A DNA stretch of 34,463 bases from a virus. Positions 1 to 34,463 of the stretch are shown here, in pieces. The stretch spans positions 1 to 34,463 of IMG/VR virus record IMGVR_UViG_3300020419_000047. One strand, 5' to 3'. The notes below the pieces were generated by a model, which made no database searches, was not told the DNA's origin, and worked only from the letters and a program-made list of their open reading frames with translations. The position numbers and the translations under genes were made by a program. Every line of letters begins with the position of its first letter. The stretch's first letter is position 1.

Positions 1-1
1 A

Positions 2-2407
2 GGTGTTATTGACGAAATAGGTGGCTTGTTATCAAAATTAGCAAGAAGGTCAACGTATAGTGAGAATCTTGCTGATTCAAGAGCTGTTATTTCTGATATA
101 GATAGTTATGATTTAATAGACAAAGCTACTATACTACTTACTCCTACTGCAACAAGTGATGCGTTAGTACACTCTGTAAAGACTTATACAGGTGATGATT
201 TTTTAACTTCTACTTGGACAGGTGCCACAGGAGGTTGGAGTGTTATTACCAATGGTGTTTCTTGTAGTGGTACAAACGGAACTATAAGGCAGAATATAGA
301 GATGACTGACTATCTTGGTCATAGATTTAGATTAACCTATACTTTATCTAACGTAACTGATAGCACGACACTTAATGCTAAATTTGGTGGTGGTAGTAAT
401 GTAGCTCTAACATCAACAAATGGCACTCATACTGTATATTTAACAAACGATGCTACTGTTGATAATTTTCAATTTACATCAGGTGGTGATTGGGCAGGTG
501 ATATAACCAACATATCATTAGTAGATGTATCATCAGACTTTGACTTCGATAGAGCAAGTAGTGCTACAAGAATAAACTCTAGTGGTTTAGTACAAGATAT
601 GCAGAGTATTACTGACCCTGAATTAGTACTTAATGGTGACTTTGAGGAGTTGGGTGATGAACTTGTAACTAATGGTACATTTGATACAGATAGCGATTGG
701 GCAAAAGGAGTAGGTGTTACTATATCAGATGGCAAAGCTCAATGTTTAAACACTACAACTTATAGTTTTTCATTAGAACAAAATTCAGGATTAACTGTTG
801 GTGGAACTTATTTAGTGAGCTATGAAATTTCAAACTATTCATCAGGCGATATAAGAGTAAGATTAGGTTCTAATTTGGGAACTACAAGAAACGCTGATGG
901 TTTTTATCAAGAATATATAGTAGCTCAAAGTTCTTTGGTTATATTTCAGACCGTTGGAACATCTTTTAGTGGCTCAATAGACAACGTATCAGTACAACAA
1001 GTAGACCCTAATAATAGGTGGAATTTAGGTACAGGTTGGAGTATAGAAGATGGTGTTGCTAGTTGTGATGGTACGCAAACATCTACTTCTAGTTTAACTC
1101 AATCAAATACATTTGATACACCACCACAAACTTTATCAAATACGTATAAAATTACTTTTGATTTAGTTGTTACAAATGGTTCTCTTACTGTATCTTCAGG
1201 TAGTCTTTCTCAGTCTTATACTTCGAGTGGTTCATATACTTTAATTGGTATACCTGCTACAGGTTCAGGAAATTTAAATTTTACAGCAGCTTCAAACTTT
1301 ATAGGTACAGTAGACAACGTATCAGTAAAAGACATTACATTTAGTACAGATGTAGATTTAGCTAGAATAAACTATGATAGTAATGGAGATAATGGTCATA
1401 TATTGTTAGAGCCTACTTCTACTAATCTTGTTACTTATAGTGAGGATTTTTCACAATCGTTTTGGAATAATACAAATGGCGAAGTAATATCTAATAATTT
1501 AGTTTCTGCTCCTGATGGCTCTATTTCTGCTCAAAAATGGAAAAGAATAGCGGGAACATATAATATGCTTAGACCTACTGTAAACATTACAGGCACTGAT
1601 AAAACTTTGTCAGTTTTTGTTAAAAACATAAGTGCAGATAATTTTTATTTGAGAGGTAGTTCTAGTTTTTACTTTTATAATTTTAGTTCACAAACAGTTA
1701 GTAATAGTAATTTGAAAGCAGAACAATATCCAAATGATTGGATTAGATTGTCTACTAGCGACACGAATGACAATTTCAAACAATTTGGTATAGGAGAAAG
1801 CGAAACAGATAGTACAGAACTGAACAATGAAGTATATATATGGGGCGCACAACTAGAAGCCTTACCCTACGCTACATCATACATACCAACACTAACAGGT
1901 AGTACAGTTACAAGAGCAATAGAAACACTAAATGGTAGTGGTAATACTAATTTAATAGAGTCTAGACAGGGTACTTTTTATGTCGATATAGCTGCCATAG
2001 CCCCTTCTACGTTAGCTCAAATATCTATAAGTTTAAGTGGTGGAAGTTCTAACGATAGAGTTCTTATATATTCAGGCTCAGGAGGTGGAGAGTGGAAGGC
2101 ACAATTTAGAAAAGATAATTCTTCATACGTTGTAATATCTAAAAGTGCTACAATATCAAATCAAGCTAAAATAGCTGCTGCTTGGGCATCAGGTAGGTAT
2201 GTTATGTTTATAGATGGAGTAAAAGCAACTGCTTATGGAACAGGCTCTGAAACAGAATCTACTACGTTTGATGGAGGCGATTTACAAAACGTACAGTTTT
2301 CTCCTGCTAAAGGTGTTTCAAGTAATCATTTCTACGGAAAAGTCAAAGCACTAGCAGTATTTAATGAGGCTTTAAGTGATACAGAATTACAAAATTTAAC
2401 AAGCTAA
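2..2407 (+). CDS. Receptor-binding tail fibre, 5'-truncated by the window edge
   Basis: The frame is open from base 2, so the real start lies outside the window or across the circular join; a TTG at 26 is only a fallback start. The protein is low-complexity and Ser/Thr/Asn/Gly-rich, without cysteine-rich or enzymatic motifs. It contains successive beta-sandwich-like modules. One ends near residue 165 (from the TTG). Two others end in the matching phrases GSIDNVSV and GTVDNVSV, near residues 325 and 435. A fourth runs from YSEDFSQSFW to QLEALPYATSYIPT. The last about 130 residues resemble a LamG/concanavalin-like domain. Multi-module carbohydrate-binding fibres of this kind serve host-surface recognition in phages; that role is inferred here. 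It overlaps the next gene by one base (TAATG). Confidence 0.75.
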   Translation, partial: GVIDEIGGLLSKLARRSTYSENLADSRAVISDIDSYDLIDKATILLTPTATSDALVHSVKTYTGDDFLTSTWTGATGGWSVITNGVSCSGTNGTIRQNIEMTDYLGHRFRLTYTLSNVTDSTTLNAKFGGGSNVALTSTNGTHTVYLTNDATVDNFQFTSGGDWAGDITNISLVDVSSDFDFDRASSATRINSSGLVQDMQSITDPELVLNGDFEELGDELVTNGTFDTDSDWAKGVGVTISDGKAQCLNTTTYSFSLEQNSGLTVGGTYLVSYEISNYSSGDIRVRLGSNLGTTRNADGFYQEYIVAQSSLVIFQTVGTSFSGSIDNVSVQQVDPNNRWNLGTGWSIEDGVASCDGTQTSTSSLTQSNTFDTPPQTLSNTYKITFDLVVTNGSLTVSSGSLSQSYTSSGSYTLIGIPATGSGNLNFTAASNFIGTVDNVSVKDITFSTDVDLARINYDSNGDNGHILLEPTSTNLVTYSEDFSQSFWNNTNGEVISNNLVSAPDGSISAQKWKRIAGTYNMLRPTVNITGTDKTLSVFVKNISADNFYLRGSSSFYFYNFSSQTVSNSNLKAEQYPNDWIRLSTSDTNDNFKQFGIGESETDSTELNNEVYIWGAQLEALPYATSYIPTLTGSTVTRAIETLNGSGNTNLIESRQGTFYVDIAAIAPSTLAQISISLSGGSSNDRVLIYSGSGGGEWKAQFRKDNSSYVVISKSATISNQAKIAAAWASGRYVMFIDGVKATAYGTGSETESTTFDGGDLQNVQFSPAKGVSSNHFYGKVKALAVFNEALSDTELQNLTS

Positions 2408-2772
2408 TGAATAAGATAGGTAAATACGAGTTTGATGATAGTGTACAAGCAGATAGCAAAATAAACGCTTTAGGTACAAGAACAACTGAATTAGGTGATG
2501 TAGTACCATCGCACAATCATTGTGTAGTTAGACTTGGCTATATTGTTTTAGAGCAAGGTGAGTATAACGAAAGTGGTGAGCAAACAAAAGCACCTGTACT
2601 ATCTGACAAATACCACGTAGATGTATTGTGGAAAGGCTTAGAGCCTGTTGATGCAGAAGCAGAGGTTTTGTCTTATGTAGAGCCTGATGGTTGGGAAGCA
2701 AATAGAATAGAGTTAGATAATAACGGGGTACACTCATTTATGGGATTAGATTACCAAGAATACAAATTCTAA
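2407..2772 (+). CDS. Small conserved-type phage protein, probably tail/fibre associated
   Basis: This 121-residue soluble protein has no signal peptide or membrane segment. It starts at an ATG that shares a base with the stop of the fibre gene and ends one base into the next ATG, so it is translationally coupled on both sides. The C-terminal half is acidic and aromatic (YVEPDGWEANRIELDNNG, GLDYQEYKF). I do not recognise a domain. The position directly after the receptor-binding fibre suggests a fibre chaperone or small structural component, but the sequence does not prove it. Confidence 0.7.
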   Translation: MNKIGKYEFDDSVQADSKINALGTRTTELGDVVPSHNHCVVRLGYIVLEQGEYNESGEQTKAPVLSDKYHVDVLWKGLEPVDAEAEVLSYVEPDGWEANRIELDNNGVHSFMGLDYQEYKF

Positions 2773-3023
2773 TGGCACGAACATCAGCAGCACAAGAAAT
2801 AGCACTTATGAAACAAAGAATGGACTCTATGGAGGATAAATTAGATAAGATGGATGATAAGTTAGATATGCTAACTAAGAATCTTCTTGACCCTGATAAA
2901 GGTGTAGTTTCTCGTGTAAACAAAAATACCTCAGCTAGAGTTACTATGCAGAAAGCATTATGGGGATTATGGACTATTGTAATCGGCTCATTGGTAGCAT
3001 TTTTCTTTACTAAGAATGGCTAA
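2772..3023 (+). CDS. Coiled-coil plus single-TM protein, holin-accessory type (XhlA-like architecture)
   Basis: The 83-residue protein has a heptad-like charged coiled coil at residues 8-40 (repeated MEDKLDKMDDKLDML) and one C-terminal membrane helix at about 63-79 (LWGLWTIVIGSLVAFFF) followed by a short positive tail. This matches the architecture of haemolysin XhlA-type proteins, which act with holins and endolysins. Its location just upstream of a lysin and a 3TM holin supports a lysis role. The family assignment rests on architecture only. Confidence 0.7.
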   Translation: MARTSAAQEIALMKQRMDSMEDKLDKMDDKLDMLTKNLLDPDKGVVSRVNKNTSARVTMQKALWGLWTIVIGSLVAFFFTKNG

Positions 3024-3147
3024 GGGTATATCATTTACATTTAGAGCATCTCCTAAAGTAAAAAGAAAGGGAATACACGCTAAGACAAAAAGCAGAACAA
3101 AAGGCGGTAAACAATATAAAAAGAAATACAATGGGCAAGGAAGATAA
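3016..3147 (+). CDS. Very basic 43-aa protein
   Basis: ATG at 3016 overlaps the stop region of the preceding gene and the frame runs to TAA at 3145-3147. The product begins MAKGISFTFRASPKVKRKG and ends KKKYNGQGR; about a third of residues are Lys or Arg, with almost no acidic residues. The strong composition, the coupled overlap on both sides and resemblance to small MAKG..FTFRA proteins that I recall from flavobacterial phages support it as real. Function unknown; nucleic-acid or envelope binding is possible given the charge. Confidence 0.65.
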   Translation: MAKGISFTFRASPKVKRKGIHAKTKSRTKGGKQYKKKYNGQGR

Positions 3148-3337
3148 AGAATACTGTAAATGTTTTAAATGGGAATCTTGTAAATGCTGTGAAACTGCTG
3201 AAACTGCTGAAACTGCTGAAACTGCTGAAACTGCTGAACATACAGGTTTTGATGCTTGGGTAGAAGATATGGAAGAACAAGAACAACCTACCTGCGACAT
3301 AGAGAATCAAGAAGATTGCGAGAATTGTGGTAGCTGA
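3131..3337 (+). CDS. Cys-rich acidic protein with a Glu-Thr-Ala repeat
   Basis: The 68-residue protein has an N-terminal Cys cluster (CKCFKWESCKCC, residues 9-20), then five exact Glu-Thr-Ala repeats encoded by a tandem 9-bp repeat GAAACTGCT with one diverged sixth unit, then an acidic tail with three more Cys (CDIENQEDCENCGS). It overlaps the basic protein upstream by 17 bases and ends on the first base of the lysin ATG. The cysteine pattern could bind a metal, but no known domain is recognised. The repeat length could vary by slippage. Confidence 0.6.
   Translation: MGKEDKEYCKCFKWESCKCCETAETAETAETAETAEHTGFDAWVEDMEEQEQPTCDIENQEDCENCGS
3183..3239 (+). repeat. Tandem 9-bp repeat GAAACTGCT
   Basis: Five consecutive identical copies of GAAACTGCT occur inside the Cys-rich gene and encode Glu-Thr-Ala. 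The same core reappears at the lysin start (3338) and four times in the intergenic region 11955-12029. Confidence 0.9.
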
Positions 3338-3819
3338 TGAAACTGCTGTGCTTACGATATAACCTTGCCTTAGATAGTACTAACGGTATGTTATTCTATG
3401 AGGGCTTTGCAGGATATGACTTTCTTTGCTATACACTAGAAGATGAGTATAGGAGAGATAAGGTCAAAGGCGAAACAATGATACCTTATGGAGTGTACGA
3501 AATAAAGTATAGAAAAGAGGGTGGCTTTCATAACAGATATTCTGAGAGGTTTGGAGATTTACATCGTGGTATGTTGCATATCACTAATGTTCCTAACTTT
3601 GAGCATATTCTCATACATTGCGGTAATACTGATGAACATACTAGTGGGTGTTTACTCGTTGGCGATTCGCAAGAAAACAACAACTTAGTTTCTGATGGAT
3701 TTATAGGTAAATCTACACAGGCATACAAAAGACTTTACAAAATGGTTGCTGATGAACTTGATTTAGGTCATAGAGTAATTATTGAATATAAACACATTAA
3801 TGATTTAATGGAAGTTTAA
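3337..3819 (+). CDS. DUF5675-family protein, probable lysin
   Basis: The 160-residue protein has the DUF5675 pattern: an N-terminal beta region (residues 1-35), IPYGVYEIKYR at 49-59, GMLHITNVPNFEHILIHCGN at 78-97, and HTSGCLLVG at 101-109, with conserved His94 and Cys105. The His...Gly-Cys layout resembles L,D-transpeptidase-like folds, and the family is commonly found in phage lysis modules. No signal peptide is visible, so export would need a holin, and a 3TM holin follows at once. Peptidoglycan cleavage is inferred, not shown. Start overlaps the previous stop by one base. Confidence 0.7.
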   Translation: MKLLCLRYNLALDSTNGMLFYEGFAGYDFLCYTLEDEYRRDKVKGETMIPYGVYEIKYRKEGGFHNRYSERFGDLHRGMLHITNVPNFEHILIHCGNTDEHTSGCLLVGDSQENNNLVSDGFIGKSTQAYKRLYKMVADELDLGHRVIIEYKHINDLMEV

Positions 3820-3900
3820 CCCTTGCCAAAGGGTTCACAAAGGGTAGTTTATACCCTATATAATAAAGCTAAAGCTATAAATAAAGATAAAGATAAAGAT
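3818..3900 (+). repeat. Hairpin plus AAAGAT/AAAGCT module, copy A
   Basis: Immediately after the lysin stop, AACCCTT (3818-3824) pairs with AAGGGTT (3829-3835). A second hairpin AGGGTA-GTTTA-TACCCT spans 3841-3857, followed by ATAATAAAGCT and hexamer repeats of AAAGCT and AAAGAT to 3900, directly before the holin ATG. Related modules are at 8032-8096 and 14065-14130. Read in the holin frame the module would encode KGSQRVVYTLYNKAK..KDKDKD, like the repeat inside the replication gene. Confidence 0.8.
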
Positions 3901-4290
3901 ATGAGTATATTGAGAAAAATATTTAGTAGTGGAGCAAAGGACTTAGTAGATAGTGTTGGAAATGCTATTGATAAGATACATACCTCAGCAGAAGAAAAAG
4001 AACTTGTAAAGAACGAGATAAACAAAGCTATCTATGAGTTTGAAAAGAATATGCAGGTAGAGGTAACTAAGCGTTGGGAAGCTGATATGAATGGTAATTG
4101 GCTGTCTAAATCCATACGACCATTGTCACTAGCTTTCCTGTTGTTTGTGCTTACCATATTTACACTAATTGACTTTGGATATGTAGATATGGACATCAAA
4201 GATTCTTGGATTGACCTATGGCAACTATTAGCCATCACTGCCTTTGGTGCATACTTTGGAGGAAGGTCTTACGAAAAAATTAGGAAATAA
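3901..4290 (+). CDS. Holin, 3TM superfamily
   Basis: The frame is open from TTG 3823, but the first 26 residues of that extension are the repeat module, so ATG 3901 (MSILRKIFSSG) is the likely start, giving 129 residues. The N-terminal half is an amphipathic, charged helix region, followed by NWLSKSIRPLSLAFLLFVLT and a second hydrophobic segment at LWQLLAITAFGAYFGGRSYE. This matches the phage holin family of 3TMs. It would permeabilise the inner membrane to release the DUF5675 lysin. It is the last gene before the terminator region at 4368-4400. Confidence 0.8.
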   Translation: MSILRKIFSSGAKDLVDSVGNAIDKIHTSAEEKELVKNEINKAIYEFEKNMQVEVTKRWEADMNGNWLSKSIRPLSLAFLLFVLTIFTLIDFGYVDMDIKDSWIDLWQLLAITAFGAYFGGRSYEKIRK

Positions 4291-4313
4291 CTTTTAACTT
4301 ACTTCTTTTTTAC

Positions 4314-4321
4314 TATATTTG
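4314..4321 (+). promoter_or_regulatory. Possible promoter -7 box, TATATTTG
   Basis: This is an exact match to the Bacteroidetes TAnnTTTG element, in a context (TTTTTTACTATATTTGC) nearly identical to the promoter at 4414. The -33 TTTG is not seen at the expected distance, so it is weaker than the others. Confidence 0.4.
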
Positions 4322-4327
4322 CACATA

Positions 4328-4400
4328 CGTCTGTATGATGTGATTAAGTTTTGTTTTAGTTTTCAAGTGGGGTGCTTCTCGGCACTCCATTTGTTTTTTT
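4328..4400 (+). ncRNA. Candidate small RNA between promoter and terminator
   Basis: A transcript from the -7 box at 4314-4321 would start near 4328 and end at the terminator near 4400, about 73 nt. The interval has no credible ORF: the ATGs near 4335 meet TGA at once. A start-proximal region followed by an intrinsic terminator is a common sRNA layout. The alternative is that the terminator simply ends the lysis operon and the TATATTTG is chance. Confidence 0.3.
4368..4400 (+). terminator. Intrinsic terminator after the lysis genes
   Basis: TGGGGTGC (4368-4375) pairs with GCACTCCA (4382-4389), with one G-U pair and loop TTCTCG, followed by TTTGTTTTTTT. The T tract contains the -33 TTTG of the next promoter. 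Confidence 0.85.
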
Positions 4401-4421
4401 GTATATTTTTTACTATAATTG
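4390..4421 (+). promoter_or_regulatory. Promoter for the phosphoesterase gene
   Basis: TTTG (4390-4393), 20 bases, then TATAATTG (4414-4421), one mismatch from TAnnTTTG. Transcription would begin only about 9 bases before the ATG at 4437. Confidence 0.65.
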
Positions 4422-4436
4422 CAAAAACATACATAT

Positions 4437-5201
4437 ATGAAACAATACAGACCTAGACTAACCGAATCAGAGTACGACATCATACAAAAGATGAGAGAAA
4501 AAGAAACTCGTAACGTACTTATCGTAGGAGATTTACACGCTCCATTTATCAAAGGACAATGTAACGATGGTGGCTCATACCTAGAGCATTGCTTAGAAGT
4601 CTATGAAAAGAATAACTGCAACGATGTAATCTTCATCGGAGATTTAATTGACTCACATTTTTCTTCATTCCACGAAACACACCCTGATGGATTTGGTGCA
4701 GGAGAAGAACTAGATAGAGCTATCAGTCAGTTACAACCTTGGCACGAAGCATTCCCTAATGCAAGGGTATGTATTGGCAACCACGATGCTATAATATCTC
4801 GTAAGGCGGTAGCTATGGGAATATCACAAAGATGGCTTAAAGACCTTTCAGAAGCCTTACAAGTGCCTACTTGGACATTTGATGATAGCTTTGAGCAAGA
4901 TGGTGTTATCTATACTCACGGAACAGGTAGTAGTGGAGCAAGAGGTGCGCACAACAGAATGGTAAATTGGGGTAAATCAGTAGTGCAGGGTCATATCCAT
5001 ACGGAATGTTCTGTATCTTGGCATTGCACTAAGACTGCTAGACACTTTGCTATGCAGGTAGGTTGTGGTGTAACTAACACAAATCAGTATGCACTCGCAT
5101 ATGCTAAGAACTTTACTAAGCGTTCTATAATTGCTTGTGGTGTTGTTTTAGACAACGGAACACTACCAATTACTTACCCAATGCACTTGGGAGAAGAATA
5201 A
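4437..5201 (+). CDS. Calcineurin-like metallophosphoesterase
   Basis: The 254-residue protein carries the full metallophosphoesterase motif set: GDLH (31-34), GDLID (68-72), GNHD (114-117), His161 in IYTHG, and GHIH (185-188). These residues hold a two-metal centre that hydrolyses phosphomono- or diesters; the substrate cannot be read from sequence. The frame extends to TTG 4419, but that codon is part of the -7 box, so ATG 4437 is preferred. It is a single-gene unit between its own promoter and the next promoter at 5250. Phage homologues have been suggested to process nucleotides or nucleic-acid ends; here that is open. Confidence 0.85.
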   Translation: MKQYRPRLTESEYDIIQKMREKETRNVLIVGDLHAPFIKGQCNDGGSYLEHCLEVYEKNNCNDVIFIGDLIDSHFSSFHETHPDGFGAGEELDRAISQLQPWHEAFPNARVCIGNHDAIISRKAVAMGISQRWLKDLSEALQVPTWTFDDSFEQDGVIYTHGTGSSGARGAHNRMVNWGKSVVQGHIHTECSVSWHCTKTARHFAMQVGCGVTNTNQYALAYAKNFTKRSIIACGVVLDNGTLPITYPMHLGEE

Positions 5202-5249
5202 TCTGCACTCTAGTACAGCATAATTTTTTTACATTTTTTTCTATTTTTG

Positions 5250-5280
5250 TTTGGTAGTTAGAAAATATTTCGTACCTTTG
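5250..5280 (+). promoter_or_regulatory. Promoter of the replication operon
   Basis: TTTG (5250-5253), 19 bases, then TACCTTTG (5273-5280), a full match to TTTG-N19-TAnnTTTG. The leader that follows (GTATTAATCAAACAAAAC) is shared with the promoter at 8950-8980. Confidence 0.85.
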
Positions 5281-5307
5281 CCGAAGTATTAATCAAACAA
5301 AACTATT

Positions 5308-5541
5308 ATGTCAGAAATTAAAGTTCAAAAAGTTAAACTAGGAGATGTAAGCTTTATGATAGACACGCAAATAAAAGAAATTTGTAGTCTTATAAAAGAC
5401 TCCTACCTACAAGAAGCAGATATGCTTTCAGAAGATAATAACCTAGACGCAGAGTTCTGTCGTGGAAAAGCGTTTGCATACGACTATGCAATCAAATCAT
5501 TATCAATATTACAATCACAAATGAATAACCTTTTAAAATAA
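5308..5541 (+). CDS. Small acidic protein, first gene of the replication operon
   Basis: The 77-residue product (MSEIKVQKVKLGDVSFM...) is largely helical in appearance, with no recognised domain. It is the first gene behind the strong promoter at 5250-5280 and its 27-base A-rich leader. The start region, TATTATGTCAGAAATTAAA, is repeated exactly at the next gene. A role in DNA metabolism is suggested only by operon membership. Confidence 0.75.
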   Translation: MSEIKVQKVKLGDVSFMIDTQIKEICSLIKDSYLQEADMLSEDNNLDAEFCRGKAFAYDYAIKSLSILQSQMNNLLK

Positions 5542-5546
5542 TTATT

Positions 5547-5942
5547 ATGTCAGAAATTAAAACAGAAACTAAGAAAGAAAGTTTACGCAGACTATTCACA
5601 GAGAATGGTCTAGTACAGGAAGATGTGTATAAAGATAAACGAGGGTTTGTTATTATCACACGAACAGGAATTGACAAGATTATCAGCAACAGAGGAATTA
5701 AGATTGCTTATGAGCCAATCATTATGGAACGAGAGTGGGTTGTGCTTAGATGTGTTGCAGAGATGTCAGAGAATCAACGCAGAGTAGAATCTTTTGGCGA
5801 ATGTTCTAAAGAAAACACTATGGGTCTTGCAGGTAAGTTTCCTGTGGCTATGGCAGAGAAACGTGCTAAGTCAAGAGCAGTACTAATGCTTACAGGATTC
5901 TATGAGCAAGGAGTTTATGGTCAAGATGAAATGGCTGACTAA
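5547..5942 (+). CDS. Possible single-strand annealing/recombination protein
   Basis: The 131-residue protein has MGLAGKFPVAMAEKRAKSRA followed by VLMLTGFYEQGVYGQDEMAD. The pattern of a Gly-rich loop, then an EKRAKSRAV helix and a terminal GxDE resembles the C-terminal part of ERF/Rad52-like phage annealing proteins, which catalyse strand annealing in recombination-dependent replication. The N-terminal half (residues 18-75) looks like a mixed alpha/beta core. The match is by motif shape only, so the assignment is tentative. It ends one base into the next ATG. Confidence 0.5.
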   Translation: MSEIKTETKKESLRRLFTENGLVQEDVYKDKRGFVIITRTGIDKIISNRGIKIAYEPIIMEREWVVLRCVAEMSENQRRVESFGECSKENTMGLAGKFPVAMAEKRAKSRAVLMLTGFYEQGVYGQDEMAD

Positions 5943-6178
5943 TGGATTGGATAGATGAAATACTTGCTAGTGAACCTATCAGTAACACGCAGATAGCAGT
6001 TATTGAGGGTTTGCTAACAAGCGTTCCCTATGAACAAGACGAGATTAGAGATATAGAAAACGGTCTTTTACACCTAACCTATGAAGAGGCGTACGAGTTA
6101 ATCGGTAAGCTAAAGGAAGATTACATACCAAAAGACCCTAGAGAACAATTTAATAAAATCACAAATAGATGGCAATAA
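5942..6178 (+). CDS. Small acidic protein coupled to the annealing-type protein
   Basis: The 78-residue acidic protein starts on the last base of the preceding stop (TAATG) and overlaps the next gene by 10 bases. A segment around residues 50-65 (YEEAYELIGKLKEDYIPKDP) resembles short helical tails fused to annealing or SSB-like proteins in other phages. No firm domain. Tight coupling suggests it works with the upstream protein. Confidence 0.65.
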   Translation: MDWIDEILASEPISNTQIAVIEGLLTSVPYEQDEIRDIENGLLHLTYEEAYELIGKLKEDYIPKDPREQFNKITNRWQ

Positions 6179-6375
6179 AAAAACACGCAATGACTAAAGA
6201 GGGTGCAATACTCTCAATCACAAGAAATCAGATAGGCAAACTTTCTGACGGCAAGAAGCCGATAGGAATATTAAAATCTTTCATAGATATGTATATGAAA
6301 GAGCCTAATGACAGAATAAAAGAAACCTACAAGGTAGAGTTTGGAATAGAATTAGAAATCGTAGAATATAAATAA
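6169..6375 (+). CDS. Hypothetical basic protein
   Basis: The 68-residue protein (MAIKKHAMTKEGAILSITRN...) overlaps the previous gene by 10 bases and ends two bases before the next ATG. It is mixed-charge and lacks membrane segments. I do not recognise it. Its place in the middle of the replication operon is its only functional hint. Confidence 0.65.
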   Translation: MAIKKHAMTKEGAILSITRNQIGKLSDGKKPIGILKSFIDMYMKEPNDRIKETYKVEFGIELEIVEYK

Positions 6376-6377
6376 TT

Positions 6378-6614
6378 ATGACAAAGATAGCGAATAATGA
6401 ATTTCACAAATTAGTGAGAGTAACAGGAATGACTAAGCGTAGGTTTAGCGAAGTAACAGGCTTGAAGGGAACAAGTATAGATAAGTATCTGCAAGACCCT
6501 ACAATGCTGAGGCTCAAGCACTTACAACTACTAGCTGATGCTGAAGAGTTTAAGAGTCAAGAACTTGGAGATGTTGAACTATTAAATATGATAAATCAAG
6601 ATGACAAGTTATAG
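6378..6614 (+). CDS. Small HTH protein, Cro/repressor-like
   Basis: The 78-residue protein contains a helix-turn-helix at about residues 18-36: MTKRRFSEVTGLKGTSIDKY, with the turn at TGLKG. The size and layout match phage Cro-like regulators. It overlaps the next gene by 14 bases. Being embedded in the replication operon, it could tune early transcription. No operator is proven, though the AAGGGT hairpin modules are candidates. Confidence 0.6.
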   Translation: MTKIANNEFHKLVRVTGMTKRRFSEVTGLKGTSIDKYLQDPTMLRLKHLQLLADAEEFKSQELGDVELLNMINQDDKL

Positions 6615-7029
6615 AGAAGAGATTTTAAAGAAAGCTGTTTGCAAATATTATAATGTAACAGAAAAAGAATTGCACTCCAACACTAGGAGAGCAGAAGTTG
6701 TTGGAGCTAGAAGAATGTTCTACTATATGGCTAGAAAACATTTCGACCAAACTTACAAGTCAATAGGCAGGAAGTTTAATCAAGACCACGCAACAGTAAT
6801 ATTTCACGAAAAGAAATTAGCAGACTTTTTAACTTTTGATAAAAACGAAATAAGAAGGTATATTAAAGTTAGAGATATGGTCTTTGATGAAGTAACATTT
6901 ATCAATATAAAAGACGAGATGGACACTTTATTAAGAGATAAACTTCTTATAGATGATAGATTATCAGAAATTAAAAATGAGTTAACAGCAATTAGTAATC
7001 AAAACAATTTTAACTATTATGGAAATTAA
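6601..7029 (+). CDS. DnaA domain IV-like DNA-binding protein
   Basis: The 142-residue protein has a near-complete DnaA C-terminal (domain IV) signature. Basic residues lie at 29-38 (RRAEVVGARR), then MFYYMARKHFDQTYKSIGRK at 39-58, and the DnaA-box-reading DHATV at 62-66. The AAA+ and domain I parts are missing. Residues 75-142 form a charged, probably coiled tail. Stand-alone domain IV proteins occur in Bacteroidetes phages. It could bind DnaA boxes at the phage origin (candidate at 12068-12092) or compete with host DnaA. It overlaps the next start by 11 bases. Confidence 0.8.
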   Translation: MTSYREEILKKAVCKYYNVTEKELHSNTRRAEVVGARRMFYYMARKHFDQTYKSIGRKFNQDHATVIFHEKKLADFLTFDKNEIRRYIKVRDMVFDEVTFINIKDEMDTLLRDKLLIDDRLSEIKNELTAISNQNNFNYYGN

Positions 7030-7330
7030 AGGAACTTTAGAAGCTAAGTTTGATACAAAGGTATTTTCTAGCGGATTTAAAAAGAAAGAGTTTGTAGTAA
7101 ATACAGGCGGTGATTATCCTCAGTCTATTAAGATGGAGGCAGTAAAAGACAACATAGAAAAGATGGATAGTATTCCTGTTGGGTCTGAACTCACCTGTAA
7201 GATAGACATCAGGGGTCGTCTGTATGAAGGCAACTACTACAACAACATATTAGCTTGGTCAATCAATGTCGGTGGTGCAAAGACAGAGAAACCTGCTGAA
7301 ACTGTAAATGAGTCAGACTTACCCTTTTAA
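7019..7330 (+). CDS. DUF3127-like OB-fold protein, probable ssDNA-binding protein
   Basis: The 103-residue protein looks like a small OB-fold domain: LEAKFDTKVF, FKKKEFVVNTGGDYPQSIKM and VGSELTCKIDIRGRLYEGNY, as in the Bacteroidetes DUF3127 family. It ends in a flexible linker and an acidic tip, ESDLPF, closely resembling the bacterial SSB tip (DDDIPF) that recruits replication and repair partners. The position between DnaA-IV and the initiator gene fits an SSB role. ssDNA binding is inferred from fold and tip, not demonstrated. Confidence 0.7.
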   Translation: MEIKGTLEAKFDTKVFSSGFKKKEFVVNTGGDYPQSIKMEAVKDNIEKMDSIPVGSELTCKIDIRGRLYEGNYYNNILAWSINVGGAKTEKPAETVNESDLPF

Positions 7331-7353
7331 GGTAAGAATGTTAATTAAAGCAT

Positions 7354-7575
7354 TTGATTGTGAGATCGAATACTAAAAGAAAGTATGTGTCGAGGGTAGA
7401 TAAGCTATTAGAAGCCAATGCTACCCTCAACGCATCTCTCGGCATAGATAGCACCAAAACCGAGATTGAATCCATTAGAAAGGAGATAAGAGCCAATATA
7501 CGCAGGATTAAGGACTTATGTCCATACACACATTCTATTATTGATATAGATGATAATCATAAAACAAAAAACTAA
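7354..7575 (+). CDS. Small coiled-coil protein with non-ATG start
   Basis: The frame has no ATG: it opens after TAA at 7342 and can start at TTG 7354 or GTG 7360, giving 71-73 residues. The product is a basic N-terminus (RSNTKRKYVSRVDK), a long charged helix to about residue 52, then CPYTHSIIDIDDN. No family recognised. It abuts the next ATG without a gap. Either a non-ATG start is used or the N-terminus has been lost. Confidence 0.5.
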   Translation: MIVRSNTKRKYVSRVDKLLEANATLNASLGIDSTKTEIESIRKEIRANIRRIKDLCPYTHSIIDIDDNHKTKN

Positions 7576-7689
7576 ATGATTGTAACAAACAAAATAACAG
7601 GCAGAGATGTATCAAAAGAATATCTCGGACTTATGAAAGGATTAATAACTCGAGATGAGTTTGAGTTAATTACAATGACAATTAAATAA
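7576..7689 (+). CDS. 37-aa peptide
   Basis: ATG follows the preceding stop directly and the frame runs to TAA at 7687-7689. The product starts MIVTNKITGRDVSKEYLGL and ends ELITMTIK. Its layout (a short strand and two helices) resembles small phage ORFs that begin with an NKITG phrase. Function unknown. The immediate coupling supports translation. Confidence 0.5.
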   Translation: MIVTNKITGRDVSKEYLGLMKGLITRDEFELITMTIK

Positions 7690-7703
7690 AAAACTAAAAC
7701 ATT

Positions 7704-8372
7704 ATGGCAAAAAGAATGACAGACACAGACAAATGGAAGAAAAGATTTGTTAGAGAATTATCACCACAACACAAGCTACTTTGGTTTTACATATTAGATG
7801 ACTGCAATCACGCAGGTATATGGGAGGTGGATTTAGAAGTAGCTTCAATCCGTGTAGGCTTTGACCTATCACATAACCACCTCCCATCATCATTTGGCGA
7901 AAAAGTAATATCTTTTGACAATGGCGATAAATGGTTTATTCCTGAATTTATTGACTTTCAATATGGCGAATTGAATCCAAATAGCAATGTGCATAAATCA
8001 GTAATTGCACTTCTTGATAAATATAATCTTGAAGGGTATCTGAAGGGTTCACAAGGGGTACAAAGTACCCTTAATAATAAAGATAAGGATAAAGATATAG
8101 TTAAAGTTAAAGCTAAGGTTAATAGGTTTGTAAAGCCAACAATCGAAGAAGTAGCTGACTATTGCAATGAAAGAAACAATGATGTAGATGCTGAGAAGTT
8201 TTACGACTACTATTCTTCTAACGGTTGGAAAGTAGGTAAGAATGCAATGAAGGATTGGAAGGCATCTGTTAGAACTTGGGAAAAGAATACTACTCAAGAG
8301 CAGAAGGCATCACAACCAAAACAAGTATTAACATCTTGGCAACAGGCAAGACAACAGATTAACAATGGATAA
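7704..8372 (+). CDS. Replication initiator-like protein
   Basis: The 222-residue protein has an N-terminal winged-helix-like region (residues 1-95: DTDKWKKRFVRELSPQHKLL, GIWEVDLEVASIRVGF) typical of Bacteroidetes phage and plasmid replication proteins. A Lys-Asp linker follows (residues 114-139). The C-terminal helical domain (about 145-195: IEEVADYCNERNND, FYDYYSSNGWKVGKNAMKDW, VRTWEK) resembles DnaD/helicase-loader-type modules. It probably binds the origin and helps load the host helicase. The linker is encoded by a hairpin-repeat module (8032-8096), which recalls lambda O, whose origin iterons lie inside the gene. Start ATG 7704 is in ACATTATGGC context. Confidence 0.7.
   Translation: MAKRMTDTDKWKKRFVRELSPQHKLLWFYILDDCNHAGIWEVDLEVASIRVGFDLSHNHLPSSFGEKVISFDNGDKWFIPEFIDFQYGELNPNSNVHKSVIALLDKYNLEGYLKGSQGVQSTLNNKDKDKDIVKVKAKVNRFVKPTIEEVADYCNERNNDVDAEKFYDYYSSNGWKVGKNAMKDWKASVRTWEKNTTQEQKASQPKQVLTSWQQARQQINNG
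8032..8096 (+). repeat. Hairpin plus AAAGAT module, copy B (inside the initiator gene)
   Basis: AAGGGT occurs at 8032 and 8043, then GGGGTAC-AAA-GTACCCT (8055-8071) forms a hairpin, then ATAATAAAGATAAGGATAAAG. It encodes the KGSQGVQSTLNNKDKDKD linker. It matches copies at 3829-3900 and 14065-14130 in order and spacing. Confidence 0.8.
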
Positions 8373-8553
8373 CAAAAACAGAAGAACAGCAAGTGAGTAC
8401 ACTAAGAAGTACATTAAAGATATGCGAAACAACGCTACGCTAAAGCATAGAAAAATCAATGAGTACAATATGTACTATATGATTACAGGTTTTGTCTGTT
8501 ACGACAAAGCAGATATGAGAAGAATGGCTAGTAGAAACAATATGATAATATGA
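8365..8553 (+). CDS. Small basic hypothetical protein
   Basis: The 62-residue, Lys/Arg/Asn/Met-rich protein (MDNKNRRTASEYTKKYIKD...) overlaps the initiator by 8 bases and the next gene by 4 (ATGA). No membrane segment and no recognised domain. Coupling to both neighbours suggests a helper in replication. Confidence 0.6.
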   Translation: MDNKNRRTASEYTKKYIKDMRNNATLKHRKINEYNMYYMITGFVCYDKADMRRMASRNNMII

Positions 8554-8948
8554 TAGATAAAACAAAACAGGTTTGGTATAGATTTGCCAATGAGAGAGAG
8601 CAGCTAAATTTAGACTGCGTAGATATATTAAGTAAGTGCTATTTAATGCTAGGGCAGAAGCCTGATGCCGAACAGATAGTTATGATGTCGAAACTGCTAG
8701 TTAATGACCTGTCTAGGTTCTATGGCAGTATGGAGATGGAAGAGGTTATGTTTGCTTTTGAGCAAGGCATAAGACATTCTGATAGTGGTGGCTTTGTTAA
8801 TGTTCGTAATTGGAATATATGGCTAAAGGAACACAAAACTAAAGCTAATCTTAAAAGACAACAACAACAGCTTACTGATTATGAGAAGGATAGGGTAAAT
8901 CAAAACCTTATAGGAGAAACAATAAACAAAGCAAAAAGATTAAAATAA
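8550..8948 (+). CDS. Helical protein following the initiator, possible replication accessory
   Basis: The 132-residue, mostly helical protein has CVDILSKCYLMLGQKPDAEQ, LVNDLSRFYGSMEMEEVMFA and FVNVRNWNIWLKEHK. The pattern of a helical repeat ending in an aromatic FVNVRxWxxWL phrase occurs in small proteins next to replication initiators in flavobacterial phages. I cannot assign an activity; a helicase-loader partner is a guess from position. It is the last gene before the promoter at 8950-8980. Confidence 0.6.
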   Translation: MIDKTKQVWYRFANEREQLNLDCVDILSKCYLMLGQKPDAEQIVMMSKLLVNDLSRFYGSMEMEEVMFAFEQGIRHSDSGGFVNVRNWNIWLKEHKTKANLKRQQQQLTDYEKDRVNQNLIGETINKAKRLK

Positions 8949-8949
8949 T

Positions 8950-8980
8950 TTTGGTATTCCAAAAAAAAGTTGTATCTTTG
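8950..8980 (+). promoter_or_regulatory. Promoter with shared AATCAAACAAAA leader
   Basis: TTTG (8950-8953), 19 bases, TATCTTTG (8973-8980). The 5' leader GTATTAATCAAACAAAA repeats that of the 5250 promoter. It starts just after the stop of the preceding gene. Confidence 0.85.
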
Positions 8981-9011
8981 CAGAGTATTAATCAAACAAA
9001 AACAAAACTAT

Positions 9012-10076
9012 ATGAATTACAAACAACTACTTATCGACACCTTATCGGTGCAATCTTACTCAGGGCAAGAAGATTTAATGATTGCCTACATACAACAATT
9101 CGTCAAGGACAATGTACCTCAAGCTACCATCGAGGTCAAGGACAACAATGTCTATGTTACCAAAGGTACTGCTGACTACTATCCTTGCATTGTATCTCAC
9201 ACAGATACAGTACATAACATATACGCAGACTTCGGTGTGTACGAGAGAGATGGCGTTCTGTTTGCTTTTAGCAATGACACAGAAACACAAGTAGGTATAG
9301 GTGGTGATGACAAGGTAGGTGTATGGATTGGCTTACAGATGCTATTGGACAAAGACGTTGTCAAGTGTGCTTTCTTTCACAGCGAGGAGATAGGTTGTGT
9401 AGGTAGTTCTGCTGCCGATATGGATTTCTTCAAAGATGTAGGCTACTGCTTTCAATCAGACAGACGTGGTAACAAAGACTTTGTAAACAACATATACAAT
9501 GTTCAGTTGTTTAGCGAGGAGTTCTCGCAGAAGATTTCATCTACACTTCACAAGCACGGCTATGCAGAAACATCAGGTGCATTGACAGATGTATATCAAC
9601 TCAAGATCAATGGCTTAGATGTATGTGTAGCTAATATGTCTAGCGGCTATTATGCTCCACACACAGACAAAGAGGTTGTAGATGTTGCAGATGCTGCCAA
9701 CTGCTGTGATATGATTTCATCACTTATAGATTTGCTAGGGTGTAATCTATATGTTCAGAAATCACAAACACCATCTTGGGACGAGTGGTCTGATTGGAAA
9801 CCTAGAAAGAAAAATAAGTCTAAGTTTACAGAAAGGATTACATATACAGAATCCTATGATAGTATGGGATATGCCTATGTCAATGGCAATCTAGTTGGCG
9901 ACAAGCCTTATTCATACGATGATTATTCTTATGAAGATGATAATCTACTATCTCACGTTGGCAACTGTAATTGGTGCAACAGCAAGGTCTATACATCAGA
10001 CTGTATAGAAAACTCAGAGAGATATTGCATTGGCTGTGATATGATAGTAGACGATAGTCAAATATCAAAACTATAA
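9012..10076 (+). CDS. Clan MH metallopeptidase (M20/M42/M28-like) with C-terminal zinc ribbon
   Basis: ATG 9012 lies just after a promoter and A-rich leader; the open frame upstream (from 8970) is promoter sequence. The 354-residue product has the complete two-zinc peptidase ligand pattern: His63 and Asp65 (VSHTDTVHN), Asp99/100 (GIGGDDKVGVW), Glu125/126 (FFHSEEIGCVGS), Asp150 (SDRRGN) and His217 (YYAPHTDKEVV). The large M20 lid domain seems reduced. Residues 250-315 are an acidic, Tyr-rich linker. C319-x2-C322-x8-C331-x7-C339-x2-C342 forms a zinc-ribbon-like tail. Members cut peptides or acyl-amino acids in the cytoplasm; the substrate here is unknown. An intact catalytic set in an early phage gene is unusual. 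Confidence 0.8.
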   Translation: MNYKQLLIDTLSVQSYSGQEDLMIAYIQQFVKDNVPQATIEVKDNNVYVTKGTADYYPCIVSHTDTVHNIYADFGVYERDGVLFAFSNDTETQVGIGGDDKVGVWIGLQMLLDKDVVKCAFFHSEEIGCVGSSAADMDFFKDVGYCFQSDRRGNKDFVNNIYNVQLFSEEFSQKISSTLHKHGYAETSGALTDVYQLKINGLDVCVANMSSGYYAPHTDKEVVDVADAANCCDMISSLIDLLGCNLYVQKSQTPSWDEWSDWKPRKKNKSKFTERITYTESYDSMGYAYVNGNLVGDKPYSYDDYSYEDDNLLSHVGNCNWCNSKVYTSDCIENSERYCIGCDMIVDDSQISKL

Positions 10077-10080
10077 CATT

Positions 10081-10527
10081 ATGCAGACGACAATAATAAT
10101 TCTCTTGCTTATTTCTATTTTATATCTTATATTCGCACTCAATGATTTGCGAAACGACATTAGTGATATTCAGTTTAGAATGGATATTATTAAAAAGACT
10201 TGCGCAGATTACGAGAAAAGAATTAAACAAATAGAAGATGGCAAACAATCCCAAGCTAACAGAAGAGCGAGTACAGATAGCTATCGTAGAATATGTCAAG
10301 ATGCAATATCCAAATGCGCTTCTTACTGCAACAATGGGTGGTCAGTTTCAAAGACACTACTCACAAAGACTCAAAGCAAAGCGTACAGGATATTTGAGAG
10401 GAGTATCAGACCTACTTATATTCGAGCCAAACGAGAAGTACAACGGTTTGTTTATAGAGCTAAAAAAAGACAAGAAGTCTTATCCATCAAAGGAGCAGAA
10501 GTTATTCATTCAGAACGCTTTAGATAG
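10081..10527 (+). CDS. Single-TM coiled-coil protein whose frame runs deep into the nuclease gene
   Basis: ATG 10081 follows an ACATTATG context. Residues 4-20 are a membrane helix (TIIILLLISILYLIFAL), followed by a coiled-coil stretch to about residue 55. From 10238 on the frame overlaps the VRR-NUC gene by 290 bases and encodes a Ser/Arg/Lys-rich tail of lower plausibility, to TAG at 10527. The N-terminal part looks real (Rz- or spanin-like i-component layout is one option). The tail may be a by-product of a lost stop or a true overprinted sequence. Confidence 0.5.
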   Translation: MQTTIIILLLISILYLIFALNDLRNDISDIQFRMDIIKKTCADYEKRIKQIEDGKQSQANRRASTDSYRRICQDAISKCASYCNNGWSVSKTLLTKTQSKAYRIFERSIRPTYIRAKREVQRFVYRAKKRQEVLSIKGAEVIHSERFR

Positions 10528-10606
10528 AGGCTACTACGCTGTCTGCTGTAAGGGGTTTGACCATTGCAAAGAAACCATAGACAAATATTTTAATAATGAA
10601 ATCTAA
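10238..10606 (+). CDS. VRR-NUC domain nuclease
   Basis: The 122-residue protein matches the compact VRR-NUC form of the PD-(D/E)xK nucleases: an N-terminal helix ERVQIAIVEYV, then GYLRGVSDLLIF with Asp58, GLFIELKK with Glu74 and Lys76, Gln87 in KEQKLF, and a final YYAVCCKGFDHCKETI segment. Such phage proteins cut branched or structured DNA, for example replication intermediates or junctions. It overlaps the next gene by 11 bases and shares 290 bases with the TM-protein frame upstream. Confidence 0.85.
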   Translation: MANNPKLTEERVQIAIVEYVKMQYPNALLTATMGGQFQRHYSQRLKAKRTGYLRGVSDLLIFEPNEKYNGLFIELKKDKKSYPSKEQKLFIQNALDRGYYAVCCKGFDHCKETIDKYFNNEI

Positions 10607-10934
10607 ATACTACTACGAATACACAAGGAATATGAATGTTAAAGAAGCTACTGCTGAGGAGTTAAAGAGAGTGAACGACAAGTTGTTTAAGGAAACGACA
10701 GAAGAAAGAAACATACCTGACTACTACATTGGCTCTGTGTATGGATATGAAGCCCGTAAGGTTGTTGAGGATTGGAACTTATCATACAACATAGGAACTG
10801 CTGTTACATATTTATTGAGAGCAGGTAAGAAGGTAGAGCAAGGTATGGATAACAAAGCAAAGCATATAGAGGATATTAAAAAGACTATTAACCATCTCAA
10901 GTTTGAGATAGAAAGATTGGAGAATAATGGCTAG
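10596..10934 (+). CDS. DUF3310 protein
   Basis: The 112-residue protein carries the DUF3310 core at residues 50-110: YEARKVVEDWNLSYNIGTAV then TYLLRAGKK, and a helical DIKKTINHLKFEIERLE tail. The family is widespread in phages and is often labelled as nucleotide-kinase related because of its link to T7 gp1.7; the reaction of this copy is not established. It overlaps the methyltransferase-like gene by 8 bases, suggesting coupled translation. Confidence 0.75.
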   Translation: MKSKYYYEYTRNMNVKEATAEELKRVNDKLFKETTEERNIPDYYIGSVYGYEARKVVEDWNLSYNIGTAVTYLLRAGKKVEQGMDNKAKHIEDIKKTINHLKFEIERLENNG

Positions 10935-11424
10935 CAGCAATATAAGTATGTTGAGTAAAACAGGCAATAATATTCATTCTGATGAATGTTACACGCCTAA
11001 AGATGCTTTGATACCTTTATTACAATACTTAGATAAGAAATTAACTTATTACGATTGCACAAGTAATATAAGTTCTAACATTGTTGATTTTTTAATTAGC
11101 AACGGATTTAATTGTGTTTCTAGTAAAGGTAAAGACTTTTTAGTAGATGATATTCCAAGTGGAGTTGATGTTGTTTTAACTAATCCACCATACTCTAAAA
11201 AAGATAAATTTATTCAAAGATGCTATGACATAAACAAACCTTTTGCTTTGTTGCTTCCTGTGTCATCAATACAAGGACAAAAGAGGGGTAAGTTGTTTGA
11301 TATGTATGGAGTAGAATTATTGGTATTAAACAAAAGAATTGACTTTACAGGTAAAGGCTCTCCACATTTCGGAGTGGCTTGGTTTTGTAAACAAATATTG
11401 CCAAACAAAATAATATTTAAGTAA
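10927..11424 (+). CDS. Orphan N6-adenine methyltransferase-like protein
   Basis: The 165-residue protein has the catalytic NPPY motif (residues 86-89, VVLTNPPYSKKDKF) of N6-adenine or related amino methyltransferases, preceded by ECYTPKDALIPLLQYL. The usual SAM-binding glycine-rich motif I is replaced by YYDCTSNISSNIVD (42-54), so cofactor binding is uncertain. The C-terminal part (FALLLPVSSIQGQKRG, FGVAWFCK) matches a compact phage family. No partner restriction gene is visible. It could methylate phage DNA to evade restriction, or be catalytically altered. Confidence 0.65.
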   Translation: MASSNISMLSKTGNNIHSDECYTPKDALIPLLQYLDKKLTYYDCTSNISSNIVDFLISNGFNCVSSKGKDFLVDDIPSGVDVVLTNPPYSKKDKFIQRCYDINKPFALLLPVSSIQGQKRGKLFDMYGVELLVLNKRIDFTGKGSPHFGVAWFCKQILPNKIIFK

Positions 11425-11434
11425 TAAAAAAGAT

Positions 11435-11632
11435 ATGAGCGTTAATATATACGACAGGAAAGACCGTAGAGGTGGGGGCTATGCCAAGCGCAAGTTTACC
11501 TTAGAGGAGGCGGAGTCTATACGGGGGGAGTATAGGGAGGGGGGTATAAGTCAGACCAAACTCGCTAAGAAGTATGGTGTATCTCAGCCCATCATCAATA
11601 TGATTATCAAATGCAAAACATATAATAGTTAA
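11435..11632 (+). CDS. Small HTH protein of resolvase-like type, unusual base composition
   Basis: The 65-residue basic protein ends in an HTH of the Hin/resolvase class: SQTKLAKKYGVSQPIINMII (residues 39-58). The N-terminus is Arg/Gly-rich (YDRKDRRGGGYAKRK). The DNA is markedly G-rich (for example ACGGGGGGAGTATAGGGAGG), unlike its AT-rich neighbours, suggesting recent acquisition. It probably binds DNA as a regulator; no catalytic recombinase domain is present. Confidence 0.65.
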   Translation: MSVNIYDRKDRRGGGYAKRKFTLEEAESIRGEYREGGISQTKLAKKYGVSQPIINMIIKCKTYNS

Positions 11633-11637
11633 ATAAA

Positions 11638-11669
11638 TTTGCATAACTAAAAAAAAGTTTGTATATTTG
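11638..11669 (+). promoter_or_regulatory. Promoter with repeated ACTAAA leader
   Basis: TTTG (11638-11641), 20 bases, TATATTTG (11662-11669). The leader contains TTAATCAAAC, then four ACTAAA repeats and CATTATG. Confidence 0.85.
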
Positions 11670-11717
11670 TTTCATATTGTTAATCAAACTAAAACTAAAA
11701 CTAAAACTAAAAACATT

Positions 11718-11930
11718 ATGAAAGATAACAGAAGCATCAAAGACTCTTACTACATAGAGCAAGACAACTACACACTAGAAGTGTTCTACCACTACTACTC
11801 AGAGAGAGATACTAACTACGAAGAGTTAGAAATAGAAAAGGTTATACTCAATGGAGATACAGATGTAACAGGCCTGTATTGGGATTACATTGATTTAGAA
11901 GATGAGATTATGAATTCATTAGACTTGTAA
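11718..11930 (+). CDS. Small acidic protein
   Basis: The open frame begins earlier, but the leader from 11670 to 11717 is A-rich repeat, so ATG 11718 (MKDNRSIKDSYYIEQDN...) is chosen, giving 70 residues. The protein is very acidic with many Tyr (YHYYSERDTNYEELEIEK, DLEDEIMNSLDL). Small, acidic, strongly expressed early proteins in phages are often inhibitors of host nucleic-acid-binding proteins; that is only an analogy here. It has its own promoter and a terminator directly after. Confidence 0.7.
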   Translation: MKDNRSIKDSYYIEQDNYTLEVFYHYYSERDTNYEELEIEKVILNGDTDVTGLYWDYIDLEDEIMNSLDL

Positions 11931-11944
11931 TTATGTTTTTGTTT

Positions 11945-11983
11945 AGAGGGTCGGTGAAACTGCTTTGCCGCCCTCTTTTTTTT
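11945..11983 (+). terminator. Intrinsic terminator
   Basis: AGAGGG-T-CGG (11945-11954) pairs with CCG-CCCTCT (11968-11976) with one bulged T, followed by a run of eight T. The loop contains TGAAACTGC. Confidence 0.85.
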
Positions 11984-12029
11984 ACAGCCACTGAAACTGC
12001 CACCGCCATGAAACTGCCCTGAAACTGCC
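11955..12029 (+). repeat. Four TGAAACTGC(C/T) direct repeats in a C-rich patch
   Basis: Copies at 11955-11964, 11992-12001, 12009-12018 and 12020-12029, irregularly spaced. The core is the same as the coding tandem repeat at 3183. Confidence 0.85.
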
Positions 12030-12143
12030 ATCGACCTGCCTTTTTTTTAGCCCCGCCCATTTTTGAGTTTTCAACATTTTCATTGTTAATAACTTTTTAT
12101 TGTATTTTTCTTGCATATTAAAAAGTTTTGATTCTGTAAATTT
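11984..12143. other. Candidate replication origin region (no gene)
   Basis: This is non-coding sequence between the terminator and the promoter at 12144. A C-rich patch with TGAAACTGCC repeats is followed by a strongly AT-rich stretch. TTTTCAACA (12068-12076) and the inverse of TTATTAACA (12084-12092) are DnaA-box-like (TTATCCACA with two mismatches each) in opposite orientation. Repeats, DnaA-like boxes and an adjacent AT-rich region fit an origin, and the phage encodes a DnaA domain IV protein. This is inference only. Confidence 0.35.
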
Positions 12144-12176
12144 TTTGTTGTATGTATTAAATTTTTTGTATCTTTG
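12144..12176 (+). promoter_or_regulatory. Promoter for the accessory genes at 12.2-13.7 kb
   Basis: TTTG (12144-12147), 21 bases, TATCTTTG (12169-12176). The spacing is slightly long; GTTG at 12147-12150 gives 18. The leader CATATTAATAAACAAAAAA matches the shared leader type. Confidence 0.7.
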
Positions 12177-12202
12177 AGGCATATTAATAAACAAAAAAAA
12201 TT

Positions 12203-12421
12203 ATGACAAATTACGTTTTCAATCTCAATCACTTAGAGCTACTTGATAAAGTGGCGGACGCTCAAGGCGTTAATTATTTAAAAAACTTAATGTATAACAA
12301 TAATTCCGATGGTATATATTGCTATTGGTTGTCTGATGATGATAGCCACTTAGAAAGCAGACGACTATCTAAAGAACTAGAAAAAAAGTTAATCGAATCC
12401 TTAACCCCTTTAAACTTTTAA
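12203..12421 (+). CDS. Small hypothetical protein
   Basis: The 72-residue acidic protein (MTNYVFNLNHLELLDKVADAQ...) has a helical N-terminus, an aromatic middle (GIYCYWLSDDDSH) and an amphipathic C-terminal helix (LSKELEKKLIESL). No family recognised. It is the first gene of the accessory unit and lies 4 bases before the next ATG. Codon use (GCGGAC, GGCGTT) looks different from the replication operon. Confidence 0.65.
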   Translation: MTNYVFNLNHLELLDKVADAQGVNYLKNLMYNNNSDGIYCYWLSDDDSHLESRRLSKELEKKLIESLTPLNF

Positions 12422-12425
12422 TACT

Positions 12426-13526
12426 ATGAGATATTCAGTAAATCAATTACTCAAAATAGCTATTAAAGATATTGAATCTTTAGGATATAAAAAAAAGCAA
12501 TACAGCGAAAATACGCCCATTAAGTTAGGATTTAGTCAATCGGATTTTACAAAGGTTAGCTATATAACCGAAAAAAGACAAAATGACTTAATTTTTAATC
12601 ATGTTATTGACACAAAAGTATTTACAAAAGAAAATAGAAAAAAGTATTTCTATCATACTACTATTGAAAAATTGATAAATAAATATTTCAAGGATGTTGT
12701 TTCGGATTGTTACAAAAGCCAAGAGATTATCCAGCAATTAAAAAAGCATTTATTTGATTTAAAAAAATTGGATTTGAAAATTTACGAGGGTAGCGAGATA
12801 GCCACTATTTATTCAAGTGATGCCAACGCTATTAGTTCTATGAGTTGTATGCAAGGCAAACCTCAAAGCTATTTCGAAATTTTTTCAGATTTACCCGTTA
12901 AGATGTACGCTATTATTGAGGGCGGGATTTTATATGCTCGTTGTCTAGTTTGGGAAGTTAATCGATCTTATTGGGCTAAGTCAAAAATATACATTGATAG
13001 AATATACACTTATGCCCATAATGAACCGCTGTCGAATCATATATATAAAAGAATGATTCAACAAATTATGCGAATGAATAAGATTGATAAGAGCGAAAAA
13101 ATACACGCCTATAATTTTAGACATATTAACTCGGACGATTTGAAAGGTTTTTCTTATTGCCCATTTAACGAAGTGCATTTCAAGTCTATGAGTTTAGATG
13201 ATTTTAATCATTTTCCATATATGGACACCTTCCAATATGGTAATGATTATGACGATTTACTTTCTATTGATCAGGAAGATTCTTCTTCTCATTTATTAGA
13301 CTCTACGTCGGGCGGATACTCTGAAGTTGATTCATTCTCTTGTGAGTGTTGCGGGGCTGAAATGACAGAAGATGAGCAAATCTACTGCGAAGATGTAACG
13401 GAAACACGCTGTGAAGATTGCGTAAGATATTCAGAGGTGGACGGAAGTTATTATGCCGAAGAAAATTGTACTTATATCGGTGGTAATGTTAATAGCTATG
13501 TGCATAACCGAGATATTAACAATTAA
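12426..13526 (+). CDS. Phage accessory protein with C-terminal zinc-ribbon-like cluster
   Basis: The 366-residue protein has motifs I associate with a phage family of unknown function: SCMQGK (140-145) followed by SYFEIFSDLPVKMYAIIEGG, a CLVW phrase (173-176) and IYIDRIYT (188-195). The C-terminus holds Cys306, 308, 309, 321, 329, 332 (CECCG...YCED...CEDC), a zinc-ribbon-like layout resembling the tail of the peptidase at 9012. No known enzymatic motif is clear. Codon use differs from neighbours, with more CG-containing codons, suggesting a transferred cargo gene. Confidence 0.7.
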   Translation: MRYSVNQLLKIAIKDIESLGYKKKQYSENTPIKLGFSQSDFTKVSYITEKRQNDLIFNHVIDTKVFTKENRKKYFYHTTIEKLINKYFKDVVSDCYKSQEIIQQLKKHLFDLKKLDLKIYEGSEIATIYSSDANAISSMSCMQGKPQSYFEIFSDLPVKMYAIIEGGILYARCLVWEVNRSYWAKSKIYIDRIYTYAHNEPLSNHIYKRMIQQIMRMNKIDKSEKIHAYNFRHINSDDLKGFSYCPFNEVHFKSMSLDDFNHFPYMDTFQYGNDYDDLLSIDQEDSSSHLLDSTSGGYSEVDSFSCECCGAEMTEDEQIYCEDVTETRCEDCVRYSEVDGSYYAEENCTYIGGNVNSYVHNRDINN

Positions 13527-13550
13527 TTTATTAACCTAATTTTAAACATT

Positions 13551-13731
13551 ATGAACTTAACACAGAAACAGAAAGACGTTTTATATCTATTAAGCGTACC
13601 CGTTTTGATGTTGTTGATATTCCTTAGTGAATATCTGACAAGATTTTAACAATAGCGACAAAGCAAAAGTGACGTTATTACCTTTGATTTTTGCGCTTAT
13701 CATTATGATTTTAGAATGGCTGTTTGGCTAA
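13551..13731 (+). pseudogene. Two-TM small membrane protein split by a +1 frame change
   Basis: ATG 13551 (ACATTATG context) encodes MNLTQKQKDVLYLLSVPVLM and a membrane helix, ending at TAA 13647-13649. The +1 frame from 13648 continues NNSDKAKVTLLPLIFALIIM with a second membrane helix to TAA 13729. Joined at TTT-T-AAC the product would be a 59-residue helical hairpin with a charged turn (SEYLTRF-NNSDKAK). The junction TTT TAA C resembles the +1 shift site of prfB (CTT TGA C). It is therefore either a one-base insertion (broken gene), a programmed shift, or two peptides, the second starting at GTG 13669. Confidence 0.5.
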
Positions 13732-14064
13732 AAAATTCTTTTTAATAAGCAAGAAAACAAATATTTAACGCACTTTTTAACAATTTTGGCGGGATTTTTT
13801 TACGAATTCCGTCAATTTTTTTGGTCAGGTTGTGTAGCCACATATACGCAACCACAACAAAATGAAATCCAATTTTATAAGTTAGTAAATAGTATGGTAT
13901 GTTGAGAAATATATTCCTTTTAGGGGGTTCGTTTATTCAACGTTGCAAGGAAAGTACGCAAGTTAGTTAAAAAGAAACTTAATCTTTCGCAAAAGTTAGG
14001 GGAAAAGTAAAAATAGACCCCCATACAATACAAAAAAAATTTTAAAGACCTATTTTATAGATTT
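13732..14064. other. Non-coding region before the terminase; candidate packaging (pac/cos) region
   Basis: No convincing ORF lies here on either strand. Visible structure: an imperfect inverted repeat GGTTGTGT...ACGCAACC with a 10-base loop (13837-13863 area); a palindrome CAACGTTG near 13940; similar phrases CGCAAGTTAG and CGCAAAAGTTAG at about 13958-14000; and GGGGGT (13923-13928) matching ACCCCC (14017-14022) across about 90 bases. Packaging sites often lie next to the small terminase gene, so a pac/cos role is plausible. A structured RNA is the alternative. Confidence 0.35.
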
Positions 14065-14130
14065 AAGGGTACGTGAAGGGTATACTATACCCTACATAAT
14101 AAAGCTAAAGATAAAGCTAAGGTTAAAGCT
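14065..14130 (+). repeat. Hairpin plus AAAGCT/AAAGAT module, copy C
   Basis: AAGGGT at 14065 and 14076, then AGGGTATA-C-TATACCCT (14077-14093), then ACATAAT and five hexamers AAAGCT, AAAGAT, AAAGCT, AAGGTT, AAAGCT (14101-14130). It sits just before the terminase promoter. Read in frame it gives KGT-stop-RVYYTLHNKAKDKAKVKA, a decayed match to copies A and B. Confidence 0.8.
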
Positions 14131-14131
14131 A

Positions 14132-14163
14132 TTTGTTTAGTTTTAGTTTTTTGCTTATGTTTG
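14132..14163 (+). promoter_or_regulatory. Promoter of the terminase operon
   Basis: TTTG (14132-14135), 20 bases, TATGTTTG (14156-14163). The ATG is only 4 bases further, so the mRNA would be leaderless or nearly so. Confidence 0.8.
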
Positions 14164-14167
14164 CATT

Positions 14168-14548
14168 ATGAGTGAAGAAAAAAAGAAAGTTGTAGGCAAA
14201 CCATTTGCTGTTGGCAATACTCTTGGGGGTAGAACTAAAGGTGCTTTGAATAAGACCACTAAGTTCTCAAGAGAGGTTCTTACTTTGGCTCTAGCAGGAC
14301 AGGAAGAAAATATTAGACAAGCACTAGAAAAATTATCTAAAAAAAATCCTGAAGCATATATCAATGCTGTTGCTAAACTTCTAAACTACGCAATACCAAA
14401 ACTTCAATCTACTGAAATAAGTTCAAACGGAAATGCTAAGATAGAGATAACTCTTGATGATAGTATGAGTGTTGATGACCTTAAAAGGCGAATGGCTGAA
14501 ATGGAAGCCGAAGATGCAGATTTTGAAGATATAGATGGACAAGATTAA
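14168..14548 (+). CDS. terS: Terminase small subunit (probable)
   Basis: The 126-residue protein begins with a basic phrase KPFAVGNTLGGRTKGALNKT like the KPGNPGRPKGxxNK of DUF5681-type proteins. A helical oligomerisation region (about 35-75: LTLALAGQEENIRQALEKL, AYINAVAKLLNYAIPK) and a highly acidic tail (DLKRRMAEMEAEDADFEDID) follow. It overlaps the large terminase gene by 14 bases. The small subunit recognises the packaging site and regulates the motor. Assignment rests on position and layout more than on sequence similarity. Confidence 0.7.
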   Translation: MSEEKKKVVGKPFAVGNTLGGRTKGALNKTTKFSREVLTLALAGQEENIRQALEKLSKKNPEAYINAVAKLLNYAIPKLQSTEISSNGNAKIEITLDDSMSVDDLKRRMAEMEAEDADFEDIDGQD

Positions 14549-15962
14549 AAAGGAACAACTGCTAAAGGCGATGGAGAAAGCCATCTGTGAGAAATCATTT
14601 TATGAGTTCTTTGTCAAAGCCTTTCCTATAGCAGAACCTTCAGTTCCTTTATCCACAAACTTCCACCACAAATACCTTTGCGATATTCTGCAAGGAGAAG
14701 CAGAAAGAATAATTAGAGGCGAAAGAAAGGGTAAAGATATAATTATTAATATTCCCTTCCGTAGCACTAAGTCATTACTTGTGACAGTTATGTTTCCTGC
14801 TTGGTGTTGGGCGGTATATCCCAAAATGAGATTTATCACAGCATCATACTCGGCTGAGATTAGTATAGAACACGCAACAAAGTCAAGAGATATAATAAAT
14901 AGCGAATGGTATCAAGAGCATTGGGGAGAAACATATCAAATCAAAAAAGATCAAAACCTAAAAGCTAGATACGAGAATACACATCTAGGAGTTAGGAGAG
15001 CAACATCTGTTGGCGGTTCGGTAACAGGGCAAGGTGGTGATATAATTCTTGTCGATGACCCTACATCACCAAAAAATGCTGCATCGGAAACAGAAAGAGA
15101 TAATGCTAACGAATGGTATAAGTCAACATTGTATTCACGACTTAATAATCCAACAACGGGAGTTAGGATAATTATTATGCAAAGAGTACACGAAGATGAC
15201 CTTAGCGGTTACCTTCTATACAACTCACCCGACAAACATCATCATATCTGCATACCCGCAGAGCTTTCTAGCGACCTAAAGCCATATTCACTACACGAAC
15301 ACTATCAAGAAGGTCTATTTTGGAAAGAAAGATTCTCAAGAGAGGTCTTAGAGGACTATAAGTCAGCTTTGGGTAGTTATGGCTACGCAGGACAGCTACA
15401 ACAGCGACCAACACCTGCCGATAGTGGTATGTTACAGAAAAATTGGTTTAGAATAGATGATGAGAAGGTAGATGATGTAGTAAACTTCGTTATTGACCCT
15501 GCATATACCGCAAGTCAGAAAAATGACCCGTCAGCATTGATGGCATACACATATAGCGAGGGTAAATGGCAAATTAGAGAGGTTCAGAACGTAAGATTGG
15601 AGTTTCCTGACCTTGTAAAGCATATTGTTAAGTTTGTAAACAAAAATGGCTACACAAAACAATCAAAAATATTTGTAGAGCCTAAAGCTAGTGGTAAATC
15701 TATTGTTCAAACCTTAACTAGAGAAACAGGACTTAACATAAAAGAAGATAAGCCACCAACAAAAGATAAGGTGGCAAGAGTACAAGATATTAGTGCAAGT
15801 ATAGAAACGGGAAGGGTATCACTACTAAAAGGTCATTGGAATGAAGAATTTCTTATGCAATGCCAAACATTTCCTGCTGCAAAGCACGATGATATGGTAG
15901 ATTGCCTTGTAATGGCACTAAATAGACACTTTAACGGCAAAAAAATAGTATTTTTCGGCTAA
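14535..15962 (+). CDS. terL: Terminase large subunit
   Basis: The 475-residue protein has the packaging-motor plan. Residues 60-200 are the ATPase, with a deviant Walker A region (INIPFRSTKS, 71-80) and Walker B DIILVDDP (169-176). VRIIIMQRVHEDDLSGYLL (210-228) follows. The C-terminal RNase H-like nuclease has Asp321 (FVIDPAYT), FVEPKASGKS (380-389) and Asp452/453 (KHDDMVDCL). It pumps DNA into the capsid and cuts concatemers. The Walker A lacks the usual GKT but has a Lys in STKS, as in several terminases. No frameshift or truncation is apparent. Confidence 0.93.
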   Translation: MDKIKKEQLLKAMEKAICEKSFYEFFVKAFPIAEPSVPLSTNFHHKYLCDILQGEAERIIRGERKGKDIIINIPFRSTKSLLVTVMFPAWCWAVYPKMRFITASYSAEISIEHATKSRDIINSEWYQEHWGETYQIKKDQNLKARYENTHLGVRRATSVGGSVTGQGGDIILVDDPTSPKNAASETERDNANEWYKSTLYSRLNNPTTGVRIIIMQRVHEDDLSGYLLYNSPDKHHHICIPAELSSDLKPYSLHEHYQEGLFWKERFSREVLEDYKSALGSYGYAGQLQQRPTPADSGMLQKNWFRIDDEKVDDVVNFVIDPAYTASQKNDPSALMAYTYSEGKWQIREVQNVRLEFPDLVKHIVKFVNKNGYTKQSKIFVEPKASGKSIVQTLTRETGLNIKEDKPPTKDKVARVQDISASIETGRVSLLKGHWNEEFLMQCQTFPAAKHDDMVDCLVMALNRHFNGKKIVFFG

Positions 15963-16020
15963 ATAGCCTATAAAATTGAAATTTGCACAAAAACTGCGAC
16001 AGATAACATATATAAAGACT

Positions 16021-16028
16021 TAGTTTTG
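16021..16028 (+). promoter_or_regulatory. Possible promoter -7 box, TAGTTTTG
   Basis: Exact TAnnTTTG match ending 5 bases before ATG 16034, as at the other late promoters. No -33 TTTG is seen at the right distance. Confidence 0.4.
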
Positions 16029-16033
16029 TAAAA

Positions 16034-16426
16034 ATGAATGAATTTAAGCATATAAATCAAAAACACGAGGACTTAGTAACTAACTACCTTAAATATATAC
16101 AAAAACAGGTGTATGTTGCTACTGAAGATGCTGATTTTGGAAAATATGATGATTTTCAGGATATTCTCGAGGATATTATGATGTATCATAATGATTTTGT
16201 AGGCGTAGGCTTAAATAGGGATAATATTGAGGAGTGGATGTTTGCTATTCCTAATCTAACAATGTTTACCGTTTTAGGATTCTTTGCAGGATTAAGAAAC
16301 GAAGAAAACGATGATGTGGTGGAAATTTGCGTAAGAAACGTATATAGTGCTACAATGGACATCGTGGGAAGTTTATCTGACCTAATGAAAGACGAAGAAG
16401 AAATAAAACAGATGCAACAATGTTAG
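16034..16426 (+). CDS. Hypothetical acidic protein upstream of the tail chaperones
   Basis: The 130-residue acidic protein is largely helical (HEDLVTNYLKYIQKQVYVAT, FQDILEDIMMYHNDFVGVGL, MDIVGSLSDLMKDEEEI). No domain recognised. It overlaps the chaperone start by 7 bases. The position after terL would normally hold the portal, but nothing here resembles one. Possibly a tail-assembly or regulatory factor. Confidence 0.65.
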   Translation: MNEFKHINQKHEDLVTNYLKYIQKQVYVATEDADFGKYDDFQDILEDIMMYHNDFVGVGLNRDNIEEWMFAIPNLTMFTVLGFFAGLRNEENDDVVEICVRNVYSATMDIVGSLSDLMKDEEEIKQMQQC

Positions 16427-17064
16427 TAGTAGAAATAGAGGACAAAGAATACAGTATTCCTGATAGTTGGGAGGAAATGACTTTGGATTATTATTGTGGA
16501 TTACACCATATAATATCAAAGTATCAGAAAACCCAAGAGGAAGAAGAGAGTGAAAACGATTTAACAAAATATTTCTTTCATCAAGAAAGTAAGATGCATA
16601 AAGAACTTTTTTGTTATATGACGGGATTGAGCGAAAAAAAGGTTAATAATATATCTATGCAGAGCATAAACTCTGTTTTAAACTGCTTAGAGTCTATTAT
16701 GAAGGATTACGAACCAAAAGGTGTTGATTCTTTTAAGTTTGAGGGAGATATTTATTATTTTCCAATAGACTTTCTTAGAACAGGTACTTTTGGAGATTAT
16801 ATAGAAAGTCAACAGCTTGAAATGAACACGCAATACCTGAAAAATGGTAGGTTTGATGTTTTGCCTGAACAGATGGCAATATTATGCAAACAAGTTGATG
16901 AAGAGGTTGACCTTGACAATATTGATGAAAAGACGAATAATTTTCGCAGGTTAACAATGGACATCGTATGGGAGTTCAGTTTTTTTTTGAACAAACAAAC
17001 GATGGCATCGTTAGGCGCTATAAAAATCTTTTCAGAGATGGCGGCACAAAAAGTATCGCAGTAG
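16420..17064 (+). CDS. Tail assembly chaperone, short form (gpG-like)
   Basis: The 214-residue acidic protein opens with VEIEDKEYSIPDSWEEMTLD, a strand-strand-helix phrase typical of tail assembly chaperones in Bacteroidetes phages, followed by helices. Near residues 185-190 the codons TTC AGT TTT TTT TTG form a slippery run, and the -1 frame there is the next gene. This is the classic gpG/gpGT arrangement: the short and shifted forms coat the tape measure protein and recruit tail tube subunits. The function is inferred from this arrangement. In most siphoviruses the tape measure gene follows directly; here it is 7.5 kb further on. Confidence 0.65.
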   Translation: MLVVEIEDKEYSIPDSWEEMTLDYYCGLHHIISKYQKTQEEEESENDLTKYFFHQESKMHKELFCYMTGLSEKKVNNISMQSINSVLNCLESIMKDYEPKGVDSFKFEGDIYYFPIDFLRTGTFGDYIESQQLEMNTQYLKNGRFDVLPEQMAILCKQVDEEVDLDNIDEKTNNFRRLTMDIVWEFSFFLNKQTMASLGAIKIFSEMAAQKVSQ

Positions 17065-17276
17065 CGAAGGCAAGTAAGATAATGAAGCCGTTTGGTTGGC
17101 TGAACACCTTATACGACCTAGCGCTTGATGGAGTATTTACAAGAGATGGTAAAGATGCTATGCAAAGTGTAAAAGATGAAAAATTGTATAAGGTTTTGAC
17201 ATACCTGTCTTGGAAAACTGCAAAAGGAGATTATGAACTTGCTATTAATGAAGAACAGCAAAAACAAATTAAATAA
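16968..17276 (+). CDS. Frameshift extension of the tail assembly chaperone (gpT-like part)
   Basis: The frame has an ATG at 16968, but it overlaps the upstream gene by 97 bases and lies exactly in the -1 frame, so it is probably made as a fusion: 189 residues of the short form plus 96 residues beginning FEQTNDGIV, about 285 in all. The extension is basic and helical (DGGTKSIAVAKASKIMKPFG, VKDEKLYKVLTYLSWKTAKG), fitting a gpT-like tail-tube-binding domain. Separate translation from ATG 16968 cannot be excluded. Confidence 0.65.
   Translation: MGVQFFFEQTNDGIVRRYKNLFRDGGTKSIAVAKASKIMKPFGWLNTLYDLALDGVFTRDGKDAMQSVKDEKLYKVLTYLSWKTAKGDYELAINEEQQKQIK
16980..16986 (+). promoter_or_regulatory. Slippery site T TTT TTT for -1 frameshift
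   Basis: Nine T (16980-16988) with the heptamer T TTT TTT in register with the zero frame. Slippage at TTT (16984-16986) moves reading to 16986 in the frame of the gene ending at 17276. Confidence 0.7.
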
Positions 17277-18451
17277 TGGGTTTTAATAAACTTAGAGAAT
17301 TAAGAGATAGGTTTGAACAAAAATGGATAAATGGTGGCTTCATATTTGGTTACGAGAATGAAATCAATGAGAATCACAACAATGACTATCCATTACTCGT
17401 TGTCTTACCACCAACATCTGAACTTCCTGCTACGGAAGGAGATGTGCAAGAGGAATACACTTTCGAGTGCCTAGTCGTTAAGCCATACTACCAAAACCAA
17501 GCAGGTTCGCTTGATGTAGTATTCAGCTTGTTGGAACAAGAAGCATTGACTTGGATACAAAGAGTGTTAGATAGCTATACAAACAAAGAAGTAATTTTAA
17601 GTCCTGACAGTATATCTGTTGAACGAGAAAAAGAGTTGTATAACGACAAGTTGATACAGGTCAGGCTTACTTTTACTTTAAACGCTTTCTCTCACGACTT
17701 TACAAGGCTTGATGAAGCATTTGTTAACTCACTAACACCTTTGCTTTGGTTAAAAGCTGATATGGGCGTTAAAACGGAGTTCTTTGGAGGCAATGAAGTC
17801 GTAAACAAGTGGATTGACCAAAGTGGTAATGGAAATCACTTTGAGCAAACAACATCGGCTAAGAAGCCTTTGTATAAGTACGAGATGTCATCCAACAACT
17901 ATCCTTATGTATTCTTTGATGGAACAAATGACTTCTTGGATTGCGTTAACGACTCACTTGATGGAACTGCTGATGGTTTGAATAATGGATTATCTGTATT
18001 CTATGTAGCTAAGGGATATGATGGCTATAATGGGTATATGATAAGTAAGAATTTAGATAATGTAGCAAAAGCAAACTTTGCTATTAGAATATCCACAGCA
18101 GGAGGTAACCTTAATTGGAGAAACCAAATACAAGATACTGATGATGATTTATTAGATTACATATACACATCAAACGGAGCAAAACAAGTTGCTGCTAATG
18201 GATTTACAAAACACAACACCAATCACAGCGTAAAGTCTTTTGAGAATGGCTCTTTGGTTGATGTTGAAACAAATCCTGACTTTGATGCAGAGGCATTTCA
18301 AGATTTATATCCACTAAGACTGGGTGCGGCTAGAGATGCAGTTGGACACCTAAAAGTTGACATACAAGAGGTTCTTATATTTGAAAAAGAACTTAGTGTC
18401 GAAGAAGTTACAAAATTATCAGATTACTTAAAACATAAATACAACATATAA
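17276..18451 (+). CDS. Tail protein with N-terminal structural domain and C-terminal LamG-like domain
   Basis: The 391-residue protein has two parts. Residues 1-150 (MGFNKLRELRDRFEQKW, LIQVRLTFTLNAFSHDF) look like a tail-completion or minor tail domain. Residues 155-391 form a LamG/concanavalin-like sandwich: TPLLWLKADMG, WIDQSGNGNHF, YVFFDGTNDFLDC, and EVLIFEKELSVEEVTKLSDY, with the Asp-Gln-Ser-Gly-Asn-Gly-Asn phrase usual in such folds. Fusion of a structural domain to a glycan-binding one suggests an adhesion role on the virion. Overlaps both neighbours by one base. Confidence 0.65.
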   Translation: MGFNKLRELRDRFEQKWINGGFIFGYENEINENHNNDYPLLVVLPPTSELPATEGDVQEEYTFECLVVKPYYQNQAGSLDVVFSLLEQEALTWIQRVLDSYTNKEVILSPDSISVEREKELYNDKLIQVRLTFTLNAFSHDFTRLDEAFVNSLTPLLWLKADMGVKTEFFGGNEVVNKWIDQSGNGNHFEQTTSAKKPLYKYEMSSNNYPYVFFDGTNDFLDCVNDSLDGTADGLNNGLSVFYVAKGYDGYNGYMISKNLDNVAKANFAIRISTAGGNLNWRNQIQDTDDDLLDYIYTSNGAKQVAANGFTKHNTNHSVKSFENGSLVDVETNPDFDAEAFQDLYPLRLGAARDAVGHLKVDIQEVLIFEKELSVEEVTKLSDYLKHKYNI

Positions 18452-20655
18452 TGGCATTACAATACATTGACCAACCGTCAGATACTTTTCATAGTGTATA
18501 TAGTCCAATAAAGCTATCAGCTTTTGAGGTAACGCAAAATAGAGATAAATATGTTAGTTGTAAGGTTACGATAACTCCTATAGATAATATAAATGGAGCA
18601 ACTCTTACAGACCAAACTGTAACAATAAGAGTTCAGCCAAGCATAGATATACCAAATCATAACTCATCAGGAAACACTCCTAACAATAGTAGATTATATT
18701 ATACAATAGATGTATCGTCTATTTGTCGTGACTTCTTGTCTTATAATCTAAGACCTTGTACTCACGATACAAGTAATTGGGTAAGGAGAGATATAACTTT
18801 AGCTGAAATATCAAACGATGTATATAAAGAAATAAATGTTGTATTTCAACTAGAGGAAATTAACACTAGTGGGGAATTAGTTAATAGCGGAAGCTCTATT
18901 TCAACAAACTTCTTTGTGACAAATTCAGCATTGCTCCACGAACAAGAGCATTATGGTTATATAAATAGTATATTAAAAGGAGATACATCTGCACATCCCT
19001 ACTACGCTTTTAATTTGTCAACCCAATACATTCACTCAGGGATAACTGCCAATCTAAATAATAGACAAAAATATCTTACTACAAAGCCTGTAAAACACAG
19101 AGTAATAGGAACTGATGAATGTGAATATTTATCTTTCTTACACGAAGATGACCAAACTAATGACGTTAGGGTTTTAGCTAGGTTTTACGATAAAAACGGA
19201 AGCGAAATATTAAATGGAACAGGAAGTGCTTATGTTTTAGTTATAAACAAAACTGTAGATGGTAACGGGAATACAGGAAGTAATCTTAATTCTTGGGCAG
19301 ATAGCGGTAGCACAGCAGAAACACACTCTGTTTGTCAAGTAGGGATAGGAACAAGAAATATAAAAGAAAGTCCTGATAGTAGATTTAACGGAAGTTGTGC
19401 TGTTACTGATTTTTCAAATATAAGTTATTACGAAGTTTATACTGAATATGACGGTAGTGATAAGATAGGTGAAACTGTTAGATATTATATCGACCACACT
19501 AGACAAAGAGTTAATGGTGTTAGATTCCATTGGCAAAACAGATTAGGTGGTATTGACAGCTACACTTTTGATGGTGCTTTTACAGAGAGTATAAACATAT
19601 CATCTAAAACCTATGAGCAAAGTATATACCCTGACTTTAGAGGTCAATTAGGTAGCTCGACATCAAATACAAGAATAGCACAAGGAGATAATCCATTGTA
19701 TGCAGAGGATTACGGAGCTTTAGTACCTAGAGTTGCAGGTCTTACTGATGACAAATATCCATCTGTTAGAAAGTCAAAGGTAAAAGCTGTTAAGGAAGGA
19801 GCTGCAATATCAAGACCTTACGGAATTGCAGAACAAGATATGTTTGAGGATTTATTGGCTTCACCAAATGTATGGATAGAGAAAGGTTGGATAGGCAAAG
19901 AAGTGTTTAGAGAGGATTGGAGTGGCTATGCTGCTGTAACAAGCATAAGCGATAAATATCATATACAAGATGGTAATATAACAAGTGATGCTGCTTTTGA
20001 AACTGCTGATGGTCATTTAACGGGAACAAGAACTCTAAGAAAAGGGAATGAAGGAACTACTAGTAGCAGTGGTTCAGATAACGATACTCTTTGGTTGGTT
20101 AGTGATTCAAGAATACCGTACAACCCTAAAAGTATATATGAAGTTGAAGTTAGAATAAAAAGTAATGCTAGTGATTCAGGTTATCAGGTTGTAGGTTTTA
20201 CAGGATTTGCATCCAACAAAACAACCAAAATATCTACGGGTGGCTCTGACCAATATGGCAACTTCCATAAAATAACACTAGAAGATTATGCTCAACAAAC
20301 TGATGACCAATGGGAAACTTTTAGAGGTTATGTTACAGGTCACTCTACAACCGTAGCATCAGAATCACATAATATAAACACAGCATCAGCAGCCTATGAT
20401 GGTGTGAAATACATATCTCCAACAATACTTATAAATCACGATGATGTAGCGGGAGAAACTTACATAGACTACATTGTGGTAAGAGAGTATAGAACAGATA
20501 TTCCTAATTCTGACGGTTGGTATTCTACACTCAACAGAAACTACTATGTTCCTGTTGTTGTAAAAGATGCTAGTGTTACTACATTTGACAATGAGAACTT
20601 ACAGAGATGTACTTTAAATTATATAGAAAGCAAAGCTAAAAGAACAATAGAATAA
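18451..20655 (+). CDS. Large tail/baseplate-type protein
   Basis: The 734-residue protein has no enzymatic motif. It is beta-rich, Ser/Thr/Asn/Asp-rich, with RVNGVRFHWQNRLGGIDSYT near residue 355, a phrase seen in flavobacterial phage structural proteins. The C-terminal third (residues about 480-690, from FREDWSGYAAV to TYIDYIVVREY) looks like a carbohydrate-binding jelly-roll. Its position between the chaperone block and a distal-tail-type protein supports a tail tip or adhesion function. Coupled by one-base overlaps on both sides. Confidence 0.6.
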   Translation: MALQYIDQPSDTFHSVYSPIKLSAFEVTQNRDKYVSCKVTITPIDNINGATLTDQTVTIRVQPSIDIPNHNSSGNTPNNSRLYYTIDVSSICRDFLSYNLRPCTHDTSNWVRRDITLAEISNDVYKEINVVFQLEEINTSGELVNSGSSISTNFFVTNSALLHEQEHYGYINSILKGDTSAHPYYAFNLSTQYIHSGITANLNNRQKYLTTKPVKHRVIGTDECEYLSFLHEDDQTNDVRVLARFYDKNGSEILNGTGSAYVLVINKTVDGNGNTGSNLNSWADSGSTAETHSVCQVGIGTRNIKESPDSRFNGSCAVTDFSNISYYEVYTEYDGSDKIGETVRYYIDHTRQRVNGVRFHWQNRLGGIDSYTFDGAFTESINISSKTYEQSIYPDFRGQLGSSTSNTRIAQGDNPLYAEDYGALVPRVAGLTDDKYPSVRKSKVKAVKEGAAISRPYGIAEQDMFEDLLASPNVWIEKGWIGKEVFREDWSGYAAVTSISDKYHIQDGNITSDAAFETADGHLTGTRTLRKGNEGTTSSSGSDNDTLWLVSDSRIPYNPKSIYEVEVRIKSNASDSGYQVVGFTGFASNKTTKISTGGSDQYGNFHKITLEDYAQQTDDQWETFRGYVTGHSTTVASESHNINTASAAYDGVKYISPTILINHDDVAGETYIDYIVVREYRTDIPNSDGWYSTLNRNYYVPVVVKDASVTTFDNENLQRCTLNYIESKAKRTIE

Positions 20656-23360
20656 TGGCAGAAATAAGAGTTGAGCTAAGAGATTTTACTGACAGCATAT
20701 TAGGAAACCTTGATATAACATCGAGTGATGACTTTCCTTTGTCACTTAATTATCAAAACTTTGACATTAGGGATTTTAATTCTCGTAACGGTAGTTTTAG
20801 TAAGACTTTCAAAGTTCCTGCTACAAGAAGCAACAATAAAATTTTAAATCATATATACAAGGATGGTAATATAGATAGCAAAAATGTATTAAAAGATTTG
20901 CCATCTACAATATATGCAGACCACTTACCTATAATGAATGGCAAACTAAGGGTAACTCAAATATACAAAAACAAAGAAGTTTTGGAGTATGAGTGCCTTT
21001 TCTTAGCTGACAATATGGATTGGGCAGACAAGATAAAGTCTAAAGAGTTAAAAGACTTAGTTTTTAGTTCAACATCATATTCAAGCTATCCTATAACAGA
21101 AGCTGTTTCAACAGGATATATATTTGAAAATCCACACGGATTTGACGGAAACAGTCCTAATCAAAACCCACATAGCTATGCTCAGTACGTAAAAAATAAC
21201 GACAAAATAGTTTATCCATTGCTTTCTATGGGAGAAGGTGATAGCATAAAGAATCAGGTTGTAGAGTCGGACTTTGTCCCCTGTCTTTATGTTAAGAACA
21301 TTTGGGATAAGATATTCCAAGCTCAAGGATATAATGTTGAATCAACATTTTGCGATAGCGACTTTTTTAAGTCATTAATTATGCCATTGATATTTGAAAA
21401 GAAAGGAGATGTAGTTAATGAGAAGTATGGCAAGATATACAGAAACTCTGATGAAAATCTAACATCTGAAGTTTCAGGCGGAAGTTTTAGTGCTACAGAT
21501 GGAACTGTTACTCTTAATAGAGCTGTTGGAAATCCTAGTGTAGATATAGGTACTGATGCTGTTTCATATGACCACGATGGAGATGGTTCTAAGAATCAAG
21601 GAAGTGACGAGGGGGGAGTGTTTTATGTTTTTGGAGGAGATGCCTTTATAGACGAATCAGATGACAATCCTAATGTTTCTGATGGCGATTCAGGATTAAA
21701 AAGTTTGCTTGTAAAAAACGCTGAGGGAGAACAAAATTTAGACTTTGATATATCAACAAGCGTTTTTAATAATAGTTCTTTTGGAGCAACTTCAGACCCT
21801 AATATGGACATATATGTAAGTGCTTATGTTGCTAAAATATCAGATACAGACGATGACGATTTGTCCGAACTTATAGATACTGACAATATAGTATATAGTA
21901 GTATAGACGTTGAAGGTGCTTCTAGGTATATAACTATACACAAAAATGATAGTCCTGCAACTGTTGATATGGGTAGCTTTAGCTCTTCCTTATCTGTCAA
22001 CGACCCTGTTGGAACAAAATATGTTTTCTTTATAAGGTTTTACTTGCAAGACTACGCAGGAAAACCAACCCCTCAAATTCTTGGCGGTGGTGATGATAAA
22101 GGTGATGTTGGGATAAGATATAACAAGGGAAGCTATATAGAAATATCTGACGGTGATGAAATAGAGATAAACACTCAAATGCCAAGCATATCTTCAATGC
22201 TTCCAAATGCCAAGCAGTCTGACTTTGTAAGTGGATTAGCTCAAATGTTTAATCTTCAGTTTGAAACTGACAATATAGCTAAAACAGTAAAGGTAGAGCC
22301 TTATGACCATTTTTATGGTTCTTTCTCAAATGCTGTTGATTGGACTGACAAAATTGATTACTCCAAAGAAATAAAAGATGAGTTTTTGTATGAGCTTAAA
22401 TCAAAGATAGAGCTAAAATATAAAGATGCTAGTGATGATGCTTTCTTAGACAGATATAATAAGAAAAATCCTGTTGATTGGGGAACTTATCAAGAAACGG
22501 ATGATTCGGGTAAGTTTTTAGAAGGTGAGTATGTTATAGAAAACAAATACTTTTCTCCAACATTTAACTATCACGAAATAAAATACGTTGATGAAACAAC
22601 ATTTACTTTGGCTACGGGTGTTGCTGAAACGGAAGAAAACTACAATCAAGCATCACAAATATTTGCTCCATTAATACCAATTTATCATCAAGAGTTTTCA
22701 GACCTTTCTACAAAAGAGGATAGGGGTGAAAAAAACTTTGACATAGGAGCTAGAATATTGTTACTGCCACCTGCTAATGGAGCTGCTATATCTTATAGTA
22801 GTGATAAAACAATTATGTTTAGTAGTCAATATGGATTAGCAACAGCTTATAGCTATGCTCCTCTACCGAACAATGATATGGATGCTGAAAGTAATACAAA
22901 CCCTAGATTCACTAGAGCCAACTTTATAAACATAGATAATATAAGATGGGATGGTAGTAACCTTGTTTTTGCAAAATTAAATAATGGTTATGAAGATGTT
23001 GATTTAAACCTTTCTTTCTCTGATGTAAAGTATGATGTTCCAACTGTTGTTGATGCAACAGGCTTAAACAAGATGAGAGGTCTTTACTATAACTATTATA
23101 GCAAGATGATAAAGCAATTAAAACAAAATCCAAGAATTAAAAAACTATATATAAATTTAAGTTCTCAGGATGTTAATTCTTTGGATTTCAAAAAACTTGT
23201 ATTTATTGATGGTAATTATTACAGGATAAACAAAGTTGTTGATTACAAACCACACTTAAAATCATCTACTAAGGTGGAGCTTACAGAGTACTTTAAGTTG
23301 GGTAGTGACAATGAAACTTTGGGCGATGAAATGGATTTGATAAATGATATAAATCTATAA
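20655..23360 (+). CDS. Large tail tip/hub protein
   Basis: The 901-residue protein begins with a phrase typical of a tail protein conserved in Bacteroidetes phages: FDIRDFNSRNGSFSKTFKVP then ATRSNNKILNHIY (residues 37-69). Later parts include MFNLQFETDNIAKTVKVEPY near residue 537 and KLVFIDGNYYRINKVVDYKP near residue 855, which resemble hub/baseplate domains. Asp/Ser/Gly-rich insertions lie between residues 275 and 345. It likely forms the distal tail or its hub. No lytic motif seen. The largest tail gene except the tape measure. Confidence 0.6.
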   Translation: MAEIRVELRDFTDSILGNLDITSSDDFPLSLNYQNFDIRDFNSRNGSFSKTFKVPATRSNNKILNHIYKDGNIDSKNVLKDLPSTIYADHLPIMNGKLRVTQIYKNKEVLEYECLFLADNMDWADKIKSKELKDLVFSSTSYSSYPITEAVSTGYIFENPHGFDGNSPNQNPHSYAQYVKNNDKIVYPLLSMGEGDSIKNQVVESDFVPCLYVKNIWDKIFQAQGYNVESTFCDSDFFKSLIMPLIFEKKGDVVNEKYGKIYRNSDENLTSEVSGGSFSATDGTVTLNRAVGNPSVDIGTDAVSYDHDGDGSKNQGSDEGGVFYVFGGDAFIDESDDNPNVSDGDSGLKSLLVKNAEGEQNLDFDISTSVFNNSSFGATSDPNMDIYVSAYVAKISDTDDDDLSELIDTDNIVYSSIDVEGASRYITIHKNDSPATVDMGSFSSSLSVNDPVGTKYVFFIRFYLQDYAGKPTPQILGGGDDKGDVGIRYNKGSYIEISDGDEIEINTQMPSISSMLPNAKQSDFVSGLAQMFNLQFETDNIAKTVKVEPYDHFYGSFSNAVDWTDKIDYSKEIKDEFLYELKSKIELKYKDASDDAFLDRYNKKNPVDWGTYQETDDSGKFLEGEYVIENKYFSPTFNYHEIKYVDETTFTLATGVAETEENYNQASQIFAPLIPIYHQEFSDLSTKEDRGEKNFDIGARILLLPPANGAAISYSSDKTIMFSSQYGLATAYSYAPLPNNDMDAESNTNPRFTRANFINIDNIRWDGSNLVFAKLNNGYEDVDLNLSFSDVKYDVPTVVDATGLNKMRGLYYNYYSKMIKQLKQNPRIKKLYINLSSQDVNSLDFKKLVFIDGNYYRINKVVDYKPHLKSSTKVELTEYFKLGSDNETLGDEMDLINDINL

Positions 23361-24283
23361 TGAGAAAAATAAACATAAAACATAGGGATATAAAGCCAAA
23401 GCCAAAAAGCATTGGTGATACTCTTTTTTGCACTATTGACGGGGTTTTAAGACCTGTTGTTTACACAAGGAAAGATATTAATGGTCAGCAGTTTTTAGAG
23501 GATGTTAGTTTAACTAAAAGGAGAAAGTTATCAAGACAAAGGTCTTTGAAAAACACTAGAAGTTTTAATATTCCCGTAACAGAAAACTCTACAAAAATAA
23601 GTCCTTTATTTGTATTTAACTACGATAGTGGAATAAAAGAAGTTACTAGCGGAAACAATCTTAAAACTTGGAACTCATCCATAGGTACTAATCAGCTTAC
23701 TATGCCTGTAACAGCTACGCAGCCCGACATTGGTCTTAAAGGAAATGGTATAGAAGGAATTTCTCCTATTTATTTTAACTACGACAACTCAGACTATATG
23801 ATTTTTAGTAGTGGTGTAACGCTTACGGGAGATTTTACAATATTTATGTATGTAGAGCCAATACCATTAGTTGCTAATGTTCATAAGTATCATAGATTCT
23901 TAGGTAAGAATGATGATAACGATATGTATTTTTCGATAGGAGAATCAGGAAATACATCTTACACTTTAAGCTTTTCATCATCAAGTAGTGTTGCTGTTGG
24001 CATATCAACAGAATATTGGCAACCTAGTAGTAAAAAAATATTGATAACACTACAAAGAAACGGAACTACTCTTTACATAAGAGAGAATGGTGTGCAGGTG
24101 GCTAGTGAAACTGTGCCTACAACTGACTTCGCTTTTAATCAGTTTGGAATAATAGGAGGTTTAACATCAGACACTTACAACGGCTCTTTATATCATATAT
24201 CGGCTTACGATGCATACATATCAAATGATTTAAAATCCATTGAGAACTCAATTATTAAAAAAGCATCATTAGCAAAAGTATAG
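23360..24283 (+). CDS. Fibre/adhesin with LamG-like C-terminus
   Basis: The 307-residue protein has a basic N-terminal anchor (residues 1-70, MRKINIKHRDIKPKPKS) and a C-terminal beta-sandwich: YMIFSSGVTLTGDFTIFMYV, KILITLQRNGTTLYIRENGV and QFGIIGGLTSDTYNGSLYHI. The pattern matches concanavalin/LamG-like domains also seen at the ends of the proteins at 2-2407 and 17276-18451, so three genes carry related glycan-binding-type folds. Probably displayed at the tail tip. Confidence 0.65.
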   Translation: MRKINIKHRDIKPKPKSIGDTLFCTIDGVLRPVVYTRKDINGQQFLEDVSLTKRRKLSRQRSLKNTRSFNIPVTENSTKISPLFVFNYDSGIKEVTSGNNLKTWNSSIGTNQLTMPVTATQPDIGLKGNGIEGISPIYFNYDNSDYMIFSSGVTLTGDFTIFMYVEPIPLVANVHKYHRFLGKNDDNDMYFSIGESGNTSYTLSFSSSSSVAVGISTEYWQPSSKKILITLQRNGTTLYIRENGVQVASETVPTTDFAFNQFGIIGGLTSDTYNGSLYHISAYDAYISNDLKSIENSIIKKASLAKV

Positions 24284-24284
24284 T

Positions 24285-24812
24285 ATGGCAGAGATTAGTT
24301 TAAAGCAGATGAGAAATATTCTTCGAGAAATTGGAGATGATTTAGTAGACGGCATAAGAGGTGAGTTAAGCAGACAAGGACACAACAACACGGGAACTCT
24401 TTCTGATAGCATTAGGTATGAGATAGAAGAGTTTGGAGGCAACATGTCTTTGCTTGTTATAGCAGACGATGTTGATTACGCTCAATATGTAAATGAAGGG
24501 TTTTTCCCTAACTCACTACCAAATATAGATGCTATAATGGAGTGGATAGACGAAAGAAACATAGCTCCTACAAGCGATAGGATAAAAAACTCTAAAGACC
24601 CAAGAAGAGCATTAGCATTTGCAATAGCTAAAGCTATGATGAGCGAAGGCTCTCCTACAAGTGGTGCTTTTAAATGGTCAAGCAACACTAAGAGAAGGGG
24701 TTTTGTTAATAGACCTTTCGGTTCAAGAAAAAGAGGTATAGAAAGAAAAATAGTAAACGGTATGTCTGTTGAAATAGATATATCTATGGATTCAATAATT
24801 AAAAAAGCATAA
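24285..24812 (+). CDS. HK97 gp10-like tail component
   Basis: The 175-residue protein has the HK97 gp10 family layout: an N-terminal amphipathic helix (LREIGDDLVDGIRGELSRQG), then HNNTGTLSDSIRYEI, then DDVDYAQYVNEGFFPN with the AxYVExG-type core. A C-terminal helix/strand follows. The family joins head and tail or completes the tail. It lies directly before the tape measure gene, overlapping by one base. RRGFVNRPFGSRKRGIER gives a basic C-terminal patch. Confidence 0.7.
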   Translation: MAEISLKQMRNILREIGDDLVDGIRGELSRQGHNNTGTLSDSIRYEIEEFGGNMSLLVIADDVDYAQYVNEGFFPNSLPNIDAIMEWIDERNIAPTSDRIKNSKDPRRALAFAIAKAMMSEGSPTSGAFKWSSNTKRRGFVNRPFGSRKRGIERKIVNGMSVEIDISMDSIIKKA

Positions 24813-27580
24813 TGGCGAAAAAGGTAAATACTTTAATTGAGGTTACTATAAAGGGTAACGACAAGCTAATAGCATTAAGAAAAGAAGTAGAGCTTTACTC
24901 TAAAAATCTTAAAGACTTAAAGAAAGAAAATAAAGATGTAAAAAACATTAGCGATGAAACCGCTCGTGCTTTTGCGGAACAAGAAACAAGTCTTAAAAAA
25001 GCTAGGAGAGAATATGGTAACGCTCAGAAAGAACTAAAAGGATTTAGCGAAACGACAAAGAGATCAACAGGATTTGTTACTAAAATGGCTAAAAGCTTTG
25101 GTCTTGCTCAGATTGGAGCTACGTTGTTTATGAGAGCTATGAACGCTGTTAGACAAGCTGTGTTAGATGCTGTAAATACTATTGCTGACTTTGACTTTCA
25201 AATGGCTAAAGTAAAAGCGATAACAGGAGCAAACGCTAAGGAGTTCGCTAAGCTAGAGTCATCAGCAATGAGATTGGGTAGAACAACCTTCTTTACGGCT
25301 ACACAGGTAGCTGAAATGCAAGAGTCTTTATCAAGGTTAGGTTTTACTACAACAGAGGTTGTTGCTGCTCAAGAAGCTATATTAGAGCTATCTACCGCAA
25401 TGAGTTCTGACTTAGGAAGAACAGCTACCATTGTTGCTGCTGCCATAAGAGGTTTTGGTGCTGATGCAAATCAAACACAAAGGTTTGTTGATGTTATGGG
25501 TAGGTCTTTCACAAGTTCTGCTTTAGACCTTGAGAAGTTTCAAACGTCAATGACTAAAGTTTCAGCTATTGCTGCTGATTCAGGATTTACTTTTGAAGAA
25601 ACAACAGCTATGTTAGGTTTGTTAACAGACAGAGGTATTGAGGCTTCTATTGCGGGTACATCTTTACGTAACATACTTCTTAAAATGCAAGACCCTACAT
25701 CTGACCTTTCAAAAAGGTTGGGTCAAACCGTTCACTCAGGAGAAGATTTCATAAAATCTCTAAGAACATTAAAATTAGAGGGTACTGAAATGGCTGATGT
25801 AATGGGGATTGTTAATATTAGACAGGCTAACGCATTTACATCTTTCATAAATAGTGCCGATGCTCTAGAGCTTTTTAACATAAGACTAAAAGAGGCTAAT
25901 GGCTCAACAGGTGAAATGGCTGAAATTATGGAAGATACCCTAAAGGGTTCTATAAACAAGGCTAAGTCAGCTTGGGAAGGATTTATTTTGTCGTTAGATA
26001 GCGGTAGAGGAACTGTTGCTACAACACTAAGAGGTGTTTATGATGCTGCTACATATTGGCTAAACAGATGGGCAGACCAAATGGCTACAACAAGTCAAAC
26101 AGCAGAAGGTATTGTTGACAATCAGCTAAAAATAGCTCAGTATCAAATAGGAGAAACGTCAAGGCTTTACGGCGAGGAGGCTGCAGGAACTCTATCAACT
26201 CAGTTAAAAATTCAGTCTGAAGATTTAAAAAAGTCTTTAGAAGGTATGCAGAAAGAATATGAAAGGCAGTTGGAAATATCTCAAAACGCTAATTTTGGAA
26301 TAGCTAGAGAGAATGCTAGAGAAGAAGCTGAAAGACTCAAAAAAAGGATTGAATCTCATCAAACAGCTGTTCAAGAGATTATAAGAATGTCTGAGGAAGA
26401 AGCTAAAAAAGAAGAGGTTAATCAAAAGAAAAAAGAGCAGGATAGATTGAATGAGTTAGCAAGACAAAAAGACTTGATAGCAATACAGGAAGATTTGTTA
26501 GACCAAGCTAAACTTATGCCTCAAACAACAGAAGCTGAGATTACTGCAAAGAATAAAAAGATTGCTGTAATTGAAACTGAAATATCAAGATTAAAAGCTT
26601 TAGGAAAAGAACAAAAGAAAACAACAGGTAAGACTGAATCACCTATTGCTGATGATTTTAGTGGTCAGGCAGAAAAGATAGCTAAACAAAGATTCTCTAT
26701 TATAGAGCAAGAGATGTTTGACAAGGAGCAAGTTCTTAGACAGCAATATATTGATGGAACTATTTCTACTGAAGAGATGTTAAATCAAAAGATTTTTGAA
26801 ATGAAAACTAAACACCTTCAAGATTCTTTAGTTGAAGAGCAAGGGTTCTTAGATAGTATGTTTAGTGCTAATGAAATTGTATCAAACGCTCTCATAGACC
26901 TAAAGCATAAGGAAAAGTCAGCCACAGAAAAATCTCAGATTGCTAAGGATAAAGCAACTCAAGATGAAATACAAAATATAATACTTCACTCAGCAACAGC
27001 TCAAGAAGCTTTTTCTCAAATAATATCAATGAAAATTAATGAGATATTATTAGATGCTATGGGTTCTCTTTGGGGAGATAAGACAATACCTTTTTTAGCC
27101 AAAGTAGGATTGGCTATTGGGATGAAATCATTAGTAACACCTTTAATAAACAGCCTTCTTGGAGGCGGTGGGGGTCAAGCCACAGGAGAAACTGTTGGTG
27201 GTGGTGAGCAATATGAAAGAGGAGGACTAACAAGAGGCGGTATGTTTGTTGGCAACTCACACGCTAATGGCGGTGTTAAATTTAGAGTTGGTGGAAGGAT
27301 AATGGAAGCCGAAGGTGGTGAAGCAATTATCAACAAAAAATCAACAAGTATGTTTAGACCTGTGCTATCAGCTATCAATAACTACAATGGTAATGGTGTA
27401 AAGTTTGCTGATGGCGGTTTGCTCAATAGTGGAGAGAAGTTTGCGATGGGCGGTGAACTAAGGTCTGCACAACAATTAGTAAGCGGAGGAATGGGAAGTT
27501 CTAAGGTTGTAATCGTTGAAAGTGATATGACAGAGGTGCAGAATAGAATATCTGCTATTGAAAGTCAGGCTACTTTTTAG
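24812..27580 (+). CDS. Tail tape measure protein
   Basis: The 922-residue protein has coiled coil at residues 20-85, a hydrophobic segment near 93-120 (AQIGATLFMRAMNAVRQAVL) and the conserved tape measure core (about 125-380: FDFQMAKVKAITGANAKEFA, GRTTFFTATQVAEMQESLSR, FEETTAMLGLLTDRGIEASI). A long coiled coil follows (450-750). The Gly-rich C-terminus (RGGMFVGNSHANGGVKFRVG) is typical of Bacteroidetes phages. It sets tail length; by the usual 1.5 angstrom per residue rule the tail would be near 140 nm, indicating a siphovirus. Confidence 0.92.
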   Translation: MAKKVNTLIEVTIKGNDKLIALRKEVELYSKNLKDLKKENKDVKNISDETARAFAEQETSLKKARREYGNAQKELKGFSETTKRSTGFVTKMAKSFGLAQIGATLFMRAMNAVRQAVLDAVNTIADFDFQMAKVKAITGANAKEFAKLESSAMRLGRTTFFTATQVAEMQESLSRLGFTTTEVVAAQEAILELSTAMSSDLGRTATIVAAAIRGFGADANQTQRFVDVMGRSFTSSALDLEKFQTSMTKVSAIAADSGFTFEETTAMLGLLTDRGIEASIAGTSLRNILLKMQDPTSDLSKRLGQTVHSGEDFIKSLRTLKLEGTEMADVMGIVNIRQANAFTSFINSADALELFNIRLKEANGSTGEMAEIMEDTLKGSINKAKSAWEGFILSLDSGRGTVATTLRGVYDAATYWLNRWADQMATTSQTAEGIVDNQLKIAQYQIGETSRLYGEEAAGTLSTQLKIQSEDLKKSLEGMQKEYERQLEISQNANFGIARENAREEAERLKKRIESHQTAVQEIIRMSEEEAKKEEVNQKKKEQDRLNELARQKDLIAIQEDLLDQAKLMPQTTEAEITAKNKKIAVIETEISRLKALGKEQKKTTGKTESPIADDFSGQAEKIAKQRFSIIEQEMFDKEQVLRQQYIDGTISTEEMLNQKIFEMKTKHLQDSLVEEQGFLDSMFSANEIVSNALIDLKHKEKSATEKSQIAKDKATQDEIQNIILHSATAQEAFSQIISMKINEILLDAMGSLWGDKTIPFLAKVGLAIGMKSLVTPLINSLLGGGGGQATGETVGGGEQYERGGLTRGGMFVGNSHANGGVKFRVGGRIMEAEGGEAIINKKSTSMFRPVLSAINNYNGNGVKFADGGLLNSGEKFAMGGELRSAQQLVSGGMGSSKVVIVESDMTEVQNRISAIESQATF

Positions 27581-27588
27581 TATATTTG
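27557..27588 (+). promoter_or_regulatory. Promoter before the HTH gene
   Basis: ATTG (27557-27560), 20 bases, TATATTTG (27581-27588). It lies across the tape measure stop, and the ATG is 3 bases beyond. Confidence 0.7.
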
Positions 27589-27591
27589 CGT

Positions 27592-27909
27592 ATGATAAGA
27601 CAGAATAGTGCCGATATTGTCAATGAGTTCATAGAGCTTATATACAATGAAGTCAAGGCACGATACTCTGAAGAAGCGGGAATAAAGAATGTCCTAAACC
27701 ATCTATCAGAGAAAGGTCTTATCGAGCCAAGAAAGCTAAGAGATTATATGATAATAAGAGATTTTGACAAGGTGTTGGAATCTAATGATGGTAACTACAC
27801 GTTTACATATATGGACATATCCATTAAGTACGATGTATCAGAAAGAACCATTCAGAATATTATGTATAAACACAAGCGTAAATTCAAAAAAGACTACAAT
27901 ATTAGGTGA
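27592..27909 (+). CDS. HTH protein between tail and head genes
   Basis: The frame can start at TTG 27586, but that codon is part of the -7 box, so ATG 27592 (MIRQNSADIVNEF) is chosen, giving 105 residues. A C-terminal helix-turn-helix is visible at YMDISIKYDVSERTIQNIMY, ending in a basic tail (KHKRKFKKDYNIR). It is flanked by two promoters (27557-27588 and 27948-27955), so it could regulate head gene transcription. An HTH gene at this place is a feature I associate with Bacteroidetes phages. Confidence 0.7.
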   Translation: MIRQNSADIVNEFIELIYNEVKARYSEEAGIKNVLNHLSEKGLIEPRKLRDYMIIRDFDKVLESNDGNYTFTYMDISIKYDVSERTIQNIMYKHKRKFKKDYNIR

Positions 27910-27947
27910 TTACCCCATTTCTGCGAAAGATATGATACATTAATTAT

Positions 27948-27955
27948 TAAATTTG
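27948..27955 (+). promoter_or_regulatory. Possible promoter -7 box, TAAATTTG, before the head genes
   Basis: Exact TAnnTTTG ending 4 bases before ATG 27960. No clear -33 element. Confidence 0.45.
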
Positions 27956-27959
27956 CAAA

Positions 27960-28958
27960 ATGAACAAATGGTATTCAATAGAAAACAAAGCAGATAATAG
28001 CGTAGAAATATCTATCTATGATGAGATAGGTGACTACGGAACATCTGCTAAGAACTTTATAGAGGAAGTAAAAGCTGTTGGAACTGCTGACATCACACTT
28101 AGAATCAACTCAGTTGGTGGTAGTGTGTTTGATGGTTTAGCTATTTACAATACTTTACGTTCTCACAATGGGTATGTAAACATAAAGATTGAAGGTTTGG
28201 CTGCTTCTATATCTACTGTCATAGCAATGGCAGGGGATAACATAGAGATGTCAGAAAACGGATTCTTTATGATTCATAACCCATTTGGACAATCGGCAGG
28301 AGAAGCAGGAGATATGCGTAAGACTGCTGATTTACTTGACAAGATAAAAGAGGAGATTATGGAAATCTATTCTAAGAAAACAAACCTTTCGTTTGAAACT
28401 CTTTCGGATATGATGGATAAAGAAACTTGGTTGTCTAGTCAGGAAGCAATGGATTATGGCTTTATAGATACTATTACAGAGCCTATGAAAGTTGCTGCAT
28501 CTTTTGACCTTTCTAAATTTACTAACGTAAACGAGAAAGAGGTTAATGAAAAATTAAGTTTAACTAATAATAAGAAAAAAATGACCGAAGAATTAAAAAC
28601 TTGGTTCAACGGTGTTAAAGAAGAAATCTTAAACGCTGTTAAAGGAGAGGAAGTTTCTACTCCTTCTGAGGAAGTTTCTATTTCTATTTCTGACAATGAG
28701 GTTATCGTTAACAAGTTCAATGAGCTTGAAGAAAACGCTAACTCTTTACGTGAAGAAAAAGAAGAATTAGCAGGTCTTGTTGGTGAAAAAGAAAGCACTA
28801 TTGCTGACTTAACTAACAAGGTTGCTGATATGGAAGCTAAACTAGCTAAATTAGAAGCTACTGAAACTAATGTAGAAGTAGAAAGCGACCCTGCAATCAA
28901 CGAAAGTGATGTTGTAGTTAACGCTTGGGATGCTTTTGCTAAATCAATTTTAAAATAA
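27960..28958 (+). CDS. ClpP-like head maturation protease with C-terminal scaffold domain
   Basis: The 332-residue protein has an N-terminal ClpP-fold (S14-like) protease with a complete catalytic triad by alignment to ClpP motifs: Ser83 in GLAASISTVIAMAG, His106 in FFMIHNPFG and Asp153 in DKETWLS. Residues 208-332 are an acidic coiled-coil domain (LREEKEELAGLVGEKESTIA, VADMEAKLAKLEA) typical of scaffolds. The protease processes and removes the scaffold during capsid maturation. It lies directly upstream of the capsid gene. Confidence 0.88.
   Translation: MNKWYSIENKADNSVEISIYDEIGDYGTSAKNFIEEVKAVGTADITLRINSVGGSVFDGLAIYNTLRSHNGYVNIKIEGLAASISTVIAMAGDNIEMSENGFFMIHNPFGQSAGEAGDMRKTADLLDKIKEEIMEIYSKKTNLSFETLSDMMDKETWLSSQEAMDYGFIDTITEPMKVAASFDLSKFTNVNEKEVNEKLSLTNNKKKMTEELKTWFNGVKEEILNAVKGEEVSTPSEEVSISISDNEVIVNKFNELEENANSLREEKEELAGLVGEKESTIADLTNKVADMEAKLAKLEATETNVEVESDPAINESDVVVNAWDAFAKSILK
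28581..28958 (+). CDS. Possible separate scaffold protein from an internal start
   Basis: Met208 of the protease gene follows AATAATAAGAAAAAA, an A-rich context like other starts here, exactly at the boundary between protease and scaffold domains. Initiation there would give 125 residues (MTEELKTWFNGVKEEIL...), the same arrangement as lambda C/Nu3. Confidence 0.4.
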   Translation: MTEELKTWFNGVKEEILNAVKGEEVSTPSEEVSISISDNEVIVNKFNELEENANSLREEKEELAGLVGEKESTIADLTNKVADMEAKLAKLEATETNVEVESDPAINESDVVVNAWDAFAKSILK

Positions 28959-28975
28959 TTAATAAATAATATAAT

Positions 28976-29995
28976 ATGGCTTTAGAATTAACAAGTTTAC
29001 CTGATGTAAATCAGTATGATGTAAACAGAGCAATCATCCAACCTATCTTTATGGGTCAGGATTATATGCAATATATGGAAGTATTACCTAACATTAAAGG
29101 TACTACTGTGATTGACAAGTTCAATCAATTAGGAAAGATTACAAAGGCTTTCACAAATGGTGCTTTCTCTGCTGAAAGTGATGTAGACAAAGGTGCTACA
29201 ATTACAATCACTCCTTCTCGTGTAGAAGCTGAGATTGAGTTTAGAGCAAACGAGCTTTTCAATAAAATGAAAGGTCAATTAATGCGTGGCGGACACGAGT
29301 TTGATAATGTAGAGGGTTCTGTTGTTAAGAACATTCTTCTTGACTTAATTGGACAAGGCGTAAAAGCTGACTTCAACCGTCAACTATGGTTGTCAGATGT
29401 TGCTGAAGCTGATGCTGACTACGGTATCTACGATGGTATTTTCCAAGTAGCTAAAGAAGCGGGTGCAACTGCATTAACAAGAGAATATAGTGGTTTAACT
29501 ACACAAAATGATGATACTGCTTTAGTAGCGGGTAATGGTCTTAAAATTATGCAAGGTCTTTATGATTCTGCTGCTCCTGAATTATTAGAAGCAGGAAATC
29601 ACGTTTTCTTCGTATCAGGTGATATCGCTGACGACTATATGGCTTCAACTTTAGAATCTTCTAGCTTTGCTGCTGCGGGTTACGGTGCTATGGTTAATGG
29701 TGTTCCTAACTTAACTTACAGAGGTATTCCTATCATTGTACGTAGAGATTGGGATGTAGCAATCGCTGCTGATGTTGCAGAAATCAATGGTTGTACTGCT
29801 GCTGCTGAAACTCACAGAGCTTTACTAACTACAAAAGATGCTTTTGTTGTAGGTACTGACTTCGATGAGAACTCTGTTGAGCAATGGTATTCTATGGACA
29901 ACAAAGCGTATCGTTTTAGAGTTGCTTATATGGTTGGCGTAGCATTGAAAGATGCTAAATTAGCTGTATATTACACTCCTAATGCTATATCGTAA
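28976..29995 (+). CDS. Major capsid protein
   Basis: The 339-residue protein follows the protease/scaffold gene. It has an N-terminal arm (residues 1-50), central ATITITPSRVEAEIEFRANE and later FFVSGDIADDYMASTL, GIPIIVRRDWDV and YRFRVAYMVGVALKDAKLAV, consistent with the HK97 capsid fold of this phage group. Codon use is more even and GCT/GTT-rich than elsewhere, as expected for a highly expressed gene. It is followed by a strong terminator at 30004-30038. The fold is inferred from context and general pattern. Confidence 0.85.
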   Translation: MALELTSLPDVNQYDVNRAIIQPIFMGQDYMQYMEVLPNIKGTTVIDKFNQLGKITKAFTNGAFSAESDVDKGATITITPSRVEAEIEFRANELFNKMKGQLMRGGHEFDNVEGSVVKNILLDLIGQGVKADFNRQLWLSDVAEADADYGIYDGIFQVAKEAGATALTREYSGLTTQNDDTALVAGNGLKIMQGLYDSAAPELLEAGNHVFFVSGDIADDYMASTLESSSFAAAGYGAMVNGVPNLTYRGIPIIVRRDWDVAIAADVAEINGCTAAAETHRALLTTKDAFVVGTDFDENSVEQWYSMDNKAYRFRVAYMVGVALKDAKLAVYYTPNAIS

Positions 29996-30003
29996 TTAAT
30001 TTA

Positions 30004-30038
30004 ATTAATGGGGGATGAAATACTCCCCCTTAATTTTT
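30004..30038 (+). terminator. Intrinsic terminator after the capsid gene
   Basis: ATTAA-T-GGGGG (30004-30014) pairs with CCCCC-TTAAT (30025-30034), one bulged T, 10-base loop, then TTTTT. Confidence 0.85.
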
Positions 30039-30058
30039 AACTTTTAAATAATAATAAA

Positions 30059-30622
30059 ATGGCAATAGAAAATATCTCAGTAGTACATACTGATATGGAG
30101 AACAGAGGGGGTCTTAAAGCTCTAGGTGTTTATATGTTTTCTGACATTACCTCTGTTACTTTTGATACGGATGGGAATCATCAGATTACTGCTATAACTG
30201 AAGCAAACGGTAAGTTGTTTGAGTTAAAGCAAGGCACAGGTTCTTTGACCTCAACAGGGAGTAAGGACGGTGGAACTATTATGTTTGAGCATACTGTTAC
30301 AGCATATGTTCCAAACCTTTCTGATGCACATTTAAGTGCAATAGACAATCTTTCAAACAGAAATTTAGTTGTTATGTGTCAAGACTATAATGACAACACA
30401 TACGCTGTTGGTTTATCGCAAAAATTTCACGTTGGTGCAGCTACTGATGCTCACAACCAAATGTTTGCAAGATTATCAAGTGTTGAAATGAACACAGGTG
30501 CTGCTTTAGGAGATGAAACAGGTGCTACACTTACATTTACTTGTAGCTCAGGTGAGCTTCCTTACTTAATTGAGGATGCTGTAACGATTGATGCCGCTAA
30601 CGGTACATTCTCAATAGCTTAA
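30059..30622 (+). CDS. Probable major tail tube protein
   Basis: The 187-residue beta-rich protein (DITSVTFDTDGNHQITAITE, KLFELKQGTGSLTSTGSKDG, YAVGLSQKFHVGAATDAHNQ, TGATLTFTCSSGELPYLIED) looks like a tail tube subunit in size and strand pattern. It stands alone between two strong terminators with an A-rich leader, as expected for an abundant structural protein transcribed by read-through or its own weak promoter. A head decoration protein is the alternative. Separation from the tape measure gene by the head genes is unusual. Confidence 0.55.
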   Translation: MAIENISVVHTDMENRGGLKALGVYMFSDITSVTFDTDGNHQITAITEANGKLFELKQGTGSLTSTGSKDGGTIMFEHTVTAYVPNLSDAHLSAIDNLSNRNLVVMCQDYNDNTYAVGLSQKFHVGAATDAHNQMFARLSSVEMNTGAALGDETGATLTFTCSSGELPYLIEDAVTIDAANGTFSIA

Positions 30623-30640
30623 TACTAATACTTAATACTT

Positions 30641-30676
30641 AGTTGGGGGAAAATCCCCAACTTTGTATTTTTTTTT
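30641..30676 (+). terminator. Intrinsic terminator after the tail tube gene
   Basis: AGTTGGGG (30641-30648) pairs perfectly with CCCCAACT (30655-30662), loop GAAAAT, followed by TTGTATTTTTTTTTT. Confidence 0.9.
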
Positions 30677-30688
30677 ATATATTGCACT

Positions 30689-30892
30689 ATGGAATATAAA
30701 TCAAAAAAGAAATCAGGGGTTACTTATTTTAAAGAAATCTCTATTGATTGGTCGATAGCTACTCAAAAAGATTTGAAAACAGTTTTTGACTTAGGATATA
30801 CTAAATTTGTAACAAAAGAAGATGCAAAACCGAAGAAAACCAAATCAAAAGCAAAAGAAGAATCAAGTAAAGACGACTCCGACAAAGAGTAG
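30689..30892 (+). CDS. Small Lys-rich protein upstream of the portal
   Basis: The 67-residue protein has a folded-looking N-terminal part (VTYFKEISIDWSIATQKDLK, FDLGYTKFVTKE) and a low-complexity Lys/Ser/Asp tail (PKKTKSKAKEESSKDDSDKE). It overlaps the portal frame by 71 bases in A-rich DNA. It starts 27 bases after a terminator stem; a TATATTG before it may serve as a weak -7 box. No family recognised. Confidence 0.65.
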   Translation: MEYKSKKKSGVTYFKEISIDWSIATQKDLKTVFDLGYTKFVTKEDAKPKKTKSKAKEESSKDDSDKE

Positions 30893-32114
30893 TTTTAACA
30901 CCAAGTATGCTTTTGTAAACCTATCTACTCCTACGGTAGATACTGAGGTTAAGGATTTAGACAGACTAAGAGAGGACTTTATTCCTTTTGGTAAGGATAA
31001 CCTATTTCCTCAATACTTAGCTGAACTAAAAAGACAATCTTCTACTCACAGGTCTGTATTAGCACAGAAAACTACATTCACTACGGGTGGTGGTTTTATT
31101 ACTGACAATGAAGCTCTAAGTGGTTTTATTGAAGATGTAAATGCTAATGGAGAAAGTTTAAAGGACTGTTTTAAGAAACTTGCTGATGATTACTATACCT
31201 ATGGTAATGCTTTCTTAGAGGGTGTTATATATGATGGTGGTGTAAACTTTTATCATAAAGATGCTTCAACAGCTAGGGTTTCTAAAAACAAGAAGTACGT
31301 TTACTTTAACTCTGATTGGTCTAATTACAGAAAGAACAAAGAGAAAACTCAAAGAATACCTGTTTACCCACAGATTTCTAATAGTAGTTTTATTATACAC
31401 TACAAGGACTACGAAAGTACATTTAACTTTTATGGTTTACCTGATTATGTAGCTGCCTTAGAACACATAGCAATAGACTATGAGATTGGTAAATTTAACC
31501 ACACATCATTTAAGAATGGTTTTAGTCCTTCAGCTATCGTTACTGTTAACGGTGACTTTGGTGAATCTGAAGCAGAAAAGTTTGTTGAAACTGCTAAAGA
31601 AACGCTAACAGGTAGTGGTAACAACTCAAAGATATTATTCCTTGTAAAGAACGGAGAAGATAGTAGAGGAACAGATGTTCAGATTATCTCCAACAAGGAA
31701 GATGGTGACTTCTTAGATTTACAGAAGCTAACCGACCAAAACATAATTACTGCTCACAGATGGCAACCTGCCTTGAGTGGTATAGTATCATCGGGTAAGA
31801 TGAACAATACGGGTAGTGAGATTAGAATAGCTTATGACTTAGCTATGAGTACAGTTATTAGAGATACTACTAATATCTTGCTAGAGCCTATTAAAAGAGT
31901 TATAAATGCAGAGATGGGTATTGATACAAGTGACCTTACGGTAGCTTACGAACCACCTATCTCATTCCTTGCAGATATTGACCCTAAACAAGTATTGACT
32001 ATCAATGAGCAAAGAGCAATGCTTAATAAAGACTTGCCTGAGATTCCTGATGGTGAATTACTTATATCAGACAGACAAACAATAACCGTACAAAGACAAC
32101 AAGAGAATGGCTAA
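30822..32114 (+). CDS. Portal protein
   Basis: The 430-residue protein has the portal pattern of PBSX/HK97-type phages: DFIPFGKDNLFPQYLAELKR (52-71), HRSVLAQKTTFTTGGGF, DDYYTYGNAFLEGVIYD, SSFIIHYKDYESTFNFYGLP, and the C-terminal crown-like part with FLVKNGEDSRGTDVQIISN and NIITAHRWQPALSGIVSSGK. It forms the dodecameric DNA entry vertex. ATG 30822 is the only plausible start in frame; the first 20 residues are basic low-complexity. It lies after, not before, the capsid gene, reversed from the usual order. Confidence 0.85.
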   Translation: MQNRRKPNQKQKKNQVKTTPTKSSFNTKYAFVNLSTPTVDTEVKDLDRLREDFIPFGKDNLFPQYLAELKRQSSTHRSVLAQKTTFTTGGGFITDNEALSGFIEDVNANGESLKDCFKKLADDYYTYGNAFLEGVIYDGGVNFYHKDASTARVSKNKKYVYFNSDWSNYRKNKEKTQRIPVYPQISNSSFIIHYKDYESTFNFYGLPDYVAALEHIAIDYEIGKFNHTSFKNGFSPSAIVTVNGDFGESEAEKFVETAKETLTGSGNNSKILFLVKNGEDSRGTDVQIISNKEDGDFLDLQKLTDQNIITAHRWQPALSGIVSSGKMNNTGSEIRIAYDLAMSTVIRDTTNILLEPIKRVINAEMGIDTSDLTVAYEPPISFLADIDPKQVLTINEQRAMLNKDLPEIPDGELLISDRQTITVQRQQENG

Positions 32115-32634
32115 TGTAAGACAATATAACAAGTTTGTAACAGCATCAGAGGTAATATCTACTGCGTTTACTAATCAGGCAACAGATACAGCTTTGATTA
32201 GCGATGCTATTCTTGAAATTGCTGAACTTGCACACATTAAGCCTGAGCTTGGTTTGGATATGTATGAGGAGTTAAAAACTCAGAATCATAACGGAACATT
32301 GACTACTGCTAACAGCGACTTGTTAACTCACTATCTAAAACCTGCATTATGTTGGTTTGCTAGATTTGAGGTTATGAATGAGATTCAATACAATACAACC
32401 TCAGCAGGATTAGTTGTTAACGTTTCCGATTTTAGCACTCCTGCAAATGTAGAGCAGTTCAATCAAATGAAAAGTGATACGTTTAGAAAGGCACAGGTTT
32501 TACTTGATGATATGATTGCTTACATTACACACCAAGACCAAGTAAACGATTATCCATTATACGGAAAAGATGGAGATAGCTCTATGCCTGATACGGATAT
32601 AGCTAGTAAGATGAATGGAATAATATTCTACTAA
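32107..32634 (+). CDS. Head-tail adaptor-like protein (DUF6712 type)
   Basis: The 175-residue helical protein (VRQYNKFVTASEVISTAFTN, DLLTHYLKPALCWFARFEVM, FRKAQVLLDDMIAYITHQDQ) matches the size and helix pattern of connector proteins that follow the portal in Bacteroidetes phages. It overlaps the portal by 8 bases and shares the next ATG base. It would extend the portal to receive the tail. The DUF name is from memory of the pattern, not from a search. Confidence 0.65.
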   Translation: MANVRQYNKFVTASEVISTAFTNQATDTALISDAILEIAELAHIKPELGLDMYEELKTQNHNGTLTTANSDLLTHYLKPALCWFARFEVMNEIQYNTTSAGLVVNVSDFSTPANVEQFNQMKSDTFRKAQVLLDDMIAYITHQDQVNDYPLYGKDGDSSMPDTDIASKMNGIIFY

Positions 32635-33476
32635 TGGAGAACGCAGTAACAGAAACGGTAAAGAAAGGTCTTGAGAAAAAGGTCAAAGACCACAATGAGG
32701 AGATTAAGGACTTAAACCTTGATTGGAATGCAAAGGTTACTTTGAAGAAGTTAGAGAAGGTCTTTGAAAGAGGTTTGGGTGCTTATGAAACAAATCCTGA
32801 GTCTGTTAGACCAAATATGACACCTCAACAATGGGCATATGCTCGTGTAAATTCTTTTCTTTATGCTATGAAGAAAGGTAAGTATAGAAGTGGCAAACAC
32901 GATACTGATTTACTGCCTAAAGACCATCCAACTAAAAAGTCTATGGAGGATTTAGAGAACGCTAGAAAAAATCCTAATTGTCCTGATGGTTGGGAACACC
33001 AAATGCCTGATGGCTCTTGGATGTGCGGTAAAGAACACGGAGGTGGTGGATATAACTCCTACGATGAGTTTGACGAGAATCAACTTGACCTTATGGATTT
33101 AATCAACGAGATGATGAGTGATTTGATTTCTGAAGTTAAGTCCGTTAAAAATGCTTTCTCTCAAGAAGAGATTGATGAAACATATACAGAGTACAAGAAG
33201 TCTGTGAATATGAGTTACTCAGAACTAAAAAGATGGTCTGAGAATAAATGTAGTAAAAAAGCTAGTTTAGGTAGAGATGCTATAAACAGAAATTTAAAAC
33301 TACTTTCTAAGAAAAAAGCTGATTGGACATCTAACGATGCTACTGAAGCTAGAAAAGCTATTGCTTATATTGCAAGAGCAATAAAACAACCACAAGGCAA
33401 AGATGTGAGTAAAGAATGCCCTTACTCCAAAAACTATATTGCTTTAAAAAATTGGGCATACGATAGAAATAAATAA
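32634..33476 (+). CDS. DUF5872-type protein with extra helical C-terminal domain
   Basis: The 280-residue protein has an N-terminal segment (residues 30-100) with KVTLKKLEKVFERGLGAYET, RPNMTPQQWAYARVNSFLYA and KHDTDLLPKDHP, a signature I associate with the DUF5872-type domain found in viruses and phages. Next comes NCPDGWEHQMPDGSWMCGKE, a Cys-containing linker. The C-terminal domain (200-280: MSYSELKRWSENKCSKKASL, ATEARKAIAYIARAIKQPQG) is a second conserved-looking module. Function unknown. The position suggests a virion protein or injected factor. Confidence 0.65.
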   Translation: MENAVTETVKKGLEKKVKDHNEEIKDLNLDWNAKVTLKKLEKVFERGLGAYETNPESVRPNMTPQQWAYARVNSFLYAMKKGKYRSGKHDTDLLPKDHPTKKSMEDLENARKNPNCPDGWEHQMPDGSWMCGKEHGGGGYNSYDEFDENQLDLMDLINEMMSDLISEVKSVKNAFSQEEIDETYTEYKKSVNMSYSELKRWSENKCSKKASLGRDAINRNLKLLSKKKADWTSNDATEARKAIAYIARAIKQPQGKDVSKECPYSKNYIALKNWAYDRNK

Positions 33477-33487
33477 AATAAGATAAA

Positions 33488-33763
33488 ATGGCAACAGGAT
33501 TTTTAGATGATAATGAGTCGTTAATGAGAATGGTAGGACACACCGTTGGTGATGTTGAGGTATTTACTACTGCTGCTCAAACAAGCAAAAGTTTTTACTG
33601 CATACATTTCCCTGTGGAAAGTGTAGTATCAAGCATTGCTGTTGATGGTTGTACGGGTGAAACTGCTCTACAAACAACTTTACCTGCGGGAACTACATTG
33701 TTCTTAGGTAAGGTAACAGCGATTACATTAACAAGCGGTATTTGCATAGGATATACAAGATAA
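33488..33763 (+). CDS. Small beta-rich virion-associated protein
   Basis: The 91-residue protein (MATGFLDDNESLMRMVGHTV..., FPVESVVSSIAVDGCTGETA, LPAGTTLFLGKVTAITLTSG) is a compact beta structure. The LPAGTTLFGxVTAITLTSG phrase recurs in small proteins beside fibre genes in flavobacterial phages. Probably a head decoration or fibre-base protein. It is one base from the next gene's ATG context. Confidence 0.65.
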   Translation: MATGFLDDNESLMRMVGHTVGDVEVFTTAAQTSKSFYCIHFPVESVVSSIAVDGCTGETALQTTLPAGTTLFLGKVTAITLTSGICIGYTR

Positions 33764-33764
33764 T

Positions 33765-34373
33765 ATGGCTAGTAACGAACATAGTAGTTTAGATAACTCA
33801 CAGCTTCACGTTCCAAAGGACTTTAGCACAGCATCGGCTAATACTGTTCTTACAAAGAATGGTAGCAATGCTTTGGCTTGGGCAGATGATAACCTTAGAA
33901 GAACTCACTTCGTTAGGGTTGGTGGTGTTTTAAGTGGAGTAACATCAACAAGTGAATTTGCACCAACTTATGCGGGTAATGTAACTCACCTTTGGAATAC
34001 TGTTGTTACAGACCCTACTTCTGACGCACAAGACGCTGTTTCACAAGCACAACTATACTGCCTTAGAGATGGATATATCAATGCCTTTGGTGGTGTTGTA
34101 GCTGTTACAAGTGGTAGAACTGTAAACTTTAAAATTTACAAAGGAACTCCTGTTGATGAAAGCTCTGCTGCTATTGACTTAACTCAATTAGGTAGCACAG
34201 CTAGTGAAGTTGGTGGAGGAACTAGCACAACAGATGTCTTTTCGGCAAGTGGCTTGGGTAGCACTCAAACATTCTCGGCAGGAGATATTATTATCGTTAC
34301 TGTATCAGCAGGAGATACAAACTCAACAACAGCAAGGTTTAACGCTACTATGGAAGTAGTATATACAGAATAA
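33765..34373 (+). CDS. Fibre/spike structural protein
   Basis: The 202-residue protein opens with MASNEHSSLDNSQLHVPKDF then SANTVLTKNGSNALAWADD, a trimeric-fibre N-terminal anchor phrase. A beta-rich domain follows (RRTHFVRVGGVLSGVTSTSE, FKIYKGTPVDESSAAIDLTQ, FSAGDIIIVTVSAGDTNSTT). It resembles phage appendage proteins with a C-terminal jelly roll. No chaperone or enzymatic motif. It ends one base before the last gene of the window. Confidence 0.65.
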   Translation: MASNEHSSLDNSQLHVPKDFSTASANTVLTKNGSNALAWADDNLRRTHFVRVGGVLSGVTSTSEFAPTYAGNVTHLWNTVVTDPTSDAQDAVSQAQLYCLRDGYINAFGGVVAVTSGRTVNFKIYKGTPVDESSAAIDLTQLGSTASEVGGGTSTTDVFSASGLGSTQTFSAGDIIIVTVSAGDTNSTTARFNATMEVVYTE

Positions 34374-34374
34374 T

Positions 34375-34461
34375 ATGTTAGGATTAGGAATAGCTTTAAG
34401 TGTAGCAACTGCAAAATCTGGTGTACCCATAAATACAATCTTCATATTATTCAACTTTTAG
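34375..34461 (+). CDS. N-terminal start of a fibre protein, meeting the window edge
   Basis: ATG 34375 follows the previous stop after one base. It encodes MLGLGIALSVATAKSGVPIN then TIFILFNF, before TAG at 34459-34461, two bases from the edge. MLGLG starts of this sort introduce tail fibres in flavobacterial phages. If the ends are joined, the frame is the same as that of the fibre at 2-2407, separated by TAG-TAA. It is therefore probably the first exon-like piece of that gene, with either an assembly error, missing bases or a real stop. Confidence 0.5.
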   Translation: MLGLGIALSVATAKSGVPINTIFILFNF

Positions 34462-34463
34462 TA

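Follow-up and report, generated by a model that had tools for sequence, protein, structure and literature searches.

A conserved module of 11-bp-phased iterons and A-rich hexamers, found in a phage initiator gene and before the holin and terminase genes, is a probable binding site for the initiator

The window, by which we mean the whole stretch of 34,463 bases that was analysed (virus record G000), carries three copies of a repeat module. One copy, I, lies within the gene of a candidate replication initiator, whereas H and T lie upstream of a holin gene and of the terminase genes, respectively. The genes and module parts concerned are the following.

3818-3900, plus strand: H module, upstream of the holin gene
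3818-3857, plus strand: iteron part of H, with inverted AACCCT at 3818, AAGGGT at 3829, AAGGGT at 3840 and inverted TACCCT at 3852-3857
3841-3846 and 3852-3857: inverted repeat of H, AGGGTA and TACCCT
3860-3900, plus strand: tract of H, ATAAT followed by six AAAGHT-type hexamers (3865-3900)
3901-4290, plus strand: holin gene (phrog_3427, E = 1.5e-22, with a query that began two codons upstream, at 3895)
6378-6614, plus strand: small HTH protein, with weak HTH matches
6601-7029, plus strand: stand-alone DnaA domain IV (Bac_DnaA_C) protein (Pfam, E = 1.4e-19)
7704-8372, plus strand: candidate replication initiator or replisome organiser, consisting of an N-terminal domain, a linker and a C-terminal part
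8032-8120, plus strand: I module, within the initiator gene
8032-8071, plus strand: iteron part of I, with AAGGGT at 8032, AAGGGT at 8043, AGGGGT at 8054 and inverted ACCCT at 8067
8074-8120, plus strand: tract of I, AATAAT and, from 8079, the hexamers AAAGAT, AAGGAT, AAAGAT, ATAGTT, AAAGTT, AAAGCT and AAGGTT
14065-14130, plus strand: T module, upstream of the terminase genes
14065-14093, plus strand: iteron part of T, with AAGGGT at 14065, AAGGGT at 14076 and an inverted TACCCT ending at 14093
14096-14130, plus strand: tract of T, ATAAT followed by five hexamers (14101-14130)
14132-14163, plus strand: promoter TTTG-N20-TAnnTTTG, adjoining T
14168-14548, plus strand: candidate terminase small-subunit gene, named by its position (weak matches only, to families of unknown function)
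14535-15962, plus strand: terminase large-subunit gene (phrog_38, E = 1.7e-100)

The three modules were found where the original prediction had placed them; the holin ATG, as corrected here, is at 3901, immediately after the last hexamer of H. Their parts come in a common order: AAGGGT iterons at 11-bp phase, of which the last is inverted, then TAATAAAG, then an (AAAGHT)n tract. Iteron starts are 11 bp apart in all three and the last inverted unit stands at +13; this 11-bp spacing, of which the prediction had made no mention, is the clearest regularity of the modules. A repeat search of the window returned H, I and T as a single ungapped family of 73 nt; relative to the copy at 3829, identity is 77% for the one at 8043 and 73% for the one at 14065. 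With up to three mismatches allowed, a 40-nt pattern matched just these three sites in the window and nothing in 100 dinucleotide shuffles, and pairs of A[AG]GGGT at 11 bp were counted four times, where 200 first-order Markov resamplings gave 0.005 on average and 1 at most. The hexamer tracts have an A+T content of 70-80%, compared to 65% for the window. The G+C skew makes no clear turn at H, I or T. We also observed a tandem 9-nt repeat, AACTGCTGA, at 3184-3246 inside a small ORF (3131-3337).

Related phages were collected in two ways. Scanning viral contigs for the pattern yielded 100 stretches; with the initiator as query, 154 stretches were confirmed, from which 80 loci were retained. Whole contigs were compared in a set of 21 (656,856 bases), made up of the window and 20 contigs taken from 30 records; the clade records G003, G005, G015 and G017 and the more distant G024-G027, G029 and G030 are outside this set. 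In this set, the module stands directly upstream of the holin gene in 19/19 contigs having that gene, and phased iterons are found in the linker in 19/19 contigs having the initiator. T is present in 15 of the 19 contigs with a terminase small subunit, altered in one (G021) and absent from three (G020, G023 and G028); in G011 and G014 it has TATAGATAAAG where the others have TAATAAAG. Upstream of the terminase genes of G021 (around 5074 of the contig) we noticed a T-like site of H-type build (AACCCTTGCCAAAGGGT), as if copied from H. A looser pattern matched at least once in 18 of 22 whole records; the four without a match (G019-G022) have sites of a rearranged form, which explains this result. 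Same-strand pairs of A[AG]GGGT at 11 bp fall inside H, I or T sites in 63 of 63 cases in the 21 contigs and never elsewhere, with site anchors that were listed after the sites had been seen. At 22 bp, 16 pairs lie in sites and none elsewhere, and the other spacings up to 40 bp give 7 in sites and 14 elsewhere. The hexamers were surveyed in 121 module instances, 118 of them long enough (49 H, 41 I, 26 T and 2 unclassed); the count for H extends into the holin gene, so that 38 of its 403 units are ATGAGT. The repeat module is thus real and conserved, and a search of related phages, which had been proposed as a check, does recover it in its phased form.

The original prediction described a hairpin whose arms covary while pairing is kept. 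This is weakly borne out, since 54 distinct hairpin-type cores (42 classed H or T and 12 classed I, by a rough rule) offer little variation by which to judge pairing. Pairs 2 and 3 are invariant. Of the 42 H/T cores, 39 have A-T as outer pair; their inner pair (6) is A-T in 35 cores and mismatched (T-T) in 7. The outer pair of the 12 I cores is G-T (9), G-C (2) or A-T (1). In addition, in many relatives AAGGGTT..AAACCCT replaces RGGGTAN5TACCCT at I: AAGGGTnnnnnAAGGGTT is kept and followed by CACAAACCCTACC, the third unit is reversed and the hairpin is lost. The H sites of G022, G023 and G028 have the same rearranged form, AAGGGTTTnnAAACCCT. In this form the repeat remains inverted but has a shorter spacer, so that inverted units persist but the particular hairpin does not. 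We therefore ruled out the hairpin as the constant core of the module, as it is rearranged in part of the clade while the phased iterons stay. A strict coupling of H type to I type was also dropped, because several contigs combine a rearranged I with a hairpin H (L051/L153, L054/L139 and L052/L162).

These observations bear on whether the module acts as RNA, for instance as a nut-like antitermination site or as a hairpin that controls translation. The stem of 5 bp with a loop of 5 nt, the outer pair seen as A-T, G-T and G-C, and the location of the copies on the coding strand would suit such a role, and H folds better than its shuffles when taken in isolation (z = -3.46); however, I (z = -1.38) and T (z = -0.69) do not do so clearly. 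A nut-like site would have an RNA hairpin in every copy, whereas the hairpin is rearranged in many I sites and absent at the T of G021. T also lies upstream of the promoter that adjoins its gene, and the window has no Rfam match. Units are found in either orientation at the same 11-bp phase, which fits a reader of double-stranded DNA and not an RNA element. We consider an RNA function very improbable.

The protein encoded by 7704-8372 matches phrog_15768 (E = 1.7e-27) and, by its C-terminal part, the DnaD-like helicase loader phrog_8489 (E = 4.8e-4), and its relatives include a Porphyromonas phage protein annotated as replication initiation protein. In Pfam no match was better than E = 0.074 and no replication family was returned; NCBIfam gave chance-level rows only, and a search of the PDB by sequence with the initiator alignment gave a single row (E = 0.72). 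The AlphaFold model of the whole protein was poor (pLDDT 59) and was set aside, and the N-terminal domain was modelled alone (pLDDT 85.5); the model has a predicted winged-helix-like order of elements. Its similarity to winged-helix proteins is weak, with VIA Z scores of 4.0-5.5 (Cdc6 5.4, pPS10 RepA 4.3, Rep-DUE complex 4.0); Foldseek returned nothing at E ≤ 0.001 and VIA nothing at Z of 8 or more, and the structure matches listed for this domain included neither a DnaD nor a phage initiator, which carries no weight against such a relationship. One observation does not fit a simple picture: helix 57-67 of the model, the putative reading helix if the fold is a winged helix, belongs to the variable parts of the protein in the clade, where the AAGGGT word does not change.

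We asked how freely synonymous codons vary along the initiator gene, in 71 distinct ORFs (Pan5 left out), the expectation being taken from the gene's own codon use. Over I, the four 8-codon blocks of codons 105-136 have observed/expected ratios of 0.30, 0.12, 0.17 and 0.23, and the remaining blocks range from 0.44 to 0.94, except for codons 33-40 (0.30), which form a second stretch of low synonymous diversity. The constraint on I spans both iterons and hexamers. Indeed, the Asp codons 127, 129 and 131 use one codon only (diversity 0.0), and the Lys codons of that stretch vary more. I is therefore under constraint at the DNA level within coding DNA.

H and T had been read as decayed versions of the peptide that I encodes. 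This idea is unsupported, because T contains an in-frame TGA and, in G010, the frame before the holin gene contains TAA with no later start, although the DNA pattern of H is kept; the reading was ruled out on account of these stops. It could also be supposed that the modules mark boundaries of recombination or module exchange, or are remnants of chance duplication, with no protein that reads them. H and T do lie at borders of gene blocks, but the synonymous constraint, the exact phasing and the matching words described below need selection on the sequence, and we find this explanation scarcely credible. In distant relatives, families diverge in the C-terminal part of the initiator directly after the iteron/hexamer linker, which therefore resembles a joint at which domains are exchanged.

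The linker was also compared in 27 aligned proteins that have the same N-terminal domain and are 33-91% identical to that of the window. Distant linkers often have other words in this position, likewise spaced by 11 bp: AGCCCC (L177, L187), AGGGGC (L176, L236, L243), AGACCC (L244), AAGCTTCAT (L249), and AACCCT/AAGGGT in mixed orientation (L238). Thus the word differs between families but phase and place are constant. An exact 5-mer repeat at lag 11 occurs in 15 of 24 linkers of the clade and its distant relatives, a hand-chosen sample with several close relatives from which some near-duplicates were dropped and others kept; 500 codon shuffles gave a mean of 2.3 and a maximum of 9 of 24, and other segments of the same genes gave 7/72. 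Since 11 bp is not a codon period, such a repeat counts in favour of iterons. In the stretch tested, nine of the 24 linkers have no exact 5-mer repeat at this lag, and L235 has no visible array. Beyond the clade of the window and the second family described below, phased pairs of a genome's own word were found only in the initiator gene (the L172, L176, L178, L187 and L192 stretches and the complete genome of Pan5). In G025 (L176) there is a second iteron set near the N-terminus of the initiator gene, and in G026 and G030 a weak one (3 mismatches).

The initiator of L245, used as a query, defined a second family of 25 loci. Where the terminase large subunit is 78-100% identical to that of L245, a module stands directly upstream of it, with hexamers that end no more than a few bases before the terminase start codon; in L278 this T module is present and the linker falls outside the available sequence. 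In seven loci with terminases of 29-63% (L263, L264, L266, L267, L268, L271 and L275), the 130 bases upstream contain no module. The words of six genomes of this family are as follows (L237, L239, L240, L244 and L245 are identical with the contigs L260, L261, L256, L255 and L254, respectively, and were dropped as duplicates).

L254: AGGGGC/AGCCCC in the linker and in the pre-terminase site
L255: AGACCC in the linker and in the pre-terminase site
L256: AGGCTC, AGGCTC and AGCCCC in I; AGCCCC in T
L259: AGGGTC as first unit of I, the other two being different; AGGGTC/AGACCC in T
L260: AGGCTC and AGCCCC in the linker and in the pre-terminase site
L261: AGGGGC in I; the complement form AGCCCC in T

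The match was scored by counting the 6-mers that hand-cut segments had in common and that contained three or more G or C. For the six genomes and the window, the observed sum was reached by 4 of 5040 permutations, and for the six alone by 4 of 720; as the six genomes are related and the segments were cut by hand, this figure is not an independent-sample probability. L256 and L261 have the same T words, and in L256 and L259 T matches just one of the three linker units. Taken together, the pre-terminase word of the second family appears to follow the linker word of its own genome. The position of this copy differs by lineage, before the small subunit in one and before the large subunit in the other.

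Which protein would read the modules? The initiator is the natural candidate, because every family has the unit within this gene and the words before the terminase match those of its linker; the distant loci were gathered with the initiator as query, and this in itself accounts in part for its presence next to phased linkers. Two other proteins of the window could be proposed as readers of the AGGGT units. The small HTH protein was found in 19 of 20 other contigs in a search within the clade, but nothing was found that ties it to the sites. The gene of the DnaA domain IV protein lies just before an SSB-like gene (7019-7330) and the initiator gene. DnaA_C scores above the family cut-off in 15 of 20 clade records; of the five others (G020-G023 and G028), four have 16-19 bits and G021 has none. 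These five are the records with a rearranged H and a lost or altered T (the terminase region of G022 is outside its contig), which would agree with a role of DnaA_C, but a subclade with a weak DnaA_C represents one event. In distant records, DnaA_C is above the cut-off in G025, G026, G027 and G029, but it has no match in the complete genome of Pan5 or in G024, G031, G033 and G034, although all of them have phased linkers; the last four may be fragments. Phased linkers without a DnaA_C match make this protein unlikely as a general reader. An exact DnaA box, TTATGCACA, stands on the minus strand at 7988-7996, 36 bp upstream of I, and is one of four exact boxes in the window. However, boxes (TTATNCACA, up to one mismatch) show no enrichment over the window (45 versus 56.75 expected), none overlaps a module, and the codons at the box near I have no lowered synonymous diversity. 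That either protein is the reader of the units therefore seems to us improbable; the DnaA domain IV protein could be a partner.

The position of H and T directly before the holin and terminase genes suggests another role, in which the modules are operators by which the initiator or another phage protein times the expression of these genes and, at I, regulates its own. The promoter at 14132-14163 has the TTTG/TAnnTTTG consensus, which we take to be of Bacteroidota type. The hexamers of T adjoin its -33 box, stopping one base before it, and its -7 box TAnnTTTG ends 4 nt upstream of the ATG at 14168; this short distance (14156-14168) means that the message may be leaderless. By eye, TAnnTTTG lies just upstream of the terminase small-subunit gene in 15 of 19 contigs. 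Hexamers also reach the start codon in H, and nearly so in the second family. On the other side, no TTTG/TAnnTTTG promoter was found near H, I is inside a gene, an operator needs no long A-rich tract, and three contigs with the same terminase genes lack T. We regard operators as an unlikely explanation of the modules. Elsewhere in the window, four promoter pairs of Bacteroidota type were noted on the plus strand (5250, 8950, 11638 and 12144), with a common leader like GTATTAATCAAACAAAA downstream of three promoters (at 5279, 8978 and 11670). The window also has a long non-coding stretch before the terminase (13526-14065), in which blocks common to many relatives (CAACGTTGCAAG.., GACCCCCATA.. 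and CTATTTTATAG) are recognized; it is a candidate for packaging or transcription signals.

The phages of this group likely have a Bacteroidota host, given that initiator relatives occur in MAGs named Bacteroidia and Saprospiraceae, that the best terminase match by protein is Croceibacter phage P2559Y (44%) and that the promoters are of Bacteroidota type. A megablast of positions 14000-28000 of the window against phage records gave no match. Pan5 was deposited as a phage of the cyanobacterium Pseudanabaena.

The original prediction knew of no named element like this module. However, reports on Bacillus phage SPP1 describe direct repeats and an AT-rich tract inside the initiator gene (oriL) and a similar second site elsewhere (oriR), both bound by the initiator G38P (PMC6316719, PMC3485210), and SPP1 is therefore a precedent for an intragenic origin with a second origin elsewhere in the genome. 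The group studied here likewise has repeats and an AT-rich tract within the initiator gene and further sites of the same build in the genome; it differs by having up to three sites, AAGGGT units that are short and 11 bp apart, and extra sites that precede holin and terminase genes. In lambda and Stx phages, iterons and an AT-rich tract lie in the middle of gene O, where they encode part of the protein (PMC7466680). I resembles this arrangement, but a single origin is described there, the units here are shorter, 11-bp phased and partly inverted, and the initiator has no Pfam match better than the value given above. The iterons of plasmids RK2, F and R6K lie beside a DUE and are read by a winged-helix Rep, and the DnaA-trio of bacterial oriC consists of short repeated A-rich units beside double-strand binding sites (PMC10797057). 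The modules share with the former tandem direct repeats in helical phase beside an AT-rich tract, but belong to a phage genome, with a site within the initiator gene and dispersed copies, and the fold similarity is weak. They share with the latter short A-rich repeats beside putative double-strand binding sites, but the unit is the hexamer AAAGHT, not a trinucleotide, and the modules have no DnaA box. In a limited literature search, the matches listed did not describe such sites in Bacteroidota phages.

In our opinion, the best explanation is that the module combines a binding site for the initiator with a neighbouring tract that melts easily, and so forms an origin unit of the iteron type, with I as an intragenic origin and H and T as extra stations; judging from the sequence comparisons, we give it a probability of about 0.7. 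We are fairly confident that the modules are sites for the initiator, and I is probably an origin. The 11-bp-phased AGGGT units of I would be bound by initiator molecules from the same side of the helix, and the neighbouring A-rich hexamers would open, allowing the helicase to be loaded there, a course of events known from reports on lambda O and SPP1 G38P. H and T would bind the same initiator; from the matching words we infer that one initiator may be bound to all sites, as in SPP1. H and T would most likely serve as oriR does in SPP1, as a second origin or as a fork barrier aiding the switch to concatemer synthesis. We consider this possible, though short of an even chance; control of the adjacent genes and some other use, such as titration of the initiator, are each more doubtful. 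This agrees, by inference, with part of the original proposal, in that a dispersed element, common to an intragenic origin and other sites, would be recognized by a single DNA-binding protein, of which the initiator is the likeliest candidate; support comes from conservation in relatives, constraint in the initiator gene and the match of pre-terminase words to the linker in the second family. In lambda, extra origin copies on a plasmid in the host reportedly block replication initiation (PMC4488673), and natural extra sites should therefore be under control. A more speculative idea, which we think rather unlikely, is that the initiator doubles as a genome-wide timing protein which, bound upstream of the holin and terminase genes through the iterons that also make up its intragenic origin, couples replication to packaging and lysis, the words at all sites co-evolving.

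For this group of uncultured phages, the results suggest a rule for finding origins: look for 11-bp-phased units in the linker of the initiator and then for the same word elsewhere in the genome. The initiator's word seems to change in step at two sites, and this natural series could serve to map its specificity. Pre-terminase copies with different words in two lineages are a hint that binding of the initiator near the packaging genes is useful, and a link between replication and concatemers has been modelled for SPP1. The findings thus suggest that one initiator marks several places in the genome, as in SPP1.

Follow-up and report, generated by a model that had tools for sequence, protein, structure and literature searches.

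In bacteria, the main known case of stop-dependent +1 frameshifting is, to our knowledge, prfB. The reference site in that gene consists of AGGNGG, a 3-nt spacer, and CUU UGA C (PMC8710568). It was retained in 72% of the Bacteroidia prfB genes examined, and such hosts are therefore thought to shift at stops; the F. johnsoniae site carries a perfect AGGAGG (PMC8710568). Among slippery codons before a stop, CUU comes first, followed by UUU and CCC (PMC10885494). In phages, +1 frameshifts have been described in the capsid and tail genes of Listeria phage PSA (PMC5009743), and the bar minigene of phage lambda, AUG AUA UAA, acts by tRNA sequestration (PMC8012679). Our literature search found no report of a programmed frameshift in a small phage membrane protein.

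The window analyzed here, which is the whole stretch of 34,463 nucleotides, is an entire IMG/VR virus contig, and the split gene, its flanking genes, and the hairpin downstream of it lie on the plus strand. ORF1, referred to as h1, runs from ATG at 13551 to 13649, and encodes 32 aa with a first transmembrane (TM) helix, its last codon and stop being TTT TAA. Upstream of the junction the +1 frame is interrupted, most recently by TGA at 13636; from there it is open until TAA at 13729-13731, so that the second half, h2 (13648-13731), comprises 27 codons plus the stop, begins with AAC, and encodes a second TM helix. The proposed slip site, TTT TAA C (UUU_UAA_C in the mRNA), spans 13644-13650, with TTT at 13644-13646, TAA at 13647-13649, and C at 13650. 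The original prediction of a two-TM gene split at this sequence is exact, since the stop, the offset, and the open +1 frame are all present. Skipping one T joins the halves, as predicted, into a 59-aa two-helix protein (MNLTQKQKDVLYLLSVPVLMLLIFLSEYLTRF-NNSDKAKVTLLPLIFALIIMILEWLFG) with two hydropathy peaks, whose 17-residue means are about 2.6 each, and the junction falls in the polar loop between the two hydrophobic segments. No ATG was found near the beginning of the +1 frame, and the only early GTG in that frame, at about 13669, is unconserved among relatives, where it reads GTG, GTT, or GTA. Compared by profile with holins and other known phage membrane protein families, the peptide gave no match in Pfam and only weak matches to two PHROG families of unknown function (E = 0.069, or 0.0085 with the L011 form described below).

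Searching IMG/VR with the joined protein returned ten loci (L003 to L012), of which L008 is the other end of the L007 contig. L003 to L006 match all 59 residues over a span of 178 bases, one more than 59 codons take up; L007 (with L008) and L009 match the second half, and L010, L011, and L012 match the first. As a second search, we used a DNA anchor about 200 bp downstream that was picked independently of the junction, and two further copies, L015 and L016, were found through the terminase. In total, TTT TAA followed by the second half in the +1 frame is present in ten contigs from different metagenomes, including the window. TTT TAA C is identical in the window, L003 to L007, L009, and L011, and L015 and L016 have TTT TAA T, so that C follows the stop in 8 of the 10 copies. 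Nucleotide identity to the window is 78-90% in the full-length set and divergence is larger beyond it; L011 has diverged but retains both TTT TAA C and the +1 offset. The original prediction had called for a comparison of relatives and had named copies with one intact fused frame as the opposing case. Nine further contigs share TTT TAA and the offset, and no fused single-frame copy was found, the anchor search recovering the same clade.

The leader ahead of the second half varies in this clade. L007 and L009 have only ATG AAC TTA ACA AGA TTT TAA C (MNLTRF), as would result if an in-frame deletion of 78 nt between short repeats had removed helix 1, and L015 and L016 have ATG ATT TAC TTT TAA T. 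Between L007 and L009, changes in h2 are nearly all synonymous, and the slip site has been kept despite the loss of helix 1. The length from ATG to the last codon is 1 mod 3 in 11/11 clade members, with lengths differing by 12 to 99 nt. In a tree of the terminase large subunit (TerL), all TTT TAA carriers form one clade together with L012 (support 94/93); the ten sequences thus belong to a single clade and represent few independent events. L012 is the exception, having lost 42 nt relative to L011, the site included, while keeping the +1 offset. No clear slip site is left in it and its 0 frame continues through the terminator region, and it may be a broken copy.

We calculated pN/pS for the window and L003 to L006 in half 1, with L007 and L009 added for half 2 (7 sequences). 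Half 1 gave a ratio of 0.18 in frame 0, compared to 0.75 and 4.18 in the other two frames. Half 2 gave 0.15 in the +1 frame, where the 7 sequences contain 0 stops, compared to 23 and 14 in the other frames; overall, the alternative frames contained between 10 and 25 stops, with ratios from 0.75 to 4.2. By codon position (1/2/3), the variable sites number 10/4/20 in half 1 (P = 0.003) and 6/2/16 in half 2 (P = 0.0015), although these P values assume independence among sites and the sequences share ancestry. Conservation of h2 begins at the first post-slip codon, ahead of any start codon, and no stop has arisen in h2 across the ten contigs. Together, these patterns indicate purifying selection on each half, acting in two frames that could be joined only by a shift.

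With ten contigs keeping the site and the offset and both halves under selection, the original prediction of a programmed shift is supported, and we consider it highly probable that ribosomes produce the 59-aa protein through a programmed +1 frameshift at UUU_UAA_C. The ribosome would pause at UAA (13647) with peptidyl-tRNA-Phe on the P-site UUU; when release is slow, tRNA-Phe would slip one base onto the overlapping UUU, AAC would enter the A site, and translation would continue through the second helix. Termination would yield a 32-aa one-helix peptide and slipping the two-helix protein, with output set by competition between the release factor and the slip. The codon itself is suited to this, as UUU followed by U allows tRNA-Phe to re-pair perfectly one base on. 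Of the gene stops in these phages, 2.2% have TTT as the preceding codon, 5.6% allow perfect re-pairing into +1/-2, and 15% allow it into +2/-1. We found no Shine-Dalgarno-like stimulator upstream of the site in the aligned copies and, in 4 of 5 copies, no stimulatory RNA fold better than shuffles (z near or above 0; L007 gave z = -1.7), so that efficiency may be low.

The locus resembles prfB (CUU_UGA_C) in that a P-site tRNA would slip +1 at a stop onto an overlapping UUU, and in the window C follows the stop. This part of the predicted likeness to prfB holds, but the stop is UAA rather than UGA, the codon is UUU rather than CUU, and the stimulator is missing. The window site, with neither AGGNGG nor the AGGAGG of F. 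johnsoniae and without CUU UGA C, is thus not a prfB-type site. The gene also differs, being a release factor there and a phage membrane peptide here, and because UAA is read by both RF1 and RF2, no RF2-specific feedback is expected. Of the features that mark stop-dependent +1 frameshifts, we found a re-pairable P-site codon at the stop and two coding, conserved frames, while a stimulatory element, which is common but not universal, was absent. Phage PSA is likewise a dsDNA phage with +1 programmed shifts, one of them adjoining a stop, but its shifts use a proline codon and give long structural proteins a C-terminal extension, whereas here the product is a tiny membrane peptide and the leader can be as short as four codons.

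We weighed several other explanations for the split. A sequencing or assembly error in the T4 run would fit the fact that some platforms are error-prone at homopolymers, but the same extra base occurs in ten diverged contigs from different metagenomes, the full-length set differing by 10-22% from the window, and we regard this explanation as ruled out for practical purposes. The recent one-base insertion that had been offered as the simpler alternative to a programmed shift is likewise rejected, because the offset is common to the ten contigs and both halves are selected. An older insertion in a decaying gene, with h1 functional by itself and h2 a remnant, would account for the relatives in which h1 stands alone and for L012, which lacks the junction; given the pN/pS of h2, its retention where h1 is deleted, and the ten contigs free of stops in it, this seems very improbable. 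Transcriptional slippage in the T4 run, with a base added or dropped, would join the frames too, and we give it slightly less weight still, since such slippage needs runs longer than four and the sister-clade sites described below (ATATAA) have no long run, which would leave the two cases without a common explanation.

Reinitiation is the least improbable of these, though we consider it unlikely. Ribosomes would stop at the TAA at 13647 and restart at a nearby non-AUG codon, producing h2 as a separate peptide. The short distance favors this, as does the AUA that overlaps the stop in the sister clade. The lysis genes of the RNA phages MS2 and GA are a parallel in that a small membrane protein is made only by ribosomes acting unusually at an upstream stop, but they reinitiate at a real start codon, and h2 has none. 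The h2 frame has no conserved start, its one early GTG varying to GTT and GTA; coding conservation starts right at the post-slip codon; and L015/L016 and L030 have no ATG, GTG, or TTG before the TM segment in its frame.

Relatives of each half also occur by themselves outside the clade. A stand-alone h1 ending in NF and a stop is found in L029, L041, L042, L073, and L088, where the +1 frame past the stop is short and non-hydrophobic. Since TTT TAA also ends these stand-alone h1 genes, the site could be a legacy of h1 and not the outcome of selection for slipping. An h2-like peptide with its own ATG, MNNKQLPISNFWLLIALILSLLGCFN, is present in L039 and, nearly identical, in L038 and L208, and a similar ATG-started peptide, MKLEQYTPPFFIILILIILIFLM, is present in L020, with slightly altered forms in L025 and L040. 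Like the split gene, each of these stand-alone peptides is encoded by the ORF that comes last before the terminase genes. The gene is therefore real, and its split form belongs to particular clades. For the most distant of these peptides, homology is judged from place, length, and pattern, with no significant score, and broader peptide motif searches returned mostly chance matches.

Other small TM peptides were also seen upstream of the terminase genes. One lies directly upstream of them in L041 (3975-4107), L042 (2648-2756), and L033 (617-725); the L041 and L042 copies have no in-frame ATG and overlap the end of the upstream gene, making a -1 shift at A_AAA or a non-AUG start possible. A different small TM ORF (for example, MKYTTNPKLLDK..NAIIKLNF) occurs in L017, L020, L025, L030, L034, L036, and L040, ending in F before TAA with the next gene close behind.

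A peptide with a similar pattern (LENYTP..) and no in-frame ATG occurs at the same place in a sister clade, namely in L026, L029, L034, and L106. This TM peptide lies behind ATG ATA TAA AC (L026, 2559-2638; L029, 2163-2242; L034, 2087-2166; and L106), where AUAUA allows perfect +2 re-pairing into the peptide frame. In L030 (2602-2683) and L036 (2273-2354), the TM peptide lies behind ATG..AAA TAA, where AAAAA allows perfect -2 or imperfect +1 re-pairing, and phages whose terminases are nearly identical can carry either the AUAUA or the AAAAA type of leader. The pN/pS of the sister-clade peptide is 0.38. These features suggest, less firmly than for the window clade, that reading this peptide would likewise take a slip at UAA, one of a different type; the peptide has only about 21 codons, its end overlaps a terminator hairpin, and ATA before stops is common in these phages (25/267). 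The leader of L026, L029, L034, and L106 is letter for letter that of lambda bar, and in both cases very short nascent peptides tend toward drop-off over normal termination. We know of no conserved shifted frame after the bar minigene.

Because L007 and L009 keep helix 2 behind a six-codon leader and a slip, a form that has been enough for retention by selection, the constant feature would be stop-gated synthesis of helix 2. Our best guess for its role is a membrane-active peptide kept at a low level that may rise as termination slows. It is conceivable, though we hold this only tentatively, that selection maintains the stop-gated slip in this phage group as a means of controlling one small membrane peptide, with the slip type interchangeable (UUU_UAA with +1 in one clade, AUA_UAA with +2 or AAA_UAA with -2 or +1 in another) and leaders down to AUG AUA UAA. 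The mRNA would then report slow termination and the peptide would be released only in that state. If +1 shifting at UUU_UAA_C is real, the locus would be a second, unrelated gene with a stop-dependent +1 shift, and, as it has no Shine-Dalgarno stimulator and its phages probably infect bacteria with ribosomes that mask the anti-Shine-Dalgarno, it would show how small a sufficient site can be, with the leader variants serving as natural mutants. It would also show a phage keeping a small membrane peptide scarce or tying it to the translation state, and genes of this build are missed by gene callers.

Among isolates, the phages with terminases closest to that of the window infect Croceibacter and other flavobacteria (≤44% identity), and the host is probably a flavobacteria-like bacterium. 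We found no homologue of the 59-aa protein in isolated phages and none of either this protein or TerL in bacterial genomes. The split gene lies between a 366-aa gene with a Cys-rich C-terminus (12426-13526) and the terminase genes, comprising a presumed small subunit assigned by position (14168-14548) and TerL (14535-15962), our tree marker. A terminator-like hairpin followed by T7 lies 3' of the split gene at 13786-13822, recognized from its sequence and conserved in the clade alignment. What we take to be the likely holin is encoded at 3823-4290, away from the split gene, and no tRNA genes, and thus no phage-borne frameshift tRNA, were found in the window. Two other overlaps were seen there. 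The ORFs at 16420-17064 and 16968-17276 overlap, with the second read in the -1 frame and a run of T9 inside the overlap, and are likely joined by a -1 shift, as in tail assembly chaperone pairs. The ORFs at 10081-10527 and 10238-10606 overlap by 290 nt in different frames, the first product starting with a TM segment and the second being a VRR_NUC nuclease.
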